Shown: positions 1 to 64,000 of the stretch, piece by piece
How positions within the stretch are numbered: the stretch's first letter is position 1
Layout: each line of letters begins with the position of its first letter
Virus record (IMG/VR): IMGVR_UViG_3300037247_000990
Coordinates: 1 to 64,000 of that record
Strand: one strand, 5' to 3'
From: a virus
Length of the DNA stretch: 64,000 nucleotides
Made by a program: the position numbers and the translations under genes
The notes under the pieces: generated by a model
Database searches by the model: none
The model's input: the letters and a program-made list of their open reading frames with translations, nothing else
What the model was told of the DNA's origin: nothing

Positions 1-722
1 AAGGGCTCCTTCTTCGCCTGCTCCTCGATCTGCGGGCGAGGGGAGGCGTCGGTGATGTCGATCATCCCCCCCTCCATCTCGTCGGCGGTCAAGCCGACGG
101 CCTCCTCGGGGAACGCCGCCCTCAGCGCCTCGGCCTCGGCGCATTTGGCGAGCTGCCCGCGCGCCCGGTTCTGCCATATGGAGTTCGGGATATCGGTCTT
201 CCCAGACTGGCGCTTGTAGGCTTCCAGCCACCACACCTGCCCGGTGAAGGCCATCCGCTCCTTGCTGACCATCCGGTAGACGGTCACCTTGCACCACTCC
301 GGGTACTCGAACTGAATGGTCTGGTTCCCCTGGCCGAAGGTGTGAGCCGCCATCGGCCCGAACTCCGGCGCGTCCTTACCAGCGTGCAGTTGGGTCCGGC
401 TCGCGGTGGCTCGGAGTTCAAAGATCGTACCCCAGATCCTCGGGACCATCCGCTGCCGCTTGCTGTCCCACATCGGGACGATAGCCACAGGGCGCTTCAT
501 GATGTCGAGGTCGCGCGCCTTGCAATAGTCATAGGCCAGCAGGATGGCGTCGTCGATCACGTCCGCGATCATGGGGCTGGGATCGCCGAAGATCACCTCC
601 TTGAGCACTCGGAACTCGTCGTCGCTCAGGTCGCGCTTCGCCAGCTCCACGTTAGTCGAGGCTCGACGCAGCGTCGTGACGTTCGTGCCCCGTTTCTTGT
701 CAGCCTTCCTAGTCTCCGTCAT
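1..722 (-). CDS. bet: Bet/RecT-family ssDNA-annealing recombinase, 3' end cut by window edge
   Basis: The leftward frame from the ATG at 722 stays open to coordinate 1 (240 codons), so the C-terminus is missing. The segment DYCKARDLDIMKRPVAIVP followed by ELRATASRTQLHAGKDAPEF is the signature of phage recombination protein Bet, which anneals complementary single strands during replication and recombination. The start has a good ribosome site (ACGAGGAGACACGAG before ATG). A charged coiled-coil gene lies upstream. No partner exonuclease is visible; it could lie past the edge. Family assignment is confident, exact biochemical role is by homology. Confidence 0.9.
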   Translation of the reverse strand, partial: MTETRKADKKRGTNVTTLRRASTNVELAKRDLSDDEFRVLKEVIFGDPSPMIADVIDDAILLAYDYCKARDLDIMKRPVAIVPMWDSKRQRMVPRIWGTIFELRATASRTQLHAGKDAPEFGPMAAHTFGQGNQTIQFEYPEWCKVTVYRMVSKERMAFTGQVWWLEAYKRQSGKTDIPNSIWQNRARGQLAKCAEAEALRAAFPEEAVGLTADEMEGGMIDITDASPRPQIEEQAKKEP

Positions 723-736
723 CTCGTGTCTCCTCG

Positions 737-752
737 TTGACTTTTAAGTCAA
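737..752 (-). promoter_or_regulatory. perfect 7-2-7 dyad in front of bet
   Basis: TTGACTT-tt-AAGTCAA (plus strand) lies 15 bases upstream of the bet start codon, next to its ribosome site. It could be an operator, or its TTGACT could act as a -35 element. No matching -10 was identified. Confidence 0.35.
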
Positions 753-873
753 TGTTGATGGGTGGGCGCGGGCCGGTCGGTAGCCGGCAATGGGAAGTCT
801 TGCGGGCCGCAACCCATCACTTCCAGGTCTCTGACCTCTGCGGTGCGCCTGGGGGTCCTACCCCCGCTGCCGC

Positions 874-1063
874 GCCCATAATTTCGATGTTGGCGGGCGG
901 GCCGGGCTTGATACCGGCTATGCTGGCTATTAGGCCAAATTCCTAGGGTCGCATCGAATGACGTTTCTCCGGCTCTGAATTTAACCGAGCAGACAGTTTT
1001 AGCTTGGCCTCTCGGACCGGAACCCCAACAGCGTGTCCTTCCACACCGCCGCCCATAATTTCG
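874..1063. repeat. 13-bp direct repeat, two copies 177 bp apart
   Basis: GCCCATAATTTCG occurs at 874-886 and 1051-1063, with similar GC-rich flanks (CCGCGCCC and CCGCCGCCC). The copies bracket most of the non-coding gap, which suggests paired protein sites or the scar of a duplication or deletion. Confidence 0.4.
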
Positions 1064-1064
1064 C

Positions 1065-1865
1065 TTAGCGAACAACGCTCTTATGCTCCTGGTAGATTCT
1101 GACGCCCTTGAGTTCCTTGCTGCCGCCCCGTTGCATCTCCTTCTTATCGACGATCCCGCGAATGTACCCCCGGATCGCCTTGTCCAGGCAGGGCGTGTCG
1201 ATGTAGGGGCGCAGCTTCGCCAGCGGTATCTTGGTGCTGTCCTCGATCTCGTGGATCCATCGGCTCCTGAGACTGGCTGACGCGCCGAGGTCAGTCCTTG
1301 AGATACTTCGGTCCGCCGGCCTCGACGCCGCCACCTGGCGGGCGTCGTCCGCTGCCTGTAGGCGCTCATCCACCTCGGCGTGCTCCTCCGGCGTCTCGGC
1401 AGTACTGTCGGCGAGCATGGCCTCCTTCTCGGCTGCCTCGGCCTTGGCCTCCGCCCGCAGCCTCTCCTCCTCGGCGACCCGCCGCTGAAAGCGCGTGATC
1501 CTGTCCGATACGTCCCTCATGGCCTTGTCGACATCATCAATGATCGTCTGGAACCAGCCGTTCACTGCCGCCACCGCCCGAACGTATGGCTGTTTCTCGG
1601 GGCCGTGTAGCCGCAGGTCGTCGGCAGTTCGCCGCACTGACCGCATCTGCTTGACGAAGTCGATGGCCCGCTTCTCGACGTCATGGTCGTCGATGGTCTC
1701 CGGTACCCGCGCCACCGCCTCAAGGAGCTTCGCCGCCCGCTCCTGGAGCTGCTGGTTGTTCTCGGCCACGCTCTGCGCGGCTTCCTCCACCATTAGGTCG
1801 CCTGGGTCGGGCGGCAGGTTGTCTCCGATGCCGCGCTCGGGAGCCGCGTCGGTCTGTTCGGTCAT
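1065..1865 (-). CDS. coiled-coil protein of the recombination module
   Basis: 266 residues, strongly charged. Residues about 20-190 are rich in E, A, R and Q and include an alanine/glutamate helix of coiled-coil type (EERLRAEAKAEAAEKEAM). The C-terminal 70 residues look globular (RSRWIHEIEDSTKIPLAKLR). Long charged proteins of this kind commonly sit beside bet/recT in phages, but no catalytic motif is visible and I do not assign a function. The start overlaps the stop of the preceding leftward gene by four bases (ATGA), so the two are translationally coupled. A 342-bp gap separates it from bet. Confidence 0.8.
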   Translation of the reverse strand: MTEQTDAAPERGIGDNLPPDPGDLMVEEAAQSVAENNQQLQERAAKLLEAVARVPETIDDHDVEKRAIDFVKQMRSVRRTADDLRLHGPEKQPYVRAVAAVNGWFQTIIDDVDKAMRDVSDRITRFQRRVAEEERLRAEAKAEAAEKEAMLADSTAETPEEHAEVDERLQAADDARQVAASRPADRSISRTDLGASASLRSRWIHEIEDSTKIPLAKLRPYIDTPCLDKAIRGYIRGIVDKKEMQRGGSKELKGVRIYQEHKSVVR

Positions 1866-2230
1866 GGTTTTTCTCCTTTAGTTAACAGCATCGCATCGAG
1901 TGCATCATTATATTCCTGCCAAGTCTCCATGCAGGTTGGCCGGTCATCACTCTCAGAGACCTGGCAATTTTCATGGTGCGCGGCCATGAAGGCGCGCATC
2001 CCGTGTTTCCCGTATCGGTCAATATTTTCCTCGGCGGTTTTCAGAAAGCCTTGGACATCGTCTGTCTGGAAAAGAACGCCGCCTCTCGGGTCACACGGAA
2101 CATCCCTATCGGTTTTATAGAGATGGCGGTTATCGTGGGTCCACCAACAAGTCCGTGCGCCGTAAAAGATCATGTCCGCGCCGCTATTCAACACCTGATC
2201 AATCCCCACCTTCTCCACAATCACGGGCAT
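1862..2230 (-). CDS. hypothetical early protein
   Basis: 122 residues from the ATG at 2230, chosen because GGAG lies six bases upstream; a TTG at 2242 is the in-frame alternative. The protein is compact and mixed, with several Trp, Cys and His residues (FYGARTCWWTHDNRHLYKT), but I recognise no family. The gene starts 23 bases downstream, in its own direction, from a perfect parS site, so anything bound there could influence its transcription. It overlaps the next gene by four bases. Confidence 0.7.
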   Translation of the reverse strand: MPVIVEKVGIDQVLNSGADMIFYGARTCWWTHDNRHLYKTDRDVPCDPRGGVLFQTDDVQGFLKTAEENIDRYGKHGMRAFMAAHHENCQVSESDDRPTCMETWQEYNDALDAMLLTKGEKP

Positions 2231-2253
2231 CTTTATCTCCAATTGTTACGAAA

Positions 2254-2269
2254 TGTTTCACGTGAAACA
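2254..2269. promoter_or_regulatory. parS: perfect chromosomal-type parS site
   Basis: TGTTTCACGTGAAACA is identical to the consensus centromere site bound by bacterial ParB proteins, including those of Bacillus and Caulobacter. The palindrome extends one base each side to 18 bp (2253-2270). It lies in the 60-bp gap between two leftward genes. Only one copy was noticed. It may recruit host ParB to the phage genome, act as an operator, or form a hairpin in the transcript. The motif is seen directly; binding is inferred. Confidence 0.8.
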
Positions 2270-2290
2270 TCGGCCTCGATACCCGGCTCA

Positions 2291-2653
2291 TCAGATAAAC
2301 TCATCAGGAGGAAGCTGATATTCCATATCGTCGCGCCTCCATAGGTGAAGGACGAACGGGTGGTTGTTGATGTACTTGTCCTCCCTGGGGTGGAACTGGA
2401 TAACCGTCTCGTCATCACCCCAGAACAGCCCTTTCACAAAGCACATCTCACCCCACGTCGGACAGCGGTTCCTGGCGCTAACCGAGACGTGTTCCCAGTG
2501 TGTCGGATTTGGCCCACTGGAAATGATCTTAAGCATCTCCTCGGCCGGGCCGTTAACCAAGAATACCCCCGCGAGGCCGTCCGACGAGCGGCCGCCGTAG
2601 GGGCCCTCGCGAATCCGGCTCGCTTCGATTAAAGGGTGCGTTATTTTCTTCAA
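2291..2653 (-). CDS. DUF7694-like phage protein
   Basis: 120 residues from a TTG start that overlaps the upstream stop (TTGA). The C-terminal half carries the family pattern: HVSVSARNRCPTWGEMCFVK, then GLFWGDDETVIQFHP, then NNHPFVLHLWRRDD. Function of the family is unknown. Longer readings in this frame upstream of 2653 are the shadow of the neighbouring gene and were trimmed. It belongs to the early leftward operon with bet. Confidence 0.75.
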   Translation of the reverse strand: MKKITHPLIEASRIREGPYGGRSSDGLAGVFLVNGPAEEMLKIISSGPNPTHWEHVSVSARNRCPTWGEMCFVKGLFWGDDETVIQFHPREDKYINNHPFVLHLWRRDDMEYQLPPDEFI

Positions 2654-3006
2654 AACATCGGCTCCATGGCATCCCAGTTGACCTTTGATCGTGGGTTGGC
2701 CTCTGGCTCGCCGGGTGCCTCGGTCCTGGCCCAGTTCTCCAAGCGGAGCATGTGTCTGTACTGGCGCTCGGTGATCGGTCGGTCGGCGCACCACGGCCAC
2801 ACCTCCGACATCTCGACGGCCTCGTGGCCGCGCTGGAAATGCCACACCGCCCCGCGATCCATCGGGTTATCGGGGAAGTCAGGATCGGGGGTCACGCCGT
2901 ACCAGATGTGGACCGGGACCAGCGTCCCGCCCCTCGCCTGCTTTACCGCATAAAAACCCTCGACGGGATTACCGTCACCGAGCACCGCGCGCCCTTTCTT
3001 CTTCAT
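2650..3006 (-). CDS. hypothetical early phage protein
   Basis: 118 residues starting at the ATG that overlaps the upstream stop (ATGA, 3006); an ATG at 3015 is possible. The sequence is rich in Trp, Pro and Arg (HIWYGVTPDPDFPDNPMDRG, then VWPWCADRPITERQYRHML). Short proteins of similar pattern recur in alphaproteobacterial phages, with no known role. Coupled at both ends to its neighbours by four-base overlaps. Confidence 0.7.
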   Translation of the reverse strand: MKKKGRAVLGDGNPVEGFYAVKQARGGTLVPVHIWYGVTPDPDFPDNPMDRGAVWHFQRGHEAVEMSEVWPWCADRPITERQYRHMLRLENWARTEAPGEPEANPRSKVNWDAMEPMF

Positions 3007-3266
3007 CCTGAGCATGACACCGCCTCGTCCTCGCCGGCCTCGATGATAATCCGCGCGCCGAATATCAGATGTGTGTTCTGGGCGTCCCGCAGCGCCTCCT
3101 TGAGACACTCGAAAAACGCCGCCACCTCTGGATCAGACGCAGCGGTAGCAGAAGCGCCTGCTCGTGCTTCGGCCTGGTCGACGATCTCAAAGAGGGAGTA
3201 ATAAAGCTTCGCATCCGTGGCGAGTGCGTCTCTGTCCACTGAACCGTCATGGCGTCTGTAAGGCAC
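3003..3266 (-). CDS. hypothetical protein, first gene of the leftward early operon
   Basis: 87 residues from a GTG at 3266 with GGAG nine bases upstream. It is acidic and largely helical (VAAFFECLKEALRDAQNTHL). No family recognised. It is the promoter-proximal gene: a consensus TATAAT lies 28 bases upstream. Its stop overlaps the start of the next gene. Confidence 0.65.
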   Translation of the reverse strand: MPYRRHDGSVDRDALATDAKLYYSLFEIVDQAEARAGASATAASDPEVAAFFECLKEALRDAQNTHLIFGARIIIEAGEDEAVSCSG

Positions 3267-3293
3267 TGGTTACGCTCCAACTGTAGCGGTCTC

Positions 3294-3330
3294 ATTATAT
3301 ACTAATTTAATAAAAAGAAAATTATTTTCT
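3294..3330 (-). promoter_or_regulatory. leftward early promoter with palindrome over the -35 region
   Basis: On the minus strand a perfect TATAAT lies at 3299-3294, with no recognisable -35. Instead, a perfect 7-1-7 palindrome (AGAAAAT-T-ATTTTCT, 3316-3330) occupies that spot. The region is strikingly AT-rich and separates divergent transcription units. A strong -10, no -35 and a dyad in its place suggest an activator- or repressor-controlled early promoter. Confidence 0.55.
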
Positions 3331-3390
3331 CCGGACGTGAGAATCCGAGCTATTATGGCCCGGTCTAGATCAAGTCGGGCCAGACGCACC

Positions 3391-3591
3391 ATGACGAAGA
3401 CCACCCCTAGGTGTTTATTCTGCGCCGCCGTCCTCACCCCGGACGACATTGTTTCGTATGCGGATTACGGTCTCGACATCTGCGAGGAACACGCGGAGGC
3501 AATCGCCAACTACTATAATAAGGCGAGGTCGGGTGACTGGCTGACGTGGGAGGATCAAGAACCACCGGACAAGATGGAGGCACCCCCATGA
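3391..3591 (+). CDS. small zinc-finger-like protein
   Basis: 66 residues from the ATG at 3391; GTG at 3337 or ATG at 3355 would add 18 or 12 residues and the start is not certain. PRCLFCAAVLTPDD followed by LDICEEHAEA gives a CxxC plus CxxH arrangement that could bind one zinc. First rightward gene after the divergent promoter region, overlapping the replication gene downstream by four bases. Possible small regulator or nucleic-acid-binding accessory protein. Confidence 0.55.
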   Translation: MTKTTPRCLFCAAVLTPDDIVSYADYGLDICEEHAEAIANYYNKARSGDWLTWEDQEPPDKMEAPP

Positions 3592-4313
3592 GCTTCAGAG
3601 CTTCGCGTTGGGCGTGGCGGCAGCAAGCCGGATCGAGCCGCGCCAAGATCGTACTACTCTCACTCGCCGACCACGTAAATGAGAGGGGCTACTGCTGGCC
3701 GAGCCAGCATCGCCTAGCGGTTCTAACCGACCTCGCGACCAAGACCGTCGGCCGCGCCCTCAAGGACCTCGAGGATCGAAAGCTGATCCGCAGGGTCCAA
3801 CGCAGTCATGACGACGGCGGTCGAACCTCGGACGGAATATACGTTGTCGCACCACTCTCTGAACTTCGCTGGACGCGGAGAGAGAAGCGTCAGGACACCC
3901 GGTCACGGAGTCCGGGCCCCCCCCGGTCAAAGAGTCCAGGGGCCCCGGTCAAGGAGTCCGAGGAACCTATCAATGAATCTCATCATATCCAAGAGGATAT
4001 GTCGGCTAGTGCCGACTCGCCGGCTCAAGGTTCTCTTATTCAGTTTGCGGTCCCGATTAAGACTGCCTCTGAAACCTTAACCTCGGAGAAACCGGGCGGC
4101 GGCGTCGGATTCCTAATCCAGCGTGGGATCAAGAGACCGACCGCCTGGGCCATGGTCAACAAGTGGCGGAAGATAATTACGGATGACCAGCTACTGAGGA
4201 TCATGGCGACGGCGGCGCGGAAAAATGTCGGGAATCCTATCGAATACATCACCAAGGCCGTCAGTGGAGAACGACGGCGGACGAGAGGACGGTCACATCA
4301 CTCGGTAGTCTAG
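3588..4313 (+). CDS. winged-helix replication initiator/organizer-like protein
   Basis: 241 residues. The start at 3588 is set by GGAGG seven bases upstream and the ATGA overlap. Residues about 1-90 form a typical phage replication N-terminal winged helix (KIVLLSLADHVNERGYCWPS, then TDLATKTVGRALKDLEDRKL). A basic Pro/Ser-rich linker (about 100-140) precedes a C-terminal helical segment. Proteins of this form recognise the origin or load helicase. It lies directly before the primase-helicase, so a helicase-loader or initiator role is likely; no ATPase motif is present. Confidence 0.75.
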   Translation: MSFRASRWAWRQQAGSSRAKIVLLSLADHVNERGYCWPSQHRLAVLTDLATKTVGRALKDLEDRKLIRRVQRSHDDGGRTSDGIYVVAPLSELRWTRREKRQDTRSRSPGPPRSKSPGAPVKESEEPINESHHIQEDMSASADSPAQGSLIQFAVPIKTASETLTSEKPGGGVGFLIQRGIKRPTAWAMVNKWRKIITDDQLLRIMATAARKNVGNPIEYITKAVSGERRRTRGRSHHSVV

Positions 4314-4329
4314 GCGGGGGCACTGTACG

Positions 4330-6141
4330 ATGACACCCCTGCGTGATCTTCTGAACGAGCAGCTTATCCACCTCGACTCATACCGAGCGGGAAATTACAA
4401 GCGTCTCTGCCCGATCTGCTCTCACACCCGAAAGAAGAAGTCCGATCCTTGCCTGAGCGTCACGATAGAGCCGGGGTCCGAGGCGGCGACCTGGTTCTGC
4501 CATAACTTCGGCTGTGATTTCAAGGGCGGGGTCCGAGAGTCGGATGAACACGGGCACCACCAGTCACAGCGAACTCGACCGTCGGCGCGCCCAACTCTAA
4601 AGAGCGGCGGTCTTGGTAAGAAGGCAATCAGGTTCTTTGCTCGTCGGAAGATCGGCGCGGCCGTCCTAGAGCGAAACGGCGTGACCGAGGCTCGGGTCTA
4701 CATGCCGCAGGTCTCGAAGAAAGTAGACGTGATGGCGTTCCCATACCGGCGCGGCGGCGAGCTGATCAACGTCAAGTACCGGGGGCCCAACAAGATATTC
4801 CGCCAGGAGAAGGGGGCTGAGAAGATCGTCTACGGCTATGACGACGTAGTAGGCCAGGATGAGATCATCATCGTCGAGGGAGAGCTGGACAAGCTGGCGC
4901 TGGAGGAGGCCGGAGTCCTGAACGTCTGCTCCGTTCCCGACGGAGCCCCGGCGGCGGTCGCGGAGAACGTACCCCCCGAGGAAGAAGATCGGAAATACGA
5001 CTTCATCTGGAACTGTCGGGAGCTGTGGGACAAGGCGAGCCGGATCCTGATTGCCACGGACGCCGACGAGCCCGGCGACGCTCTCGCCGAGGAGCTGGCC
5101 CGGCGTCTCGACAAGGCGCGGTGCTGGCGTGTCCGGTGGCCGGCGATCAACGACGACCCGATGAAGGACGCGAACCAGGTCTTGATGGAGTGCGGCCCCC
5201 AGGTCCTTACGGAGTGCGTCGCGAACCCCGTCCCCTACCCTATCATCGGGCTCGGCTCGTTCGGGGAGGTGTGGTCGAGGATCAAGACCTACTATCAACA
5301 CGGCCTGGAGCGCGGCCTCTCGACCGGTTGGTCTACCCTGGACGGCTACTACCACGTGTTACCGGGCGACGTTACAGTCATCACCGGGGCACCGGGGAGC
5401 GGCAAGTCCGAGTGGGTAGACGCGCTGGCGGTCAACCTGGCGGTGGAATACGGATGGGTGATCGCGACCTGCTCGATGGAGAACACCGCCGAGGAACACT
5501 TTGCCAAGATCGCCGAGAAGTTCCTGGGCGTGCCATTCTTCGAGGCCGAGTACGCGTCCGGCACTCCGAGGATGGGTGAGGGGGATCTGGATAAGGCTCT
5601 GGCCTGGGCTGATAAGCACTTTGTCCGGATCGACTGTGAGGGAGACCAGTTACCCACCTACGAGTGGATTCTCGACGTAGCTCGCAGCGCCGTGATGAGG
5701 CATGGTATCCGGGGGCTGGTGATCGACCCGTACACGGAACTGGACCACCAGCGCCCAGAGGGGATGCCGGAGACCGAGTACGTCTCGACGATGCTGTCGA
5801 AGGTCAGACACTTCGCGCGGACGAACGGAGTCCACGTGTGGTTCATCGCGCACCCCCGCCAGCTCAGGGACTGGAACGGCGCGGCTCCCGGACTGTACGA
5901 CATTTCCGGCTCTGCCCACTGGGCCAACAAGCCCGATGTCGGAATCGTCATCAGCCGGAACCGCGACCCTGCGGTAGGCGCTCTTGACGAGGTCGAGATC
6001 ATCCTGAGAAAGGTCAGGCGCAAGATCGTCGGCCAGATCGGCAGCGTCACGCTTCGCTACGACCGCGTGACCGGGCGGTACTTCGACTTGACGCCCGTAA
6101 AACCCGAGCCGGTGCAGGAGGCCTTTGGATATACACCATGA
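4330..6141 (+). CDS. bifunctional DNA primase-helicase (T7 gp4-like)
   Basis: 603 residues. N-terminal zinc-binding primase domain with C27, C30, C57 and C62 (CPIC ... FCHNFGC). TOPRIM core with DEIIIVEGELDKLAL and ILIATDADEPGD (about 175-250). A RecA-like DnaB-type helicase follows, with Walker A GAPGSGKS at 353-360, a Walker B-like LVIDPYTEL, and WFIAHPRQL. It makes primers and unwinds DNA at the phage fork. Length and order match fused gp4-type enzymes. The start follows the initiator-like gene by 16 bases; the stop overlaps the methyltransferase start (ATGA). Confidence 0.93.
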   Translation: MTPLRDLLNEQLIHLDSYRAGNYKRLCPICSHTRKKKSDPCLSVTIEPGSEAATWFCHNFGCDFKGGVRESDEHGHHQSQRTRPSARPTLKSGGLGKKAIRFFARRKIGAAVLERNGVTEARVYMPQVSKKVDVMAFPYRRGGELINVKYRGPNKIFRQEKGAEKIVYGYDDVVGQDEIIIVEGELDKLALEEAGVLNVCSVPDGAPAAVAENVPPEEEDRKYDFIWNCRELWDKASRILIATDADEPGDALAEELARRLDKARCWRVRWPAINDDPMKDANQVLMECGPQVLTECVANPVPYPIIGLGSFGEVWSRIKTYYQHGLERGLSTGWSTLDGYYHVLPGDVTVITGAPGSGKSEWVDALAVNLAVEYGWVIATCSMENTAEEHFAKIAEKFLGVPFFEAEYASGTPRMGEGDLDKALAWADKHFVRIDCEGDQLPTYEWILDVARSAVMRHGIRGLVIDPYTELDHQRPEGMPETEYVSTMLSKVRHFARTNGVHVWFIAHPRQLRDWNGAAPGLYDISGSAHWANKPDVGIVISRNRDPAVGALDEVEIILRKVRRKIVGQIGSVTLRYDRVTGRYFDLTPVKPEPVQEAFGYTP

Positions 6142-7844
6142 TTAGGATATTGACTGGCGACGTGCGCGAGAAACTGGCCGAGCTGGCGGACGAATCGGTG
6201 CATTGCGTGGTGACGAGCCCGCCATATTGGAGCCTTCGGGATTATGGTGTCGCGGGGCAGATAGGCTTGGAACCGACGCCCGACGAATATATCGCCACCA
6301 TGGTCGGCGTGTTCCGCGAGGTTCGCCGGGTGCTGCGGGCAGACGGGACGCTTTGGCTGAACATGGGAGATTCTTACGCCACTAGGGGTGGGGCTGTCGG
6401 GCGGTCCCCCGGTGGCGGCGAACAAGGGGAGCGCTTTCTAAGACAAGGGCACATAAACACGCAGCCTAATCGAATGCCACTAAAGGGGTTCAAACCCAAA
6501 GATTTGATCTTGATGCCCGCCCGCATTGCTCTCGCCCTTCAATCCGACGGCTGGTGGCTGCGCTCCGAGATCGTCTGGGCCAAGCCCAACCCGATGCCTG
6601 AAAGCGTGACGGATCGACCGACCTCGGCGCATGAGAAGGTATTTCTACTCTCAAAATCCGCACGCTATTTCTATGATTCTGAGGCGGTACGAGAGAAGAC
6701 GTCAGGCGATTGGCGTGGTTCGGAATTTGATACTGGGAAAACGGGCGTTCACCAACTCGACCGCAGCCAGTCAGCCGCAAGTCGTAAGTCTAAAGGGGGC
6801 CGCTATCGTGGCAATGCCGAAGAAAACACACAAGCCGTGCAGCCGATGCGGGGTGATCCTGCCCAGGGAAGCCTTTTACCCGAGAAAGGACGGATCACGA
6901 GAACATGTTTGCAGGCCGTGCGCCAAAGCGCGGGTGATGGACTGGCGGGCGACGAAAGCGGGACGAGAAAAATATCTGGCGGCAAATCGTTCAGAAGCGG
7001 AGGTGGCGAGGACCAAGCGATATTTTGCAACACCGAAGGGCAAGGCGGCAATCAGACGGAAACGGGCAGTTCGCCGAGCCCGGGAACGAAAGATCATCTC
7101 GACGCTGACAGTGGAGGAATGGCAGGAAATACAGGAACGCCACCAAATGAGGTGTGCGTATTGTCAGGACGACGGCTTACCGTTGACGCAGGATCATGTA
7201 ATCCCGATCAGCAAGGGGGGGCACCACACGATGATGAACATTGTTCCAGCGTGCAAACCTTGCAACAGCCGGAAGAAGGACAAGTTGCTGGCCGCAATTT
7301 AAGGAACGTCTGGAACATCGCCACCCAGCCCTACCCGGATGCCCATTTCGCCACATTCCCAACGGCGCTGGTTGAGCCCTGCATCAAGGCGGGGACCAGC
7401 GAGAAGGGATGTTGCCCGGAGTGCGGCGCGCCGTGGGTGCGGGAAGTGGAGAAAGAGCGAACCTTTGAAAGCGGCTCTGGGCGGGCTGGCAATATGCCAA
7501 ACGGCAAGAACGGGCCGAACTTGCAGGGCGGTGGTGAGACATTGGACATTAGACGCGGCCCTGTCGTGCATAGCATCACAACCGGCTGGTCACCGTCATG
7601 CGAATGCCTGATCTTTGAAGACGAAAACGAAGCAGCCGAATGGGGGGCAAACGAAAATGGACCACAGAATCCATTGCCCTGCACCGTCCTTGACCCCTTC
7701 GCCGGCTCCGGCACCACCGGATTGGTCGCCGACCGGCTGGGGCGGCATGCTATTCTGATCGAGCTGAATCCAAAATATTCTACGCTCGCAGAAAAGCGGA
7801 TTGCGCAGGATGGTGGGATGCTGACAGAAATTATCATGCAATGA
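6138..7844 (+). CDS. beta-class DNA methyltransferase with a nested HNH gene
   Basis: 568 residues. Motif IV (VVTSPPYWSLRDYG) is near the N-terminus and the SAM-binding motif I (VLDPFAGSGTTGLVAD) near the C-terminus, the order of beta-class N4-cytosine/N6-adenine methylases. Conserved flanking segments FYDSEAVREK and NVWNIATQPYPDAHFATFP are normally separated by a short variable region. Here about 165 codons of low-complexity sequence intervene, and that stretch encodes an HNH endonuclease in another frame. The methylase frame nevertheless stays open, so a full enzyme with a bulky insert is expected. A zinc-ribbon-like CCPECGAPW follows. Probably protects phage DNA from host restriction. Confidence 0.88.
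   Translation: MIRILTGDVREKLAELADESVHCVVTSPPYWSLRDYGVAGQIGLEPTPDEYIATMVGVFREVRRVLRADGTLWLNMGDSYATRGGAVGRSPGGGEQGERFLRQGHINTQPNRMPLKGFKPKDLILMPARIALALQSDGWWLRSEIVWAKPNPMPESVTDRPTSAHEKVFLLSKSARYFYDSEAVREKTSGDWRGSEFDTGKTGVHQLDRSQSAASRKSKGGRYRGNAEENTQAVQPMRGDPAQGSLLPEKGRITRTCLQAVRQSAGDGLAGDESGTRKISGGKSFRSGGGEDQAIFCNTEGQGGNQTETGSSPSPGTKDHLDADSGGMAGNTGTPPNEVCVLSGRRLTVDAGSCNPDQQGGAPHDDEHCSSVQTLQQPEEGQVAGRNLRNVWNIATQPYPDAHFATFPTALVEPCIKAGTSEKGCCPECGAPWVREVEKERTFESGSGRAGNMPNGKNGPNLQGGGETLDIRRGPVVHSITTGWSPSCECLIFEDENEAAEWGANENGPQNPLPCTVLDPFAGSGTTGLVADRLGRHAILIELNPKYSTLAEKRIAQDGGMLTEIIMQ
6808..7302 (+). CDS. HNH homing-type endonuclease nested in the methyltransferase gene
   Basis: 164 residues, frame +1 relative to the methylase. 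GTG at 6808 is chosen for the AGGGGG nine bases upstream; ATG at 6814 is the alternative. N-terminal zinc ribbon (PCSRCGVILPREAFYP ... CRPCAKAR), basic linker, then an HNH core with MRCAYCQDDGLPLTQDHVIP, SKGG and PACKPCNSRKKDKL. These are nicking or cutting enzymes usually carried by mobile introns or free-standing homing genes. The stop lies exactly at the conserved methylase segment RNLRNVW, so the whole gene behaves as an in-frame insertion. Confidence 0.85.
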   Translation: MAMPKKTHKPCSRCGVILPREAFYPRKDGSREHVCRPCAKARVMDWRATKAGREKYLAANRSEAEVARTKRYFATPKGKAAIRRKRAVRRARERKIISTLTVEEWQEIQERHQMRCAYCQDDGLPLTQDHVIPISKGGHHTMMNIVPACKPCNSRKKDKLLAAI

Positions 7845-7870
7845 TGGAGACGTGGTCCAAATACAAGATG

Positions 7871-7899
7871 TTGTGTTCTACGATGAAAGTGTGTATATT
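7871..7899 (+). promoter_or_regulatory. candidate promoter before the ParB-domain methylase
   Basis: TTGTGT (7871-7876) and TATATT (7894-7899) are separated by 17 bases in the 154-bp gap between the two methylase genes. The -10 matches 5 of 6 consensus positions, the -35 only 3 of 6. Confidence 0.4.
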
Positions 7900-7998
7900 T
7901 AGATCGCGTCTCCGACCTGATCTTCGCAGAGCAGGTTAGCGTGTCTGGTGGGGCCGTCGAGCTTGTCATGGGGGTCGGCGGCCCCTACCATGTGCGCC

Positions 7999-9324
7999 AT
8001 GGCACGGGCGCGGAAGACAACAGGTGCGAAGCTGAAGGTCGAATACTGGTCGGTGGACCGGGTCGAACCGTATCACCTCAACCCGCGCAAGCGCACCAAA
8101 CGGGCCATCAAAATCGTGGCCGACTCCATTCGTGAGTTCGGTTTCAAGCAGCCAATCGTCGTTGACAAGAAGGGGGTCATCATCGCGGGCCATGGACGCC
8201 ACCTGGCAGCCCAGCAACTTGGTCTCGCCCAGGTGCCAGTGGTCGTTGCCAAGGACTTAACTGCGGCGAAGATCAAAGCCTACCGCATTGCGGACAACCG
8301 AACTGCCGAGGAATCGGGCTGGGACATGCAACTGCTTCCATTGCAGCTCGGCGATCTCGATAAGTTGGGGTTCGATCTGTCGCTGACCGGGTTCACGATG
8401 GCGGAGCTCGGGGGTATGAATTTACATGGAGGCGACGAAGGGGCCGACGAAGCCCCGCCGCTGCCGAAAAAGCCGGTCTCGAGGCCGGGTGATCTCTGGA
8501 CGCTCGGCGACCACCGGCTGCTGTGTGGCGATGCTGGGGACGAGGGGGATGTGAGACGGGTGATGGGCGGGATCTATCCTCATTTGATCGTGACCTCGCC
8601 GCCATACAACCAACGGATCAATAAATTCAAGCCATCTGGGATGCACAAGGAAGGCGGGTGGGTAGCGAAGGTGGCATCGCTTGCCTATAGCGACGACATG
8701 CCGGAGAGCGAATATCAGGCGCGACAGACGGCGCTGCTAAGGTCTTGGCATGACCTCCTCAGAAACGGCGGTTCGGTATTTTACAATCACAAGAACCGAT
8801 ATCGCGACAAGGCAGTGATCAGCCCACTCCAGTGGCTACCTGGACCATTTTCATTGAGGCAAGAGATCATTTGGCGGCGACCGGGATCGGTCACGCAAAA
8901 CGCCCGGATGTTCTTACCGTCCGACGAACGCATTTATTGGCTCTACAAGGGTACAAATTTCACGTTCAACGACGAGACCGAAATCAAGTCGTGGTCAACC
9001 GTTTGGGACATCGCCCCTGGTGGCGACAAACGCCATGCTGTCGCATTTCCGGTCGAGTTGCCGATACGGTGCATCCGGGCGTCATCACATGAAAATGACC
9101 ACGTCTACGACCCATTCCTTGGCTCCGGCACCACCCTGATCGCCGCCGAGATGGAGGGGCGGGTGTGCCACGGTCTGGAGATCGAGCCAGCGTTCGTTGA
9201 TGTGGCTGTTAAAAGATATGTCAATTTTGTCGGTGGTGCTGGTAAAGTCCGTCTAACGACGGACGGCGGGCGGCCTGTCTCTTATGAAAAAGTGTTTAAA
9301 ATGCGGGAGGGAAAAGCAGCTTAA
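7999..9324 (+). CDS. ParB-nuclease-domain/DNA methyltransferase fusion
   Basis: 441 residues from the ATG at 7999; ATGs at 7990 or 7948 are alternatives. Residues about 10-115 are a ParB N-terminal-type domain (DSIREFGFKQPIVVDKKGV, then AGHGRHLAAQQLG, then KAYRIADNRTAE). The rest is a methylase with motif IV LIVTSPPYNQRI and motif I YDPFLGSGTTLIAAEMEG. Such fusions are common phage adenine or cytosine methylases; the ParB-like part probably aids DNA handling. It does not look like a full segregation ParB, so no direct link to the parS site is claimed. Confidence 0.9.
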   Translation: MARARKTTGAKLKVEYWSVDRVEPYHLNPRKRTKRAIKIVADSIREFGFKQPIVVDKKGVIIAGHGRHLAAQQLGLAQVPVVVAKDLTAAKIKAYRIADNRTAEESGWDMQLLPLQLGDLDKLGFDLSLTGFTMAELGGMNLHGGDEGADEAPPLPKKPVSRPGDLWTLGDHRLLCGDAGDEGDVRRVMGGIYPHLIVTSPPYNQRINKFKPSGMHKEGGWVAKVASLAYSDDMPESEYQARQTALLRSWHDLLRNGGSVFYNHKNRYRDKAVISPLQWLPGPFSLRQEIIWRRPGSVTQNARMFLPSDERIYWLYKGTNFTFNDETEIKSWSTVWDIAPGGDKRHAVAFPVELPIRCIRASSHENDHVYDPFLGSGTTLIAAEMEGRVCHGLEIEPAFVDVAVKRYVNFVGGAGKVRLTTDGGRPVSYEKVFKMREGKAA

Positions 9325-9439
9325 TAGTTATTGGCGGGATAGGCGCGGCGTCTACTCGGCACGATGTAAGGACTGCAACGGGATGAAAGAAGGGATCGCC
9401 GACGCAGAAAAAAAAGGCCGCCCAATCCATTATTGGTGA
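9284..9439 (+). CDS. 51-residue zinc-ribbon protein
   Basis: MKKCLKCGREKQLNSYWRD then YSARCKDCNGMKEG: two CxxC knuckles form a treble-clef or ribbon like the N-terminal module of HNH endonucleases. It overlaps the end of the methylase by 41 bases in another frame. The stop codon lies within the terminator stem. It resembles the zinc module of the HNH protein nested in the first methylase, so it may be a stand-alone accessory protein or a remnant of a similar mobile gene. Confidence 0.6.
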   Translation: MKKCLKCGREKQLNSYWRDRRGVYSARCKDCNGMKEGIADAEKKGRPIHYW

Positions 9440-9446
9440 TTGGGCG
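9408..9446 (-). terminator. intrinsic terminator of the leftward small-gene operon
   Basis: A perfect 9-bp stem CGCCCAATC/GATTGGGCG (9419-9427 with 9438-9446) has a 10-base loop. On the minus strand it is followed by GGCC and a run of eight T. It ends the leftward operon that starts at 12349. Read from the other strand, it also lies at the end of the rightward methylase unit. Confidence 0.85.
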
Positions 9447-9470
9447 ACCAGTGGTCTAATGGCGGGGGAT

Positions 9471-10088
9471 CTACCCGATAGTGTAGGTCGTCACACCGGC
9501 CTTGCGCTTGGCGACGATCTTATGCCCCTTCTTGCGGTGGCCGCTGATCGTGGCTCGCAGGGTGTGTGGGAGCCATCCGGTCTCCTCGATCATCTCGGCA
9601 GATGTCGCCCCGCCCTTGGCCGAGATCATTTTCAGTACCTTGTCTTTCTTGGAGACCCCGGTTTGTTTGAGGTAGGACTGCTTACGCGCCTTGGCGTGGA
9701 TCTTCTTGTCCTTGCGATGCATCTTGGTCGCCGCCTCCCGGCGGTCTACCGTCTGCTGCTTCTTGATCTTGACCTCCTCTTCCGGTGTGGGGATCGACCG
9801 CTTTAGGACGGCGGGGATCGGGCCCGCGTCGCTCAGGCCGCTCTCCTTCCACGCCTTATCGACCTCGGCTTTGGTTTTGACTACGGGAGCTCCGCCCGGC
9901 CCGTTCACGATGTGAGCGCTGGAGAGGCCCTTGTCGTCGAGAGCCTGCTGGACCCGCGCTCGTGCGGACCCGATATCACGGAACTTCTTGACCTGTCCAT
10001 TCGCTCCGACGAGCTGATTGTAGATGTGGGCCAGTTGGGGCCCGGTCAGCTTGCCGAAGTTGACGGGTTGGTTAACTTGTGCGGTCAT
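9471..10088 (-). CDS. DUF3489 domain protein
   Basis: 205 residues from the ATG at 10088, which has an AAGGAGACA-type ribosome site; the longer frame upstream is spurious. The C-terminal 60 residues (VLKMISAKGGATSAEMIEET, GWLPHTLRATISGHRKK) match DUF3489, a winged-helix-like domain of unknown function found in phages and alphaproteobacteria. The middle is rich in Lys, Arg and Gln (about 120-150). Last gene of the leftward operon, 25 bases before its terminator. A DNA-binding role is plausible. Confidence 0.8.
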   Translation of the reverse strand: MTAQVNQPVNFGKLTGPQLAHIYNQLVGANGQVKKFRDIGSARARVQQALDDKGLSSAHIVNGPGGAPVVKTKAEVDKAWKESGLSDAGPIPAVLKRSIPTPEEEVKIKKQQTVDRREAATKMHRKDKKIHAKARKQSYLKQTGVSKKDKVLKMISAKGGATSAEMIEETGWLPHTLRATISGHRKKGHKIVAKRKAGVTTYTIG

Positions 10089-10107
10089 GAAATGTCTCCT
10101 TCTGGGT

Positions 10108-10434
10108 TTAGCCCGCGTCCTTGGGGACGGCGGACACGAATGAATCGACCTCGCTGCTGAGTATTCTGAACGACTTGCAGGCCGGTAATAAGCTGATGCA
10201 CTTTCGCTTGAACGCCATGTGATGCGAACGGGCGAAGCCATCGTCTTGGGTGTAGTCGGCGAGAATAGCGAGGGCGAGCTGAGAGGACTCCGCGCCGGCG
10301 TCCCCCCACCCGAAATCGCCGGCCAAGCGGGGGCCGTAGTTGATGAGGTCTCGCCGGGGATTGAGGGGGTAGCTCTCCCCGTCGATTACGACGGAGACCC
10401 TACCCCCGGCCATCCCCTGGTAGAGCATCTTCAT
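10108..10434 (-). CDS. DUF6166 domain protein
   Basis: 108 residues. The family pattern is visible: an N-terminal YQGM strand, LNPRRDLINYGP, then FGWGDAGAESSQLALAILAD, then a charged tail. The role of DUF6166 is unknown; it is widespread in phages of Gram-negative bacteria. Start overlaps the upstream stop by one base. Confidence 0.75.
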   Translation of the reverse strand: MKMLYQGMAGGRVSVVIDGESYPLNPRRDLINYGPRLAGDFGWGDAGAESSQLALAILADYTQDDGFARSHHMAFKRKCISLLPACKSFRILSSEVDSFVSAVPKDAG

Positions 10435-11009
10435 CAGTACGACGCGTAGACGCGGACTGGCTCGCCGGTCTCCGCCTCCTTCTTCTCGGCCAGCTCGACG
10501 AAGTCCACGAACGCCTGAGCGAAGTCGGGCAGATCGAGCCCCTTCTTCCAGGCATCGAACTCTTGGGCTGCAGGCTCGGGGATCACGCCCTCGAACGCCC
10601 CCTGTGCCTTCATCGCCTTGATCTCGTTGAGTACCCCGACGAGAAAGTCCGTTATGGGTGATCCTTTCTTACCGAGGTTATCGACGACGAAGTCGCCGCT
10701 GAGTTCGATATGACTGGGATCGTCCTTTCCGTAATATACGGTGGCATCGCGGATCAGCGACAGCAGGACGGCGGTATCCAGTCGAGCGCGGAGAACTGTT
10801 GCCGGTATCTGTATGCCGCCGAGATCGTACTGGTCGTTTGCCTCGTCGCTGAACGCCTCGGCGACTAGGTGGCGGGTGACGTAGGGCCCGCCGTGGTAGG
10901 CTTCATGGAGGTAGCCGACGCGGCCGTGGGCCGTGGAGAACCCGGACATCTGGGCCTCCTTCTCGGCCTTGCCGGCGCCCTTCCATTTCATGTAGATGTC
11001 AATTCCCAT
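10434..11009 (-). CDS. conserved phage protein of unknown function (MGIDIYMKWKG type)
   Basis: 191 residues starting MGIDIYMKWKGAGKAEKE, then GRVGYLHEAYHGGPYVTRHL. I recall this opening from other environmental phage proteins, without a function. The middle (LRARLDTAVLLSLIRDA) is predicted helical; the C-terminus is acidic and helical. The ribosome site AAGGAGACGA is the same sequence used throughout this operon. Confidence 0.7.
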   Translation of the reverse strand: MGIDIYMKWKGAGKAEKEAQMSGFSTAHGRVGYLHEAYHGGPYVTRHLVAEAFSDEANDQYDLGGIQIPATVLRARLDTAVLLSLIRDATVYYGKDDPSHIELSGDFVVDNLGKKGSPITDFLVGVLNEIKAMKAQGAFEGVIPEPAAQEFDAWKKGLDLPDFAQAFVDFVELAEKKEAETGEPVRVYASY

Positions 11010-11027
11010 GGTTCGTCTCCTTTCTGG

Positions 11028-11222
11028 TCAGTCAGTGACCTCGAGGTTCGCGGTCCCGTACTCCTGGCACCGCCGGCAGCTCTTGACGTGATCTCGTTCG
11101 AGGCCGGCAACGACCTCGTCCCCCACGCCAGACCACTCGGTCATCGGGTCGTCCAGGACGGCGTCGATGTCCGGGGCGTCGGGGCAGCGGGGGTCCATGG
11201 GAGCGTGGTAATGGTAGGTCAT
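11028..11222 (-). CDS. small protein with a Cys/His cluster
   Basis: 64 residues. The C-terminal part has DHVKSCRRCQEYG (HxxxCxxC), which could bind a metal. The N-terminus is acidic with many Pro and Asp. No family recognised. Preceded by AAGGAGACGA and part of the leftward operon. Confidence 0.6.
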   Translation of the reverse strand: MTYHYHAPMDPRCPDAPDIDAVLDDPMTEWSGVGDEVVAGLERDHVKSCRRCQEYGTANLEVTD

Positions 11223-11233
11223 GGGTCGTCTCC

Positions 11234-11464
11234 TTAGTGAGTTGCTTCGGCCAGCTCTTCGGCCAATTGCTCGAACAGCGGCATGGCACTTTCCAGGACC
11301 GAGATCGCGGTTTCCATAGTGTCGCCACGATCACTTGCCTGGATGCCTTCGGGGAGGTTGTCGTAGGCGTCCTGTTCGTCGTCCAGAACCTCCGAGATGG
11401 TCTCGCCGACTTCTTCCAGCTTGGCGATGGCCTCGTTAATGATCTTGCGTCTCTGGTTGTTCAT
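11234..11464 (-). CDS. small acidic helical phage protein
   Basis: 76 residues, almost wholly helical and acidic (AIAKLEEVGETISEVLDDEQ, then AYDNLPEGIQASDRG). Proteins with the DEQxAYDNLPEG-type core are frequent in phage genomes, probably forming helical bundles; function unknown. Shares the operon's conserved ribosome site. Confidence 0.7.
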   Translation of the reverse strand: MNNQRRKIINEAIAKLEEVGETISEVLDDEQDAYDNLPEGIQASDRGDTMETAISVLESAMPLFEQLAEELAEATH

Positions 11465-11505
11465 CGTGCGTCTCCTTCTCTCTTTTCAAGCCAATTGTCG
11501 CCCCG

Positions 11506-11760
11506 TCACTCGCAGACGGAGAGGGCAAGGGCCTCGTCCATCATCACCGGGACGACGTGTAGGTCACCGGCCTGGATGGCAACGGCGTCCGCTTCCCGGT
11601 GCGACCACAGCGTGCCAATGGAAGGGCCGTCCTTGGCCGGGGTGGAGTTCTGGGAGTAGTGAAGGTCATAGACTTCGACTTGTCGGCCAAACCCCCAGTC
11701 TCGGCGGTCGGCAGGACGGTCGCGGTTTCGGTTGAAACGGGGATAAGGAAGAACGGTCAT
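11506..11760 (-). CDS. hypothetical protein
   Basis: 84 residues, no recognised family. Arg-rich N-terminus (PRFNRNRDRPADRRDWGFG), then a mixed C-terminal half (GDLHVVPVMMDEALALSV). The start overlaps the upstream gene's stop (ATGA), indicating coupled translation. Confidence 0.55.
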   Translation of the reverse strand: MTVLPYPRFNRNRDRPADRRDWGFGRQVEVYDLHYSQNSTPAKDGPSIGTLWSHREADAVAIQAGDLHVVPVMMDEALALSVCE

Positions 11761-12047
11761 GCCGCCCTCCTATTGTCGTCGTTGTCCTGCCAGACCTTGA
11801 AGCCCCGGCTGGTGAAGTTTACGACGGTCTCACTCGGACCGTGATCAGCAACGATGATCAGGCCCTTCTTGGCGAGGCTCCCGAGGACGCCCTTGACGGC
11901 GTTGGTCGAGAGGGTTGCGGAAAACGCATCGGCCCAGCACCAGGTGCCGGTATCGTCGATGCTCTCGGGCTTGCCGCCATTGGCCGGGGACATCTCGGCG
12001 TAGGCGATACCATTCAGTACGTCAATTTCGTTAGGGGTAGGGGTCAT
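11757..12047 (-). CDS. putative winged-helix small protein
   Basis: 96 residues. EIDVLNGIAYAEMSP, WCWADAFSATLSTNAVKGVL and GSLAKKGLIIVADHG resemble a compact winged helix of the type many phages carry as small regulators. C-terminal VVNFTSRGFKVW would be the wing and last strand. DNA binding is inferred from fold-like pattern only. Confidence 0.65.
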   Translation of the reverse strand: MTPTPNEIDVLNGIAYAEMSPANGGKPESIDDTGTWCWADAFSATLSTNAVKGVLGSLAKKGLIIVADHGPSETVVNFTSRGFKVWQDNDDNRRAA

Positions 12048-12070
12048 GGTCGTCTCCTTTCGGGTCAGGG

Positions 12071-12349
12071 TTATCGGGAAACCGCCTGCCTTGAGTCCAA
12101 CGCCAGTGTTGCGGCGCGGAGTTCATCTTGGTGGCGGTTGAGCCAGCTAACCAATTCACGCTTCGTGCGGGCCGAGAACTCAAATCCGGCATATTTGTCG
12201 CGGAGGTCTTTGCTGAGAATGCGGGCTTGCCAGTCAGATCTTTCGCCAGTGCGGAAAATCCCGATGTAGTAGAAACCGCCGCCTGGAATGATAGCGTCGT
12301 ATTCAGCGGGCACGTGGGCGGGGGATCTATGAAAAACTAATCTAGTCAT
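12071..12349 (-). CDS. hypothetical protein, first gene of the leftward small-gene operon
   Basis: 92 residues with a hydrophobic beta-rich N-terminal part (AIIPGGGFYYIGIFRTGE) and a helical basic C-terminus. No family recognised. GGAGGAGACGACC precedes the ATG. The promoter candidate lies 29-57 bases upstream. Confidence 0.6.
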   Translation of the reverse strand: MTRLVFHRSPAHVPAEYDAIIPGGGFYYIGIFRTGERSDWQARILSKDLRDKYAGFEFSARTKRELVSWLNRHQDELRAATLALDSRQAVSR

Positions 12350-12377
12350 GGTCGTCTCCTCCGTTTACGTAATTAGT

Positions 12378-12406
12378 ATAATAGCCCCGACCTTCGGAGC
12401 TGTACA
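12378..12406 (-). promoter_or_regulatory. promoter of the leftward small-gene operon
   Basis: Minus-strand TGTACA (12406-12401, 4 of 6) and TATTAT (12383-12378, 5 of 6) are spaced 17 bases. Predicted start lies just before the first gene of the operon. TGTACA is itself palindromic and the same GTAC core recurs in the dyad 60 bases away, so one regulator may bind both. Confidence 0.5.
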
Positions 12407-12455
12407 GTGTTTTGTTCGGGTCCGACCAAAATAGTTATAGAACGGAAACAAGGGG

Positions 12456-12483
12456 TTAGCCCTATTGTACAATATGGTACAAT
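12456..12483 (+). promoter_or_regulatory. rightward packaging-gene promoter/operator candidate
   Basis: A perfect dyad ATTGTAC-6-GTACAAT (12464-12483) covers a possible -10, TACAAT (12478-12483). The best -35 is weak (TTAGCC, 12456-12461, 16-base spacer). The overlap of dyad and -10 suggests repression of the terminase promoter. It lies in the 167-bp divergent gap. Confidence 0.4.
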
Positions 12484-12516
12484 GGGCGGCGACGGATATC
12501 GTCAGGAGGGTTTCTT

Positions 12517-13248
12517 TTGGCCATAAAAAAGACCGGCGTGAGCGCGGCGCGGAAAAAGCGACCGGCGCGCAAGAAAGCCAGCCCCGCGACCTCGACCACG
12601 GCAAAGAAGATCGCGGAGGGCTATCTGACGGTTAAGCCGCCGGCAAAGCGACGGTCCTCGGTGAGACGGAAAGCCGCGCCGAAGCGAAAGGCCAGGGCCA
12701 AGAGAAAGACACCCGCCAAGAAGGCCGCCCCGAGGCGGAGGACGGCTGCGAAAGTTGCGAAAGTTGCGAAAGCTGCGAAGTCGAGGGCACCGAAGAAGAG
12801 GGCGGCGAAGCGGAAACCTGGCCGTCCACGGTTCAATCCTACCGCCGAGCAACGAGTCATGGTCGAGACCATGGTGGCAGTCGGACAGATCCAGGAACAT
12901 ATCCTCCGGTTTGTAGCGAAGTGGACGCTCGGGGGTGAGATGAGCGAGCCGACCCTCCGCAAGCACTTCAGAGAGGAACTAGACCTCGGCCTGGCGAAGG
13001 CCAACCAGGCGGTGGCGCGTAACTGCTTTGCCATTGCGACGGCATTTCCGCCGCTGCCAGGGACTATGCTGGCAATCAATTCGTGGATGAATAACCGTGG
13101 CGGATGGAGTACGAAGCATATTCACGAGGGCGGCACGAAGCCCATCGAGCACAAGCACGGCCTGATCAAGGACGACCAGACGCTTGCCGGAATTATCGAC
13201 GCTCTCAGAGAGTGCGGTGTCATCCCTCACGGCGAAGCAGAAGGCTGA
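12517..13248 (+). CDS. small terminase subunit with histone H1-like N-terminal tail
   Basis: 243 residues from a TTG with AGGAGGG seven bases upstream. The first ~100 residues are almost only K, R, A, P and V (KRKARAKRKTPAKKAAPRRR; AKVAKVAKAAK), like histone H1 or AlgP tails. Then comes GRPRFNPTAEQRVMVETMVA and EPTLRKHFREELDLGLAKAN, the helix-turn-helix of phage small terminases, which recognises packaging sites. The large subunit starts inside its 3' end, supporting this role. The tail probably binds DNA nonspecifically or condenses it. Confidence 0.8.
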   Translation: MAIKKTGVSAARKKRPARKKASPATSTTAKKIAEGYLTVKPPAKRRSSVRRKAAPKRKARAKRKTPAKKAAPRRRTAAKVAKVAKAAKSRAPKKRAAKRKPGRPRFNPTAEQRVMVETMVAVGQIQEHILRFVAKWTLGGEMSEPTLRKHFREELDLGLAKANQAVARNCFAIATAFPPLPGTMLAINSWMNNRGGWSTKHIHEGGTKPIEHKHGLIKDDQTLAGIIDALRECGVIPHGEAEG

Positions 13249-14545
13249 GCTGAAGCGGCGGCTGACCCCGCGCCTCAACAAGTACATCCTCCACACGCCG
13301 ACGGTTAAGCAGGCGGCGTTCCTGCTTCTCGACTGCATCGAGGCGTTCTACGGCGGCAGCGCCGGCCCCGGGAAGTCCGACGGGCTGCTCATGGCGGCGC
13401 TGCAGTACTTCGACGTGTTCGGGTACAACGCCCTGCTTCTGCGCCGGACCTTCGCCGACCTATCCCTGCCCGAAGCCCTCATGGACCGCGCGGCCGACTG
13501 GCTAGGCCCCACCGCCGCGCGGTGGGACAACACGGCCCATGCGTGGAGGAGCCCCGAGGGCGGCACGCTGACCTTCGGTTACCTCGAAGTCGAGAAGCAC
13601 AAGTACCGGTATCAGAGCGCGGCCTTCCAGTACATCGGCCTGGACGAACTCACCCAGTTTTCCGAGACCCAGTACAGATACATGTTCTCCCGCCTGCGCC
13701 GCCTGGAGGGAGTTGACATTCCGCTGCGGATGAGGGCGGCGTCGAACCCCGGCAACGTCGGCCACATGTGGGTCAAGCAACGCTTCATAGTCGAGGGCCC
13801 GGCACACGGGCGGGTGTTCGTCAAAGCCAGGCTGGTCGACAATCCCCACCTCGACCGCGAGTCCTACGTCCGGAGCCTCAATCAGCTCGACCCCATCACC
13901 CGGCGGCAGCTTCTCGATGGCGACTGGGAGGCCCGCCACGAGGGCGGAATGTTCAGGCGGGAGTGGCTGCCGATCGTCGAGATCGTTCCCGCCGGCGGCC
14001 GTTGGGTTCGGTACTGGGACCTCGCCGCGACCCCCGCCTCGGTGGGGGTCGATCCCGACTGGACGGTCGGCCTTCTGATGGGCGTCATCGAGGGGGTGTA
14101 TTATATCGCCGACGTGATTCGAATCCGGGCCACGCCGGGAGATGTCGAGCGGGTCATAAAGCAGACGGCCCAGATCGACGGCAAGAGCGTGGATATCTGG
14201 ATGGAGCAGGAGCCAGGAGCGAGTGGCAAGATCGTTATCGACCACTACACCCGCGGCGTCCTGCAGGGCTACACCTTCCGTGGCGACCGGGTCGGAATAT
14301 CCAAGCCGGAACGCGCCGCGCCGTTCTCATCGATGTGCGAGGCCGGGAACGTAAAGCTCAAAGAGGGCGTATGGAACGGCAACTTAATCGACGAGCTTGA
14401 ACTGTTTCCACAGGGAGCCAAGAAGGACCAGGCGGATGCAGCCGGCGGTGCCTTCAACCAGTTGACGAGTAGCGACGGCCCGCCGTCCGGGCTCCGAGCC
14501 GCGACGGGACTGTCGAAGGCATCTTATTGGAGAATGGGGTCGTGA
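13184..14545 (+). CDS. terL: terminase large subunit
   Basis: 453 residues from TTG 13184; GTG at 13217 is an alternative. ATPase domain with Walker A GGSAGPGKSDGLL (about 57-69) and Walker B QYIGLDELTQF, then a C-terminal RNase H-like nuclease domain with RYWDLAATPASVGVDPDWT and KKDQADAAGGAF supplying acidic metal ligands. It pumps DNA into the prohead and cuts it. Overlaps the small subunit by 65 bases; the portal gene follows four bases later. Confidence 0.94.
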   Translation: MPELSTLSESAVSSLTAKQKAELKRRLTPRLNKYILHTPTVKQAAFLLLDCIEAFYGGSAGPGKSDGLLMAALQYFDVFGYNALLLRRTFADLSLPEALMDRAADWLGPTAARWDNTAHAWRSPEGGTLTFGYLEVEKHKYRYQSAAFQYIGLDELTQFSETQYRYMFSRLRRLEGVDIPLRMRAASNPGNVGHMWVKQRFIVEGPAHGRVFVKARLVDNPHLDRESYVRSLNQLDPITRRQLLDGDWEARHEGGMFRREWLPIVEIVPAGGRWVRYWDLAATPASVGVDPDWTVGLLMGVIEGVYYIADVIRIRATPGDVERVIKQTAQIDGKSVDIWMEQEPGASGKIVIDHYTRGVLQGYTFRGDRVGISKPERAAPFSSMCEAGNVKLKEGVWNGNLIDELELFPQGAKKDQADAAGGAFNQLTSSDGPPSGLRAATGLSKASYWRMGS

Positions 14546-14549
14546 GATC

Positions 14550-15959
14550 ATGGCGAAGACAGCAGCAACCAAGAAGGTAGCGAAGCAGACGGCGACGTTC
14601 GCCGAGTTCGGCCAGTCCGGGCTCAAGCGGCAAACCGGATTCGTCCGCGAGGAGTTTCTCCCCGAGCTGAGGGGGCTGCGCGGGCTTAAAATCTACACCG
14701 AGATGTCGAGCAACGACAACATCGTCCGGTCGATGCTCTTCGCCATCGAGATGATGATCAGGTCCGTCGAGTGGCGCGTGGAGCCGGCATCCGAGGAACC
14801 CGAAGATATAGAGCAGGCCGAGTTCCTGGAGACCGTGATCGACGATATGTCCGTGTCCTGGGTCGACCTGGTCGCGGAGATCCTCTCGTTCCTGCCGTTC
14901 GGCTGGTCGTACCACGAGATCGTGTACAAGAGACGCGAGGGCCCGGGCCGAGACCCGACCCGGAGGTCGAAGTTCGACGACGGCAAGATCGGCTGGCGAA
15001 AGATACCGATTCGAGCTCAGGAGACCCTGGTCAAGTGGCAGTTCGACGACTCGGGCGGCCTCGACGCGATGGTCCAGCGAGTCCAGGGCCAGGTCGCGCC
15101 GGTCGTCATCCCCATCGAGAAGGCGCTGCTGTTCAGGACGAGCACCCAGAAGCAGTCGCCTGAGGGACCGTCTATCCTCAGGGGAGCCTACCGCGCCTGG
15201 TTCTTCAAGAAGAGGATCGAGGAGATCGAGGCGGTTGGGTTAGAGCGGGACCTGGCCGGGTTCCCGATCATATACGTGCCGCCCGGCATCATGGACGCCA
15301 ACGCCTCGGCGGCCGACAAGGCCCTGTTCGACGACTACCAGAACATCATCCGTAACCTCCGCCGGGACGAGCAGGAGGGGCTGATCCTGCCCGGGTCCCG
15401 CGACGATAAGGGACACCGCTGGTTCGAGCTGATCCTCCTGTCCACCGGGGGTCGCCGGCAGTTCGACACCGGCAAGATCCTGGAGCGATACTCGCGCTGG
15501 ATCGCGATGACGGTTCTCGCCGACTTCATTCTCCTGGGACACGAGAAGGTCGGGTCGTTCTCGCTGAGCTCCGACAAGACGGCGCTGTTTGCCACCGCAC
15601 TCGGGGCCTGGCTCGACTCCATCGCGGCGGTGTTCAACGACCACGGTATCCCCCGGCTATTCGCCCTCAACGGCGTTTCGTTCGAGCACCAGCCGACGCT
15701 GGCCCACGGTGACATCGAGAGCGTTAACCTCGACGAGCTAGGCAAGTGGCTGACATCACTGGCGAGCGCCGGCATCGACGTTACCGACGAGAACACGGAG
15801 GCCTGGTTCCGCGCCCTGGCCGGGATGCCGGAGGCCCTGCGAGAGGACGACGGGGCGGAGGGCGAGGAGGAGGACGAGGACGACCCGGAAACCCGGAGAC
15901 CGGCCTCACCGAGTGCCGAGGAGCTCGAAGAAGATGCTCGTCGCGCGGCCGGCCGATAA
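14550..15959 (+). CDS. portal protein
   Basis: 469 residues. The pattern (SNDNIVRSMLFAIEMMIRSV, SFLPFGWSYHEIVYKRREG, ERYSRWIAMTVLADFILLG, FEHQPTLAHGDIESVNLDEL) is that of the DUF935/Mu gp29-like portal group, the dodecameric ring at one capsid vertex. A very acidic Glu/Asp tract (about 435-455) ends the protein. Starts four bases after the large terminase; its 3' end overlaps the MuF-like gene. Confidence 0.85.
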   Translation: MAKTAATKKVAKQTATFAEFGQSGLKRQTGFVREEFLPELRGLRGLKIYTEMSSNDNIVRSMLFAIEMMIRSVEWRVEPASEEPEDIEQAEFLETVIDDMSVSWVDLVAEILSFLPFGWSYHEIVYKRREGPGRDPTRRSKFDDGKIGWRKIPIRAQETLVKWQFDDSGGLDAMVQRVQGQVAPVVIPIEKALLFRTSTQKQSPEGPSILRGAYRAWFFKKRIEEIEAVGLERDLAGFPIIYVPPGIMDANASAADKALFDDYQNIIRNLRRDEQEGLILPGSRDDKGHRWFELILLSTGGRRQFDTGKILERYSRWIAMTVLADFILLGHEKVGSFSLSSDKTALFATALGAWLDSIAAVFNDHGIPRLFALNGVSFEHQPTLAHGDIESVNLDELGKWLTSLASAGIDVTDENTEAWFRALAGMPEALREDDGAEGEEEDEDDPETRRPASPSAEELEEDARRAAGR

Positions 15960-17865
15960 AGCGATCCGCGTAGGCCGGAGACCTGCCGGGCCGCCGGGCA
16001 AGCGCGGGCGGACGACTCGCGGAGTAGCCGACGCCAACCTCGCTGTGTTCCGCCGTGGCGTGCTGGCGGGCCTGAAGGACCTCAAGGGGCGAGCGTCGCT
16101 TGCCGAGATCGCGGACCAGATGTTGCGAGGTCAGCAGTTCAAGGTCCTCCAGATGTTCGGCGTCGAGGGCACCAGGGTGGTCGGCGACAGCCCGGAGTTC
16201 GGGGCCATGCTCAGGGTGTGGCGTCGCGTCTTCGAGGACTCGGCGATGGAGAACCTGGCCCGCACTCCGAGCCAGTTTCGTCGGCTCGGTCTGTTGAAGG
16301 TGACCCCGGAGGAGGCCGAGGCGGCTCTCGGGTTCAAGTTCGACATGTTCAATCCAGAGTCGGTGGCGTTCATCCAGACCAGCGAGTTCCTCCTGGTCAG
16401 GGGTATCAACAGGAGGACCCGCGAGGGCCTACGCACGATCATGTCGGCGTCGTTCCAGGACGGTATCCCCCCGGCGGCGTCGGCGCGCCGTATCCGCCAG
16501 ATCGTCGGGCTGACGTCAAAACAGGCAGAGATGGTCATCAACTTCCGGCGGGCCCTGACTGGAGGGCGCGGTGCCGGTCCGTTGCGTGCGGTTCTAAGCC
16601 GGCAGCTCCGAGACCGGCGGTTCGACCCCACGGTTCTTCGGGCCATCGACCAGGGCATCGTCCTGACGGCCGCGCAGAGGGAGAAGATGGTTGCCCGCTT
16701 CGCCGAACGGCTCCTGGCGTTCCGAGCCAACAACATCGCTCGAACCGAGACCATGCGCGCCGCCAGCGCTGGCCAGCAGGCTCTATGGAGCCAGATGGTT
16801 CAGCAGCGGATACTCATCCCCCAGGAGATGAGGCGGGTCTGGATCGTCACCCGGGACGACCGTCTGTGCCCGATCTGCGAGCCCATCCCCGAACTGAACG
16901 CGGGCGGCGTCGGGATGGACGAGCCATTCAGGACGCCCGCTGGCGATCTCATGCACCCGCCGGCCCATCCTCAATGTTTATCGGGAGACACGCTCGTACT
17001 GGCCTCTGGGGTTTCGGCCACGAGCGAACGATGGTTTGAAGGCGATCTCGTCGTCATTCGCACGGCCGGAGGCAAGCAACTCAGGTGCACAGCCAATCAC
17101 CCGATACTGACGGATCGGGGATGGATTGGCGCTGAGCTCCTTAATGTGGGCGACCAAGTAATCGGCCGCGCCGCCGGTAAGCGGATGCCGCCGCTTATCA
17201 ATAACGATGGCGACGATATGCCAACCCGCATCCATGATATAGCGAAAGCGTTTGGGTGTTCGCGCGGCGTGACGGCCAGAGAAGTGCCAGTGACCGCCCC
17301 AGACTTCCACAACGACGGGGTGGGCAGCGAGGTCGCAATTATACGGGCCAAGAGCCATCTGAGCGACGGTCTCGACGCCGCGAAATCTCAGCATCTTGCG
17401 CAGTACCTTTTCGTTCTCGGTTATCAGTGCCCCCGCGTTCGCGGCTCGCGCCATAGCGGCGCGGCACAATGTCTCGAAGCTCCGCTTTATTCCGAGCGAC
17501 GCCTTGTGAGCGGCCTTGACTTGATGACGGCGGGCAGCGGTGCTCATGCGGGACCACTTGAGTTCTTCGGCCTCGCTCTGCCCGCGCAAGGCAACGCCGT
17601 ATTCGATGAGCCGGGCCGTCAGGGTCTTTCGGCTAACGCCGAAGACGGGAGCGAGTTGGTTGACCGACTCGCCGGCCAGATATCTCCTGACCAGATCATC
17701 GGGGTCGAGCGGGTGCCATTTAGGGGGCATGTCTATAATCTCCAAACGGAAAGTGGTTGGTTCGTGTCAAACGGCATCATAACACATAACTGTCGCTGCG
17801 ACATGGCCCTGCGGAGGGTCGAGACGCTGGGCCGGCCGATTGTCCCCGGATCGAGGGCGGCGTGA
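15934..17865 (+). CDS. MuF/SPP1 gp7-like head morphogenesis protein containing an intein
   Basis: 643 residues from ATG 15934 (GTG at 15913 would add seven). The exteins make a 371-residue minor head protein of the MuF type, which binds the portal and may enter with DNA. The helical N-terminal domain is followed by ARTETMRAASAGQQALWSQM and the Cys/His motif CPICEP ... HPPAHPQ/CRCDMALRR. The intein interrupts exactly between HPQ and CRC, the conserved metal-like site, so splicing should be needed for function. The stop overlaps the HAD gene start (GTGA). Confidence 0.88.
   Translation: MLVARPADKAIRVGRRPAGPPGKRGRTTRGVADANLAVFRRGVLAGLKDLKGRASLAEIADQMLRGQQFKVLQMFGVEGTRVVGDSPEFGAMLRVWRRVFEDSAMENLARTPSQFRRLGLLKVTPEEAEAALGFKFDMFNPESVAFIQTSEFLLVRGINRRTREGLRTIMSASFQDGIPPAASARRIRQIVGLTSKQAEMVINFRRALTGGRGAGPLRAVLSRQLRDRRFDPTVLRAIDQGIVLTAAQREKMVARFAERLLAFRANNIARTETMRAASAGQQALWSQMVQQRILIPQEMRRVWIVTRDDRLCPICEPIPELNAGGVGMDEPFRTPAGDLMHPPAHPQCLSGDTLVLASGVSATSERWFEGDLVVIRTAGGKQLRCTANHPILTDRGWIGAELLNVGDQVIGRAAGKRMPPLINNDGDDMPTRIHDIAKAFGCSRGVTAREVPVTAPDFHNDGVGSEVAIIRAKSHLSDGLDAAKSQHLAQYLFVLGYQCPRVRGSRHSGAAQCLEAPLYSERRLVSGLDLMTAGSGAHAGPLEFFGLALPAQGNAVFDEPGRQGLSANAEDGSELVDRLAGQISPDQIIGVERVPFRGHVYNLQTESGWFVSNGIITHNCRCDMALRRVETLGRPIVPGSRAA
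16975..17790 (+). other. intein in the MuF-like protein
   Basis: 272 residues, Cys1 (16975) to Asn272 (17790), with Cys as +1 residue. Block A CLSGDTLVLASGV, block B CTANHPILTDRGW, block F GHVYNLQTESGWFV and block G NGIITHN/C are all present, with the penultimate His. Catalytic residues for class 1 protein splicing look intact. The ~150-residue middle contains TAPDFHNDGVGSEVAII. No LAGLIDADG or HNH motif lies in the sense frame; the endonuclease is encoded on the other strand. Confidence 0.9.
16978..17730 (-). CDS. Vsr-like homing endonuclease encoded antisense to the intein
   Basis: 250 residues from ATG 17730, with GGAG eight bases upstream; the TTG at 17745 is an alternative. N-terminal helix-turn-helix (RRYLAGESVNQLAPVFGVSR, then KTLTARLIEYGVALRGQSEA). 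The C-terminal nuclease domain has GPYNCDLAAHPVVVEVWGGH, WHFSGRHAARTPKRFRYIMD and GWHIVAIVIDKRRHPLTGGA, the pattern of very-short-patch-repair-like (EDxHD) homing endonucleases known from phages. The TAA stop (16980-16978) directly abuts the intein Cys1 codon. Codons of the two strands are in register. Confidence 0.85.
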   Translation of the reverse strand: MPPKWHPLDPDDLVRRYLAGESVNQLAPVFGVSRKTLTARLIEYGVALRGQSEAEELKWSRMSTAARRHQVKAAHKASLGIKRSFETLCRAAMARAANAGALITENEKVLRKMLRFRGVETVAQMALGPYNCDLAAHPVVVEVWGGHWHFSGRHAARTPKRFRYIMDAGWHIVAIVIDKRRHPLTGGAADYLVAHIKELSANPSPIRQYRVIGCAPELLASGRANDDEIAFKPSFARGRNPRGQYERVSR

Positions 17866-18209
17866 AGAATCACCGCCACAAATATCAGACCATCTTCGTC
17901 GATGTCGACGGGACGCTCATCCTCTGGTCAGAGAACCGACCAGGCAAGGCGTTCTCCGGTGTCCCGAAGATGAATATGAGGCTGATCAGGTGGCTGATAG
18001 AGTGGCGGCGGAAGAATCCGGAAGGCAATATCTACGTCTGGTCGACCAGCGGCGCGATCCATGCAGAGTGGGCAGTCGAGTTCTGTGGGCTTGAGGAATT
18101 GATCGATGGTGCTATGGCGAAACCGGACCTCATTGTCGACGACTCCTTTACGTGGCTGAAGAAACGGGCCAGGATGCACCCCGATCTGACCATGGCGGAG
18201 CAAGGATGA
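17862..18209 (+). CDS. small HAD-family hydrolase
   Basis: 115 residues from GTG. IFVDVDGTLILW is the HAD motif I (DxDGT), IYVWSTSGAIH fits motif II, and KPDLIVDDSF gives the acidic motif IV. Short HAD phosphatases of this type occur in many phages, acting on nucleotides, sugars or nucleic acid ends. No cap domain. Coupled to the MuF-like gene by GTGA overlap. Confidence 0.75.
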   Translation: MKNHRHKYQTIFVDVDGTLILWSENRPGKAFSGVPKMNMRLIRWLIEWRRKNPEGNIYVWSTSGAIHAEWAVEFCGLEELIDGAMAKPDLIVDDSFTWLKKRARMHPDLTMAEQG

Positions 18210-18424
18210 TGGCAGTTGAAAATGGAATAACGGTTAAAGAACTAATAGGGAACCTGCAAGAGTACGATGAAGAAGCAAAGGTCTCGTTTTGGTTGGGCCC
18301 GTCTACACAGCTTGAAATACTCTCGATTTATTCTGGCGATCTTAAAGCCGGACCACCCGTGGGGTTCGTCGAAGAAAAACCTGAGAGCGATCCCGATGTG
18401 TGTATCGATATGGAGACTATGTGA
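18206..18424 (+). CDS. hypothetical protein
   Basis: 72 residues from the ATG overlapping the upstream stop (ATGA). ITVKELIGNLQEYDEEAKVS is a helix followed by a strand, then an acidic C-terminus. Similar VxELIxxLxxxDPDAxV openings are common in small phage proteins without known function. Coupled to the next gene by TGATG. Confidence 0.6.
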   Translation: MMAVENGITVKELIGNLQEYDEEAKVSFWLGPSTQLEILSIYSGDLKAGPPVGFVEEKPESDPDVCIDMETM

Positions 18425-18690
18425 TGGACGAGCTAATCGGTAAGATCACGACGGACATCGCCTACTACATGATCAAGAGCGATCTGCAACTGGTCGTCGG
18501 TGCCGGCCTTCCCGGCTCTCACCCCGAACATCTCCGGGGGATCGCCGAGGTGGCCTGCAAGACGATCATGGACGCAGCGGTTAGGAGGGCAGTCAAGGAG
18601 AAGCTCCCGTCTGCAGACAGCGGCGAGAATCCGACCGGGACCGACTTCACCAAACGTCCAGTTTATGACCCCCCGGAGGAACCACTTTGA
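18424..18690 (+). CDS. hypothetical protein
   Basis: 88 residues beginning MDELIGKITTDIAYYMIKSD. Mostly helical, then a Pro/Asp/Thr-rich tail. No family recognised. Start is fixed by the TGATG overlap with the gene before; the end overlaps the TTG start of the gene after. Confidence 0.6.
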   Translation: MDELIGKITTDIAYYMIKSDLQLVVGAGLPGSHPEHLRGIAEVACKTIMDAAVRRAVKEKLPSADSGENPTGTDFTKRPVYDPPEEPL

Positions 18691-18878
18691 TCGAGGCCCT
18701 TGAGTGTGGATTTGACCAAGCGGACATCGAGGCGTCGGTCGAGCGCATCCTCGACGTTGTAGAGAAGTGGATGAACCGGAACGCGGCGGGCAAGCTAACT
18801 CCGGTTGAACAGAAGCAAGCGATGAAAGAAATCGAGACCGCTTTTCTCGAGGAAGCGACGAGGCCGCCGAGGAAATGA
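18687..18878 (+). CDS. small helical hypothetical protein
   Basis: 63 residues from a TTG overlapping the upstream TGA. The sequence is wholly helical and acidic (DIEASVERILDVVEKWMNRN, then TPVEQKQAMKEIETAFLEEA). No family recognised. The stop overlaps the ATG of the Cys-rich gene downstream. Confidence 0.55.
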   Translation: MIEALECGFDQADIEASVERILDVVEKWMNRNAAGKLTPVEQKQAMKEIETAFLEEATRPPRK

Positions 18879-19039
18879 CGACCGGTGACGAAAATACCGA
18901 CAGTAAACACCTGCTTCTGACGAAGCTAGAATGGGACGCGTTATGCCATGGCCCTTGCCTGCTTTGTACGGACCTGGACTGCCTCTTGAACGGGTGTCGC
19001 CGTAAACGACGCCAGGAGACCGAGGCCGAAGATGGATAA
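18875..19039 (+). CDS. 54-residue Cys-rich protein
   Basis: ATG 18875 overlaps the preceding TGA (ATGA); the TAA overlaps the next gene. LCHGPCLLCTDLDCLLNGCR has five Cys and one His in 20 residues, followed by a basic stretch, so metal binding is likely. Both junctions are coupled, which argues that it is a real gene despite its size. Confidence 0.55.
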   Translation: MTTGDENTDSKHLLLTKLEWDALCHGPCLLCTDLDCLLNGCRRKRRQETEAEDG

Positions 19040-19346
19040 GATCGCTAAGAGAGTCGTCCTATGGGGAGCGTTCCTGGGCCTGGTGGCGGGCGGTCTAGGC
19101 GGTGCCTACGCGGCGGTCGATAGGTTCCTCACGCTGGAGACCCGCGTGGCGGCCAACACGTCCACCCTCCAACAGGACCAGTGGATCAACCTGAACCGGC
19201 TTAAGGCAAACGGCGTTCCGCTCACCAGGGAGCAGTGGACCCGGTGGTGTCGGTGGGGTCTGCGGTACAGGTTCATTCAGAATTGCGGGACGTGGAGCCC
19301 CAGGGGCGAACAGCCACGGCCGAGCCCGAGGCGCAGAGACCGATGA
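19032..19346 (+). CDS. small membrane-anchored protein
   Basis: 104 residues. One N-terminal transmembrane segment (VVLWGAFLGLVAGGLGGAYA) is followed by a helical stretch and a Trp-rich basic C-terminus (REQWTRWCRWGLRYRFIQN). No family recognised. Its place between packaging and protease genes is odd for a lysis protein. Overlaps the HNH gene by four bases. Confidence 0.6.
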   Translation: MDKIAKRVVLWGAFLGLVAGGLGGAYAAVDRFLTLETRVAANTSTLQQDQWINLNRLKANGVPLTREQWTRWCRWGLRYRFIQNCGTWSPRGEQPRPSPRRRDR

Positions 19347-19786
19347 GCTATCGCCGACCGCCTGCCCCTCCGTTCAAGACCTCGCCCCTCGGCATCTGCA
19401 TGGGTTGCGGCGTGGACACCGGGCGAACGAACGGGCGGTGGTGCAACGACTGCCGGATACCATGGCAGATCATTACGAGCCCGTCGTCTGCTCGCTACCA
19501 TGTTTGGAAGAGGGACGACGGGGTCTGTGCTGGTTGCGGGGAGTTCGCCGGCCATCTCCTCAATATGCCAGGGACTGAAAATACATGGCAGGTCGACCAC
19601 GTGTTCCCCCTCTGGACGGCGGCCGGCGAGATCGCTTTCTGGGGGCTTTGCAACCTCCAGACCCTATGCGGCCTCTGCCACAAGGCGAAGAACGCCAAGG
19701 AGGCTAAGCAGCGGGCGAAGGAGGCCAGGTGCCGGGTCAAGTTCGGCGGTGAGCCGGAGCCCGAACAGATGAGGTTGCCGTGGTAG
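19343..19786 (+). CDS. HNH endonuclease
   Basis: 147 residues from the ATG overlapping the upstream stop. N-terminal zinc knuckles CMGCGVDTG and CNDCRIPW, then VCAGCGEFAG, the HNH core WQVDHVFPLW, and GLCNLQTLCGLCHKAKNAKE. Free-standing HNH proteins near the terminase are common in cos-type siphoviruses, where they assist terminase cleavage; here it lies after the portal and head genes. It could be a packaging partner or a homing enzyme. Confidence 0.85.
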   Translation: MSYRRPPAPPFKTSPLGICMGCGVDTGRTNGRWCNDCRIPWQIITSPSSARYHVWKRDDGVCAGCGEFAGHLLNMPGTENTWQVDHVFPLWTAAGEIAFWGLCNLQTLCGLCHKAKNAKEAKQRAKEARCRVKFGGEPEPEQMRLPW

Positions 19787-20064
19787 AGACGATCAACTGG
19801 TTCGTGGTGATCCCGTCGCCCGGAGTTCCAGAATATATCCGCGCCGTTCGACTTTTTAATGATCGCATGAAGGCTGAAGTCTATGCAGCAATGACCGGCG
19901 GTCAGGTGAAACCGGCTATCGACGTAGACGCCTTGTTGGCACACCAAAACCGAGGAGAGAGCAATGAGCAGCCAATGGATGAAGCGGATCGCCAAGCTGG
20001 TAACGTTCGGCGAGGCGATGGATCAGATGGAGGAGGAGAGCCAGATAAGCCGCCTGACGGGTAA
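19780..20064 (+). CDS. hypothetical protein
   Basis: 94 residues from GTG 19780, overlapping the HNH stop. The first half (TINWFVVIPSPGVPEYIRAV) looks globular; the last 30 residues are Gly/Asp/Pro-rich and overlap the protease gene by 101 bases. That overlap is long, so the annotated C-terminus may be an accident of an open frame. No family recognised. Confidence 0.45.
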   Translation: MVETINWFVVIPSPGVPEYIRAVRLFNDRMKAEVYAAMTGGQVKPAIDVDALLAHQNRGESNEQPMDEADRQAGNVRRGDGSDGGGEPDKPPDG

Positions 20065-20743
20065 GCTCTGGGACATGGTGCATGCCCTCGGTCGAGCATT
20101 ACAGTCGATCACCGAGGACGAGGACACCGATGACGACGCCAAGGGGCGATTGGTCCAGAAGGGTTACGACGACTTCCTGTCCGGAGCGAAATTCCTGCTC
20201 GACGACCCCGCCGAGACTCTAGCTCGGACGGCTCCTGATGTTGGTGACGTCCACGTCGAGTCGGCGAAGCACCCTACCGGCGGAAAGAAGAAGAAGGGCA
20301 AGAAGACCCCGCCCATGTTCCGGTCAGGCTTCGATGTCGCCAAGGTCGACCCCGACAAGAGGCTCGTCTTCGGGTGGGCCTCCATCGTCGAGAGAGGCGG
20401 CGAGCCCGTCGTGGATAAGCAGGGTGACATCATCGAGCCCGAGGAGATGGAGAAGGCGGCCTACGACTTCGTGCTCGACGCGCGGGTGGCCGGTGACAAC
20501 CACGAGAAGATCGGGGTAGGCCGACTGGTCGAGTCCTGCTTCTTCGATGCTGCCAAGACCGAGGCGATGGAGAAGTCCCTGACCGATCGCGGCATCGACA
20601 ACCAGATCGTGATCAAGGCGGTGGGTTGGTGGGTCGGCTTCCACATCGACGACGACCAGGTGTGGAAGGACATCAAGAGCGGCAAGAGCGTGGCGTTCTC
20701 CATCGGTGGCAGGGCAACCGTCGAAGAACTTGAAGCGGCGTAA
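19964..20743 (+). CDS. prohead protease, XkdF/S78-like
   Basis: 259 residues with a GAGGAGAG ribosome site. The C-terminal domain has LVFGWASIVERGGEPVVDKQ, GDIIEPEEMEKAAYDFVLDA, VESCFFDAA and WWVGFHIDDDQVWKDIKSGK, ending AFSIGG: the XkdF-like phage prohead protease fold. Residues 1-115 are helical and Lys-rich (GGKKKKGKKTP). It would cleave scaffold and capsid during maturation. A scaffold-like gene follows after one small regulator-type gene. Confidence 0.8.
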   Translation: MSSQWMKRIAKLVTFGEAMDQMEEESQISRLTGKLWDMVHALGRALQSITEDEDTDDDAKGRLVQKGYDDFLSGAKFLLDDPAETLARTAPDVGDVHVESAKHPTGGKKKKGKKTPPMFRSGFDVAKVDPDKRLVFGWASIVERGGEPVVDKQGDIIEPEEMEKAAYDFVLDARVAGDNHEKIGVGRLVESCFFDAAKTEAMEKSLTDRGIDNQIVIKAVGWWVGFHIDDDQVWKDIKSGKSVAFSIGGRATVEELEAA

Positions 20744-21035
20744 AACAAAGCGGCGTCTGACGCCGTGGAGCGATGAGGAAAGGGCGGCGCTAGACGCGCT
20801 GCTGCCGTGCCCCGACGTTTCGATCCTAGACATCGCGGACCAGCTCGGGCGCTCCGAGGACTCCGTTAAAGCGTACATGAACCGCAATAAGTTGAGGCGG
20901 TCGGGGCCCGTGCGGAGCCGCCGCTGCCTCGCCTGCCGGCGCATCTTTACCGTTCGCTATCGGTTCAACTTCGTCTGCCCCCGGTGCAAGAAGGACCCCG
21001 GCTGGCATACTCTAGCCGACCCAGAGACCTCCTAA
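20706..21035 (+). CDS. Myb-like helix-turn-helix plus zinc-ribbon protein
   Basis: 109 residues from GTG 20706; a TTG at 20730 would shorten it by eight. TPWSDEERAALDALLPCPDV and ILDIADQLGRSEDSVKAYMN form a Myb/SANT-type helix-turn-helix. RRCLACRRIFTVRYRFNFVC and PRCKKD supply two CxxC pairs of a zinc ribbon. It looks like a DNA-binding regulator or a small homing-associated protein. It is wedged between protease and scaffold, overlapping the protease gene by 38 bases. Confidence 0.7.
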   Translation: MAGQPSKNLKRRKTKRRLTPWSDEERAALDALLPCPDVSILDIADQLGRSEDSVKAYMNRNKLRRSGPVRSRRCLACRRIFTVRYRFNFVCPRCKKDPGWHTLADPETS

Positions 21036-21106
21036 GTCGCTGCATCAACACAGCTATTACCAACCCTGACACTGGTTCTGAAATCGGCCCCTATACTTTA
21101 GGCGCT

Positions 21107-22003
21107 ATGCCACAAGTGCGGCGAAAACTCAGGATCACCGAGGTGTCGCTGTGTGCTGACCCGGCCAACAGCGACGCAAGGGTGGCCTTGTTCAAAACGG
21201 CGGACCATGAAGACCTCGATAAAGTTCGCAAAGCGTCGCCAAAGGCTAACCCCGGCAAGTCCTTGTCGAATGTCTTGAAGGAGAGCGACGTGCCCAAAAT
21301 CGACCTCACCAAAATCGACTTCTCCGGCATCGAAGATGAAGCCGTTCGAGAGGCCCTTACGGCCAGCGTTACCGAGGTAGCCGAGGCGGCGAACGAAGCC
21401 ATCGAGGCATCCGAGAAAGCGACGGCCGAGAAGGAAGAGGAACTCGCGACCGTCAAGACCGAGTTGGAGGAGGCTAAGAAGGCGGCCGAGGAGAAGGACG
21501 AGGACGGCGGCAAGAAGAAGCCCGTCGACAAGTCGAGGCTCTCGGATGCGGAGAGGGCCCAGGTGGAGGCCCTCGAAAAGTCGAACGAGGACTTGCGCAA
21601 GGAAGCCGAGGCCAAGGAGAAGCGGATCGTCAGTCTCGAGGATGTCGAGAAGACCCGCGAGATGACGGACCTCGCAAAGTCGTTCGACTCGGTCACCTAC
21701 GACACCGACGACCTGGTGTCGATTTTCAAGAGCTGCGACGAGGACGAACTCACCGCGCTCAAGAAGTTGCTCAGCGCGGTCAACGAGCAGATCAAGACGG
21801 CCGCCCTGTTCGCCGAGCTGGGCAAGGCCGGCAGCGTCGGCGGCGACGCCTACGCGCAGCTCCAGGACCTCGCCAAGGATCTCCGCAAGACGGAGACCGG
21901 GCTGACTCAGCATCAGGCGTTCTCCAAGGTCTACGACGCCAACCCCGATCTGGCTGCTCAGCACAAGCGCGAGCAAGCCGAGAAGCGCCAACTGGCCCAC
22001 TGA
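21107..22003 (+). CDS. capsid scaffold-like coiled-coil protein
   Basis: 298 residues from ATG 21107; a GTG at 20984 would extend it over doubtful sequence. It opens with RRKLRITEVSLCADPANSDA, a motif often seen at the end of prohead protease domains. A long Glu/Ala/Lys coiled coil (about 85-190) and acidic helical C-terminus follow, typical of phage scaffolds. It lies directly before the capsid genes. In other phages this region may be fused to the protease. Confidence 0.7.
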   Translation: MPQVRRKLRITEVSLCADPANSDARVALFKTADHEDLDKVRKASPKANPGKSLSNVLKESDVPKIDLTKIDFSGIEDEAVREALTASVTEVAEAANEAIEASEKATAEKEEELATVKTELEEAKKAAEEKDEDGGKKKPVDKSRLSDAERAQVEALEKSNEDLRKEAEAKEKRIVSLEDVEKTREMTDLAKSFDSVTYDTDDLVSIFKSCDEDELTALKKLLSAVNEQIKTAALFAELGKAGSVGGDAYAQLQDLAKDLRKTETGLTQHQAFSKVYDANPDLAAQHKREQAEKRQLAH

Positions 22004-22035
22004 CAGCGGTCAACGGGCAAGATTAGGAGGCCATC

Positions 22036-22443
22036 ATGGCTACCCAGAACCAGCTCTTTCAGCTCCCCGGCATGACCGCCGACGCGAACCTCTCGGCGAA
22101 GCAGTTTTACTTCGTCGTGCAGGGGACCACCAAGAAGCGCGTCGGGCTTGCCAGCGTCGACGGCGAGGTCGTGGATGGCGTCTTGCAGAACAAGCCGAAC
22201 GCCTCCGGCCAGGTGGCCGAGGTCATGTCGAGTGGACTTACCAAGGTCGTTGCTGGTGAGACGCTATCTCCGGGAGACCTTATCAAGACGGGATCGGACG
22301 GGAAGGCATTGATAGCCGAAGGCACGATCACCGGCGCGGACTTGGGCGACTACGTCGTCGGCCGGTGCTATATCGGCGCGGCCTCCGGTGAAATCGCGAC
22401 GATCAGCATCGGGCTGATCTCGTTCCGCGTCGAAGCCCAGTAA
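22036..22443 (+). CDS. DUF2190-like capsid decoration protein
   Basis: 135 residues, small beta-rich and Gly/Val-rich: KKRVGLASVDGEVVDGVLQN, ETLSPGDLIKTGSDGKALIA, ADLGDYVVGRCYIGAASGEI. This is the pattern of DUF2190 or head-decoration proteins that stabilise the capsid surface. It sits immediately before the major capsid gene, the usual position, with GGAGG ahead of the ATG. Confidence 0.75.
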   Translation: MATQNQLFQLPGMTADANLSAKQFYFVVQGTTKKRVGLASVDGEVVDGVLQNKPNASGQVAEVMSSGLTKVVAGETLSPGDLIKTGSDGKALIAEGTITGADLGDYVVGRCYIGAASGEIATISIGLISFRVEAQ

Positions 22444-22467
22444 CCGCCCATCGAATAGGAGGGTTCA

Positions 22468-23421
22468 ATGCCCCAACCGACCACTTCTGATGTACACGTC
22501 GATGCGGCGCTGTCCGACATCTCGATAGCGTTCCTGCAGGACGAGGCGAAGTACGTCGCCGGCAGGGTGTTCCCACCAGTCGCGGTGGACCATCGCACCG
22601 ACAAGTTCCACGTGTGGGAACGCAACGACTTCCTCCGCGACGAGGCCGAAGTCAGGCCCCCGGCCACCGAGTCGGCCGGCGGCGGGATCACGCTGACCCA
22701 GGACTCGTATTCCTGCGACGTCTGGGCCTTCCACAAGGACATCGACGCCCAGGTGAGGGCCAACGCCGACCCGGCGGTCGACCTGGAACGGACGGCGACG
22801 CTGTACGTTTCCCAGGTCATGCTGACCCGGCGCGAGCGGCAGTTCGCCGACGACTACTTCAAGCTCGGTGTCTGGACCACCGACGTGGTCGGCGCGACGG
22901 ACTTCGCCAAGTGGACCGACGCCACCAGCGACCCGGAGAAGGACGTGGCGGACGGCGTCAAGTCGATCCTCAAGCTGACCGGGTTCAAGCCGAACGTCCT
23001 GCTCGTTGGGTTTGACGTGCACCAGGCCCTCAAGAGGCACCCGCTGATCAAGGATCGGTACAAGCACACGTCGGCCGAGAGCATCACCGCCGAGATGATC
23101 GCCCGGTTCCTGGAGATCGACCGCTACATGGTCTCCGAGGCGATCTACGCGACGAACGTGGAGGGTGGGGTCAAGGCGTACGACTTCCACCTGGGCGGCG
23201 ACGCCATGCTGGTGTTCGCCAACCCGACCCCCGGACTGATGGTGCCGAGCGCCGGCTACAACTTCGTGTGGCGCGGCCTGACCGGGATGAACGACCTCGG
23301 GGTCGCCATCGCCAACATCCCCGTGCCCCTCAAGAAGGCCGACCGGATCGAGGGCGAGTTCGCCTTCGACATGAAGGTGGTGTCCGCCGAACTCGGGTAC
23401 TTCTTCTCGGCGGCGGTCTGA
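22468..23421 (+). CDS. major capsid protein
   Basis: 317 residues. RVFPPVAVDHRTDKFHVWER near the N-terminus, RANADPAVDLERTATLYVSQ in the spine-helix area and GGDAMLVFANPTPGLMVPSA towards the end match the HK97-fold capsid group of this phage type. AGGAGGG precedes the start. Position between decoration protein and head-completion genes agrees. High use of C- and G-ending codons is in keeping with a highly expressed gene. Confidence 0.88.
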   Translation: MPQPTTSDVHVDAALSDISIAFLQDEAKYVAGRVFPPVAVDHRTDKFHVWERNDFLRDEAEVRPPATESAGGGITLTQDSYSCDVWAFHKDIDAQVRANADPAVDLERTATLYVSQVMLTRRERQFADDYFKLGVWTTDVVGATDFAKWTDATSDPEKDVADGVKSILKLTGFKPNVLLVGFDVHQALKRHPLIKDRYKHTSAESITAEMIARFLEIDRYMVSEAIYATNVEGGVKAYDFHLGGDAMLVFANPTPGLMVPSAGYNFVWRGLTGMNDLGVAIANIPVPLKKADRIEGEFAFDMKVVSAELGYFFSAAV

Positions 23422-23810
23422 TGCCGGGCCCCGGCAACGGGTCGACGCTGGCCCCGATGGGTGAGCCGCTTGGCGAGTATGGCGGCGTCATCCTCCGCGA
23501 CCTGACGATCTTCGGCGAGGACTACCACCCCGGCGACGAGATCGCCGGTGAAATCCTGGGCCAAGTCCCGATCAACAACCTGATCGCTCTCCGGGATACG
23601 TCGATGATCCGGTTCCTCGACAAGTCGGGGACCGGCGATAACGACCGGATCGAGGAGCTCGAAATGGTCGTCGCCGACCTCGCCCTTCAGCTCGAAGTGT
23701 CACAGAAGATCGAGGCCGGGTTGGCGGCGACGGTCAAGACCCTCAAGGCCGATGTCGGGAAACTGAAGTCGGCCGCGACGAGGCGGGCGACGGCAAAGTC
23801 GAAGAAGTAA
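23421..23810 (+). CDS. hypothetical head-region protein
   Basis: 129 residues. The ATG overlaps the capsid stop (TGATG). The N-terminal part is Gly/Pro-rich and globular (YGGVILRDLTIFGEDYHPGD), the C-terminal 60 residues a coiled coil with a Lys-rich end. Possibly a head-completion or fibre protein; no family recognised. Confidence 0.6.
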   Translation: MPGPGNGSTLAPMGEPLGEYGGVILRDLTIFGEDYHPGDEIAGEILGQVPINNLIALRDTSMIRFLDKSGTGDNDRIEELEMVVADLALQLEVSQKIEAGLAATVKTLKADVGKLKSAATRRATAKSKK

Positions 23811-23820
23811 GGAGCCAGCC

Positions 23821-24066
23821 ATGGTGGAACTAGCACGGCCAATCGTTCAGCACGAGAAGGGCGCTATCGCCGCCGGCTCAGTCTGCTTTGGTCTCGACAA
23901 GGACCTGTGGGACATCAACGGCGCGGGCACGCCGACCGACGGTACCGCCGGTGACGGCGCGGGGTTTACCGGTAAGGGTGCCCGGTACACGGACACCACC
24001 AACGGCAAGCTGTACGTCAACACCGGCACCAAGGCGTCGCCGACCTGGCAGGACCAGAACCCATAA
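23821..24066 (+). CDS. small structural-type protein
   Basis: 81 residues, Gly/Thr/Asp-rich without charge clusters (GARYTDTTNGKLYVNTGTKA). This trailer pattern (DTTNGKLYxNTGTKxxPTW) is widespread in phage head or tail decoration proteins. GGAG precedes the ATG. It lies in the capsid gene run, so a virion protein is likely. Confidence 0.65.
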   Translation: MVELARPIVQHEKGAIAAGSVCFGLDKDLWDINGAGTPTDGTAGDGAGFTGKGARYTDTTNGKLYVNTGTKASPTWQDQNP

Positions 24067-24075
24067 GGATGAGCC

Positions 24076-24393
24076 GTGGCGGAGCGGGAATGGTCAGAGA
24101 CGGACAGCAAGGACGACGCCGTCGCCACCGCGACCCACGCGGCGGTGACCGGCAAGCAGTACCGTGCCACCCACGTTCAGGCATCGTTCTCGGCCGCTCC
24201 GTCCAGTCCGGTCCTGTTGCAGATCAAGGACGGCACGACGGTGGTCTGGGAGGGCTACGTAGCGCTCGCTGAGGGCATCGACGTGTCCCTGGCTATACCG
24301 GGCACCCTCGGCAACCTGATGAGCGCCACGCTCGCCGCCAGCGGCACCGGCGGTAGAGTAGGAAAAGTCAACATCCAAGGCACGGAATTCTGA
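24076..24393 (+). CDS. small beta-rich structural-type protein
   Basis: 105 residues from GTG. Alternating polar and hydrophobic residues suggest a beta-sandwich (RATHVQASFSAAPSSPVLLQ, then IKDGTTVVWEGYVAL). No cysteine. Probably a capsid-associated protein like its neighbours; function not assigned. One base separates its stop from the next start. Confidence 0.6.
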   Translation: MAEREWSETDSKDDAVATATHAAVTGKQYRATHVQASFSAAPSSPVLLQIKDGTTVVWEGYVALAEGIDVSLAIPGTLGNLMSATLAASGTGGRVGKVNIQGTEF

Positions 24394-24394
24394 G

Positions 24395-24802
24395 ATGGCG
24401 AAGTTCGTAGGCGACAACGTCCTCGATGCGGCGCTGGAGTACATCGCGGATCGGGGCGACGAGCTGGTCATCCTTGACGGCCAACCGACGATCACGGAGC
24501 ACATCAAGGAAAACGCCGGTGTCGGGGCCGGCAAGGGTCTGGGTCGCATCACCCTGACCCTGATCACCGGCGGCGGCGACTACGCCATCGCCGACGGCGA
24601 CACCAACGGCCGCAAGCTGACCGTCTCACAGCAGACCGACATCAACATCGACGTGACCGGCACCGCGACCGACGTTGGGATTTGGAATACCGCGACCGGC
24701 GAAATTCTGCTATCAACGACGCTTACCGCGTCGCAGGGCGTGACCTCCGGCAACACCGCCACGGTCAACGCCTTCGACGATGAAATTGCTGACGCGGCTT
24801 AG
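24395..24802 (+). CDS. phage structural protein of unknown function
   Basis: 135 residues: a helical N-terminus (MAKFVGDNVLDAALEYIADR) and beta-rich Thr/Ala-rich remainder (LLSTTLTASQGVTSGNTATV). Proteins of this kind, with the opening NxxLDAALxxIA, recur after capsid genes in environmental siphoviruses. Role unknown, probably virion surface. Confidence 0.65.
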   Translation: MAKFVGDNVLDAALEYIADRGDELVILDGQPTITEHIKENAGVGAGKGLGRITLTLITGGGDYAIADGDTNGRKLTVSQQTDINIDVTGTATDVGIWNTATGEILLSTTLTASQGVTSGNTATVNAFDDEIADAA

Positions 24803-24843
24803 GCCCGCGTCTGATCTCTAACCGTAACAAAAGGAATATTTTC

Positions 24844-24987
24844 ATGGCTGAAGATATACGTGAAGGACAGAGCAAGCACATCGAGCAAGAGCGGCGTCGT
24901 GGCGGATGCCTTGGTTACGGCCATGGCGGTCCTTCAGGCCCAGGCGCTCAAGGACAAAGAATAGCGTCGTTACCGCACCGACCGTGA
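24844..24987 (+). CDS. possible 47-residue gene, frame uncertain
   Basis: An ATG at 24844 with AAGGA nine bases upstream opens a 47-codon frame whose product is Gly/Arg-rich and unconvincing. A second frame of the same stretch reads KIYVKDRASTSSKSGVVADA then LVTAMAVLQAQALKDKE, which looks more protein-like but has only GTG or CTG starts. Either could be translated. The segment ends just before a terminator. Confidence 0.35.
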   Translation: MAEDIREGQSKHIEQERRRGGCLGYGHGGPSGPGAQGQRIASLPHRP

Positions 24988-24991
24988 ATAG

Positions 24992-25028
24992 GCGGGCGTC
25001 CGGCCTCACTGGTCGCGCGCCCGCTTTT
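24992..25028 (+). terminator. intrinsic terminator after the capsid genes
   Basis: GCGGGCG (24992-24998) pairs with CGCCCGC (25018-25024), followed by TTTTCGTTT. The 19-base loop can pair partly inside. It separates the capsid operon from the surface-protein genes. Confidence 0.6.
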
Positions 25029-25057
25029 CGTTTGGACTAATTGAAGGAACCGAAGCC

Positions 25058-25306
25058 ATGGGCCGATACCGGATGGACGTACAGATTAACGCGACGCTGG
25101 TTGTCGAGGCCGATTCGGTGCAACAGGCGTTGGATCGCGCTGGCCAGGCGTCGCCGACGATGTCGGGCAAGCCGATGTTGGGAACGCGGATCAAGCTGTC
25201 GGGCGCAGCGCCGGTGGCCAACCACGTTTTGACGCCTAACAAAATCCGCCAGCGGCATGGGCTGCAATCGGCGGGGCCATCGTCGCGGCTGCCACGGTCT
25301 CGCTGA
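25058..25306 (+). CDS. hypothetical protein
   Basis: 82 residues starting MGRYRMDVQINATLVVEADS. The first 60 residues form a plausible small alpha/beta unit (VEADSVQQALDRAGQASPTM); the last 20 are Arg/Ser-rich and may be readthrough of an eroded end. GAAGGAACCGAAGCC precedes the ATG. It lies just after the terminator. Confidence 0.5.
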   Translation: MGRYRMDVQINATLVVEADSVQQALDRAGQASPTMSGKPMLGTRIKLSGAAPVANHVLTPNKIRQRHGLQSAGPSSRLPRSR

Positions 25307-25426
25307 CCTCGTGGACCGTAACCATGCCGGAGGGTTGATCAACACAAGGACCAACTTTTGGGTTGTGCGCCCGCCGGTCATTCCGCGGGTCGTACAACAT
25401 CAATTATGACTGAGTGAGGGATTTTA

Positions 25427-27580
25427 ATGTATCGACTACTTTTAGCGTTTTGGTTGCTTGTTGGGACGGCGGTTCCAGTCGCTACTCATGAGCTAGTTAC
25501 GCGCCCAGAGCACGATACGGATATCCAGACTCTACAGGACGCGACAGACACTCGGTTACAGGCTCTAGAGCAAGCCGTAGACGGGCTAGACAGTCGGATG
25601 CAGGCTTTGGAAGCCGTACCACCGACAGAGCCGCCTACGGAGCCTCCGACAGAGCCTCCTACAGAACTCGGTATTTGGCAGCAACTTCCAAATACCGCGC
25701 CGAGTAGTATTCTCTTTACGCAGGATGAGGTTCCACCGGAGGCTTGGGGGCAGTCCGGCTCGGCGGGGATTCTTAGGTCGTGGGGTGGGGCCGCCTTCGA
25801 CCCGGTTCGACGGGTCTTCTACGTGCACGGTGGCGGCCATCGCGCCTATGGCGGCAATGAGGTCTATGCCTTCTCTGTAGACACGGCGACTTGGGAGCGG
25901 TTGACCAGCCCCTCCAATTTGGTGTGGCGGGATGACCTGTGTCTTGACACCGTGGACGATACGCCTCGCTCGTCACATACCTACGACGCCTGGGAGTTTT
26001 CGCCGCTCACCGGAGAGATTTATCGCTGGAGCAACACCCCGTTTCCGAATTCTTCTTCAGGTAGGTGCGGCGCGGAGTTTTGGGCCTTCAATCCAGAAAC
26101 CAAGTCTTGGCGCGAACTGTCGCCTAAACCCGAGGTCATCGCGGGTGCTACTCCATCAATCGCTGTCGATCCTCAGAATGGTTGGCTTCTTCTCGCCGCG
26201 CCTCGCGCGACCTGGAGCTATGATCCGGAAACCGACAGTTACACGAAGCTGTTTAATAGCAGGGGGGGCTGGGGCAACGGCGCGCTTGATCCAACACGCC
26301 GGGTCATGCTGATGACCATGTATAGAACTGGGCTGTTCGCGATAGACCTCAATACGGGCACACAGACGGAGGTAGTAACAGTCGAGGAAATCGCCATACC
26401 TCAAAGTTTGTTGTATCTCAGCGGTATCGACTATTCACCAACGCGAGATCGCTGGGTGCTGTGGGCGGGCGACGGGAATGTTTACACCGTCCATCCCGAG
26501 ACCTGGGAGGTGCGGGTGTACCGGCCAACCCAAGGCCCACTTCCCACTCCATATGGAAGAGGCATTTACGGGCGCTGGCGTTACGTCGCAAGTTTGGACG
26601 CCTTCGTTGGCATCGGTCATGTCGATGAGGATGTCTGGATATATCGGTTGCCGGAGGGTGACGGTGAGCCGATATTCGTGGGGTCGATCCAGACCTGTTC
26701 GGAATCGGGGGCTTGCACGGAACACACGAGCCTTCAAGCGGCCCTCGATGCCGCCATGCCGGGTTATACGATCACCTTGTCACCGGGCGATTACTATCAG
26801 TGTGCGACTCTCCGCATAAACGGTGTGACCATAACTGGTTCTGGAGCACACTTGCGCGATACCGCGTGTGGCGGTAAGGCGGCGCTGGTTATCAAGGGCA
26901 ATGATACGGTGGTCGAGGGTCTGGAATGTTCTGGAATTAGAGTTAACGATGGAAACGGTGCCTGTATTCGGTTCGAGGGAACCAACTTGACCGTTCGCAA
27001 CGTCAACTTCCATGACAGCCAGGAAGGTATCCTGGCCGGCGGGGTGGTTGGGGATGTGCTCATCGAGGATAGTCTGTTTGAGCGGTTAGGCGGTGCCGAG
27101 GGTATCGCTCTGGGGCGAGCGCACGCCATCTACGTCAGCGGCAGCGCCAGTTCCTTAACAATCCGAAACAGCCGCATTCTTTCTTCAAAGGAAGAGGGAC
27201 ATGAGGTCAAATCCCGTGCCGCTCGGACGGTGATAGAGAACAGCGTCATTGCCTCGCTTGGTGGTGTTGATTCCCGGTTGATAGATGTCCCCAATGGTGG
27301 CGAGCTTGTCGTCCGCAACAGCGTCTTGGAAATGGGGCCGAACAGCAGCAATCTTGATCTAATTGGCTATGGCCTCGAAGGCATCACTCACACCGTGAGT
27401 TGGGTCGCTATCACCGGGAACACTATCATTACTGATCGAACCCGAAGTCGGTTATTCCACGGGTCAATCCAACCGACGATAGAAGGCAACATCTTGGTCG
27501 GTGGCGAGCAGTGGCCTAACAACGAATGGTTTGCAGATCGTGCCGCCGCTGGGCTAAGCGCCTATCCGGCTTTGCCGTAA
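25427..27580 (+). CDS. secreted-type Kelch propeller plus beta-helix protein
   Basis: 717 residues. An N-terminal signal-like hydrophobic segment (LLLAFWLLVGTAVPVATHEL) precedes a coiled coil (about 25-62) and a repeated PPTE linker. Six Kelch-like blades (about 100-425) follow, e.g. VRRVFYVHGGGHRAYGGNEV and DRWVLWAGDGNVYTVHPETW. A right-handed beta-helix (about 455-710) closes it: CIRFEGTNLTVRNVNFHDSQ. This resembles a receptor-binding or glycan-binding surface protein, but the signal peptide is odd for a virion part, so export to the host envelope is possible. Confidence 0.75.
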   Translation: MYRLLLAFWLLVGTAVPVATHELVTRPEHDTDIQTLQDATDTRLQALEQAVDGLDSRMQALEAVPPTEPPTEPPTEPPTELGIWQQLPNTAPSSILFTQDEVPPEAWGQSGSAGILRSWGGAAFDPVRRVFYVHGGGHRAYGGNEVYAFSVDTATWERLTSPSNLVWRDDLCLDTVDDTPRSSHTYDAWEFSPLTGEIYRWSNTPFPNSSSGRCGAEFWAFNPETKSWRELSPKPEVIAGATPSIAVDPQNGWLLLAAPRATWSYDPETDSYTKLFNSRGGWGNGALDPTRRVMLMTMYRTGLFAIDLNTGTQTEVVTVEEIAIPQSLLYLSGIDYSPTRDRWVLWAGDGNVYTVHPETWEVRVYRPTQGPLPTPYGRGIYGRWRYVASLDAFVGIGHVDEDVWIYRLPEGDGEPIFVGSIQTCSESGACTEHTSLQAALDAAMPGYTITLSPGDYYQCATLRINGVTITGSGAHLRDTACGGKAALVIKGNDTVVEGLECSGIRVNDGNGACIRFEGTNLTVRNVNFHDSQEGILAGGVVGDVLIEDSLFERLGGAEGIALGRAHAIYVSGSASSLTIRNSRILSSKEEGHEVKSRAARTVIENSVIASLGGVDSRLIDVPNGGELVVRNSVLEMGPNSSNLDLIGYGLEGITHTVSWVAITGNTIITDRTRSRLFHGSIQPTIEGNILVGGEQWPNNEWFADRAAAGLSAYPALP

Positions 27581-27660
27581 CTTGCCGGACTGTAGCAATG
27601 CTCGATGTGGCTGTCATCTGCGTCGATTACCAAATCTTCTACCAGTAAAAGGTTATGTAG

Positions 27661-28101
27661 ATGGCCGAATTTCTTATCGCCAACCACTCGAATACCGATC
27701 CTGACGGCTTTCAGGCGGACGATGTTATTGACGTGCGTGAAGACGGCTGGAATTGGACCCGGAGTGAATTGCCTCGCGTGGTGAAATTGCCGGCGATCCC
27801 TCTCACACTGGCCCAGCAATACCGGGAGGAGGATCGGGAGATTTACGTCAAGGTTCGTGAGAGCGAGACCAAGAAAACAACAGGTCAGCTTTCACTCCAG
27901 CGTGACGATGTTGAAACGGCAAAGATTACGGTTAATACCGAGACCTTGATTAAGCCGCGCACGCTAAGTGTGGAAGACGTTGGCGCTATCAAGATTTTGA
28001 ATATCCAATCCGAGGAATTAGCCTTAGAGTTTCGGTCTGTGTTTTTTGCCCGTCGCCGGTGGAAGATGGTAGGTGACGTAATAACTGATAAGTTGGCATG
28101 A
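27661..28101 (+). CDS. hypothetical structural-type protein
   Basis: 146 residues opening MAEFLIANHSNTDPDGFQAD, then DVIDVREDGWNWTRSELPRV. This start pattern (planned residues, DxxGFQxGDxVxVxxDG) occurs in small proteins next to phage fibre genes. The C-terminus is beta-rich (SEELALEFRSVFFARRRW). No assigned function; coupled by ATGA to the beta-helix gene. Confidence 0.6.
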   Translation: MAEFLIANHSNTDPDGFQADDVIDVREDGWNWTRSELPRVVKLPAIPLTLAQQYREEDREIYVKVRESETKKTTGQLSLQRDDVETAKITVNTETLIKPRTLSVEDVGAIKILNIQSEELALEFRSVFFARRRWKMVGDVITDKLA

Positions 28102-29312
28102 CCGAATTCATCTTGACCGTCAACGAAACTTCCGGTGGCGATTTCAGTAGTTTGACTTCGTGGGAAGCGGCGATACAAGCCGATCTCACAGCGGCGGCAA
28201 GCAAGGTTTTTGCGGTTTCATCCATCGCGAATGACGGTATCGCTGATGGCGAAGCGTGTACCGGCCAGACGAGCGGCGCCACGGGCACGTTCAAGCACCT
28301 GAAGGCCGATGATTCTCAATGTTTTATCCTCGTCCTGACGAGTACGTTTCAGGCAGAGGTTATCGAGCAGGATAGCAACACCGCTAAAACGGTAACAACC
28401 TCCGACACCGGGACACAGATCACCCGAGCCACGGCACAGGTGTCGAGTGACTCGGAACTGAGCGATGCGGTGATAGTCGATGGTTGGACACTAGACAATA
28501 CGCACGACATTCTTATCACTGCGATGCCTGGTCAGAGTTTTCAGGATCATGCTGATGTTCGTACCAATAAGCTAGATTATGACGCAACAAAGGGCGCGGC
28601 CATATTAAGTACTGGTGGTTTTGCTGATACCATAAGGAATTCGGAGGGCGGTACGTTTAATTTTAATATTACAAAGTTACAGTTAAAGGCAACCGCAACA
28701 ACTTCGAGAGCGCAACTTAATTCTAATGCAGGCCCTACTACCCTTAAAGACTGCATTTTTGAGTCAAATAGCTCCGACCAAACCGGTAGCAATCCCAAAT
28801 TTATAATAAATTGTCTTGTGAAAAATGTCGGCACTGGTGACGGCTTAAAACTCTCGTTTGATGGTCACGCTATAACGACGACTGTTGTAAAGCCATCTTC
28901 CGGCTCCGGTGGCATTGGGATTGAATCCAATGACGGAAATAACTCTGATTGTGTGGATTGTTGTTCGTTTGGCTTTGACACGGATTATTCCGGGACGTTC
29001 GATACCGGGAATTCAAGCAATAACGCTTCGGATAGCACGGGGAATCCGGGCTCGGCATCGCAAGACAGCCTGACCTACGCCGATCAGTTTGAGAGTGCCG
29101 CCGACGACTGGCGTGCCAAGGATGGCAGCCTAGACGCTAATGGTGTCGCCGATGAGACCAATGCGCCGGAAGATATAAGCGGCCAGGACCGAGATGGAAG
29201 TGCGCCGACAATCGGGTGCTGGGAGTTCGTGGCGGCAGTGGGCTTCGTCCCCTATCCTAATCCCCGTTACGCCCTGACCGGCGGGATGCAACCCATGCAA
29301 GGAGGCATTTGA
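28098..29312 (+). CDS. beta-helix surface protein
   Basis: 404 residues rich in Ser, Thr, Asn, Gly and Asp. TVNETSGGDFSSLTSWEAAI opens a pectate-lyase-like right-handed beta-helix in which short strands repeat about every 20-25 residues. The end, EDISGQDRDGSAPTIGCWEF, is a typical beta-helix closing strand. Base composition is clearly more AT-rich than head and tail genes, suggesting acquisition. Probably a virion fibre or decoration. Confidence 0.65.
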   Translation: MTEFILTVNETSGGDFSSLTSWEAAIQADLTAAASKVFAVSSIANDGIADGEACTGQTSGATGTFKHLKADDSQCFILVLTSTFQAEVIEQDSNTAKTVTTSDTGTQITRATAQVSSDSELSDAVIVDGWTLDNTHDILITAMPGQSFQDHADVRTNKLDYDATKGAAILSTGGFADTIRNSEGGTFNFNITKLQLKATATTSRAQLNSNAGPTTLKDCIFESNSSDQTGSNPKFIINCLVKNVGTGDGLKLSFDGHAITTTVVKPSSGSGGIGIESNDGNNSDCVDCCSFGFDTDYSGTFDTGNSSNNASDSTGNPGSASQDSLTYADQFESAADDWRAKDGSLDANGVADETNAPEDISGQDRDGSAPTIGCWEFVAAVGFVPYPNPRYALTGGMQPMQGGI

Positions 29313-29314
29313 TC

Positions 29315-32254
29315 ATGCTGGTGGCTGGCGACTCAACGGATGTTACAACCCACTTCGCCATGCGGAAGGTCGCCGATGGCACCGCCGCGACCGGGCTGAC
29401 GATTACCGGCTTTGATCTTCAATACGTTCGTTCCGGGGTCGCCCCCGTCGCCAAAGTAGACGCAACCGCGCTGGCCGCGACCGATAGCGCCCACGCTGAT
29501 AACAAGGCCATCGAGATCGATGTCACGGACCAGCCGGGACTCTACCGGGTCGATTGGCCGGATGCCGCGTTTGCCGCCGGGGTGCGCGAGGTTATCTTGA
29601 CCGTCAAAGCGGCAACTGCTTTCACTGAGCATTTGCGGGTAGAGATCGACGGTTCTGCGGCGGCCTATCTTGGTCCTCGGGGGCCTGGTGTTTGGCTTGA
29701 TGACGGCGCAGCAAACACCGGAGTGGTGCTTGGGATAGACGGGACGGCCAGGAACCCTGTGAGCACGATTGCGGCGGCGACCACCATCGCGTCGAACCTT
29801 GGAGTCCAGGTATTCTATCTACTCAATGATTCCGTGTTCACGCTGACCCAGGCTTATGAAAGTTACACATTTATTGGTCTTGGCCTCAGTAATAAAATTA
29901 CGCTGGGCTCGCAAGATGTGGACAATTCAGAGTTCTGTAACCTTATCCTGACTGGAACGCAGGGTGGCACTGGTCAAATATATGCACACCACTGTTCATT
30001 GACGGCGCTTGTTTCTGCCGAACTTATCGCATTCCATTGTTGGCTCACGGGGAATAATACGCTTCGCGCTGCGACCACTCACATATTCAAAGATTGTTGC
30101 AGTGCTGTAGCAGGACAGGCGACATCTGACCTAACCTTCCCTGGTTCGGGCACGACGAGTGTGAACTTTAGGCATTATTCTGGGGGGTTGACAGTTAAGA
30201 GTGCCACAACAAATGACACAATGTCCTTTGAGGCTGATGGCCAGATTGTCATTGATGTTTCTTGCACCAGTCTCACCATAAGTGTGCGTGGCAACTGCCA
30301 GATCACGGATAATGGCACGACGACCAATTTGACTCAGGAAGCCGCTATAAATCGGACGAATATCAACGCCGAAGCTGATGATGCGATTGTAACTTACGGC
30401 CTGGACCATTTGGTGCAAACATCGGCTTTCGATACAGATGTGGCCGATGACAGTATTATCGCGCAAATGGTGGATGCCGGTAGCACATCAGACTATACTA
30501 ATTATTCCAAGACCGAGGATAGCTTACGCGCCATATCAGAAAAGGTAAGTTCTATTGGCTCGGCGTCGGGCGGTGGTTTTAACTTCGCCGCAGTTGGCTC
30601 CGACGCTCTGACGGACACGATCAATGATGCCGAGGATGCTGTTGATAAAAGCACCAGCCCGGCCACTGTTGGTATCCCTGTAACGGGGCACGCGTTCCTT
30701 GCGGGCCATGAAGTGACCATTGCGGGCACGGCTAATTACAACGGAAGTTTTGTAATAGACAGTGTGTCCACAAACGAAGTCGTAATCGTGTCGGCCTTCG
30801 CGGCGGAAACTTTCTCCAGCACAGACACCATCGTTTCCTCGATCAAGGGCGAAAGTATCGAGGGCGTTGAAACCACAAACACATTTGCCTCCACGGTTAG
30901 CGAGGATGGTGTCTATCATGTGATTGACGATGACGGGGCAAACAACTTTACAATCTCATATCGGGTTGAGGTTGGTGGCGGTAGACGTGCAACCGAAGCA
31001 GTGTTCCAAGGTTTCCTTACCGGCTCCAACGACAACGCCTTTATACAGGCATATGATTTTGTTGGTAGCGCATGGGAAACGCGCGCGCTTCTGACCGGGC
31101 AAAATGGTTCCGTCAACCAGACAATAACGATTTCTTTACTAGCCCGAAATACCGGAACAAGCGCGCCTGATCTGGGTGTGGTCTTTCTCCGTATTACAGA
31201 CGATACGGGTAGAGGCAGTTCAAACCCAACGCTGAATGTTGACAGTTTTTTGGTTGAGGCCGTTGGTATAGGACAGACGGCAGGCTACCAGAATGGGCGG
31301 ATAGCGCTGGACACGAACAATGGCACTGCTGGGGCCGAGGCATTTGTTAATGGGGTAGCGGATAACCCTTGTTTAACCCTTGCGGATGCCAAGGCGCTAT
31401 CTACATCAGTCGGAATTAGTGATTTCCATATCATCAATGGATCGAGCATAACTTTGGCCGAGAGCACAGCCAATGAAAGCTACTTTGGCGACAACTGGAC
31501 ACTTGCGCTCGGCGGCCGAGATGTGGACGGGGCTTATTTCCAAGGCGCTCATGTAACAGGCGTTGGGATATCAGCAACAGAAGTGCATTATGAAGGTTGT
31601 GATGTTGGCACAATGTCGGCCCAGATTGGACACTTTGATTTCTGTGCATTCAGCGGCACTGTCACTCAAACTCTTGCGGGCGATTATGAATACCATAATT
31701 GCTATAGCAATATTGCGGGAGCCGGTGCCCCGACTTTCACAAAAACCGCAGGACAGGCAATTACTGCTGCTTGGCGCAACTGGATGGACAGTATAACGAT
31801 TTCTGGGCTGCAGTCCGGTGACACAATTACCATTAACGGCCGTCTCGGGACAGTGACATTAAACGGTGCAGACGCCTCCGTTGAGATAAGAGGGTCTTAT
31901 AAGAGCATTGTCAATAACTTAACCGGAAGTCCTACTGTTAATATAGATGGTGCATGGAAGGGCTCGGACATAGCGGACACTCTTACGGATACCGACGAAC
32001 TCCAGGCCGATGACGTGCCGGGCCTGATCGGGGCGCTAAACGATTTCGACGTAACGGCACAACTGGCCGAGAGTTACGCGGCTAATGGAGTTGCCCCGAC
32101 GGCGGCGCAGTTGTGGTTTGCGGTCCACCAGATGCTCATGCAGTTTGGCATCTCGGGCACGAGTATTACGGTACGCAAACTCGATGATGCGGCCACGGCA
32201 TTTGTGGTAACGCTTGACGACGCCACCAACCCGATCGACGCCAAGAGGGTGTGA
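29315..32254 (+). CDS. large fibre-like protein with duplicated beta-helix module
   Basis: 979 residues from ATG 29315, nine bases after GGAGG. The N-terminal ~110 residues form a beta-sandwich ending LRVEIDGS (immunoglobulin/BppU-like). Two beta-helix modules follow: about 120-330 (GVWLDDGAANTGVVLGIDGT) and about 655-900 (IALDTNNGTAGAEAFVNGVA), both continuing NPxxTxAxAxxxxxxLGV-type helices. A middle domain (about 440-650) links them. The C-terminus is helical. Unusually low GC for the window. Likely a virion surface fibre. Confidence 0.7.
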   Translation: MLVAGDSTDVTTHFAMRKVADGTAATGLTITGFDLQYVRSGVAPVAKVDATALAATDSAHADNKAIEIDVTDQPGLYRVDWPDAAFAAGVREVILTVKAATAFTEHLRVEIDGSAAAYLGPRGPGVWLDDGAANTGVVLGIDGTARNPVSTIAAATTIASNLGVQVFYLLNDSVFTLTQAYESYTFIGLGLSNKITLGSQDVDNSEFCNLILTGTQGGTGQIYAHHCSLTALVSAELIAFHCWLTGNNTLRAATTHIFKDCCSAVAGQATSDLTFPGSGTTSVNFRHYSGGLTVKSATTNDTMSFEADGQIVIDVSCTSLTISVRGNCQITDNGTTTNLTQEAAINRTNINAEADDAIVTYGLDHLVQTSAFDTDVADDSIIAQMVDAGSTSDYTNYSKTEDSLRAISEKVSSIGSASGGGFNFAAVGSDALTDTINDAEDAVDKSTSPATVGIPVTGHAFLAGHEVTIAGTANYNGSFVIDSVSTNEVVIVSAFAAETFSSTDTIVSSIKGESIEGVETTNTFASTVSEDGVYHVIDDDGANNFTISYRVEVGGGRRATEAVFQGFLTGSNDNAFIQAYDFVGSAWETRALLTGQNGSVNQTITISLLARNTGTSAPDLGVVFLRITDDTGRGSSNPTLNVDSFLVEAVGIGQTAGYQNGRIALDTNNGTAGAEAFVNGVADNPCLTLADAKALSTSVGISDFHIINGSSITLAESTANESYFGDNWTLALGGRDVDGAYFQGAHVTGVGISATEVHYEGCDVGTMSAQIGHFDFCAFSGTVTQTLAGDYEYHNCYSNIAGAGAPTFTKTAGQAITAAWRNWMDSITISGLQSGDTITINGRLGTVTLNGADASVEIRGSYKSIVNNLTGSPTVNIDGAWKGSDIADTLTDTDELQADDVPGLIGALNDFDVTAQLAESYAANGVAPTAAQLWFAVHQMLMQFGISGTSITVRKLDDAATAFVVTLDDATNPIDAKRV

Positions 32255-33210
32255 TGGCTATCCGTACCGTAGTGACCAGGGGCTACGGCAACGGCACTTT
32301 CATCGGGACCATCGCGCTTGTCGTAGTCCGTGGTTATCTTGCCGTCATCAGCGTCCACACCCTCATTCCCAACGATATCGCCCATGCCCACGCCCTCGAA
32401 CAAGTCGGCCTGACGCAGAATCACGTCCTTGCCACCGACGATATCACCAACGCGCATGCGCTCGATGCCGCCGGGATGACCCAGGTTCATATCCTCATCG
32501 CCGACGACCTGGCGCATGGCCACGATCTCGATCAAATCGCGTTTAGCCAGAACCATGTGCTGACGGCGAACGATATCAGCCATGGCCAGGCGCTCGATCA
32601 GACCATCGTCACCATAGGCGACATCACCTTGACGCCGAACGACATCGCCCATGACCACGCCTTGGATAGGGCAGTGATGACGCAGGATCATGTGTTGGCG
32701 CCCAACGATATAGGCCACGAGCAGGCATTGGATCAGGCGGCTTTGACCCAGATCCATATCCTCGGCCCGCAGGACATCGCCCACGACCAGGCGCTCGATC
32801 AGGCCGGGTTGACCCAGGACCATGTGCTGACCGCCGATGACATAGGCCACGGCCAAACGCTAGACCAACCCGCGATAAGCCAAATCCATGTGCTGGCACC
32901 GTCCGACGTGATCCACGCCCAGGCTCTCGACCAAGCCGGGCTGTCGCAAAACCACGTCTTGACCGCCGATGACATCCTGCTCGGCCATCTGCTCGACCAG
33001 ACCGCCGTGATCACCGGCGACATCGTGCTGACGGCCAGCGACATCATCCATGCGCATGCGCTTGATGAAACCGGCATCATCGAAGGCTTGCGCATCAAGA
33101 AGACCGAAACCCGCCCCGATAACACGCTGATCACAAACCGGCCCGACCGCACCCTCGACACCAAGAGGCCGAGGTCGGGATATACTACCGTCAGGAAGGA
33201 CGTTTCATGA
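32254..33210 (+). CDS. protein of eleven 22-residue HALDQ repeats
   Basis: 318 residues from the ATG in TGATG. A short N-terminal hydrophobic part (IALVVVRGYLAVISV) is followed by eleven near-identical repeats (residues 35-278) with consensus HVLxxxDIxHxxALDQxxLTQ, then a basic tail. Nothing catalytic. The regular 22-residue period with conserved Asp, His and Leu suggests a solenoid, possibly metal-binding. Similar HALD-type repeats occur in proteins near phage fibre genes. Likely virion-associated. Confidence 0.75.
   Translation: MAIRTVVTRGYGNGTFIGTIALVVVRGYLAVISVHTLIPNDIAHAHALEQVGLTQNHVLATDDITNAHALDAAGMTQVHILIADDLAHGHDLDQIAFSQNHVLTANDISHGQALDQTIVTIGDITLTPNDIAHDHALDRAVMTQDHVLAPNDIGHEQALDQAALTQIHILGPQDIAHDQALDQAGLTQDHVLTADDIGHGQTLDQPAISQIHVLAPSDVIHAQALDQAGLSQNHVLTADDILLGHLLDQTAVITGDIVLTASDIIHAHALDETGIIEGLRIKKTETRPDNTLITNRPDRTLDTKRPRSGYTTVRKDVS
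32356..33087 (+). repeat. eleven tandem 66-69-bp coding repeats
   Basis: Each unit codes for the 22-residue HALDQ repeat; two units have 23 residues. Neighbouring units share long identical blocks such as GCGCTCGATCAGGC. Unit number could change by recombination. Confidence 0.85.
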
Positions 33211-33563
33211 GCCAACAACTCACCGTTCAGCGCATTGGACCGTTTACGGTCGGCGAGGTGCCGCTCGACCTGCAAATCACCTTCAAGGATGACGACGGCA
33301 ATGTCGTTAATCTGACCGGCTATACGGCGGTATTCGTCATCGAGAAGGTCGACGAGACGGACGCCACGGTCGGCACCGGCACGGCAACGATCTCGGACGA
33401 AGCGAATGGCATCACCAATTACGCCTGGGTGGCGGCCGATTTCGACGCGGCGGGGCAGTACCGAACGCAGATGTGGGTCAACAATTCGTCCACTGGCAAG
33501 ACCTTGGCGTCGGACGTGTTCGAGTATTTCGTTCGCCCCGGAACCACGCGGCCAACATTCTGA
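33207..33563 (+). CDS. BppU N-terminal-like baseplate/fibre adaptor protein
   Basis: 118 residues: FTVGEVPLDLQITFKDDDGN, VVNLTGYTAVFVIEKVDETD, AGQYRTQMWVNNSSTGK, DVFEYFVRPG. This is the beta-sandwich found at the N-terminus of BppU-type upper baseplate proteins and in many phage fibre adaptors. Stand-alone here. It may bridge the surface proteins to the virion. Start overlaps the repeat-protein stop by four bases. Confidence 0.7.
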   Translation: MSQQLTVQRIGPFTVGEVPLDLQITFKDDDGNVVNLTGYTAVFVIEKVDETDATVGTGTATISDEANGITNYAWVAADFDAAGQYRTQMWVNNSSTGKTLASDVFEYFVRPGTTRPTF

Positions 33564-33572
33564 GGAAGTAAC

Positions 33573-34022
33573 ATGACCTGGACTTATTCCGGCAATCCCG
33601 CAGACAGTGACCGAGACGCGGTGCGGTATCTCGTGGGCGACACCGACTTCGGCAACCAACTCGTTCAGGACGCCGAGATCGCCTGGGTGCTGACCGAGGA
33701 GGGGAACGTCTACCTGGCGGCGGCATCGGTGGCGAGAGGCATCGGGGCGACGTTCGCGGAGGCCGTCACCAAGCAGGTCGGGGACCTCAAGATCCAGTCC
33801 CAGCAGAAGCGAGACAACTTCAAGAAACTGGCCGACGAGCTCAAGGAGCGCGGCGTCCTTCGCGCCGGCAGGCCCTACGCCGGCGGCATCAGCATCGACG
33901 ACAAGCAGACGGTCCGCGACGACGACGACCGGGTCGTCCCAGCCTTCAGGAAGCGGCAGCATGATCGCGACGACACCAGCCAGGATCGCCTCGTCAAGGA
34001 CTACCAGGAGCGTGAGCCCTGA
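33573..34022 (+). CDS. head-tail connector (adaptor, gp6-like)
   Basis: 149 residues opening MTWTYSGNPADSDRDAVRYL then VGDTDFGNQLVQDAEIAWVL, the usual start of connector proteins that dock on the portal (HK97 gp6/Ad1 type). A basic helical C-terminus (FRKRQHDRDDTSQDRLVKDY) follows. The stopper gene begins in the overlapping TGATG. Confidence 0.8.
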   Translation: MTWTYSGNPADSDRDAVRYLVGDTDFGNQLVQDAEIAWVLTEEGNVYLAAASVARGIGATFAEAVTKQVGDLKIQSQQKRDNFKKLADELKERGVLRAGRPYAGGISIDDKQTVRDDDDRVVPAFRKRQHDRDDTSQDRLVKDYQEREP

Positions 34023-34339
34023 TGGCGATCTCTGATTTTCACGATTTAATGCCCGACACCGTTACCCATAAGGTGATGACCGGGCGCGACGCCTACCAGA
34101 AGCCGACGTTCGGAGTCGGGACCGACTACAAGGCTCGCGTACTGTTCCGGCAGCGATGGGTCCGGGCGGCCGACGGCACCGAGAAGCTGGCGCGCGGAAC
34201 GGTATGGATAGGAGATACGCCGGAGATCGACCCCCAGGACGAGATTACCCTGCCAGACGGGACGACCCCGCCCATCCTCGTCGTCGAGCGCATCCCAGAC
34301 GAGAAGGGCATCCACCACGTTAAGGTTTTTTTCGGTTAA
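34022..34339 (+). CDS. head-closure (stopper) protein
   Basis: 105 residues, beta-rich: DTVTHKVMTGRDAYQKPTFG, YKARVLFRQRWVRAADGTEK, ARGTVWIGDTPEIDPQDEIT, HHVKVFFG. The small beta-barrel pattern and place between adaptor and tail-completion genes match SPP1 gp16/HK97-type stoppers. It closes the neck to hold DNA. Confidence 0.75.
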   Translation: MAISDFHDLMPDTVTHKVMTGRDAYQKPTFGVGTDYKARVLFRQRWVRAADGTEKLARGTVWIGDTPEIDPQDEITLPDGTTPPILVVERIPDEKGIHHVKVFFG

Positions 34340-34354
34340 ACTAGGACAGTCAGC

Positions 34355-35314
34355 ATGAATTCGATCACGTCCCGCATCGACGCCATCACCGATATACCCG
34401 CCGACTACCGCGTAACAGCGCCGCCCTGTCCGAGATCGGTCAAGATCGAGTTGACCGGGCGGTGTAATTTCGCCTGTGCCTTCTGCGCCCGCTCTAAAAA
34501 GCTGCGCGATCAGGCCGACATGGACATGGGGCTATTTCAGCGCCTGCTGCGGGAAATGCGCGAGTGCGGTGTCGAGGAAATTGGCCTGTTTTATCTCGGC
34601 GAATCGTTTCTGCTGCCGTGGTTGGCCGAGGCGGTGTATTTCGCCAAGCGTGAGTGCGGCTTCCCCTATATCTTCCTGACTACCAACGGCTCGGTGGCCG
34701 ATCCGGTGAAGCTCGCCGCCGTCATCGGCAATGGCCTAGATTCGCTGAAATTCTCGCTCAACTATGCCGACGAGGAGCAGTTCAAGGACATTGCCGGAGT
34801 CAAGCCGGCGCTGTTCCACGACATGATCGCCAACATTAAGAGCGCCAAGGGAGTACGCGACCGGATCTTGCGCGACCGAGGCCACCGCTGCGGCCTTTAT
34901 GCTTCCTACATCCAGTATGACGGCAACCAGGGTGAGCGTATGAAGGTCGCGGTTGCCGAAGTCGAGCCCTATGTCGACGAGGTCTATGCCCTGCCGCTCT
35001 ACAACCAGGCGGATTTAGTCTCTAAGGACGAGGAAGAGCGAGGCTGGGCCCCTACTGCTGGCAACCGGGGCCGGGTCGGCGCGTTGAGGGATCCGATCCC
35101 CTGCTGGGCGGTTTTCACCGAGGGCCACATCACCTTCGACGGTAAGCTGTCGGCATGCTGTTTCGACCATCGGGGCGACTTCAACATGGGCGACCTGACG
35201 AAGCTATCCTTCATGGAGGCTTGGCATTCCAGCGCATTCGTAGATTTGCGCACGGCCCATCTTACTGGTGACGTCAGCGGGACACCTTGCGCCGCTTGCG
35301 TGGCCTACGCCTGA
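34355..35314 (+). CDS. radical SAM protein with SPASM-type C-terminus
   Basis: 319 residues. ELTGRCNFACAFCARSKKLR holds the CxxxCxxC motif for the radical SAM iron-sulfur cluster. The barrel continues with GVEEIGLFYLGESFLLPWLA, FLTTNGS and LDSLKFSLNYAD. The C-terminus has clustered Cys (PCWAVFTEG, LSACCFDHRG, PCAACVAYA) as in SPASM/Twitch domains that hold auxiliary clusters. Such enzymes modify peptides, cofactors or sugars. It is inserted between stopper and tail-completion genes. The target is unknown; a virion protein or the sugar cluster downstream are candidates. Confidence 0.88.
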   Translation: MNSITSRIDAITDIPADYRVTAPPCPRSVKIELTGRCNFACAFCARSKKLRDQADMDMGLFQRLLREMRECGVEEIGLFYLGESFLLPWLAEAVYFAKRECGFPYIFLTTNGSVADPVKLAAVIGNGLDSLKFSLNYADEEQFKDIAGVKPALFHDMIANIKSAKGVRDRILRDRGHRCGLYASYIQYDGNQGERMKVAVAEVEPYVDEVYALPLYNQADLVSKDEEERGWAPTAGNRGRVGALRDPIPCWAVFTEGHITFDGKLSACCFDHRGDFNMGDLTKLSFMEAWHSSAFVDLRTAHLTGDVSGTPCAACVAYA

Positions 35315-35751
35315 TGGTACAAGAGATTACCTTCAAGGTCCTCGGTACCGCCAAGGTCTCCAAGATGCTGGAGAATGCAGGACGACGTGGAAGAAGCGCG
35401 CTGCTCGGCACGCTGTTCGAGGAGGGCGAGGAGTTGATGCGAATATCCAAGGATCAATTCGTCCCCGTAGACACCCGGAACCTTAGCAAGTCTGGCTTCG
35501 TCCGGAAGATGAAGACGGGTCTCGGCGTGGAGGTAGGATTTGGCGGGACGGCCGCGCGATATGCGCTCAGAATCCATGAGAACCCCCGGTCCGGCAAGAC
35601 CGGCGGTGTCAGCCCGTCAGGGAAGAAGTACAAGACCTGGGCCAAGGTCGGCCAGTGGAAATATCTGATCACGCCGTTTAAGATGCGAAAGAGCGGGCTC
35701 ACCAAGAGGGTGGCGCGGAGATTCGCCCAACGGATGCGAAGGGGCAGGTAG
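35314..35751 (+). CDS. tail-completion protein, HK97 gp10-like
   Basis: 145 residues, basic, from the ATG overlapping the radical SAM stop (TGATG). FKVLGTAKVSKMLENAGRRG, ISKDQFVPVDTRNLSKSGFV and ARYALRIHENPRSGKTGG are typical of the HK97-gp10 family, which joins neck and tail. Its presence right after the radical SAM gene shows that the latter interrupts the connector block. Confidence 0.8.
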   Translation: MVQEITFKVLGTAKVSKMLENAGRRGRSALLGTLFEEGEELMRISKDQFVPVDTRNLSKSGFVRKMKTGLGVEVGFGGTAARYALRIHENPRSGKTGGVSPSGKKYKTWAKVGQWKYLITPFKMRKSGLTKRVARRFAQRMRRGR

Positions 35752-36147
35752 ATGGTCGTCGTAGTCGCGCTCGATGAGATCGGCACCAAGCTCACCGACG
35801 ACGGGATCGTGGAAGGTGCAACCGGTTGGCGGCTGGCGAAGGGCACGACCATGGAGGAGCAGGACCAAGTGGTCACCATCATCGAGGCTCCTGGTGAGAT
35901 ACCGGATCAGGATGCCAGCGGTGAGCCCGAGCATAATTTCCCGGCCTTCCAGGTCCGGATTCGAGGAGCGCGATTTGGGTATCAAGTAGCTCGCGTCAAG
36001 GCTCAGGAGGTCTTTAACTCGCTCAACAACGCCGACCTTTCCGGCTTCGGCTATATCTTCGCCGACAACGCGCCGTTCTTTCTCCAGTACGACAAAAACA
36101 GCCGCCCGGAGCTGGTGGTCAACTTCTCGTCGATGCAAGAGCGGTGA
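35752..36147 (+). CDS. tail terminator-like protein
   Basis: 131 residues: FPAFQVRIRGARFGYQVARV, KAQEVFNSLNNADLSGFGYI, then FADNAPFFLQYDKNSRPELV. This is the alpha/beta pattern of tail terminator or minor capsid proteins of siphoviruses (gpU/DUF3168-like role), which cap the tail tube. It should be followed by the tail tube gene; here a 9-kb cluster of other genes lies between. Confidence 0.75.
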   Translation: MVVVVALDEIGTKLTDDGIVEGATGWRLAKGTTMEEQDQVVTIIEAPGEIPDQDASGEPEHNFPAFQVRIRGARFGYQVARVKAQEVFNSLNNADLSGFGYIFADNAPFFLQYDKNSRPELVVNFSSMQER

Positions 36148-36300
36148 CCGTCCACGAAGGAGGTGGTGCCACATCGACCCGAAGCGGTTTATAATGCGAG
36201 CGTCCGGCTGAGATTCACGAGTAAGTCGGGGCGGGATACTGTGAAATTGAAACCTCCGTGTGTTCTGTCCCGGCTCCTCGCTCAGCCGGGCACTATCAAA

Positions 36301-36993
36301 ATGGACCCAGATGGACCCAGATGGTTCGGGCGTACCATCGAGGAACTTCGTCGCTGGGGGCTGCCGAAGGCATGGGCCGGGCAGACGTGCTACCTTGTAG
36401 GCGGCGGGCCTTCCCTACGGGGTTTCGACTTCGGCCAGCTCCGCGGCCTCCACACCATCGCCATCAACCGGGCTTTCCTCGACTGTCCAGACGCCGAGGT
36501 GGTCTGCTTCTCGGACGGGCGCTTCTGGCGCTGGTGGGGTCCGGACGGAACCGAGGGTCAGTCTCTTCCGGCTCACCCCGGGCTCAAGATCACCGTCCAG
36601 TCTGATCGCAAGGTATCTCACCCCACGGTCCTGAACATGCCCGGTACGGGACGGCGCGGGCTCGAAACCCGGAGGAACCGGCTCAAGCACGGCAACTCGA
36701 CCGGGTGCGCGGCGATGAACGTCGCGTGGCACCTGGGAGCGAGGAAGATCATCCTCCTGGGCTACGACGGGAAGCCCGCCGAGAACGGCGGTGACAACTA
36801 CCACGGCGGACACCCGGTCGGCTACGCTAAGGCCAACCCCAGGTTCACGGCCTACGACAAGATGGCCCCGTATTACGAGCCGATCGGTCTTGAGCTCGCG
36901 GCCCGAGGCGTGGAGGTCATCAACGCCAGCCCCAACTCGGCGATAATGTGCTTCCCAAGAGTTACCCTGTCGTCTATATTCCCACCCGGATGA
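36301..36993 (+). CDS. DUF115/glycosyltransferase-like protein
   Basis: 230 residues from ATG 36301; GTGs at 36241 and 36163 are in-frame alternatives, start uncertain. A Rossmann-like opening (CYLVGGGPSLRGFDFGQLRG, then LHTIAINRAFLDCPDAEVVC) and GCAAMNVAWHLGARKIILLG, YDGKPA resemble the DUF115 / sialyltransferase-like family found in phages and polysaccharide loci. First member of the sugar-type cluster. Donor and acceptor unknown. Confidence 0.6.
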   Translation: MDPDGPRWFGRTIEELRRWGLPKAWAGQTCYLVGGGPSLRGFDFGQLRGLHTIAINRAFLDCPDAEVVCFSDGRFWRWWGPDGTEGQSLPAHPGLKITVQSDRKVSHPTVLNMPGTGRRGLETRRNRLKHGNSTGCAAMNVAWHLGARKIILLGYDGKPAENGGDNYHGGHPVGYAKANPRFTAYDKMAPYYEPIGLELAARGVEVINASPNSAIMCFPRVTLSSIFPPG

Positions 36994-37360
36994 AGGGATC
37001 ACCTCCTTTCCGTCTGTGCTCAGGTGAAAACCGATACCGTCGGCGAGGTAGCCACCCCGACCGGCACCGAGGCCCCGGAGGAGTCATACTCCGAGGTCTC
37101 TCTTGACCTCCTCATCAGATATAGTTACCGTCCGCTCGCCGGGACAATTTCCTCCCGTCTCCGGCACAGGAACTTGGCGGGCCGCCGCCTGCAGTCTCCC
37201 TGGGGTCGCGGTCCGCCCACTTTAGCCGGGGCGTATTCTGGTAGACCTGAAAATCTCGTCGTACCTTCCATATTACGGGGCCTGACGTGCCATTCTCCGG
37301 CCTCTGGGTGGGCTACCCCCCGCCGGGTGAGCGGGCGTCCCACGTCGCTCTGAGAGCGTT
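36994..37360. other. 367-bp gap in the sugar-gene cluster with structured sequence
   Basis: No gene is convincing. A 15-base match to the 3' tail of bacterial 16S rRNA (GGATCACCTCCTTTC, 36996-37010) follows the upstream stop. Two adjacent hairpins come next: GGAGT-CAT-ACTCC (37080-37092) and GAGGTC-TCTCTT-GACCTC (37093-37110). A 25-codon frame (GTG 37287, stop 37364) overlaps the next ATG, as genuine genes do here, and reads PFSGLWVGYPPPGERASHVA; it may be the remnant of a lost gene. A 109-codon frame at 37024 lacks coding character. Confidence 0.45.
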
Positions 37361-38203
37361 ATGACCGGCAAGACGGGATTCGTCGTCGTCAGGAAGCGGC
37401 CGGAATATCCCTTTCAGGAGATCATGGACGGCATCGCAGCCTGCGGTGACCACGCGATCAAGGGCTACGCCAGCCAGACGGGCGACGCGAATACTGCCGT
37501 CGTGACCTGGCACCCCTACGGCAGACAGGGAGCGGCGGCCCACTGCCATCATCGGCTCGGGGGCCGGCACATCGTCGTCGAGAACGGATACGTGAGAAAA
37601 GATGCCCTCGGCGAGGCTCAGTACTGCGTCGAGTTCGACGGCTTCAACGGTCAGGGATGGATACCCAAGCACGGGCACGATTCGTGGAAATGGCATCGGC
37701 TCGGAGCCGAGCTGAGGCCGTGGCGTCAACGCGGTGACCACATCCTCGTCTGCGGCCAGCGCGGCGGCGACTATTCAGATTATTCAATGCCGATGGACTG
37801 GCCCGACTCGATCCTCGACCGCCTCCCCCACCTAACCGACCGCCCCATCAAGTACCGCCCCCACCCTGGTCGCCCGTGGAGACCGACCCTTCGCAAGGGC
37901 GTCGAGATCACCGATCCGCGCCGCCCCATCCATGCTGACCTCGAAGGGGCTCACGCCTGCGTCGTGTGGTGCTCTAATGCAGCGACCGAGGCCATAATCT
38001 CCGGCATCCCGGTGTTCTATCAGGGGCCGAATCTCAAGCTCGCGAGTATCGCCTGCGACGACTTAACCTTGATCGAGGACCCGCCGATGGAGCATCGCGG
38101 CAGGGCCCTCACTGAGCTGTCCTGGTCTCAGTGGTCGCTGTCGGATCTGAAGCGCGGCGAGCCCTGGCGATTCCTGATGTATTCAGCCGAGGGCCGGGCA
38201 TGA
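37361..38203 (+). CDS. glycan-transfer type protein, paralog 1 of 3
   Basis: 280 residues. Two Rossmann-like halves: VVTWHPYGRQGAAAHCHHRL and IKYRPHPGRPW, then ACVVWCSNAATEAIISGIPV (like the donor site of capsule or GT-B enzymes) and C-terminal LSWSQWSLSDLKRGEPWRF. The last motif, the YRPxP motif and the SNAA motif recur in the genes at 38391 and 40526, so the three are diverged duplicates. Likely capsule/glycan glycosyltransferase-like; no reaction assigned. Confidence 0.6.
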   Translation: MTGKTGFVVVRKRPEYPFQEIMDGIAACGDHAIKGYASQTGDANTAVVTWHPYGRQGAAAHCHHRLGGRHIVVENGYVRKDALGEAQYCVEFDGFNGQGWIPKHGHDSWKWHRLGAELRPWRQRGDHILVCGQRGGDYSDYSMPMDWPDSILDRLPHLTDRPIKYRPHPGRPWRPTLRKGVEITDPRRPIHADLEGAHACVVWCSNAATEAIISGIPVFYQGPNLKLASIACDDLTLIEDPPMEHRGRALTELSWSQWSLSDLKRGEPWRFLMYSAEGRA

Positions 38204-38394
38204 ATAATTCGGATCGCGAGCTGATAGACAAGTACGTCGCCAAGCACGGCGTCACCAAGTGTCCCGACCTGGAGGCTGGGTCCGAACGTGAGCAGCTGGA
38301 ACGACAGGACAAGCAGATTGCGAGGACCATGTCGAGGGCCGGCCGCAAGGGTTGGATCAAGCGCGCATCTCAGGGAAGGATAGGCCGGATGTGA
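38200..38394 (+). CDS. small basic hypothetical protein
   Basis: 64 residues from the ATG that overlaps the upstream stop. SDRELIDKYVAKHGVTKCPD, then basic helical RAGRKGWIKRASQGR: looks like a short DNA-binding or adaptor protein. The same opening style (xLIxxYIxKxGVTxCP) is frequent in small phage proteins. Coupled at both ends. Confidence 0.55.
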   Translation: MNNSDRELIDKYVAKHGVTKCPDLEAGSEREQLERQDKQIARTMSRAGRKGWIKRASQGRIGRM

Positions 38395-39248
38395 GGGCGG
38401 TAATCTACCACGACATTAACAACACCAGGTCCAAGATCATCTGCTCCGCGATGATGCAGGGTATCCTCGAATGCGGTGACGACGCGGTATCGATCCGCTT
38501 CCAGAAGTGGCAGGGGGAGACGCCCGGACACGTCGCGCTGATGTACGGTGCCGGTGGTCGGCGCAAGGCGATCATGCAAGCCTATCAGGACGCCGGCAAA
38601 CACTCGGTCCTGATCGACCTCGGCTATTGGAAGCGCAAGGAGGGCAGGGGTCACATGCGCTGGCGCGGGTACCACAAGGTCGTCGTCGATGGCTTCCATC
38701 CAAATAACCAGCTCGCCGTCGAGGACGGCGACTCCTCGCGGTTCCAGCAACTCGGTATTAACGTCCACCCGTGGAGAGACGGCAGCGCCGTCCTCGTGGC
38801 CGGGATGTCGGCCAAGAGTGCCGTCACCCACGATCTGCCACCTGAAGCCTGGGAACGCGAGGCGATCCGAATCTTATCGAAGGCAACCAGCCGCGAGATC
38901 ATCTACCGGCCCAAACCATCGTGGAGCGAGGCGCGGCCGCTCCCCGGCGCGACCTACTCAGCGGGGCACTATTCTGTCGAGACCGTCCTGGCACAATGTC
39001 ATGCCGTCGTCACCCACCACTCCAACGTAGCCGTCGACGGGATCGTCTGGGGTCTCAACATCTACACCAACGCCGGGGCCGCCAAGGGGATGTCGGCGCA
39101 GACGATAGGGGACGTGCTCAAGAAGGTTCGGTGTCAGACTAAAACGCGAGAGAAGCTGCTGTCACACCTCGCTTGGTGCCAGTGGAACGTGGACGAGATG
39201 GCGCGCGGCGAGCCCTGGCGACACCTGAAGCGATTGGGGTTGATATGA
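38391..39248 (+). CDS. glycan-transfer type protein, paralog 2 of 3
   Basis: 285 residues from GTG in a GTGA overlap. YHDINNTRSKIICSAMMQGI, EIIYRPKPSWSEARPLPGA, CHAVVTHHSNVAVDGIVWGL and LAWCQWNVDEMARGEPWRHL align by order and spacing with the genes at 37361 and 40526. A GT-B-like two-domain fold is plausible. It is embedded in a chain of coupled genes, so it should be co-expressed with the rest of the cluster. Confidence 0.6.
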   Translation: MRAVIYHDINNTRSKIICSAMMQGILECGDDAVSIRFQKWQGETPGHVALMYGAGGRRKAIMQAYQDAGKHSVLIDLGYWKRKEGRGHMRWRGYHKVVVDGFHPNNQLAVEDGDSSRFQQLGINVHPWRDGSAVLVAGMSAKSAVTHDLPPEAWEREAIRILSKATSREIIYRPKPSWSEARPLPGATYSAGHYSVETVLAQCHAVVTHHSNVAVDGIVWGLNIYTNAGAAKGMSAQTIGDVLKKVRCQTKTREKLLSHLAWCQWNVDEMARGEPWRHLKRLGLI

Positions 39249-39478
39249 AGGTGGTCGGCAAGGGGACGAAGAAGGAAGCGAACGTGGCCCGCCGGCTGCT
39301 CTATGCTCTCATTTCAATGAGACCGGTTTTTAGAGGACCGAAGCCCGCGCGCTCGATCATCTCGTTACCCAACATGGCGGGCACCACCGACAGCAGCCAG
39401 CGCATGGTCGACTTCACCGAGGCCCGACGCCTCGGCGTCGCCGCTGGTGACGTTGACAGATATAGGAGAAAGAGATGA
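39245..39478 (+). CDS. small basic hypothetical protein
   Basis: 77 residues, very basic (KGTKKEANVARRLLYALISM), with no recognised family. Start set by the ATGA overlap. May be a nucleic-acid-binding or adaptor protein; nothing links it to sugar chemistry other than position. Confidence 0.5.
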   Translation: MKVVGKGTKKEANVARRLLYALISMRPVFRGPKPARSIISLPNMAGTTDSSQRMVDFTEARRLGVAAGDVDRYRRKR

Positions 39479-39771
39479 GACGTAAAGGCACTGGAAAATC
39501 CACCGCACATATTCGCGCTCGCCAGAAGTATACGCTCAGCGACTTAGAAAGCCTCCTGGCTCTTGCCGGTAACAACGTGGTTGAAATCCTCCCCGATGGC
39601 GAAGTGAAGGTCCTCGACACCGACCCTGCCGTCGCCGAGGCGTTCAATGCTGGTCTCGAACGCGCGGCACGGTGGCACATGGGGAAGACTCGGGGGGGGC
39701 ACTTATCAGAGCGAGGCGTCAGGTTGCACAAGGCATTTGCCGCCTCCATCCGCGAGCTCAAGCGAAAATGA
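39475..39771 (+). CDS. hypothetical protein
   Basis: 98 residues, basic N-terminus (RRKGTGKSTAHIRARQKYTL) and helical remainder (VAEAFNAGLERAARWHMGKT). No family recognised. AGGAG six bases before the ATG and overlapping junctions at both ends argue that it is translated. Confidence 0.55.
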   Translation: MRRKGTGKSTAHIRARQKYTLSDLESLLALAGNNVVEILPDGEVKVLDTDPAVAEAFNAGLERAARWHMGKTRGGHLSERGVRLHKAFAASIRELKRK

Positions 39772-40529
39772 AGATCGCGTCCGTCGATCTGGAAAACTCG
39801 GTCTTCTCGCAGAACGGCGAGGACGGGATCATCGACTACCTCGTCGGCTGTGTCGACAGCGCGGCCTACGTTAAGAACAGCGAGCGCCGGTTCGTCGAGA
39901 TCGGCTGTGGCAACGGCCGCGAGAACTGCACCACCGCGCTTGCCGTAGAGGGCTGGCATGGCGTCGTGTTAGATCGCAAGCCGGCGCGGATCGACACGTA
40001 CAAATACATCGCCAAGGAGCGGGGGTTCCACCACCGGGTCAAAGCCTATGCCGTGGCGGCGACGCCGAATGCAGCGGCCGATCTGATCGAACTATTTGAG
40101 ACCGCTTGCCCGTGCTTCTTCTCGCTCGATATCGACGGACCGGACTGGCACGTCATGAAGGCGCTGCTCGAGGCTGGATTCCGCCCCAGCGTCTGTTGCC
40201 TCGAATACAACGCCGCTTTCGAGAACCGGCCGATCGTCGTTCGCCTTGAGGAAGCGCCGAAGAGGACCGATAACCTTTATTACGGCGCTGGTATCAAGGC
40301 TTGGCGCTATCTAATGGCGGGATATGGTTATGAATTCGTCACCGTTGAATCAGCCGGCGTCAATGCCTTCTTCGTCCGCCGCGAAGATATGGAGATGCAG
40401 GAGATCGACAAGATCGAAGGCATCGATTGGGTCGATTGCGCCGTGTTCGCCGAGAAATATGGCCCCGCGCAGCAACGCTACAACGCTGTCATCGGCAAGC
40501 ACAACTTTGTCCATGTGGCCAAGCCATGA
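39768..40529 (+). CDS. FkbM-like SAM-dependent methyltransferase
   Basis: 253 residues. NSVFSQNGEDGIIDYLVG at the N-terminus, the SAM-binding strand FVEIGCGNGRENCTTALA, and CFFSLDIDGPDWHVMKALLE match the SQxGEDG/FkbM-like methylase group common in polysaccharide and cell-surface clusters, where they O-methylate sugars. Its place between glycosyltransferase-like genes supports sugar methylation. The exact target is unknown. Confidence 0.75.
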   Translation: MKIASVDLENSVFSQNGEDGIIDYLVGCVDSAAYVKNSERRFVEIGCGNGRENCTTALAVEGWHGVVLDRKPARIDTYKYIAKERGFHHRVKAYAVAATPNAAADLIELFETACPCFFSLDIDGPDWHVMKALLEAGFRPSVCCLEYNAAFENRPIVVRLEEAPKRTDNLYYGAGIKAWRYLMAGYGYEFVTVESAGVNAFFVRREDMEMQEIDKIEGIDWVDCAVFAEKYGPAQQRYNAVIGKHNFVHVAKP

Positions 40530-41446
40530 AGATCGTCTTCTATCATTCGCTAAGGTTGACCACGGGCGAGGACGGCCACGAGGCCGTCGATATGACTAAC
40601 AGGGAACTTCGCATCGGCGAGGCACTTACCGAAGGGCTCCCGGTTCACGGCGACGAGCTGATCATGGTACCCAAGTCCGAGTGGCAGGGCCCGATGCAAG
40701 GAACGGACGCGGCGATGATGTTCGGCGTCAAGTCGCTGAAGATGTTCGCCCCCCACCTCGCCGCCGGCATTCCGGCGATTTACATCGATAAGGGCTATCT
40801 CGGCTCCAAGGGAGCCGAATCGAGAGCACATTTCTTCAAGTTCTCGGTCAACGCCATACACCCACTGTCATATTTCCAGACCGACCCACGGCCGCTTGAT
40901 CGCCTCAAGAGGCTCAAGATTAAGCCGAATAAATGGCGAGGCGGCGGCGACCATCTCAAGATTCTGGTGGCACTATCGAGCCAAAAATATTGCACATGGC
41001 ATGGACAGGGAGACGCCACCAAATACGCCGCCAAACTCATCAAGGCAATCCATAAGGAGACCGGCGGCAAACGAATCATCGTCTACCGGCCGAAACCATC
41101 ATGGAAATCGGCAGTCTCCATCAAGGATTATGAATTTTCGCGGCCACCGGGCCGCATCCGTGACGTGCTGAAACAGGCCCATGTCCTCGTGACTCACGGC
41201 TCGAACGCTGCTATCGACGCCATCCTGGAGGGTGTCCCGGTGGTCGTCCTGGGGGCCGGGATCGCCCGGCCTATCGCCGGCCACACGATCAAGCATATCG
41301 CGAACCCATATTTCCCCTCTCATGACGAGGTCATCCAATGGCTGCGCGATATCGCTTATTGCCAATGGAGCATGGCCGAGCTTCGATCCGGCCTGGCGTG
41401 GGAGTACATCCGAAAGGACATCTGGAGGGAACTACGATGCCGTTGA
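40526..41446 (+). CDS. glycan-transfer type protein, paralog 3 of 3
   Basis: 306 residues. FYHSLRLTTGEDGHEAVDMT, KRIIVYRPKPSWKSAVSIKD, AHVLVTHGSNAAIDAILEGV and IAYCQWSMAELRSGLAWEYI match the paralogs at 37361 and 38391. SNAAIDAILEGVPVVVLG resembles the sugar-nucleotide-binding helix of capsule-type glycosyltransferases. Shares the YRPKPSW motif exactly with paralog 2. Confidence 0.6.
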   Translation: MKIVFYHSLRLTTGEDGHEAVDMTNRELRIGEALTEGLPVHGDELIMVPKSEWQGPMQGTDAAMMFGVKSLKMFAPHLAAGIPAIYIDKGYLGSKGAESRAHFFKFSVNAIHPLSYFQTDPRPLDRLKRLKIKPNKWRGGGDHLKILVALSSQKYCTWHGQGDATKYAAKLIKAIHKETGGKRIIVYRPKPSWKSAVSIKDYEFSRPPGRIRDVLKQAHVLVTHGSNAAIDAILEGVPVVVLGAGIARPIAGHTIKHIANPYFPSHDEVIQWLRDIAYCQWSMAELRSGLAWEYIRKDIWRELRCR

Positions 41447-41709
41447 AGAGAGACGTTAAGAGGTTCTGGAAGCTGTTCCGGGCGACCCCTCTGAGAACCC
41501 TGTTCCTCGTCCTGAGCTATCGGCAACCGGAGCCATGGGAGCGCCGGTGGCATACGACGCGCCTGCGCATCCCCTTGGTGATCGAAGGCCGGAAAGTCTG
41601 CAACCGCAACGTCCAGATGAGGTGTGTGTACCTCGGGTCGTGGTGGCTGGGCGACGACGCCTGGGCGCTGCGCCTGGGACCGAACCGCCCCGTGACGTTG
41701 ATCCGATGA
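41437..41709 (+). CDS. hypothetical protein
   Basis: 90 residues from the ATG at 41437, overlapping the previous gene by 10 bases. Basic, with an amphipathic N-terminus (RDVKRFWKLFRATPLRTLFL) and a beta-rich C-terminus. May be membrane-peripheral. No family recognised. Confidence 0.5.
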   Translation: MPLKRDVKRFWKLFRATPLRTLFLVLSYRQPEPWERRWHTTRLRIPLVIEGRKVCNRNVQMRCVYLGSWWLGDDAWALRLGPNRPVTLIR

Positions 41710-41849
41710 GCGTCGCCACCATGATATGGCTGGTTGCGATCACGGTCGTCTTGACTCTCATCCTGACGACCATCTTGCTGACCTGTGCGTGTACGCTCTA
41801 TGTAGGCTTCTGGGTCAAGGACTCGATATGGAGGATATTCGGAGGATGA
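41706..41849 (+). CDS. 47-residue single-pass membrane protein
   Basis: MSVATMIWLVAITVVLTLIL then TTILLTCACTLYVGFWVKDS: one long hydrophobic helix with a short charged tail. Coupled by ATGA on both sides. It could anchor the sugar-modifying proteins to the membrane, but nothing proves this. Confidence 0.55.
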   Translation: MSVATMIWLVAITVVLTLILTTILLTCACTLYVGFWVKDSIWRIFGG

Positions 41850-42859
41850 GGATCAGGATTCTTGGCGGCGGGTGGTACGGCTGCCACCTCGCCTGTCACC
41901 TACTCGACGCCGGCCACCAGGTCGAGCTGCACGAGATCAGGGACAGGCTGTTCGGCGGGGCATCAGGCTCCAACCCCGCCCGGCTCCACCTCGGATTTCA
42001 CTACCCGCGTAGCCACCAGACGCGCGCCCTCTCGCAGTCCAACTATCGCGAGTTCATGGACGTTTACGGGAACCTGACGCGGGGAGTCGGCGTCAACATC
42101 TACGCCATCGCCAGCCGCGACTCGCTGGTGGACTTCGACAACTACGTCCAGACCCTTCGTGGCGAGCTGGAGTTCATCATCATTGAGCGGCCGGAGGAGT
42201 TCGGGCTGCAGAACGTCGAGGGCGCGATCCTAACCGGCGAACGGGTCTGCAACATCGACAAGGTTAGGGCACACTTCAACCTCCGGCTCGTGAACGTACT
42301 GCGGCTGTCGATGGCCCCGCCGGTCAGGCTGAACGACCCGGCGTGGGACTGGACGGTGGACTGCACGTTCTGCGCCCTGACCGAGGTCAATGTGGACCGA
42401 TACGAGCCGTGCCTCACCCACGTCCTCGACGGCCCCAAGGGCTTACCAGACATGTGCGTGACGATCATGGACGGACCGTTCCCCTCGATCTATGCGACCG
42501 GGACGAGCGGCAGGGCGACACTCACGTCAGCCAAATATACTCCCCTAAAACAATGCCATTCTTTTGAGGAGGCGGAACAGGTCCTGCGGGACCTCACGCC
42601 TCAGATGGTCGTCGACCACGGCATGGCGAGCATGGAGTTGATGGCCTACTACTGGCCCGAGGCCCGCAGATTATATCGACCCGGTAAACCTCGCCCCGCG
42701 ATGCTCGCGATCCGCGCCATGCCCCGGAGCGGGGCCGACTCGCGAATGTACGAGATCATCCGCTCCGGCAACTGCCTGATCATCCGCGCCGGCAAGATCG
42801 ACGCGATCTTCGTGACCGCGCGAAAAGTCCAGGAGATGATAGAGGAAGCTTCACCGTGA
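41846..42859 (+). CDS. DAO-like FAD-dependent oxidoreductase
   Basis: 337 residues. RIRILGGGWYGCHLACHLLD is the FAD-binding Rossmann motif, followed by VELHE, then LFGGASGSNPARLHLGFHYP. This GASxxNxARxHxGxHYPR signature marks oxidoreductases of surface-polysaccharide clusters. It may oxidise or rearrange a sugar or nucleotide-sugar. The start is fixed by ATGA overlap with the membrane gene. Confidence 0.75.
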   Translation: MRIRILGGGWYGCHLACHLLDAGHQVELHEIRDRLFGGASGSNPARLHLGFHYPRSHQTRALSQSNYREFMDVYGNLTRGVGVNIYAIASRDSLVDFDNYVQTLRGELEFIIIERPEEFGLQNVEGAILTGERVCNIDKVRAHFNLRLVNVLRLSMAPPVRLNDPAWDWTVDCTFCALTEVNVDRYEPCLTHVLDGPKGLPDMCVTIMDGPFPSIYATGTSGRATLTSAKYTPLKQCHSFEEAEQVLRDLTPQMVVDHGMASMELMAYYWPEARRLYRPGKPRPAMLAIRAMPRSGADSRMYEIIRSGNCLIIRAGKIDAIFVTARKVQEMIEEASP

Positions 42860-43566
42860 TAGATTTGGCTATCACAGGCTACAACACGACCATCGTTCAG
42901 GCGCTGCTTCAAATCCTCTCCGACGCCCGTGAAAACAATAACCTTTCCCCCGAGACCATATCCCAGCTCTCGATGCACGAGATGATGGAGGCGGCGAAGG
43001 ACGACGACTGCTCCGAGAAGGTCCTCTATGGCGCGCACCACGCCGCCGACAACGTCCCTCTCGACGCCCGTCGCTACGTCTTCGCCCACGGCTACATGAA
43101 CGACCGACCGATAGGTAGCCAGATGTCATCGGAGATCGCGATATCGCTGATGGCGAACCTAACCTCGACTGTCCTCATGTGCGAGAGAATACTGGCCGCG
43201 AACAGCGAGGCGCGGATCGTCGTTCTCGGCTCGATGAGCGGTATCGATGGATCTCACGACACCACCTACACCATAGCAAAAGCTGGCCTCCACAAGTACG
43301 TCGAGACCCGCCGAGTAACGGCCGATCAGCAGCTCGTCGCAGTCGCTCCCACGATCATCTGGGACAGCGGCATGACCCGACGCCGAAACGACCTGGACGA
43401 GATTATGAAACGGGCGCAGACTTGGCCGAAGAAGCGTTGTATGTCGGCCATGGAGGTAGCCCGGCTGATCTACTTCCTGCTGTGGGAAGACCTGGGCTAC
43501 ATCACCAACTGCGTGATCCCCGTCGATGGCGGTAAGCACGCGACTATGAAAGGAAGTGGACCATGA
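42856..43566 (+). CDS. short-chain dehydrogenase/reductase-like protein
   Basis: 236 residues from GTG. The N-terminal LAITGYNTTIVQALLQIL replaces the usual TGxxxGIG, a degenerate cofactor motif. IVVLGSMSGIDGSHDTTYTI and AKAGLHKYVE carry the catalytic Ser, Tyr and Lys (YxxxK). CVIPVDGGKHATM is the usual SDR ending. Probably a sugar-nucleotide reductase or epimerase acting with the oxidoreductase; cofactor binding may be weakened. Confidence 0.75.
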   Translation: MIDLAITGYNTTIVQALLQILSDARENNNLSPETISQLSMHEMMEAAKDDDCSEKVLYGAHHAADNVPLDARRYVFAHGYMNDRPIGSQMSSEIAISLMANLTSTVLMCERILAANSEARIVVLGSMSGIDGSHDTTYTIAKAGLHKYVETRRVTADQQLVAVAPTIIWDSGMTRRRNDLDEIMKRAQTWPKKRCMSAMEVARLIYFLLWEDLGYITNCVIPVDGGKHATMKGSGP

Positions 43567-43742
43567 CCTTTCTTGAAACGATGTTGCTCGGGGGGCTTAT
43601 CTTGAGCCTCGCGATCATAGTCTCTCTCGGGATTATATTATATATACAGGTGAACCACCTGCGAAATCTGCGCATGATTAAAGAAAATGTCCGGCGGGCC
43701 GAGGCGGCACGGGAACGTCGGCGGGAGCCCTGGGCAACATGA
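43563..43742 (+). CDS. 59-residue membrane protein with basic tail
   Basis: MTFLETMLLGGLILSLAIIV then SLGIILYIQVNH: one transmembrane helix followed by a strongly basic helix (RRAEAARERRREP). Start and stop overlap neighbours (ATGA at both ends). Possibly an anchor, or a holin-like protein; function not assigned. Confidence 0.55.
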   Translation: MTFLETMLLGGLILSLAIIVSLGIILYIQVNHLRNLRMIKENVRRAEAARERRREPWAT

Positions 43743-43882
43743 TGCGGCTCCTAGCCAAGATTTTCGGGACGTATGTCGTTTTCGGCGGGCTTGACGAGAC
43801 CGACGAAATTCGCGGTTGGATTTGGCGCGAACGGCTTTATTTCGACCGAAGAGAACGCAAGAAATATTGGTGGGTAACATGA
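43739..43882 (+). CDS. 47-residue aromatic-rich protein
   Basis: MMRLLAKIFGTYVVFGGLDE then IRGWIWRERLYFDRRERKKY. It is chained by ATGA to both neighbours, which supports translation. Hydrophobic start and basic aromatic end suggest membrane association. No family recognised. Confidence 0.5.
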   Translation: MMRLLAKIFGTYVVFGGLDETDEIRGWIWRERLYFDRRERKKYWWVT

Positions 43883-44667
43883 GTGTCACCGTCGTTACCG
43901 GCTTCTCGCCGGAAGGCCTAAACGAGTACGGCTGGAACTTCATAAAGAGCTTCTGCGAGAACTGGCCGGTAGAGGTCATGCTGGTCATGTACGTGGAGGC
44001 GCCCATCTTTGACATCCGGCTCACCCCCATCGACAAGTTCATCGGCGGCAAGCGGCGGCGTGTGGAGATACGGCTACTCTTGGAAGCCCGGGGCTGCGCT
44101 GAGTTCATCGCCCGCCACAAGGACAACCCGGCGGCATGTGGGACCGACGTTCAATCGAACTGGAAGGAACGAGAGCGGGACGAAGGCTATAACTTCCGCT
44201 TCGACGCCGTCAAGTTCTGCCGCATGGCGATGTTCGCCGCCGACGCCGCGCGCAAGATCGAACCGGGCCGCATCCTCGTGTGGCTAGACGGCGACGTGAT
44301 GACCAAGCGTCCGGTGCCGGAGAACTTCGTCGAGGGTCTGATCGGTGATCACGAAGTCTGCTATCTGGGGCGCGAGCCGAAGCACCCGGATACCGCCTTC
44401 GTCGCGTTTCAAGACGAAGGTCTGGCTGTCGCGCGGCACTGGGGCAATATATACGAGGACGATGCAGTGTTTCATTTACCGGAGACGCACAGCGCATTCG
44501 TCCTGAGATGTGTCATGAAGGGCATGGAAAATCTAGGTCTCGACGCCCTCAACCTCACCCCGAAGGGTCGCGGCCACGTCTGGTTCCAGTCGCCGCTGGC
44601 TCAGTACATGGACCATCTCAAGGGCCAGAAGCGCAAGCGCAGAGGCCGCAGCAAGGAGTGGAAATAA
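43879..44667 (+). CDS. GT-A glycosyltransferase-like protein with probable C-terminal frameshift
   Basis: 262 residues. TVVTGFSPEGLNEYGWNFIK starts a GT-A-like fold; YNFRFDAVKFCRMAMFAADA and RILVWLDGDVMTKRPVPENF give the DxD motif for metal and nucleotide-sugar. After the TAA at 44665 the +1 frame reads NKDTAYAEEYRSYLEEKP and stops at 44719, overlapping the next ATG as real genes here do. A single extra A in GGAAATAAG would explain this. The ancestral gene thus probably ended at 44719. Sugar specificity unknown. Confidence 0.75.
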   Translation: MSVTVVTGFSPEGLNEYGWNFIKSFCENWPVEVMLVMYVEAPIFDIRLTPIDKFIGGKRRRVEIRLLLEARGCAEFIARHKDNPAACGTDVQSNWKERERDEGYNFRFDAVKFCRMAMFAADAARKIEPGRILVWLDGDVMTKRPVPENFVEGLIGDHEVCYLGREPKHPDTAFVAFQDEGLAVARHWGNIYEDDAVFHLPETHSAFVLRCVMKGMENLGLDALNLTPKGRGHVWFQSPLAQYMDHLKGQKRKRRGRSKEWK

Positions 44668-44715
44668 GGACACGGCCTACGCCGAGGAGTATCGGTCCTA
44701 TCTGGAGGAGAAGCC

Positions 44716-44940
44716 ATGAAGATGGAAGACATCGAACATATCGACGTAAGCATTCACATGATAGGCAAGAGCGGGCGAGTAACTACGGTGTCCAAAACAT
44801 TTCGGCATCCGATCAGTCTGGTGTTTGATCAACAGCTCGAACAGGTGCCCGGAGATGACCCCTGGCTTCATCGACGGCCTACCGGGTACCAGACCATCAA
44901 GATTTCGGGCTACGTCGAGGATACCTCCTCCCTGAAATAA
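44716..44940 (+). CDS. hypothetical protein ending the sugar-gene cluster
   Basis: 74 residues. HIDVSIHMIGKSGRVTTVSK and a C-terminal IKISGYVEDTSSLK suggest a small beta-rich protein. Preceded by CTGGAGGAGAAGCC, a strong ribosome site. No family recognised. Last gene before the operator-like repeats and tail promoter. Confidence 0.6.
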   Translation: MKMEDIEHIDVSIHMIGKSGRVTTVSKTFRHPISLVFDQQLEQVPGDDPWLHRRPTGYQTIKISGYVEDTSSLK

Positions 44941-44954
44941 CAGCCCTCCCGGCC

Positions 44955-44987
44955 CTACGTCACTGACGTAGTACGTCGCTGACGTAG
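44955..44987. promoter_or_regulatory. tandem 16-bp dyads, operator candidate
   Basis: TACGTCACTGACGTAG (44956-44971) is followed directly by TACGTCGCTGACGTAG (44972-44987), one mismatch. The first is part of an 8-1-8 palindrome (44955-44971) and the second a 6-3-6 palindrome. Paired identical half-sites, 32 bp in all, look like a dimer-of-dimers binding site ahead of the tail genes. Confidence 0.5.
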
Positions 44988-44989
44988 CA

Positions 44990-45022
44990 CGAGGGGCGAC
45001 GCCTAGAGACGCCCTCCCCTCG
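44990..45022 (+). terminator. hairpin after the sugar-gene cluster
   Basis: CGAGGGG (44990-44996) pairs with CCCCTCG (45016-45022), with GGCG/CGCC pairing inside. No T tract follows, so it is a factor-dependent terminator or an RNA structure rather than a classical intrinsic terminator. Confidence 0.35.
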
Positions 45023-45111
45023 ATACTACCCGGCGACGGAATTAAGCCTCCGCAGGCCTCATCCGGGCACGTTCTCTATAACACCGAGGGCCGGCTCGGC
45101 CAAGAGTGTCA

Positions 45112-45142
45112 TTGACCTCCCTTATACTGGTGGGGCTATAGC
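45112..45142 (+). promoter_or_regulatory. weak candidate promoter for the tail genes
   Basis: TTGACC at 45112-45117 matches five of six -35 positions. The possible -10 sequences downstream (CTATAG or TATAGC, 45136-45142) have 18-19-base spacing and are weak. The tail tube gene, expected to be strongly expressed, begins 28 bases after. Confidence 0.3.
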
Positions 45143-45169
45143 AACCACCATGTAAGGATGGAGGTCTCC

Positions 45170-45589
45170 ATGGCCGTACAAAAGGGCCGTAATCTTCTCA
45201 TCAAAGTAAACGACGGCAGCTCGCCCGAGTCGTTCACCACGATAGCCGGGGTTCGGTCCCGGACTATCACCATCAACCAGGAGCTGGTGGACATCACCGA
45301 CTCCGACAACGCGCCGTGGCGGTCGCTCCTGACCGACGCGGGTCTCAAGTCCTTCTCGATCACCGTCTCGGGCATCTTCAAGGACGACACCGGCCAGCGG
45401 CGCATGAAGGACCTCGCCTTCTCGGGTGAACTCGAATCCTTCCAGATCGTCTTCGGCAACGGCGACACCATGGACGGCGAGTTCCTGGTGGCGTCCATCG
45501 AGGAGGGCGGCGAGCACGTGGGCGAGCAGACGTTCAACTTCACGCTCGAATCCTCCGGCAAGCCGACGTTCGTCCGCGCCGTCCCGTAG
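45170..45589 (+). CDS. major tail protein (tail tube)
   Basis: 139 residues from ATG 45170, six bases after GGAGG. GRNLLIKVNDGSSPESFTTI, TITINQELVDITDSDNAPWR, MKDLAFSGELESFQIVFGNG and DTMDGEFLVASIEEGGEH match the tail tube family of TP901-1 and gene-transfer-agent type phages. It polymerises into the tube around the tape measure. The next two genes and the tape measure confirm the context. Confidence 0.87.
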   Translation: MAVQKGRNLLIKVNDGSSPESFTTIAGVRSRTITINQELVDITDSDNAPWRSLLTDAGLKSFSITVSGIFKDDTGQRRMKDLAFSGELESFQIVFGNGDTMDGEFLVASIEEGGEHVGEQTFNFTLESSGKPTFVRAVP

Positions 45590-45601
45590 GGGTGAGATCA
45601 G

Positions 45602-46015
45602 ATGGTTGCTGATCCGTTTCGCGGTGAGGCCGATGTCGAGCTCAGTGGCAAGAAGTACGTCCTGAAACTAGACCTCCGCGCCATGCGGATGGCCGAGATC
45701 AAAGCCAACAGCAGTTGGCAGAACCTGATCTCCCGGGCGTTCTCCGGGGAGCTGCGCATCGACGACATCGCCGCGATCATCTGGGGCGGCATGATAGGTA
45801 GCGGCGTTGATGATCCTCCCGAATTCGAGGAGGTTGCCGAGATGGTGTTTGCCGAGGGGCTGGTGAAGACCAACGTCATCGCGCGAGACCTCATGCTCCT
45901 TCAAGCTATCGGCCAAGAACGGGTCGATGAAGTGTCAAAATTACTGGAAGGGTTGGGTGGGAAGATGGAGGAGGAGATTCCGAAGACGATCGGGAACAGT
46001 TCTGGGTCCGAATAA
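45602..46015 (+). CDS. tail assembly chaperone 1 (GTA-type)
   Basis: 137 residues. GEADVELSGKKYVLKLDLRA, then MRMAEIKANSSWQNLISRAF resembles the gene-transfer-agent type tail chaperones (GTA TIM-like), which bind the tape measure during assembly. It lies between tail tube and tape measure. No clear slippery site before the stop: the next gene begins in TAATG. Confidence 0.75.
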   Translation: MVADPFRGEADVELSGKKYVLKLDLRAMRMAEIKANSSWQNLISRAFSGELRIDDIAAIIWGGMIGSGVDDPPEFEEVAEMVFAEGLVKTNVIARDLMLLQAIGQERVDEVSKLLEGLGGKMEEEIPKTIGNSSGSE

Positions 46016-46272
46016 TGGAGCTGGGGCTCGGCCACCTCGGCATGACGCCCGGTCAGCTCTGGTGCCTAACCTTCCCCGAGTGGAACGCCAAGCTGCGGGG
46101 GTTTATGGAGTTCCACGGTATCAAGCCGCAAGCCGCGCCGATGACGCGCAAAGAGATGGACGCCATGATCGAGGAGTTCCCCGATGGGGTCATCTCCCTT
46201 GATGAGCGCCGCCGTCGGAAGAAACTGGGAAACGAGTTGGACAAGGTAGATGGCGGCCGCGACAGTCGATGA
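46015..46272 (+). CDS. tail assembly chaperone 2
   Basis: 85 residues. GLGHLGMTPGQLWCLTFPEW, NAKLRGFMEFHG and MTRKEMDAMIEEFPD match the small second chaperone of GTA-like tails. In many phages this reading frame is joined to the first by frameshift; here TAATG overlap indicates reinitiation. The C-terminus is basic and overlaps the tape measure gene by 23 bases. Confidence 0.7.
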   Translation: MELGLGHLGMTPGQLWCLTFPEWNAKLRGFMEFHGIKPQAAPMTRKEMDAMIEEFPDGVISLDERRRRKKLGNELDKVDGGRDSR

Positions 46273-48529
46273 GATCCGAGTCCTGCTAAAGGCCCAGACG
46301 GCGAACTTCGAGCGCAAGATGAAACGCGCCGGCAAGACCGTTCAAAAGAGCGGTAAGCAGATGGAGAAATCTGCTAAGGGAGCGAGTAGCCAGTTCAAGA
46401 ATCTTACCTCCAGCGTTACCCTGGTCAATGGCCCGCTGTCGGGCGTCGGTGCCCGATTCCAGGCAGCCAACGCCATCTTTACCCGCACTAATTTCCTACT
46501 GGCCGGCACGCTCCTAGCCGTCGCCGGGCTCACCGCCGCGCTAAAGAAGTCAATCACCGCGTTCTCCCAGAACGAACGCGCTCTGGGGCGTATCGAGGCG
46601 CTGATTAAATCGACCGGTGGGGCTGCAAGGTTGACCACCGATGATATCGACAACCTAGCCATCTCAATGGACCGGGCGACCCTGGGCACGCGTATTGGAT
46701 TCCTCGAAGCGTCAGCGGTCCTCCTGTCATTCAAGGAAATCACTGGCGATACCTTCAAGGCCGCCCTGGAGGGCGCGGCCAATATCTCCGAGATCATGGG
46801 TACCGATCTCCGCTCGGCGGCCTTGCAGCTCGGCAAGGCGCTGCAGGACCCGGCCATCGGGCTGTCGATGCTACGGCGAGCTGGTGTCAGCTTCTCTCCT
46901 GCCGCCAGAGATGTGATCATCGACTTCGTCAACATGGGGGAGAAGGCCAAGGCGCTCGACCTTATTTTGCAGGGCGTCGAGGGTCAGATCGGCGGCGCGG
47001 CCAGGGGTGCGGCGCGTGGCGTCGCCGGGGCGGCAGATGATCTCGGCGCTTCGCTCAGTGATCTCTCGGTTAGTCTCGGCAAAATCACTGCCGATTTCCT
47101 AAGATTGAAAGAAGTAGCCAAAAGCTCTGCATCTTTTTTCGACCGCCTTAATACTATCTTGGGTGGACTTGGCAAGACCATCGAGGAAAAACCGCTGGGT
47201 TCCCTCGAACGAGAACTCTTTATCGTCAATAAAAGGATTAATGAGCTCGAGCGAGACATCGCCATCGTCGGCAAGTCGCTGCGCGGCCGCTTCGATCCCG
47301 AAGGCGCTGGCCTTACCCGTATGAACAAACAACTTTCCGAGCAGATCATTCTTTTCGACCGAATCGAGGCGCAGATCAATAAGCTGAGGCGGACGGGCGA
47401 CGAACTAATAAAGGTCAGGACCGTTGATGAAGAACTCCCCGAGAAGGTCCGCAAGGTCATCAAGGAGCTGGAGCGGGAGGCGGCGGCGCTCGGGAAAACC
47501 GGCGTCAGGTTGGCGCTGTTCAATGCGCTTCACAAGGCCGGCCTGAAGGAAGGCAGCAAGTTCGAGGCAAGAATCCGGGCGCTGGTAGAGGCCATCGACG
47601 ATGAGACCCGCGCGATCTCCGAGGCCGACCGCCTGTACTCAGACCTGGTTGCCGCCCGCAAACAGGACCGGGACGAGGTGCTGCGCCAGGCGGAGGCCGA
47701 GACCGATCTGTTCAAGGGACTGCACCGCGAGGCCGATGAGCTCCAAAGGCTGATCATCGCCCAGAAGAAGGGCAACCGCGAACGCCGTATTACCGAGATC
47801 GTCATGGAGAAGCAGGCGGCGGCGCAGGCGGCAAATATCAACTTGACCAAGAAGGAAGAAACGGCGATCCGAGCCAAGGCGGCAGCCATCGTTTCACTGC
47901 AGGACGACCTCGAGAACGTCACCGAGGCGACAGTCGACTGGGACGAGGAGATCAAGGGCCTGAACCGCGTGGCGATGGAGACCTTGCAGCAGAACATCAT
48001 CGACGTTGCGGCCGGGACCAAGAGCCTGGGGGACGCCTGGCGCGAGACCGGGCGGATTATCCTTAACGAGCTGAACAGGATCATCGTCAAGATGATCTTC
48101 GCCTCCAATATTGGCGAGAGCGGCAGCGGCAGCGGCTTCTTCGGCGACCTCCTGAAAGGCATCTTCGGGTTCTTCTCCGGCAGCGGCGGTACTACGTCGT
48201 CAGCCGGCGCTCAAGGGGCTGAGGGCCTTCTCCAGGGGGGAGGCCGCGTAACGGCCGGCGCGACTATCATCGGCGGTGAGCGCCGCCCCGAGCTGTTCAT
48301 CCCCGACCAGCCCGGTCGCGTCGTGTCGCGCATCTTCCCGTCCATGCTGGAGGGACAGGGGGGGCCGACTCTGATCTTCGAAAATAACTTCTCCATAGGG
48401 GTCGCCGAGGCGGCGCGCCGGGAGATCACGGCGGCCATGCCGCAGATCATGGACGCCGCCAACGAGCACGTAATGCGGCAGATCAACCTCGGCGGCCGCG
48501 AGGCCCGCGTCGTGCAGAGGAAGCGATAA
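46250..48529 (+). CDS. tape measure protein
   Basis: 759 residues. The N-terminal KAQTANFERKMKRAGKTVQK pattern, a hydrophobic segment (LLAGTLLAVAGLTAALKKSI, about 80-100), extended helices and a Gly/Ser-rich end are usual for tape measure proteins. A large central part has coiled-coil character. By the rule of about 0.15 nm per residue, the tail would be near 115 nm. The two chaperones lie immediately upstream. Confidence 0.88.
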   Translation: MAAATVDEIRVLLKAQTANFERKMKRAGKTVQKSGKQMEKSAKGASSQFKNLTSSVTLVNGPLSGVGARFQAANAIFTRTNFLLAGTLLAVAGLTAALKKSITAFSQNERALGRIEALIKSTGGAARLTTDDIDNLAISMDRATLGTRIGFLEASAVLLSFKEITGDTFKAALEGAANISEIMGTDLRSAALQLGKALQDPAIGLSMLRRAGVSFSPAARDVIIDFVNMGEKAKALDLILQGVEGQIGGAARGAARGVAGAADDLGASLSDLSVSLGKITADFLRLKEVAKSSASFFDRLNTILGGLGKTIEEKPLGSLERELFIVNKRINELERDIAIVGKSLRGRFDPEGAGLTRMNKQLSEQIILFDRIEAQINKLRRTGDELIKVRTVDEELPEKVRKVIKELEREAAALGKTGVRLALFNALHKAGLKEGSKFEARIRALVEAIDDETRAISEADRLYSDLVAARKQDRDEVLRQAEAETDLFKGLHREADELQRLIIAQKKGNRERRITEIVMEKQAAAQAANINLTKKEETAIRAKAAAIVSLQDDLENVTEATVDWDEEIKGLNRVAMETLQQNIIDVAAGTKSLGDAWRETGRIILNELNRIIVKMIFASNIGESGSGSGFFGDLLKGIFGFFSGSGGTTSSAGAQGAEGLLQGGGRVTAGATIIGGERRPELFIPDQPGRVVSRIFPSMLEGQGGPTLIFENNFSIGVAEAARREITAAMPQIMDAANEHVMRQINLGGREARVVQRKR

Positions 48530-49146
48530 TGGCGGCTATAGCCTACCCTACCGCTCCGGCGTTCATTTCCGTACGTTGGGGAGGGGCGTGGAACACCCAG
48601 GTCTTTACCAGCCCGATTACCGAGAGTATCCAGACCCTCGGGCTGACCGGCGACCGATGGATGGGCCAGTGGACGTTTCCGCCGCTCAAAAATGACGCGT
48701 TGATCGCCGAGTGGGAGTCGTTCTTCATGGAGATGGAGGGGAGGGCCGGGCGCTTCCTGGGGCGCATCCCCTTCCGCGCCAAGACCAGGGGGCCGGCCTC
48801 GGGATCGCCGGCTATTCTTGGCGCGGATCAGTCCGGCTCCACTGTCATCACCAATGGGTGGACCCCCAACGTCAACGGCATCCTTCTCAAGGGCGACTAC
48901 GTCAAGCTACCGAACGGAGCGGAGGGCGAGGCGAAGCTGCTACTGGCCGACGCCAACACCGACGGCTCCGGTGCCTCGACGCTCTCCATCAAGCCGGCAA
49001 TCCGAACCGCGCCGACAGACAGTGGGGCGATCATCGTCACCGACGTCACCGTCGAGATGATGCAGGCGTCCGACGAGATCACCTGGGACATCGACAAGTT
49101 CGGCAAGTATCGTTTCACGCTGGCCGGGATCGAGGCGTTCGCATGA
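48529..49146 (+). CDS. distal tail-like protein
   Basis: 205 residues. PAFISVRWGGAWNTQVFTSP, TLGLTGDRWMGQWTFPPLKN and RAGRFLGRIPFRAKTRG fit the small distal-tail protein that follows the tape measure in GTA- and lambda-type tails. It would link tube and tip. Beta-rich throughout. Sequence recognition is moderate; position is strong. Confidence 0.7.
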   Translation: MAAIAYPTAPAFISVRWGGAWNTQVFTSPITESIQTLGLTGDRWMGQWTFPPLKNDALIAEWESFFMEMEGRAGRFLGRIPFRAKTRGPASGSPAILGADQSGSTVITNGWTPNVNGILLKGDYVKLPNGAEGEAKLLLADANTDGSGASTLSIKPAIRTAPTDSGAIIVTDVTVEMMQASDEITWDIDKFGKYRFTLAGIEAFA

Positions 49147-49703
49147 CCCGGGACATGACCGCCGAGGCGGTGACCGCCAGCCAGACCGACAAGGGCTTCA
49201 CCGTCATCGCCGCCGCCGAGCTAGACTTCAGCAACGGCTTCGTCAGGGTCCACTCCGGGGCCGGGCCCAAGGTGCTACTTGGCAATACCTACAAGGGAAT
49301 CGGTGGGTTCGGTCGGATCACCGCCATCGAGGAGAAGGCCGAGCTGGGGGCGACTCTCGTCGAGCTGTCGATCTCCGGTCTCGACCCCACGGAGAACAAC
49401 GTCAACACCGTCCTGACCACCAACTACCGCAACCGCCCCGCGACCGTCTACCTCGCCTTCATCGACTCGAACGGCGACGTTGTCTCCGACCCGACGATCC
49501 TGTTCCGAGGGTTCATGGACAACGCCGTGATCGCCCAGGGCAAGGAGCTGTCGGTCACGGTCAGGATCAACTCGATCATGGCCGACTGGGACCGGGCGAA
49601 GGTCGCGCGCTACACCAACGAGGAGCAGCAGGACCGCTTCCCCGGCGACCGTGGCCTGGAGTTCGTCCCGCAGATGGTCGAGAAGGAAATCAAGTGGGGC
49701 TGA
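49143..49703 (+). CDS. tail tip/hub-associated protein
   Basis: 186 residues from the ATG overlapping the upstream stop. TVIAAAELDFSNGFVRVHSG, TYKGIGGFGRITAIEEKAEL and ATVYLAFIDSNGDVVSDPTI fit the tail proteins found between distal tail and peptidase in GTA-like order (position of DUF2163). A beta-rich body ends with DRFPGDRGLEFVPQMVEK. Assigned mainly by position. Confidence 0.7.
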   Translation: MTRDMTAEAVTASQTDKGFTVIAAAELDFSNGFVRVHSGAGPKVLLGNTYKGIGGFGRITAIEEKAELGATLVELSISGLDPTENNVNTVLTTNYRNRPATVYLAFIDSNGDVVSDPTILFRGFMDNAVIAQGKELSVTVRINSIMADWDRAKVARYTNEEQQDRFPGDRGLEFVPQMVEKEIKWG

Positions 49704-50158
49704 GGTTCCCCAACCACCCGGTCCTGCTCACTCGGGCCATCACCGACTCGCGCGACATCCCGTTCGCCTGGGGTACGCACGACTGCTGCCTGGCGGCCTG
49801 CAATCTCATCCAGGTCTATACCGGCCGTGACCCGGCAGTCTGGTTCCGGGGCAAGTACAAGAGCCAGGTCGGAGCCTTCCGTGCCCTCAGGCGCTATCTC
49901 GTCGAGTTCGTCGGGCCGGTAAAGCGGGAGGACCTCCTGCCGCCGGTCGTCGAGCACCTGTGCCTGATCATGGGATACCCAGAGACCACGCGATCCTGGC
50001 TCTCGACGGGAGACGTGGCGTTGGTCGCCACGCCGGAGTGCCAACGGTTCCCGACCGCCCTCGGCATCATCGTCGCCCACAGGGTCTTCATCGCCGGCAT
50101 TGACCGGGGGTTCGCAGCCAAGCCAATCGAGGAGATCATCCGCGGCTGGAAGGTGTAG
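49694..50158 (+). CDS. DUF6950 / NlpC-P60-like tail peptidase
   Basis: 154 residues from GTG. IPFAWGTHDCCLAACNLIQV has the Cys-containing helix of NlpC/P60-like cysteine peptidases as in DUF6950; RGKYKSQVGAFRAL follows. TGDVALVATP and GIIVAHRVFIAG supply further core strands, with a His in HRVF. It may cut cell-wall peptides during DNA entry. Position before the tail tip protein matches GTA-type tails. Confidence 0.75.
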   Translation: MGLRFPNHPVLLTRAITDSRDIPFAWGTHDCCLAACNLIQVYTGRDPAVWFRGKYKSQVGAFRALRRYLVEFVGPVKREDLLPPVVEHLCLIMGYPETTRSWLSTGDVALVATPECQRFPTALGIIVAHRVFIAGIDRGFAAKPIEEIIRGWKV

Positions 50159-50160
50159 CC

Positions 50161-52563
50161 GTGCCCGGGATCACCTTCGCCTTCATCCTCAAGTCGATCA
50201 TCTCGTTCGTCATCTCGTTCGCCCTCCAGAGTCTTACGAAGGCGCTGTTCGGCAAGCAGGCCGCGCCCGAAGACTTTGACTTCAAGAGAGCCGAACGCAT
50301 CGTCCGGTCGCCGATTTCACCTCGACGGGTCATCTACGGCGAGAAGCTGGTTAGCGGCCCCCTGGTATTCGCCTCCTCGACTTCCAACGACACCCTGCTC
50401 CACATGGTCGTCGTCCACGCCGCGCACGAGTGTCACGGCATAACCGACGCCTACATCTCGGACGAACGGATCCCACCCAGAAACTTTGCCGGCGACGCCG
50501 TGACGAACGGCCAATACAAGAGCCACGCGACATGGACCAGGCACCTCGGCTCCCGGAACCAGGCGGCCGACCCGAGTCTCGTCGCCGACATCCCAGAGTG
50601 GACCACGGCCCATCGTCTCCGGGGCCTCTGCTACACTCGATGGAAGTTGAAGTCGAACGAAGACCTGTTCCCGGCGGGTATCCCCAACCTCCGCGCCCTG
50701 GTTCGTGGACGGCTGATCTGGGACCCGCGCGAGACCGGGATCGCGATTCTCAGCTCGACGTTCCTCACCGCCGGCCAGGTGGAGATCGAGACGGCGGTAA
50801 ACCACAACAAGTCGAACGGCGACATCGTCTTCATAAGCGGCCACGCCTCGGAGTCCGAGAACAGGATATTCGGTGAGTACGAGATCATCTCGATCACCGG
50901 CGACGCCCACTTCGTCATCGAGCAGGACACCTCGACGGTCACCGGGGTCGGCACCGGCGGCGTCTTCAACGAGATGAAGTTCTCGCAAAACCCCGTGCTG
51001 TGCGTCCTCGACTACCTGGTCAACAGGAGCTTCGGACGAGCCGCGCCCGAGTCGGTTCTCGACCTCCCCCAGATCATCGCCGCCGCGAACACCTGCGACG
51101 AGCAAGTTGAGCTCACCGAAGTCACCGAGAACTTCACCGTTCAGGTTCTGGCGGGAGCGGCCGACGTGTTCACCAGGTCGACGACGTTCTCGCTGAATAC
51201 GGGAGGGATCGTCCGGGTGTCGTCCGACGGGGCACTGCCCGCGCCGCTGCTGGCGAACACCGACTACTATTACATCAACCTCGGCGTCAAGCCCGAGTTC
51301 GCACTGGCATCCACGCTGGACGACGCCGTCCGCCACGTCGCCATCGACATCGCCGATACCGGGTCCGGCACCCACACCATCACGCGGAAGTCCCAGGTCA
51401 GATACACCTGCAACGGCGCGTTCACGATTGACGCGCAGCCCATCGACATCCTCGGAGACATGCTGACGAGCTGCGCCGGTACCATCGTCGCGGTCCAGGG
51501 CAAGTTCAACATCTTCGTCGCCGAGCCGAGCCCGGTCGTCCATACCCTCGGCGTCGAGGACCTCAGAGGGACGCTCAGTATCGAGGCGGACCCCGACCGT
51601 CAGGCGATCTTCAACGGCGTCGTCGGCACCTTCATCTCCCCGGATAACTTCTGGCAGGCGGCGAATTTCCCGCCGGTAAGTCGTTCCCAGTTCGTCATCG
51701 ATGACGGAGCCGAGATCAACCGCGACATCGAGTTGAGGTTCACCAACGACGTGACGGAGGCCCAGCGAATCTCGACCATCCACCTCCTGCAGTCCCGCGT
51801 CGGGATGGTGGTCCTGGCCCCGACGAACCTGACCGCGATGCTCGTCAAGCCATGGGACGTGATCGCCTTCAACAACACCGTGGCGGGCTGGGCCTCCAAG
51901 GAGTTCCGCGTCATGGGATGGCAGCTCACTCCCGTCGGCAAAGGGATGGGTCTCGACCTCGACCTACAGGAGTACGACGGCGACGTGTTCTCCTGGCAAC
52001 GGGGCGACGCCAAGATCATCGCCGAGCCGCCCGCAGTCACCCTCCCGCCGTTCGCAGGGCCGATAAACCGGGACCCCACGTTCAACGGTGATGCCACGGC
52101 GGCAGCGGCGAGCTGCGTCGTAGATGGCGTGCGCGACGACTTTTCCAATGAGAACGCTGTCGATAGCGTAACTAGCGTCAATAATAACTTCGACTCGGCT
52201 GGTCAGTTCTACTCGTCGGACGCGGTCGACGACATGACCCTGGCCGGGCTCACGATCTGCCCGGCGGTTGATCAACCGGTTCAAGCCCGCCTATGGATTC
52301 TCGAGGCCGACATCGATCCGATCGCACTCGGCACGGATATCAAGGCGTTCATCTCGCGGGATGGTGGAGTGACCTTTACCGAGGTCACGCTCACCGACGA
52401 GGGCGACTTCGACAGCACGATCACGGCAACACTTGGTCGCCGAATCCTATCCGGCCAGGCCAATCTGTCGAGCCAGTCGTCCGGCACAAGCATGAGCTGG
52501 AAGATCACCACCCATAACCTCACGCAGCTAGAGATTCACGCCATAAATCTGTTCTGGAGGTAG
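50161..52563 (+). CDS. tail tip (central fibre, J/megatron-like) protein, copy 1
   Basis: 800 residues. Hydrophobic helix near the N-terminus (FILKSIISFVISFALQSLTK), then RIVRSPISPRRVIYGEKLVS, LLHMVVVHAAHECHGITDAY and QNPVLCVLDYLVNRSFGRAA, typical of J-like tip proteins that bind receptors. The sequence aligns over its length with the next gene: RYTCNGAFTIDAQPIDILGD versus RYTCNGAFTTDAAPINIMQD. Ends in a small beta domain (KAFISRDGGVTFTEVTLTDE). Tandem duplication is certain by eye. Confidence 0.82.
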   Translation: MPGITFAFILKSIISFVISFALQSLTKALFGKQAAPEDFDFKRAERIVRSPISPRRVIYGEKLVSGPLVFASSTSNDTLLHMVVVHAAHECHGITDAYISDERIPPRNFAGDAVTNGQYKSHATWTRHLGSRNQAADPSLVADIPEWTTAHRLRGLCYTRWKLKSNEDLFPAGIPNLRALVRGRLIWDPRETGIAILSSTFLTAGQVEIETAVNHNKSNGDIVFISGHASESENRIFGEYEIISITGDAHFVIEQDTSTVTGVGTGGVFNEMKFSQNPVLCVLDYLVNRSFGRAAPESVLDLPQIIAAANTCDEQVELTEVTENFTVQVLAGAADVFTRSTTFSLNTGGIVRVSSDGALPAPLLANTDYYYINLGVKPEFALASTLDDAVRHVAIDIADTGSGTHTITRKSQVRYTCNGAFTIDAQPIDILGDMLTSCAGTIVAVQGKFNIFVAEPSPVVHTLGVEDLRGTLSIEADPDRQAIFNGVVGTFISPDNFWQAANFPPVSRSQFVIDDGAEINRDIELRFTNDVTEAQRISTIHLLQSRVGMVVLAPTNLTAMLVKPWDVIAFNNTVAGWASKEFRVMGWQLTPVGKGMGLDLDLQEYDGDVFSWQRGDAKIIAEPPAVTLPPFAGPINRDPTFNGDATAAAASCVVDGVRDDFSNENAVDSVTSVNNNFDSAGQFYSSDAVDDMTLAGLTICPAVDQPVQARLWILEADIDPIALGTDIKAFISRDGGVTFTEVTLTDEGDFDSTITATLGRRILSGQANLSSQSSGTSMSWKITTHNLTQLEIHAINLFWR

Positions 52564-52565
52564 CG

Positions 52566-55500
52566 GTGGCCGGAATCGACTTCGGTGGCCTCATCGGCTC
52601 GGCGATCCTCAAGTCCATCACGTCGATGTTCGTCTCCTTCCTGTTCCAGGGCGTCATCAACGCGATCTTCGGGAAGGGCCCGGGAAGCGGTGACTTCGAC
52701 TTCAAGGCGTTCGAGCAGATAATCCGCTCGCCGGTCGCTCCCACGAGGGTGATCTACGGTCAGAAGCTCGTCGCCGGTCCACTGGTGTTCGCCGAGACGA
52801 CGGACGGCGACAAGTTTCTCCACCTCGTCGTCGCGCACGCCGGCCACGAGTGCCACGACTTCACGGACCTGTACGTTGACGATCAGCGCATCCCGCCGAG
52901 AGACATGAGCGGTGACGAGGTCAGCGCCACCGACTTTGCAGGCTTCGTCCGCCGCACGATCCACCTCGGATCGCCGAACCAGGCCGCGGACTCAAACCTG
53001 GTCGCCGACGTTGGTATCTGGACCGCCGACCACCGTCTCAGGGGCATCTGCTACGGGCGCTATCGGCTGAAGGCCAATGAAGTCGTCTTCCGGAGTGTCC
53101 CGCAGCCGGCGCGCGACTCTCCCAGAGGCGGGCTCCAAGCACTCCCGAGGGGACCGGCTCCAGAGGGTGCATCTCTACTCAACCAACCTGGGCCGACCAG
53201 GGGCGCGCCGTTTATTCCGTTCCCCACCGGCATCCCCAACCTCCGCATCCTGATTCGCGGCCGGAAGGTCTGGGACCCGCGCGACAGCGGCCTGGCGATA
53301 GCCTCGTCGTCGTTCCTGACGGCGGGGCAGGTAGAGATCGAGACCGTGTCGAGCCACGGTAAGGCGGTCGGTGATACGATCTTCATCGCCGGCCACGCTC
53401 AGGAGCAGGAGAACGTCATCTTCGGCGAGTATGTCGTCGAGGCGGTCGGCGGCGCGCGGTACCTCACCATCGGCCAGGTGACGGACACGATCACGGGCGT
53501 CGGGACCGGAGGGACGATGTACGACATGAAGTTCCACCACAACCCGGTGCTCTGCATCCTCGACTATCTGGTGAATAAGGATTTCGGCCGGGCGTCGCCG
53601 GAGTCGTTCCTGAACCTCCCCCAGATCAAGGCCGCCGCGAACACCTGCGACGAGCAGGTGGTCCTGACATTAAGGGAGGACTTCTTCACCGCCGTCCCCG
53701 GTGAGCTCATCACTGGTCAGGAAGAAGATAATTTTCTCCGGCGCACCAACGCTAACTTCCCCATCAACACGGGGTCTCTCATGCGCGTAAGGACCAGCGG
53801 GACGTTGCCAGCGGGCTTGAGCGCCGAGACCGATTACTACTACATCCATCTTGGCACCATGGATGAGTTCGAGCTGGCGACCTCCTATGTCAACGCTATC
53901 CGCGGGGTCGGCATCCGGGTCGAAGATGACGGTACCGGCACCCACGTCCTAACTCGTTTCAGCCAGCCGAGGTACACCTGCAACGGCGCATTCACCACTG
54001 ACGCCGCGCCGATCAACATCATGCAGGACTTGCTGACGAGCTGCGCCGGCAACCTGGTCAACGTAGCGGGCAAGTTCCACATCAACGTCGGCGCGCCGGA
54101 CCCGGTCACGTTCACCATGGAGACCTCTCATCAGAGGGGCGAGGTCGAGATCGAGACCGACAGTGATCGGCGCAACAGGCTAAACCGGGTGAGCGGGATA
54201 TTCGTCTCGCCCGACAACTTCTGGCAGCCGTCCGACTTCCCCTCGGTCAAGCGCCAGCAGTTCATCGACGACGACGGGCTCGAGCTGAACCGGGACATCG
54301 AGCTTCGGTTCACCAACGATCAGGTCGAGGCCCAGCGAATCGCCACCATCCACCTGCTGTGCTCGCGGTTCGCGATCAGCACCAACGTCCTGGTAAACCT
54401 CCACCCCATGACGGTCGCTCCGTGGGACGTGATCGCCTTCAACAACAGCGCGCTCTCGTGGGCGGCCAAGGAGTTCCGCGTCCTCGGCTGGGCGATGGTG
54501 CCGGACGGCAAGTCACTGGGCCTGATGATGGACATGATCGCGTACGACGCGGACTGCTACGTCTGGCCTGGGGGCGAGGCCATGCTCGCGATCCCACCGC
54601 CTCTACCGGACATCAGACCCCCCGCCGAACCTCCCGAGCCTATCTTGGACCCCGACGGCGGGCGCGGTGAGTGCACTGTCAACGGGCTCATCGACACCTT
54701 CCCCGATGAGAACGGCATCGACCAGGCGCTCTCGTCAGGCATCGCCTACGACGCGGCGGGCGACCTCTACACCGGCGGGACGATCTGGGTCGTCATTGAC
54801 TTCGACGGTGAGATCGTCACCTCACCCGACGGCATCAACTGGACCCAACAGACGAACCCCAACCAAGGAGTCCCGTTCGCCGCCGTCACGGGGCTCGCGA
54901 CCGACCGCAAGGGCAACTGGATAATTGCAGCCACCGTGGGGCGAATACTAACGTCACCTGACACGGTAAACTGGACGCTGCGGCTTCTCAACGAGACCGA
55001 CTTCTTTTGTAAACACGCTATCTTCTATCCCGACGACGAGGTGTTCGTCGTCACCACCGACGACCCGGACCCAACACCCGATGAGTTCTCATCGCGAATC
55101 CACAGGTCCGCCGACGGGGCCTCGTGGATCACGGCACACGAGTTCCCGGCCAGCCCCTTCGTCGACACATTTACCGCTAATGCGTTAGCTCACGACGGAT
55201 TCGGGACGATCATGGCCGTCGGTAAGAGTGGGTTGACCCCAGGGCTCGCGGCTTCGTCCGCCCGGTCATTAGACGGCGGCTTCTCATGGAGCAGGAAGCC
55301 CCTCCACGATGGCGTCTTCGTCAGGATCGAGAGCGACCACGGCGCGACCACGGGAGGCCCTATCACGGTGGCGGCCGGGGCAGAGACGGGCGATGAAAAG
55401 CTCTGGTTGACCGGCGACGGTGAGGACTGGACGAACCAGACGGATCAGCCCTTCACCTTTAACATCATCGCCCTGGGATACGGCAACGACCTTTGGCTCG

Positions 55501-56063
55501 GCGGTGATCTGGGGACGAGGCTCGCCAACTCGCCAGATGGTCAGCACTGGACACAGTTTACGAATCCTTTGTCTCCGCTCAAGATCATCCGTGATTTTCA
55601 TTGGTCCGAGGAGCAGCAGCTATGGGTGATGGTGGGCAATGACAGCTCGATATTGACGTCACCGGACGGCACTAACTGGACGCAGCGGACCGTCCCCATT
55701 TCAGGTGCGATCTTCATACAGGTTGAAAACGGACCGGCGAACATGGTCCTCGTCTCCGCCGGGCAGTGCCCGGCTAGGTTCGTCCCCTCCGTCGCCACCA
55801 TATTCGTTGTCGAGAAGGACATCGACGCGGTCGAGTTGGGCGTCGATCTCAAAATATCGGCGTCGCGCGACGATGGAGTGACATTCACCGAAGGAACGAT
55901 CGAGGATGTTGGGAATCTCGACCTGACGTCAGGTAGGCGCATCCTTAAAGCAGTCGTACTCCTGACCAGCCAACCATCAGGCTCCGCGATGCGCTGGAAG
56001 ATCGAGACCGACAACGTCAAGTCCGTTGAGATCCACAGCGTTGAGATGTCCTGGAGCCGGTAA
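52566..56063 (+). CDS. tail tip protein, copy 2, with inserted beta-propeller
   Basis: 1165 residues from GTG. Residues 1-175 and 220-690 follow copy 1 closely. Two inserts differ: about 43 residues near 176-218 (PARDSPRGGLQALPRG), and about 350 residues near 720-1065 forming a propeller with seven Asp-box motifs (SPDGINW, SPDTVNW, SADGASW, SLDGGFSW, TGDGEDW, SPDGQHW, SPDGTNW). The last ~90 residues return to the copy 1 end. The propeller is likely a glycan-binding receptor domain. Confidence 0.85.
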   Translation: MAGIDFGGLIGSAILKSITSMFVSFLFQGVINAIFGKGPGSGDFDFKAFEQIIRSPVAPTRVIYGQKLVAGPLVFAETTDGDKFLHLVVAHAGHECHDFTDLYVDDQRIPPRDMSGDEVSATDFAGFVRRTIHLGSPNQAADSNLVADVGIWTADHRLRGICYGRYRLKANEVVFRSVPQPARDSPRGGLQALPRGPAPEGASLLNQPGPTRGAPFIPFPTGIPNLRILIRGRKVWDPRDSGLAIASSSFLTAGQVEIETVSSHGKAVGDTIFIAGHAQEQENVIFGEYVVEAVGGARYLTIGQVTDTITGVGTGGTMYDMKFHHNPVLCILDYLVNKDFGRASPESFLNLPQIKAAANTCDEQVVLTLREDFFTAVPGELITGQEEDNFLRRTNANFPINTGSLMRVRTSGTLPAGLSAETDYYYIHLGTMDEFELATSYVNAIRGVGIRVEDDGTGTHVLTRFSQPRYTCNGAFTTDAAPINIMQDLLTSCAGNLVNVAGKFHINVGAPDPVTFTMETSHQRGEVEIETDSDRRNRLNRVSGIFVSPDNFWQPSDFPSVKRQQFIDDDGLELNRDIELRFTNDQVEAQRIATIHLLCSRFAISTNVLVNLHPMTVAPWDVIAFNNSALSWAAKEFRVLGWAMVPDGKSLGLMMDMIAYDADCYVWPGGEAMLAIPPPLPDIRPPAEPPEPILDPDGGRGECTVNGLIDTFPDENGIDQALSSGIAYDAAGDLYTGGTIWVVIDFDGEIVTSPDGINWTQQTNPNQGVPFAAVTGLATDRKGNWIIAATVGRILTSPDTVNWTLRLLNETDFFCKHAIFYPDDEVFVVTTDDPDPTPDEFSSRIHRSADGASWITAHEFPASPFVDTFTANALAHDGFGTIMAVGKSGLTPGLAASSARSLDGGFSWSRKPLHDGVFVRIESDHGATTGGPITVAAGAETGDEKLWLTGDGEDWTNQTDQPFTFNIIALGYGNDLWLGGDLGTRLANSPDGQHWTQFTNPLSPLKIIRDFHWSEEQQLWVMVGNDSSILTSPDGTNWTQRTVPISGAIFIQVENGPANMVLVSAGQCPARFVPSVATIFVVEKDIDAVELGVDLKISASRDDGVTFTEGTIEDVGNLDLTSGRRILKAVVLLTSQPSGSAMRWKIETDNVKSVEIHSVEMSWSR

Positions 56064-56110
56064 CGGCCCCGTGATCGAAAAGTGTCATCGGATGGGGATA
56101 CAATTTAGCA

Positions 56111-56410
56111 ATGAAGCCCGGGCTCCTTATCGTGGCGGCACTGATCGTCTTCATAACGACAGCCTCCGCAGATATGCGGTGCGGGCCGCGCGACACCGTC
56201 CTGTCCGTGATAACGGGGGTGAGGTATGCCGAGCGACTCTCCAGCATCGGCCTGGGTTTGAACGGCGTGGTGATCGAAGTCTGGGGCAACCCCATCACGG
56301 GATCGTTCACGATCACGACCACCAATACCCTCGGTTGGACGTGCATCGTCTTTTCGGGGCACGGATGGGAACAGCGACAGATTGCGCCAATGAATGAGAG
56401 AGATTCGTGA
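56111..56410 (+). CDS. secreted hypothetical protein
   Basis: 99 residues. MKPGLLIVAALIVFITTASA is a clear signal peptide with an AxA cleavage site near residue 20. The mature part (VLSVITGVRYAERLSSIGLG, NTLGWTCIVFSGHGWEQRQ) is beta-rich with two Cys, likely a disulphide. Similar small periplasmic proteins occur in alphaproteobacteria and their phages. Start of the lysis region. Confidence 0.65.
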   Translation: MKPGLLIVAALIVFITTASADMRCGPRDTVLSVITGVRYAERLSSIGLGLNGVVIEVWGNPITGSFTITTTNTLGWTCIVFSGHGWEQRQIAPMNERDS

Positions 56411-56688
56411 TGCAATATATCCAGACTGTTCTAACAGCCCTGCTAATCGCGGCTGTCCTGTGGATCGCCGACACCACCAATACGAACGACAAGACTCTAG
56501 CCGTCATCGCCGTCAAGATCGAGCACCTCACGGACGAGTCCGCCGAGATCAAGCAAGCCGTTCAGGCGCGACCGAGTGGCGAGAGTTTCACCCACCTGAC
56601 GAACAAGGTCGGCGATCTCGACGGCGAGATCACTCGACTGCGCCAGACGATCAACGCCTTCATCGCCTCCGGTCTGGGAGGGGAATAA
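56410..56688 (+). CDS. membrane protein with coiled coil (i-spanin or holin candidate)
   Basis: 92 residues from the ATG in TGATG. One N-terminal transmembrane helix (TVLTALLIAAVLWIADTTNT), then a long coiled coil (FTHLTNKVGDLDGEITRLRQ). This layout matches inner-membrane spanins; the lipoprotein at 59058 could be its outer-membrane partner. Position before the endolysin supports a lysis function. Confidence 0.55.
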   Translation: MQYIQTVLTALLIAAVLWIADTTNTNDKTLAVIAVKIEHLTDESAEIKQAVQARPSGESFTHLTNKVGDLDGEITRLRQTINAFIASGLGGE

Positions 56689-56690
56689 CC

Positions 56691-57005
56691 ATGAGGATGA
56701 AGAAGGGGGTCGATGTCGCCAACATCCAACCCCAGATCGTCCTGGCATTAATCACCGCCAACAACCTCTATCGCGACGAAGGGGTCGAGCTGGTCTACAC
56801 TTCCGGGCGCGACGGGGAGCACTCTCTGACCTCGCTCCACTACTCCGGGAACGCCGTGGACCTGCGGAGCCGCGACCTCAAGGCGAAGAACCGTCTCCTA
56901 CCGGCGCTAATTCGCGACCGCCTTGCGGATCGCCTCGGCGTGGACTATGACGTGGTCTTGGAAAAGAACCACATCCATCTGGAATACCAACCCCGGAGGC
57001 GATGA
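56691..57005 (+). CDS. endolysin, peptidase M15 family
   Basis: 104 residues. TSGRDGEHSLTSLHYSGNAV and DLRSRDLKAKNR provide the His and Asp zinc ligands, VVLEKNHIHLEYQ the catalytic Glu and the HxH motif. This is an M15A D-Ala-D-Ala carboxypeptidase/L-Ala-D-Glu peptidase-like endolysin that cuts peptidoglycan cross-links. It has no signal sequence, so release by a holin is expected. Overlaps the M4 protease gene by four bases. Confidence 0.85.
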   Translation: MRMKKGVDVANIQPQIVLALITANNLYRDEGVELVYTSGRDGEHSLTSLHYSGNAVDLRSRDLKAKNRLLPALIRDRLADRLGVDYDVVLEKNHIHLEYQPRRR

Positions 57006-58183
57006 TGACCCGCTGCTGCTTCGTACCCCCGATCGTCGAGGAGAACTTGATTGAAGCGGGGGTTACGACGAAGACGCCTGAATACGAACTTGCCGATGCC
57101 GCCCGAGTGCGCCGGATGTTAAAGCCCCGCATGATCGCGACGAAGTTTCGCTCGCAGTTTATAAACCAGGGCCGGCTACGGTCCGAGGTCATCGTCTACG
57201 ACTGCGAGAACTCCTGGCAGCTCCGCAAGGTCAAGGTCTGGGAGGGAAGACTCCCGAAGACCGAGTATGATCACGGCGGGGAACCCAAGGACGACCCCGA
57301 CATCTTTAACGGCCTCGAGCGTGGGAGCGATGCGGACTGCGCGGCACGGTTCGGCATCGGCATCGTCCGCTGGCTCCGGGATTCCCTCCAACGGGGCGGG
57401 ATCGACGGCAAGGGCGGTCGCGTTATCATCAACATTCGGTACGGAGAGAACTACAACAACGCCTTCTGGGACGGCGACGAGCTGACTCTGGGCGGCGGCG
57501 ACGGGCAAATCTTCGTCTCCTTCGCCAAGAGCCCCGACGTGGTCGCCCACGAGATCGGTCACGGGATCATCCAGGCGGAGTCCGCCCTTGAATATCAGGG
57601 CGAGAGCGGGGCGTTGAACGAGCACTTCGCCGACGTTCTCGGCATCGCCATCCAGAACACGCTGTCGCCGCCCGGCTGGCTCATCGGCGACGAGATCATG
57701 GGGTGGGCCCTGCAGGGCGAGGCCCTGCGCTCGATGATCGCGCCCGGCACCGCCTATGACAACCGGCTGATGGGGAAGGACCCGCAGCCCGGTCACTATG
57801 ACGACCGCTACCAGGGCGCGGCCGACCACGGGGGCGTCCACATCAACTCGGGTATCCCCAACCGGGCCTTCGCCATTGCCGCCGAGCGCATCGGCATCGA
57901 GACGGCGGCTCGGGTCTGGTACACGGCCCTCCCGCTCCTGGCCCCGCGCTCGACGCTTAGGGAACTTCCAGGGGTCATCGACCTGGCTGCTCGCGAGCTC
58001 ATAATTCGCCGGGCAGACGCGATGGAGGACGAGGTCGTCGACGACTACTGTCATCGCGACGAGAATACGAGCGGCTTCCTCAGGGCGGGCGGCCTGCAGG
58101 CAATTCGAGATGCCTTCCGCATGGTGGGCCTGTCCGGTCCGGCTAAGAAGGCGTTTGCCATCGGCGGGGTGATCAGACCGTGA
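57002..58183 (+). CDS. thermolysin-family (M4) metallopeptidase
   Basis: 393 residues. DVVAHEIGHGIIQAESALEY carries the zinc HExxH motif, and SGALNEHFADVLGIAI the third ligand (ExxxD). HGGVHINSGIPNRAFAIAAE supplies the C-terminal catalytic His region. The N-terminus CCFVPPIVEENLIEAG resembles the propeptide signature of protealysin-like M4 enzymes, which lack signal peptides. Secreted bacterial proteases of this family are common, phage ones are rare. Located between endolysin and patatin genes, it likely digests envelope proteins during lysis or entry. Confidence 0.87.
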   Translation: MMTRCCFVPPIVEENLIEAGVTTKTPEYELADAARVRRMLKPRMIATKFRSQFINQGRLRSEVIVYDCENSWQLRKVKVWEGRLPKTEYDHGGEPKDDPDIFNGLERGSDADCAARFGIGIVRWLRDSLQRGGIDGKGGRVIINIRYGENYNNAFWDGDELTLGGGDGQIFVSFAKSPDVVAHEIGHGIIQAESALEYQGESGALNEHFADVLGIAIQNTLSPPGWLIGDEIMGWALQGEALRSMIAPGTAYDNRLMGKDPQPGHYDDRYQGAADHGGVHINSGIPNRAFAIAAERIGIETAARVWYTALPLLAPRSTLRELPGVIDLAARELIIRRADAMEDEVVDDYCHRDENTSGFLRAGGLQAIRDAFRMVGLSGPAKKAFAIGGVIRP

Positions 58184-59061
58184 AGCGTGTCCTGTCCATC
58201 GACGGAGGGGGCATGTTGGGAGTCATCCCGGCCTACATTCTGAATAAGATCGAACAGGGAACCGGCAAGTCCTGCTCCGATATGTTCGACCTCATCGCCG
58301 GCACCTCGACCGGCGGCATCATCGCCATCGGCCTGAGCAAGCCCGACCCGTTCAGTGCGCGCGACGCCATGGAACTCTACCTCCAGCACGGCCCCGCGAT
58401 CTTCAAGAAGCGATGGCTGTTCCCGCTGGTGAACAAGTACGACCCGAAGGCCCTCGCCAGCATCCTCCGGGACAAGTTGGGGACTGACCCGTTCTCAAAG
58501 TGCTCGACACCCTGCCTGGTCCCCGCCTATGACCTGCGCAACCGCCGCCTTCAAATTTTCAAGTCGTGGCGCAATGCGGAGCCCAGGAACGACTGGCCGC
58601 TGTGGGAGGTAGGGCTGGCTACGTCGTCGGCCCCCACCTACTTCCGGGCCCACAGCGGCATGTGGGACGGCGGCGTCGGTGCCAACTGCCCGGCGATGTG
58701 CGCCTTCGTCGAGGCCCGCCGCCTCTGGCCCAACGAGCGGATCCGCGTCGTGTCCATGGGCACCGGCACGTCGGCGAGTGCCATCGACCCAGATGGGCGG
58801 TCTACCCGGCGGCCGATCAACTTCGCGGTCCACCAGCTCCTGCACGTCTTCATGGACGCCCAGATGGACGCGCCGCACTACCAGCTCAAGCACCTTCTGC
58901 GCGGCCGCTACGTTCGCGTCCAGGGTCCGTTCGAGGCCGCGTCCGACAAGATGGATGACGCCTCGGCCGCCCAGCGCCGCGCCCTGCTCGTGGATGCCCG
59001 GAGCATCATGTACCAGAACCGCCGGGCCATCGCCCGGCTCATCGAGGAACTGAAACAATGA
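58180..59061 (+). CDS. patatin-like phospholipase
   Basis: 293 residues from GTG. VLSIDGGGMLGVIPAYIL provides the oxyanion-hole GGGxxG, DLIAGTSTGGIIAIGLSK the nucleophile elbow GTSTG, and MWDGGVGANCP the catalytic Asp (DGG). It should cleave membrane phospholipids. The gene overlaps the M4 protease and lipoprotein genes, so all three are expressed together; membrane attack at lysis is the simplest role. Patatins also act in anti-phage defence, so phage use here is notable. Confidence 0.87.
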   Translation: MKRVLSIDGGGMLGVIPAYILNKIEQGTGKSCSDMFDLIAGTSTGGIIAIGLSKPDPFSARDAMELYLQHGPAIFKKRWLFPLVNKYDPKALASILRDKLGTDPFSKCSTPCLVPAYDLRNRRLQIFKSWRNAEPRNDWPLWEVGLATSSAPTYFRAHSGMWDGGVGANCPAMCAFVEARRLWPNERIRVVSMGTGTSASAIDPDGRSTRRPINFAVHQLLHVFMDAQMDAPHYQLKHLLRGRYVRVQGPFEAASDKMDDASAAQRRALLVDARSIMYQNRRAIARLIEELKQ

Positions 59062-59471
59062 AATGGCATTTCAATTGCATTTCAATCCCAATACTTTTGA
59101 TCCTCGGTGGCTGCGTCGGCATCGCCGGAACGGTGGCGTCGACCGCCGCCAAACCGATTCTCGGGTTCGCGGTAAAGGACGCGAAAACGACGCTGATATG
59201 GATCGAGCGCGAGGAATCCGCAGATCGTCTATCTTCAATAGATGCGGCCAGTGCCCGACGATGCCCGGAGTCAGTTATCGCCCTCGACGCCTTGCGGGCC
59301 CAGGTGCAGAAAAAGACCGCTGAGATGAAGGGTACTCGTGGCTTGATCTATTACGGCACGCTAGCCCGCTTCGGCAAAGGAGTGCAGGCGGAGGCTAGTC
59401 AAGGGTTGGCCCAGTTGGCGGAATCCTGCGTCTCGCTGATCCCGGCCGAGAAATTAATCAAGTTGTTCTAG
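59058..59471 (+). CDS. lipoprotein (o-spanin candidate)
   Basis: 137 residues. A short N-terminus (ISIPILLILGGCVGIAGTVA) has a lipobox GGC, so Cys19 or so should be lipid-modified and the protein anchored in a membrane, probably the outer one. The mature part is helical (ARRCPESVIALDALRAQVQK). Last rightward gene; paired with the coiled-coil membrane protein at 56410 it could form a two-part spanin. Confidence 0.6.
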   Translation: MKWHFNCISIPILLILGGCVGIAGTVASTAAKPILGFAVKDAKTTLIWIEREESADRLSSIDAASARRCPESVIALDALRAQVQKKTAEMKGTRGLIYYGTLARFGKGVQAEASQGLAQLAESCVSLIPAEKLIKLF

Positions 59472-59500
59472 CCGACCACCTGCCCTCCGTGTCGACCGAT

Positions 59501-59862
59501 TCAGGCGTACCACTTGCCCACGTTATCATAAGCGTCGACGACATCCTGGTGGCCCAGGCTCGACAGAAATTCAGTCAATATCTTATCCGCATTGTAGTGA
59601 GCCCTTTCAGTGTCGTCGTCCTCGGCGAATCCGTCGAGGCGTTTGATCGCTTGCTCTTTGGTCATGTCATCCTCTAATTGGCAGCCGGGGCGGGGATCGA
59701 ACCCCTTGGCCCGTTGGTAGAGCGGCTCGCCCTTCCGCGTCCCGACCTGAACCAGAATGGCAAAGCCGCGCTTGAGCATGTCCGAGACGACGGCCGCTGC
59801 TCGATCCCCTCGATATGGTTGCTCTCGCGAAAGGTCATGCGGAGGCGCTGTTCGTCAGTCAT
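59501..59862 (-). CDS. hypothetical leftward gene, probably frameshifted
   Basis: From ATG 59862 the frame reads MTDEQRLRMTFRESNHIEGI, then loses coding character. A second frame takes over near 59805: AAAVVSDMLKRGFAILVQVG, GEPLYQRAKGFDPRPGCQLE, then MTKEQAIKRLDGFAEDDDTE to the stop at 59501. Third codon positions are G/C-rich in this second frame, as in real genes here. One missing base would join them. Alternatively the last 54 codons (ATG 59665, good ribosome site) form a separate gene. Function unknown. Confidence 0.45.
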
Positions 59863-60073
59863 GGCTGTCATGGGGCAGGCCTTTCTGCCAGCGCGAAAAT
59901 GCTTCCAATTCATCGCCGCCATCTGGGGATATCCTGTGGTTGCCCTCTGCAAATAGTTGCTCAATGCTGTCGGCATCGATGATGCGCTGTCCATTGTCTA
60001 GAACGTGACATTTCAGTTCCACGCCGTAAATCTTGAATGTGCCGCTCCAAACGGCTTTAGGTATGTCGGTCAT
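59855..60073 (-). CDS. small antirepressor-N-like protein
   Basis: 72 residues from ATG 60073 (60112 possible). SGTFKIYGVELKCHVLDNGQ then RIIDADSIEQLFAEGNHR resembles the first strands of phage antirepressor or ORF-type proteins (GxLxIxGxxIxCxVLxDGxR), without the rest of that domain. Function unknown; perhaps a minimal regulatory protein. Overlaps both neighbours. Confidence 0.5.
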   Translation of the reverse strand: MTDIPKAVWSGTFKIYGVELKCHVLDNGQRIIDADSIEQLFAEGNHRISPDGGDELEAFSRWQKGLPHDSHD

Positions 60074-60233
60074 CCGGTCCTGCCATTTCCCATTGAGTGG
60101 TATGGTAGCCATGCGCCCATTCCATAACGCCTATCGGATCGTCGAGCGCCAGATAAGGGTTTGGGGTAGGCCCTTGCTTGTAAGCATCGTACCCCTCGTC
60201 GAATTCCTTGCTGTAAATCGGTTTCACCTTCAT
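60057..60233 (-). CDS. ribosome-modulation-factor-like small protein
   Basis: 58 residues from ATG 60233; a GTG at 60248 and another just downstream are alternatives. FDEGYDAYKQGPTPNPYLAL then VMEWAHGYH follows the EGxxAYxxGxxxNPY...W..G pattern of ribosome modulation factor-like proteins found in phages and alphaproteobacteria. It might act on host ribosomes; this rests on the short motif only. Confidence 0.5.
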   Translation of the reverse strand: MKVKPIYSKEFDEGYDAYKQGPTPNPYLALDDPIGVMEWAHGYHTTQWEMAGPDDRHT

Positions 60234-60286
60234 TCTCCTAAGCGCCACACTCTATCCGGCCGTCGAGCGGGGGATGATCGGGTTGA

Positions 60287-60445
60287 TCATTTCCGTTTCC
60301 TTCTCCTCATCCATTTGGCCTGAGCCTTAATCAGCGCCGTGAGACCCACGACGACCCAAGACGCTACCCTCAAGATACTCCCTGCGACGCGATCTACTAG
60401 CCAGATCACACCATAGGATACTGGGTACAAAACATATTTTCTCAT
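60287..60445 (-). CDS. 52-residue membrane protein
   Basis: MRKYVLYPVSYGVIWLVDRV then AGSILRVASWVVVGLTALIK, ending in a basic tail KWMRRRKRK. The ATG has GAGGAGCTAAGCC upstream. Two short hydrophobic segments or one long amphipathic helix, with positive charges after. Not recognised; holin-like or host-membrane-acting peptides have such features. Confidence 0.55.
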   Translation of the reverse strand: MRKYVLYPVSYGVIWLVDRVAGSILRVASWVVVGLTALIKAQAKWMRRRKRK

Positions 60446-60456
60446 GGCTTAGCTCC

Positions 60457-60684
60457 TCACTCATATTCCCATAAGTGGGCCATGTGAGCGGGTAGCGCTG
60501 CGAACGGCCGCGGCCTGTTTTTCGCGTCTATCTTGCGCTTATATAAATAGATCACGTCGTAATTCCCCATCGGCCCGTTGCCGTCAGTCAGCATGACGAT
60601 GTCGGTGATCCCGTTTTCACCTACTTCGTAACCCTGTTCCCAACTTGTCCAGACTCTCTTGAGCCTCATACAGTCGGCATCCAT
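60457..60684 (-). CDS. hypothetical protein
   Basis: 75 residues from the ATG in TGATG, coupled to the lipoprotein gene upstream. RVWTSWEQGYEVGENGITDI, then MGNYDVIYLYKRKIDAK: a small beta-rich protein. No family recognised. A longer GTG start at 60720 would overlap the upstream gene by 37 bases and is less likely. Confidence 0.55.
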   Translation of the reverse strand: MDADCMRLKRVWTSWEQGYEVGENGITDIVMLTDGNGPMGNYDVIYLYKRKIDAKNRPRPFAALPAHMAHLWEYE

Positions 60685-61070
60685 CAGTTTAACACCGGGT
60701 GGCCGCGCCCTCTCAGGCACGTGCGGATCACCTGGACCTGCTCGGTGATCCCGGCTCCGGCCCCGGCAATAACGCCGGCTGATCCCCCCGCTGCGGCTCC
60801 CAAGGCAGCGCCGTACCCCGCGTCGCCGATGATCGCGCCGGTCGCGGCCCCGAAGGCAGCACCCATGAGCGCCCCGAGGATGCCGCCCCCGACCGCGCCC
60901 TCGACTGGGCTGATGTTCTCGGCGTAGCGCCGGCAGTCGGCAACATCACGGTTATAGACGGCCATCCCCTTGAAGTTCGGGTGCCTCCAATCAACGGTCG
61001 GCTGGTAGTTCGACCCGGCGGCGCAGCCGGCAACAGCCAGGGCAATGATGAGTATCAGAATTTTGGTCAT
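60684..61070 (-). CDS. glycine-zipper outer-membrane-type lipoprotein
   Basis: 128 residues. ILIIALAVAGCAAGSNYQPT has a signal peptide with lipobox AGC. After a short globular part, GGGILGALMGAAFGAATGAI is followed by more Gly/Ala-rich segments, a glycine-zipper motif like the Rickettsia 17-kDa antigen or SlyB-type lipoproteins. It should reach the envelope. In an early leftward block, a role in blocking superinfection or altering the host surface is plausible but unproven. Confidence 0.7.
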   Translation of the reverse strand: MTKILILIIALAVAGCAAGSNYQPTVDWRHPNFKGMAVYNRDVADCRRYAENISPVEGAVGGGILGALMGAAFGAATGAIIGDAGYGAALGAAAGGSAGVIAGAGAGITEQVQVIRTCLRGRGHPVLN

Positions 61071-61342
61071 GGTCGATCTCCTTCTGGGTAAATCGTCTCG
61101 GTCCCGAATGGCGGGATGTGGGTGATTACTTCGATGTGAGAGAAGTCGCCTCGTCTCATCCGGTCCCGAAAAACTAAGATTTCGACGTCACGACTGCCTA
61201 CTCCGGCGTGTACCGTCTCGATGGCTAGCGCGTTAGGTATCCTCGGGAATTGAGCGTTCGGCGGATAGTATGCCCTGATCGTGTACCTCCATTTGCCGTG
61301 GCGCTTACACATCATCCCCTCCGAAATCCAACTGTGGTTCAT
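61067..61342 (-). CDS. hypothetical protein
   Basis: 91 residues. GKWRYTIRAYYPPNAQFPRI, VEILVFRDRMRRGDFSHIEV suggest a compact beta-rich fold. No family recognised. The stop overlaps the lipoprotein start (ATGA), and GAAGGAGATCGACC lies before that start. Confidence 0.55.
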   Translation of the reverse strand: MNHSWISEGMMCKRHGKWRYTIRAYYPPNAQFPRIPNALAIETVHAGVGSRDVEILVFRDRMRRGDFSHIEVITHIPPFGTETIYPEGDRP

Positions 61343-61721
61343 GTCCGTTCTTCCGTGAGTCGCTTTGACTTACTCCGACTCGGCTGGCCCTCCGGTGGTC
61401 CTCCTTGAGAAACGAGTCGATGGCAAAGCACAGGGTCGTCAGCGTTCCCTTCTTCCGCGTGCGTCTCCACGCTATCACCATGTGCAGGGCGAGCCGCGCC
61501 CGGGCGGCGTTGCGGGAGTGCTTCGCGACCCGACAGCTAGCGCGGCAATACTTCTGATCCGCCCGTATCGTCTTAAAGGCGACGCTACACTCGGGGCAGG
61601 TCCGTCTGTAGTCGGTGGTACCTCTCAACGCGACATGGCCCTCCCAGGCCCGTAATATGGATACCAAAGCGCGGCGGGTGGTGACTTTCGGGGCAGAAGG
61701 TGATCGGTGGTCCGTTACCAC
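61305..61721 (-). CDS. zinc-finger protein with YCxxxCR motif
   Basis: 138 residues by the longest frame; the true start may be later. RRTCPECSVAFKTIRADQKY then CRASCRVAKHSRNAARARLA has four Cys in the pattern of small phage zinc fingers (CPxCxxxFxxxRxDQKYCxxxCR). The C-terminus is basic then acidic. Probably nucleic-acid binding. Overlaps the next gene by 38 bases. Confidence 0.6.
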   Translation of the reverse strand: MVTDHRSPSAPKVTTRRALVSILRAWEGHVALRGTTDYRRTCPECSVAFKTIRADQKYCRASCRVAKHSRNAARARLALHMVIAWRRTRKKGTLTTLCFAIDSFLKEDHRRASRVGVSQSDSRKNGHEPQLDFGGDDV

Positions 61722-61857
61722 TCACCGACCGGGAGACAGACCCCATCTCAAGCCACCTGCTTTTTTAAGCGTGCGCCGCCGCTCACTCGCTCCCCTATGG
61801 CCCCCCAACATTGAAAATCCTAACTGGCTTGTGCTTCCACCATCGTTTTCCTAAAGC

Positions 61858-62214
61858 TCATGCCGCCGCTCCCCTGGCCTTGACGAGGGCGGCGCGGATT
61901 TTGTTAAGGCAGTTGCCAAGCAACGCACCATCCAACTGGTAAATGCGGTTGTCGCCGGGCGGGTCGATGGGGGGTGCCGCATCGTGTAGCAGCAGCCGCT
62001 CGGCATCTTCCAACGCATCCACAAGCTCCGGCGAACTGGCCATGAGGCGGGCGTTGGCCTCACAAATGCCCTGGTGCCCTACCGAGCGGGAATTGACTCG
62101 GGCAAGATCGCAGTGGGCCCCGGCCTCACTAATGAATACGAAACACCCCTTGAGATCGCCTGGGCAGGCGTAATTAACGCCCCATTCCCAAGGCCCTGGT
62201 GTGTGCTCGGTCAT
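61858..62214 (-). CDS. HTPGPW-type small phage protein
   Basis: 118 residues starting MTEHTPGPWEWGVNYACPGD, then EANARLMASSPELVDALEDA. The TPGPW opening plus NARLxAxxPELxxALE is a very common, function-unknown family of phages and alphaproteobacteria. Ends in GAAA, like three upstream genes, because its stop lies in the shared junction motif. Confidence 0.75.
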   Translation of the reverse strand: MTEHTPGPWEWGVNYACPGDLKGCFVFISEAGAHCDLARVNSRSVGHQGICEANARLMASSPELVDALEDAERLLLHDAAPPIDPPGDNRIYQLDGALLGNCLNKIRAALVKARGAAA

Positions 62215-62480
62215 GCCGCCGCTCCTCGGTGGATTTCGTTTCGGATGTCTTTTCGGCAAACGGCGCAGGTGTCGATGTGTAGATCGGCAAGTGTCCCGGT
62301 AACATGTCGATGAGGCTCACCGTCTAAGACCCTTTGCAATTCATGCGCGAGTCTCAAGATTTGGCCCATCCCCTCGTCAAACTCATCGAGACGATGTTGA
62401 AAATCGGCAAGGCTCCCGGCCTCACGCGCGTCTGGCGAGTCGTCGCAAATGACGGCGATCTGTTTTAAGAGGTAGTTCAT
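62211..62480 (-). CDS. hypothetical helical protein with Cys/His cluster
   Basis: 89 residues. Helical first half (DFQHRLDEFDEGMGQILRLA), then DLHIDTCAVCRKDIRNEIH with a CxxC and nearby His residues that could bind metal. No family recognised. Ends RGAAA; its stop overlaps the next start in the conserved junction GGAGCGGCGGCATGA. Confidence 0.55.
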   Translation of the reverse strand: MNYLLKQIAVICDDSPDAREAGSLADFQHRLDEFDEGMGQILRLAHELQRVLDGEPHRHVTGTLADLHIDTCAVCRKDIRNEIHRGAAA

Positions 62481-62758
62481 GCCGCCGCTCCCTTGGCCCG
62501 TTCCTTGAGCATGGCGTCGGCGACCTGATAGAGCTGCTTTGCCATGTACTCAAATTCGTCAAGGGCTGAAGGTCGCATGCAGGAGCCGCTCATGAGCCCC
62601 ACCAACGCCTGCCCGGCAAACCAGTCCCGAAGTGACATGCCGGGATCGAAGGTTTGGTTCCATGTGTTGTCCTGGCATTCAGACTGTTCGGATGGGAACG
62701 CCGAACCGCCGTCGCTTTTCATCGCCCCGCCATCTAGGTCGCTGGAGGTCTCGGTCAT
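62477..62758 (-). CDS. SLRDWFAGQAL-type phage protein
   Basis: 93 residues. KSDGGSAFPSEQ and GMSLRDWFAGQALVGLMSG are the hallmark of a small family frequent in phages of proteobacteria, function unknown. MAKQLYQVADAMLKERA completes it. Ends KGAAA through the repeated junction motif. Confidence 0.75.
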   Translation of the reverse strand: MTETSSDLDGGAMKSDGGSAFPSEQSECQDNTWNQTFDPGMSLRDWFAGQALVGLMSGSCMRPSALDEFEYMAKQLYQVADAMLKERAKGAAA

Positions 62759-62991
62759 GCCGCCGCTCCCTTGGCCTTGGCAGCTTTCCCGGACCCGTCA
62801 CAGTCGGCGCACTTGACGAAGTGCCAACCGTCGTCCGTTGGCTCGGCCTTCTCGGCTGCAAGCCAGCGTTGCCGGTACACGGGATTTTCGTCGTCGGCCC
62901 GGACCGGGACTATCTTGGTGCCCTCGCAGTCGCCCGGACACACCGTTTCGGGGTCAGGGTAGGGAATGCCGAGGGCTTGGTATCTGTCCAT
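62755..62991 (-). CDS. small double zinc-knuckle protein
   Basis: 78 residues with GAAGGAGAAACAGC before the ATG. ETVCPGDCEGTKIVPVRADD and FVKCADCDGSGKAAK contain a CxxxC and a CxxCxGxG, reminiscent of DnaJ-type zinc knuckles. First of four genes ending in GAAA. Function unknown. Confidence 0.65.
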   Translation of the reverse strand: MDRYQALGIPYPDPETVCPGDCEGTKIVPVRADDENPVYRQRWLAAEKAEPTDDGWHFVKCADCDGSGKAAKAKGAAA

Positions 62992-63003
62992 GCTGTTTCT
63001 CCT

Positions 63004-63111
63004 TCAGGAGCCGCCGGCGGGGCCGGAGCAACCCGCCGGGAACGGATAGAGCGCGTAGCGAGATTCGGTACTCAGCGGGTTGGTCTCGCCGATCAGGACT
63101 ACCCTCGACAT
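63004..63111 (-). pseudogene. short fragment of a larger phage protein
   Basis: 35 codons: MSRVVLIGETNPLSTESRYA then LYPFPAGCSG, then a Pro/Gly end. From memory, the opening resembles uracil-glycosylase-like or related phage proteins (VVIVGxNPxxxDPRYALYPxPxGxSG), which are much longer. It therefore looks truncated. The stop is followed directly by the next gene's ribosome site. Confidence 0.4.
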
Positions 63112-63112
63112 C

Positions 63113-63481
63113 TCACCCCTCCGTCTCCATGGCTTTGAGGATGGCGATGCACATGCCGATGGGCGGGGAACGTCTGCCGCCGTCAATCTCTCCAAGGATA
63201 AGATGCCCGTGCTCACCGGGAATTTTCTTTTTCAGGTAAATCAGCCCGACGCCAGTATCCTCGATTGACCACCCCCATTTTGATGGCACTAGGTTCACGG
63301 TGTCTTGGAGGTTGCAGGTGGGGTCAAGCCTGATAGAAAATATCCGCCCATCTTTGTTCAATTGCAGACCATCATTTTCCCGTACTAATTTGTAACCGAG
63401 CGCCAGTAACACCTCATCGGAAAGCTCCCGCGAGCCTTCCTTCGCTTCGGACAGACGGGTGATGAGGGCGGCGTTAGTCAT
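63113..63481 (-). CDS. MTNAALI-type small phage protein
   Basis: 122 residues from ATG 63481. MTNAALITRLSEAKEGSREL then SDEVLLALGYKLVREN, and NLQDTVNLVPSKWGWSIEDT match a family frequent in alphaproteobacterial phages and prophages (SRELxxxIxLALG ... SLDAAxxLVPxGW), of unknown function. The start overlaps the small membrane gene's stop. Confidence 0.75.
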   Translation of the reverse strand: MTNAALITRLSEAKEGSRELSDEVLLALGYKLVRENDGLQLNKDGRIFSIRLDPTCNLQDTVNLVPSKWGWSIEDTGVGLIYLKKKIPGEHGHLILGEIDGGRRSPPIGMCIAILKAMETEG

Positions 63482-63564
63482 TTCAGCTTCAACCCCACGA
63501 AGAGCCCGGCCAGCCCACAAGCCGCGCAGAGCCAAACCAGGTACCAGATTTGCACTTCAACCAT
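63478..63564 (-). CDS. 28-residue membrane peptide
   Basis: MVEVQIWYLVWLCAACGLAG then LFVGLKLK: a single hydrophobic helix with a basic end. The ATG has GGGAG six bases upstream, overlaps the preceding gene, and the TGA overlaps the next ATG, so coupled translation is likely. Role unknown. Confidence 0.5.
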   Translation of the reverse strand: MVEVQIWYLVWLCAACGLAGLFVGLKLK

Positions 63565-63856
63565 CCCCGTCTCCCAGCGCCGCGAGTGCTTGACGGTAGC
63601 CTACGCATAAAGGACACTTGCCGGGCGTCCACCCTTCACACGCATGGCATTTTGGGGCCATTTCCACCACCGCTTCCAGCTTCACCTGACGGGCTTCCAG
63701 CGCCTCTATGTGGGCGATGAGTTCGGGGATGTCGTTGCACACCCTGCAAGTGAGCGTCGAGCGTGCAAGTCCACCCATTTTTGCCCACCCACTTATTACG
63801 AAGCTTGCCCGCGCCGCTACCCCCTCCACGTCGGGCCTCTTGGGGGTGTTAGGCAT
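63557..63856 (-). CDS. small Cys-rich hypothetical protein
   Basis: 99 residues. LTCRVCNDIPELIAHIEALE forms a CxxC plus helix; KCHACEGWTPGKCPLCVGYR has two further CxxC pairs, so one or two zinc sites are likely. Such zinc-ribbon or coiled-coil proteins are common early phage products. Start coupled by TAATG to the gene upstream. Confidence 0.6.
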   Translation of the reverse strand: MPNTPKRPDVEGVAARASFVISGWAKMGGLARSTLTCRVCNDIPELIAHIEALEARQVKLEAVVEMAPKCHACEGWTPGKCPLCVGYRQALAALGDGDG

Positions 63857-64000
63857 TAACCAAACCTGCGAGGGTCTTGGTCATCTAAAAGCTCCGCTTT
63901 GGCGAATTCCCAGATGCGCCTTGCTATCGCTATTCGGTCGCTCACTATTTCAAGGCCATTGCCTTCATCTAAGGCCAGTAGCCCCCAAATCATCTCGGCA
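63856..64000 (-). CDS. hypothetical leftward gene, cut by the window edge or starting at 63993
   Basis: The open frame reads MIWGLLALDEGNGLEIVSDR then IAIARRIWEFAKAELLDDQD and continues open to the edge, so the ATG at 63993 may be the start or internal. Helical, acidic. The stop overlaps the next ATG (TAATG). No family recognised. Confidence 0.5.
   Translation of the reverse strand, partial: AEMIWGLLALDEGNGLEIVSDRIAIARRIWEFAKAELLDDQDPRRFG

Follow-up and report, generated by a model that had tools for sequence, protein, structure and literature searches.

The DNA analysed here, called the window throughout, is a stretch of 64,000 nucleotides that makes up positions 1 to 64,000 of the IMG/VR virus record IMGVR_UViG_3300037247_000990. 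The entire record is 67,729 bases long, and its direct terminal repeat of 127 bp (window 1-127, identical to record 67603-67729) suggests that the phage genome, of about 67.6 kb, is complete. It encodes the genes of a tailed phage, among them TerL, a Mu/P23-45-like portal, a major head protein, a tail tape measure, and J-like tail fibre proteins. Among the tail genes (window 34355-43566) lie radical-SAM-like, sialyltransferase/MptE-like, and short-chain dehydrogenase genes, perhaps with a role in sugar modification. Behind the tail genes (window 56394-59061) comes an unusual set, perhaps for lysis or entry, made up of a marginal match to the Hedgehog N-signal domain (at the cut-off), a thermolysin-type M4 peptidase, and a patatin-like phospholipase.

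The locus of interest is a gap of 60 bp (2231-2290) between two minus-strand genes of the open reading frame list. Downstream of the gap lies the gene of a 122-amino-acid protein (1862-2230, minus strand) that matched no family in our searches and whose ATG at 2230 is preceded, within the gap, by a GGAG stretch resembling a ribosome-binding site. This gene is followed in the leftward group by one for an exonuclease-like protein (a weak PHROG match) and then by RecT. Upstream of the gap lies a reading frame with a DUF7694 domain (2291-2845, minus strand); its true start is likely to be close to 2659, at the end of the preceding gene. A point of divergent transcription lies about 1 kb right of the gap. 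Beyond it come two plus-strand genes identified by family search, an O-like replication-initiation protein of the HTH_36 family (3588-4313) and a primase-helicase (4330-6141), and the cumulative GC skew reaches its minimum at about the same point. Given this divergence and the skew minimum, the gap lies near the presumed replication region. Farther along, at 6138-7844, is an N6_N4 methyltransferase in which about 320 inserted residues, with no family match, separate the conserved halves.

Within the gap, at 2254-2269, lies TGTTTCACGTGAAACA, which agrees with the canonical 16-bp parS consensus at every base and is enclosed in a perfect 18-bp palindrome, ATGTTTCACGTGAAACAT, at 2253-2270 (a sequence match, assigned to neither strand). 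In most bacteria, parS is the DNA site through which chromosomes reach the daughter cells. The preliminary description had named this palindrome as a parS site that chance would rarely produce, and on both points it was right: the base composition of this 60% G+C genome predicts 4.9e-6 copies of the exact 16-mer, the entire record holds one, and in a scan of the 64-kb window it was the sole match at up to three mismatches, a level at which matches by chance are not rare. The same description placed the site 23 bases from the start of the neighbouring gene; the actual distance, to the ATG at 2230 on the minus strand, is 22 bases. Perfect palindromes of at least 18 bp were present in 54 of 200 shuffled genomes, so the length of the palindrome is by itself unremarkable and we dropped it as evidence; the significance of the site comes instead from its exact match to a motif named beforehand. 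A terminator or other RNA hairpin was also considered and rejected, as the stem is AT-rich and has no proper T-tract, and a terminator scan calls nothing there. A consensus scan of the site found nothing promoter-like or terminator-like.

Family models for ParA (PF13614) and for the ParB DNA-binding domain, HTH_ParB (PF17762), gave no match anywhere in the record; the same models gave matches in 14 of 14 and in 9 of 14 control genomes, respectively. The earlier statement, made from the sequence, that no parA or full parB is visible is thus upheld as far as these two models reach, and with HTH_ParB absent from the record we dropped the idea that a ParB of the phage's own reads the site. The sole ParB-like protein of the record is a fusion of ParB_N with an N6_N4 methyltransferase (7948-9324, plus strand), found by family search, which has no ParB DNA-binding domain. 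The phage had also been called lytic-type, and here the evidence is divided. Neither a tyrosine integrase nor a serine resolvase was found in the record by family models, which agrees with that label, but a small protein of the Cro/CI-type HTH_3 family is encoded at record 66813-66974, beyond the window. This protein may be the phage repressor, in which case an extrachromosomal lysogeny may also be within the reach of this phage.

Relatives of the phage were sought with its primase, DUF7694 protein, TerL, and exonuclease-like protein, and by alignment against bacterial genomes. The nearest TerL is identical and belongs to a 6.6-kb contig (L163) that stops short of the site and has no match within it; the next-nearest are 52-55% identical. 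None of 45 related records (TerL at most 55% or primase-helicase about 37% identical) has parS within two mismatches, and loci with a related TerL from bacterial genomes have no site either, only one match at three mismatches. Absence in such distant kin shows just that the site is not ancient there. Contigs of metagenome-assembled genomes with a TerL of up to 68% identity came from scattered phyla and the record has no tRNA genes, so we make no host call.

Across IMG/VR, the exact parS occurs in at least 197 contigs (at least 120 with the exact 16-mer and at least 77 others from an 18-mer scan), compared with 11 for a composition-matched shuffled palindrome in a complete control scan, so the chance share of such sites is at most about 6%. 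By shared proteins, the first 120 contigs listed fall into 63 groups, of which 52 are singletons and 11 are clusters, one of them with 42 contigs. A Terminase_6C terminase is found on the same contig in 22 of 50 parS records, and many of the contigs are therefore true phages; HTH_ParB was found in none of the 49 parS-bearing records tested with the model described above. Among the matches listed, 57 of 146 sites lie outside any reading frame of at least 60 amino acids (10.6 expected), and 48 of 146 extend the palindrome to A..T, as in the window phage (10.1 expected). Orphan parS sites are far commoner in phages than chance allows, in the statistical sense of an enrichment that includes many related phages. 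In two of the contigs (L017 and L044) a terminase gene is accompanied by five parS, all within about 1.5 kb on its upstream side or reaching into its start.

The same pattern holds among cultured phages. Queried with 30 bases around the site, INPHARED returned 203 records with the exact core, compared with 0 and 4 for two control palindromes placed in the same frame. A scan of the whole records of 21 isolates, from about 20 genera, found one to seven sites each at up to two mismatches, and none for the reversed pattern. Isolates that bear parS include Bacillus phage phi29, Listeria phage A511, Lactobacillus phage Dionysus, phages of Gordonia, Arthrobacter, Microbacterium, and Rhodococcus, Roseobacter phage DSS3P8, Pseudomonas phage phiPsa397, Butyrivibrio phage Arian, and the microviruses SpV4 and phi-CA82. 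ParB_N gave a match of any kind in 2 of the 21 isolates and a match over the cut-off in one. No enterobacterial phage was present among 60 INPHARED records sampled at regular intervals along the ranked list. To our knowledge, E. coli and its kin are without chromosomal ParABS, and the absence of their phages would fit ParB as the reader of parS. Inovirus bajarodino virus 3 (L209) has six exact parS in 6.2 kb, mostly intergenic (704-755, 3041, 3583, 4380, and 5921), and in phiPsa397 (L215) a parS variant at 1503-1518 lies inside the terminal repeat, which gives two copies per genome.

A pelagiphage-like lineage unrelated to the window phage (L007, L019, L027, L029, L042, and L239-L317) shows the motif being kept in place. 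Several of its IMG/VR contigs, which are related to the Pelagibacter phages HTVC027P and HTVC023P (TerL identity 54-62%) and have TerL proteins 65-88% identical to one another, carry parS on the upstream side of the TerL start codon at a distance of 54-143 bp. In this lineage the flanks mostly have an identity of 16-48%, which is background, although TerL is 65-97% identical. Because these contigs had been picked for parS, the lineage was resampled by TerL protein alone. In this sample, which shares some contigs with the first and whose query alignment was built from parS-bearing contigs, 36 close relatives extend far enough upstream, and 13 of them have parS at up to one mismatch within 200 bp on that side, as do 2 of 38 more distant ones; three control patterns gave none. 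Two variants of the lineage, TGTTCCACGTGGAACA and TGTTCCACGTGAAACA, keep the central CACGTG and agree with the known degeneracy of parS. The one-mismatch site of HTVC027P lies elsewhere, at record position 16412; three further relatives lack the site. In this pelagiphage-like lineage some branches retain parS while others have gained or lost it, so its absence from the distant relatives of the window phage is unsurprising. The position upstream of TerL is perhaps linked to the start of packaging.

Four known systems help to place the site. The chromosomal parS of the ParABS/Spo0J type has the same 16-bp sequence and the same palindromy, but the candidate site described here is borne by a phage, is single, and has no parA or parB DNA-binding domain detected in the same record. 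The site bound by Noc, the nucleoid occlusion factor of Bacillus, is likewise a 16-bp palindrome read by a ParB-family CTPase, but its core differs from that of parS, which the window site matches exactly. The extrachromosomal prophages of P1 and of the RedRock type in cluster A also carry a partition site on the phage genome; unlike the window phage, in which neither parA nor a parB with a DNA-binding domain was found, they code for a ParA and a ParB of their own and rely on different site sequences, in RedRock repeats of an 8-bp motif (PMC7157519). The nearest likeness is to phi29, a virulent phage whose genome has four sites with one mismatch, TGTTTCACGTGGAACA. The host segregation protein Spo0J is reported to trap the phi29 genome in the spore, in a passage of PMC9437464 that cites Meijer et al. 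2005. Both phages combine a host-type parS with the lack of a DNA-binding ParB of their own; the window phage differs in being an unrelated siphovirus-type phage of 68 kb, with one exact site and no known link to sporulation.

We consider it probable that the palindrome is a functional orphan parS at which host ParB-CTP is loaded, so that the phage genome is positioned, segregated, or silenced. What is observed is an exact and unique site, no detectable ParA or ParB DNA-binding domain of the phage, a strong enrichment of orphan parS across phages, and positional maintenance in one unrelated lineage; the loading of ParB, its spreading, and its benefit to the window phage we infer. The preliminary description had seen a canonical parS in a phage that lacks a ParABS system, a point that the searches support and to which the enrichment of orphan parS in phages is now added. 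It had offered four outcomes, namely that the site recruits host ParB, tethers the phage genome, titrates ParB from the chromosome, or regulates the neighbouring gene; any of these may apply, and its interpretation is thus supported in part. The single copy and the 45 related records without a site at up to two mismatches speak against function.

The site could instead be an operator, that is, a palindrome bound by a phage or host regulator of the gene starting 22 bp away, with its likeness to parS coincidental or with ParB acting merely as a repressor. The short gap directly upstream of a start codon would suit an operator, and the phage encodes two proteins of fitting type, the Cro/CI-type HTH_3 protein and the HTH_36 initiator. 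However, the genome has one copy only, about 3 kb from the HTH_3 gene (across the terminal repeat), the site is without a promoter-like consensus, and many unrelated phages, whose hosts are likewise unrelated and whose downstream genes differ, carry exactly this 16-mer. This recurrence disfavours a phage-specific operator in particular, and we regard the operator as an unlikely reading. We find it similarly doubtful that the 16-mer arose at random or was left behind passively from host DNA, with no function. Some exact parS matches in IMG/VR must be chance, since a control palindrome reaches 11 contigs, and both the related records without the site and the ordinariness of an 18-bp palindrome would agree with such an origin. 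The expectation for this genome is nevertheless minute, the chance share among the parS contigs is small, and the intergenic position and the A..T extension match those of other phage sites.

A decoy, by which the site would titrate ParB or divert SMC from the host origin and so disturb the host chromosome, seems to us quite improbable. On a replicating genome, one exact site of high affinity would be expected to compete with the few parS of the host, but many clamps are already loaded at the host parS, a single site on each genome would matter at high copy number only, and the phage bears no sign of such a strategy. Least credible of all is that the ParB_N-methyltransferase fusion reads the site: it does have a ParB_N domain, but no HTH-like family matches its residues 111 to 212, HTH_ParB is found nowhere in the record, and phages commonly carry ParB_N-N6_N4 fusions (PMC12704722).

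If the palindrome is indeed an orphan parS read by the host, its action would follow from what is known of ParB, which on binding parS closes into a CTP clamp that slides on the DNA (PMC12704722). At infection, the CTP-dependent clamp of the host would load at 2254-2269 and slide over the adjoining early and replication region, so that a partition complex would form on the phage genome. Host ParA, and SMC as well, could then act on this complex, with the phage genome as their client. The most likely benefit would be that the genome is positioned and inherited while infection is slow, dormant, or in a carrier state, the kind of use reported for phi29 with Spo0J. The spreading of ParB might also locally dampen the flanking early genes, likely as a side effect or as a second benefit.

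The enrichment of orphan parS across lineages is a more interesting result than the single site, whose known precedent is phi29; the literature searched yielded no paper that describes orphan parS in phages. The stray sites suggest that phages borrow the partition protein of their hosts. Carried further, orphan parS would be a widespread and repeatedly gained phage strategy, in which host ParB-CTP serves, in slow or dormant infection, as a free centromere or silencer for unrelated double-stranded and single-stranded DNA phages of many hosts that have exact parS but no parAB, with quick gain and loss of the site. We see the case for this general claim, of which phi29 and the window phage would be instances, as evenly poised. 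A borrowed ParB may explain why a 16-bp host motif is kept while its surroundings change. If the claim is true, many phages supposed to be purely lytic could be partitioned alongside the host chromosome, with consequences for pseudolysogeny, for persistence in slow-growing cells, and for survival in dormant ones, and parS would be a simple sequence marker for such phage behaviour.

Follow-up and report, generated by a model that had tools for sequence, protein, structure and literature searches.

The MuF-like gene in the 64,000-nt window analysed here, a section of a 67.7-kb virus record, very likely holds a mobile intein of class 1, with the gene for its homing endonuclease lying on the complementary strand in codon register. 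The features of the sense strand are listed below, with slashes marking the splice junctions.

15913 to 17865, plus strand: MuF-like minor capsid or head morphogenesis gene, host of the intein (650-aa ORF; Pfam Phage_Mu_F, 8e-4)
16975 to 17790, plus strand: class 1 intein of 272 aa (junctions HPQ/CLSGDT ... GIITHN/CRC; assigned from its blocks and a Pfam match)
17089 to 17100, plus strand: block B, TANH (family consensus TPNH)
17302 to 17319, plus strand: DFHNDG motif (DFHGDG in the family), facing the nuclease core VVVEV
17728 to 17763, plus strand: block F, HVYNLQTESGWF, with the antisense start codon and Shine-Dalgarno on its opposite strand
17776 to 17793, plus strand: block G, IITHN, plus the +1 Cys

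The intein has the hallmarks of class 1, namely Cys1 (codon at 16975), a TxxH block B, block F and a terminal HN followed by Cys, and its sense frame is open throughout. These blocks, together with a match to Pfam Intein_splicing (3.7e-8), bear out the first-pass annotation, which had described a complete class 1 intein in a MuF-like gene. Cys1, TxNH, block F and the HN with its following Cys are conserved across the intein family. In the AlphaFold2 (AF2) model of the sense intein (pLDDT 69), only the two splicing ends are well modelled and residues 144-231 fall below a pLDDT of 50. The disorder of this middle region suggests that it is mostly a read-through linker of the antisense gene. An endonuclease encoded in the sense middle is ruled out by the same disorder and by the lack of a sense nuclease match in Pfam or PHROGs.

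Two annotation points concern this neighbourhood. The intein-bearing MuF gene is labelled 'NAD+--asparagine ADP-ribosyltransferase' in MZ560703, MT677934 and OQ507916 and head morphogenesis or minor capsid protein in relatives; the former label is probably a misannotation. An ORF at 19235-19786 (+) of the window has an HNH-type motif (CAGCGE...HVFPL...LCGLCH) and is likely a separate downstream HNH endonuclease.

The complementary strand of the intein carries the second gene.

16978 to 17730, minus strand: antisense gene, helix-turn-helix plus Vsr/DUF559-like nuclease, predicted homing endonuclease (250 aa plus TAA)
17740 to 17743, minus strand: GGAG, Shine-Dalgarno-like, 9 nt before the antisense ATG and opposite the block F Leu-Gln (CTC CAA)
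16978 to 16980, minus strand: antisense stop TAA, opposite Leu2 (TTA) and directly abutting the Cys1 codon

The antisense ORF runs for 250 codons from the ATG at 17730 (255 if from an upstream TTG) and spans 753 of the 816 intein bases, in agreement with the earlier description of an uninterrupted 250-codon gene over 92% of the intein. Its stop (TAA at 16980-16978) touches the Cys1 codon, as had been claimed, and across the family its commonest position is opposite codon 2, next to Cys1. The frames are in exact register: codons on the two strands pair one to one as reverse complements, the third base of a sense codon being the first of its antisense partner and its first base the antisense wobble position. 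The pairing that had been pointed out between sense DFHNDGVGSEV and antisense DLAAHPVVVEV holds codon by codon. In block F, the His codon is the complement of the antisense ATG, and the region of the Leu codon that of a GGAG or GAGG Shine-Dalgarno. Across 94 non-redundant inteins, this His is encoded by CAT in 61/74 cases, against 40% for exteins, and this Leu by CTC in 70/86, against 25% (p 1e-26). A promoter scan for an antisense transcript returned nothing above chance. The antisense gene is unannotated in the annotated phage records examined.

When synonymous codons are redrawn from extein usage for the window alone, 2.3% of trials give an open antisense run of this length; the run is only mildly unusual because the phage is GC-rich. 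The same redraw test gave 22% for Gordonia phage Lennon and 0/5000 for the lower-GC Snoke. Relatives are more informative about chance. Searches of the collection with the sense intein and with the antisense protein found 56 and 11 loci, respectively, which with two phage records amount to 51 unique inteins. Each of the 51 has one long open frame in this antisense register, and its sense frame is free of stops. For the 36 unique inteins that were found through the sense frame alone, extein usage of the sense codons TTA, CTA and TCA predicts 143 antisense stops, and none was seen. A profile search with the antisense protein, built on a closer 11-row subset of the 51-row alignment, matched at least 383 stretches of viral contigs plus 15 in the genomes of bacteria from several phyla. 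Homologs of the antisense frame are thus present, and stops in it are missing from the sense-found relatives. As judged by sequence comparison, this evidence settles that the predicted antisense frame is more than chance; a chance open frame is rejected by the stop deficit, the substitution pattern and the dual-frame omegas given below. The suggestion in the first-pass annotation that DFHxDG middles occur in other phage inteins proved correct, with F, H and D invariant in 51/51.

The fetched antisense-profile loci have an open sense frame opposite the nuclease in all cases except one, L141, and where motif patterns missed a splicing block the sequence has block variants or a contig end. In L141 the MuF gene is intein-free with HPGCRC intact. 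The sense intein frame there has several stops and has lost its blocks, and facing it is an intact, freestanding nuclease gene of 286 codons (L141:2809-3669). The decay of the intein beside an intact nuclease indicates that the nuclease outlives the intein, an apparent transition from an intein-borne to a freestanding form. A wider search with the L141 protein for more freestanding members returned only L141 and two ordinary intein-borne members.

The antisense protein is divided as follows.

17602 to 17703, minus strand: helix-turn-helix helices, residues 10-43 (AF2 model; Pfam HTH_7/HTH_58/HTH_28)
17128 to 17418, minus strand: nuclease domain, residues 105-201 (AF2 model; 3r3p, 3hrl and 1cw0 matches)
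17305 to 17343, minus strand: catalytic-core motif YNxD...VE (Y130, D133 and E142 invariant in the 51)

Conservation spans the whole protein, with Y130, D133, V141, E142 and P203 invariant. Single-sequence Pfam matches of the window protein are weak (HTH_7 0.0012, MTES_1575 0.01), while at the family level helix-turn-helix families are matched at up to 1e-11 and the nuclease family MTES_1575 is matched in 25/51 members. Against the PDB, the family profile matches the endonuclease-like 3hrl (8e-6) and the homing endonuclease I-Bth0305I (3r3p, 0.0095). The AF2 model, made from an alignment that excluded rows from phage records, has a mean pLDDT of 92.8. Its top Foldseek match is again I-Bth0305I (probability 1.00, target TM 0.69-0.70), with 3hrl (probability 1.00) and Vsr 1cw0 (0.99) both in the top ten and modest E-values of 0.01-0.06 (0.013), which places the model in the Vsr-type nuclease fold. 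Among candidate Vsr-like/EDxHD catalytic residues, as judged from conservation in the family, E107 is conserved in at least 90% and D133 is invariant; the downstream His is not invariant and E142 is. The protein is thus predicted with high confidence, from its family and modelled fold, to be a helix-turn-helix plus Vsr-like nuclease. The first-pass assignment to these two domains, weak for the single sequence, becomes firm for family and predicted fold, and the comparison with Vsr-like homing endonucleases that it had proposed finds I-Bth0305I first by fold.

Patterns of substitution distinguish the two frames. In 11 Guernseyvirinae phages, substitutions counted on spanning-tree edges without a full codon model are distributed over sense positions 1:2:3 as 233:44:104 in the intein middle and as 232:135:738 in the N-extein, a reversal of the position pattern (Fisher 4e-49). 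Approximate dual-frame ratios follow the same division: omega_sense and omega_anti are 0.44 and 0.16 in the intein middle, 0.12 and 0.23 in the N-terminal splice part, and 0.20 and 0.89 in the N-extein control. Other clades go in the same direction (8154:4139:5845 in the middle vs 1492:764:1876 in the N part, with some redundant pairs counted). Purifying selection in both frames, which the first-pass annotation had proposed looking for across homologs, is thus found in the middle region. At DFHGDG the Phe and His codons are almost always TTC and CAC (51/51 and 50/51), although synonyms would be open to either frame taken singly, suggesting that both frames are locked there. The sense motif, at 17302-17319 and in all relatives, is also invariant beyond what the antisense protein requires.

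The codon-position reversal, together with L141, rejects the idea that antisense similarity is a shadow of the sense protein. A broader form of that idea holds that the sense intein is the sole gene, its antisense strand open through GC-rich codon usage and conserved as a mirror. The redraw frequencies for the window alone and for Lennon would suit it, but it is refuted by substitutions that spare the antisense frame, by a high-confidence fold for the antisense protein only, by the start and Shine-Dalgarno codon bias in block F, by the persistence of the antisense gene where the sense frame decays in L141, and by the Snoke redraws; we give it practically no weight. The converse, in which the sense insert has lost splicing and is just a tolerated loop, as proposed for ShiLan, with the antisense nuclease alone of importance, is very improbable. 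A disordered sense middle is what such a loop would have, and insertions of the ShiLan type, lacking splicing domains, are known (PMC11855218), but the splicing residues are conserved across the family and the low omega_sense of the N-terminal splice part indicates selection on the sense product.

A second kind of antisense endonuclease is found in Gordonia phages Lennon and Barsten, whose MuF intein carries a different in-register antisense ORF.

L189:2486-3076, minus strand: antisense LAGLIDADG-like ORF of Gordonia phage Lennon (PHROG 5046 and I-MsoI matches)

The Lennon/Barsten intein and the Vsr-type inteins of relatives share their C-extein start. Its antisense ORF is related to PHROG 5046 endonucleases (2e-15) and I-MsoI (0.0013); the ORF itself has no Pfam match, and a freestanding relative gives weak LAGLIDADG matches. 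Substitutions at sense positions 1:2:3 number 51:6:16 in the antisense region vs 7:7:29 in the N-extein, a pattern in favour of the antisense frame. From these sequence relationships, a LAGLIDADG-like endonuclease seems to occupy the same antisense slot as the Vsr-like enzyme. An antisense LAGLIDADG-like ORF is present in the MuF inteins of Sitar, Nordenberg, Thing3, SchottB and Barsten as well. We consider it likely that antisense encoding of the homing endonuclease is recurrent and had at least two origins, involving unrelated nucleases (Vsr-like and LAGLIDADG-like), with endonuclease expression separated from the host late gene and splicing motifs doubling as start and stop signals for its translation.

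MuF alleles without the intein are common. The MuF protein of fEg-Eco19 is 98% identical to that of Snoke and is without Snoke's intein, and between jersey and ER12 the insertion site is the exact point at which identity rises from ~70% to 85-100%. Insertion sites in the family include HPxC in MuF and TCAx/C in L024/L096. One MuF ORF (L003) holds two family inteins, at ARTE/T and HPNC/C, each with an antisense nuclease homolog, and the same kind of intein is present in an apparent large terminase (L061:4001-5077; STEYDLI/CAFEATEL).

We infer homing by the antisense nuclease from its family, the presence/absence alleles and the genomic context. That homing is reached by inference leaves some room for a real nuclease-fold protein whose present role is another one, as a regulator, a nuclease against competitor phages or an inactive enzyme, and the large helix-turn-helix part and the missing canonical Shine-Dalgarno or start in some members would be compatible with such a role. 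We nevertheless judge it unlikely: catalytic-type residues are invariant, the nearest solved fold is that of a homing endonuclease, the gene is found inside inteins at several insertion sites including the terminase, presence/absence alleles exist, and in Lennon a LAGLIDADG-like enzyme takes the same antisense position.

Under the homing interpretation, the sense strand would encode a splicing domain made of two well-folded ends with a largely disordered linker between them, and the sense product would splice itself out of MuF. The antisense gene, starting at the ATG and Shine-Dalgarno inside block F and stopping beside Cys1, would be expressed as a helix-turn-helix plus Vsr-like nuclease. MuF alleles that lack the intein may be cut by this enzyme at their conserved C-terminal HPxC codons, after which repair templated on the intein-bearing copy would transfer the whole unit.

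If true, mobile inteins need no in-frame endonuclease, and every codon can serve two selfish functions, one on each strand. The element would then be among the clearest testable long, fully overlapping antisense gene pairs in register with a known chemical function per strand, and inteins in Salmonella jerseyviruses, Gordonia vividuoviruses and Pseudomonas and Klebsiella phages would call for re-annotation. It also suggests that the antisense strand of inteins now called mini-inteins or endonuclease-free deserves checking.

No intein with an antisense endonuclease was found in the literature searched, which consisted largely of papers outside subscription journals. In 'fractured genes', split inteins reportedly occur with freestanding Vsr-like endonucleases, the endonuclease gene lying between the two halves of a split gene. 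A Vsr-like endonuclease is tied to inteins in both settings, whereas here its gene overlaps the intein itself. The portal inteins of Mycobacterium phages Gizmo and Cane17 (L187/L188) likewise have class 1 blocks, an endonuclease inside the intein and presence/absence alleles, but their LAGLIDADG-type sequence is in the sense frame, while the window nuclease is a separate protein on the opposite strand. I-Bth0305I (PDB 3r3p), a Vsr-like/EDxHD enzyme and the best fold match of the nuclease domain as well as a profile match, is a mobile intron protein according to its PDB entry; the window protein, at ~14% identity, adds an N-terminal helix-turn-helix and lies antisense inside an intein. The nearest described case is the ShiLan insertion, a hidden HNH ORF that is without detectable splicing domains or a ribosome-binding site and is termed out-of-frame, with the opposite strand or antisense never mentioned (PMC11855218). 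In both elements an endonuclease ORF overlaps a read-through insertion in a phage gene, and the sense product is disordered while the hidden ORF is well folded (PMC11855218). Unlike ShiLan, where a splicing element is lacking, the window element has complete intein blocks and is a true intein, with a Vsr-like enzyme encoded on the opposite strand in exact register and a Shine-Dalgarno in block F.
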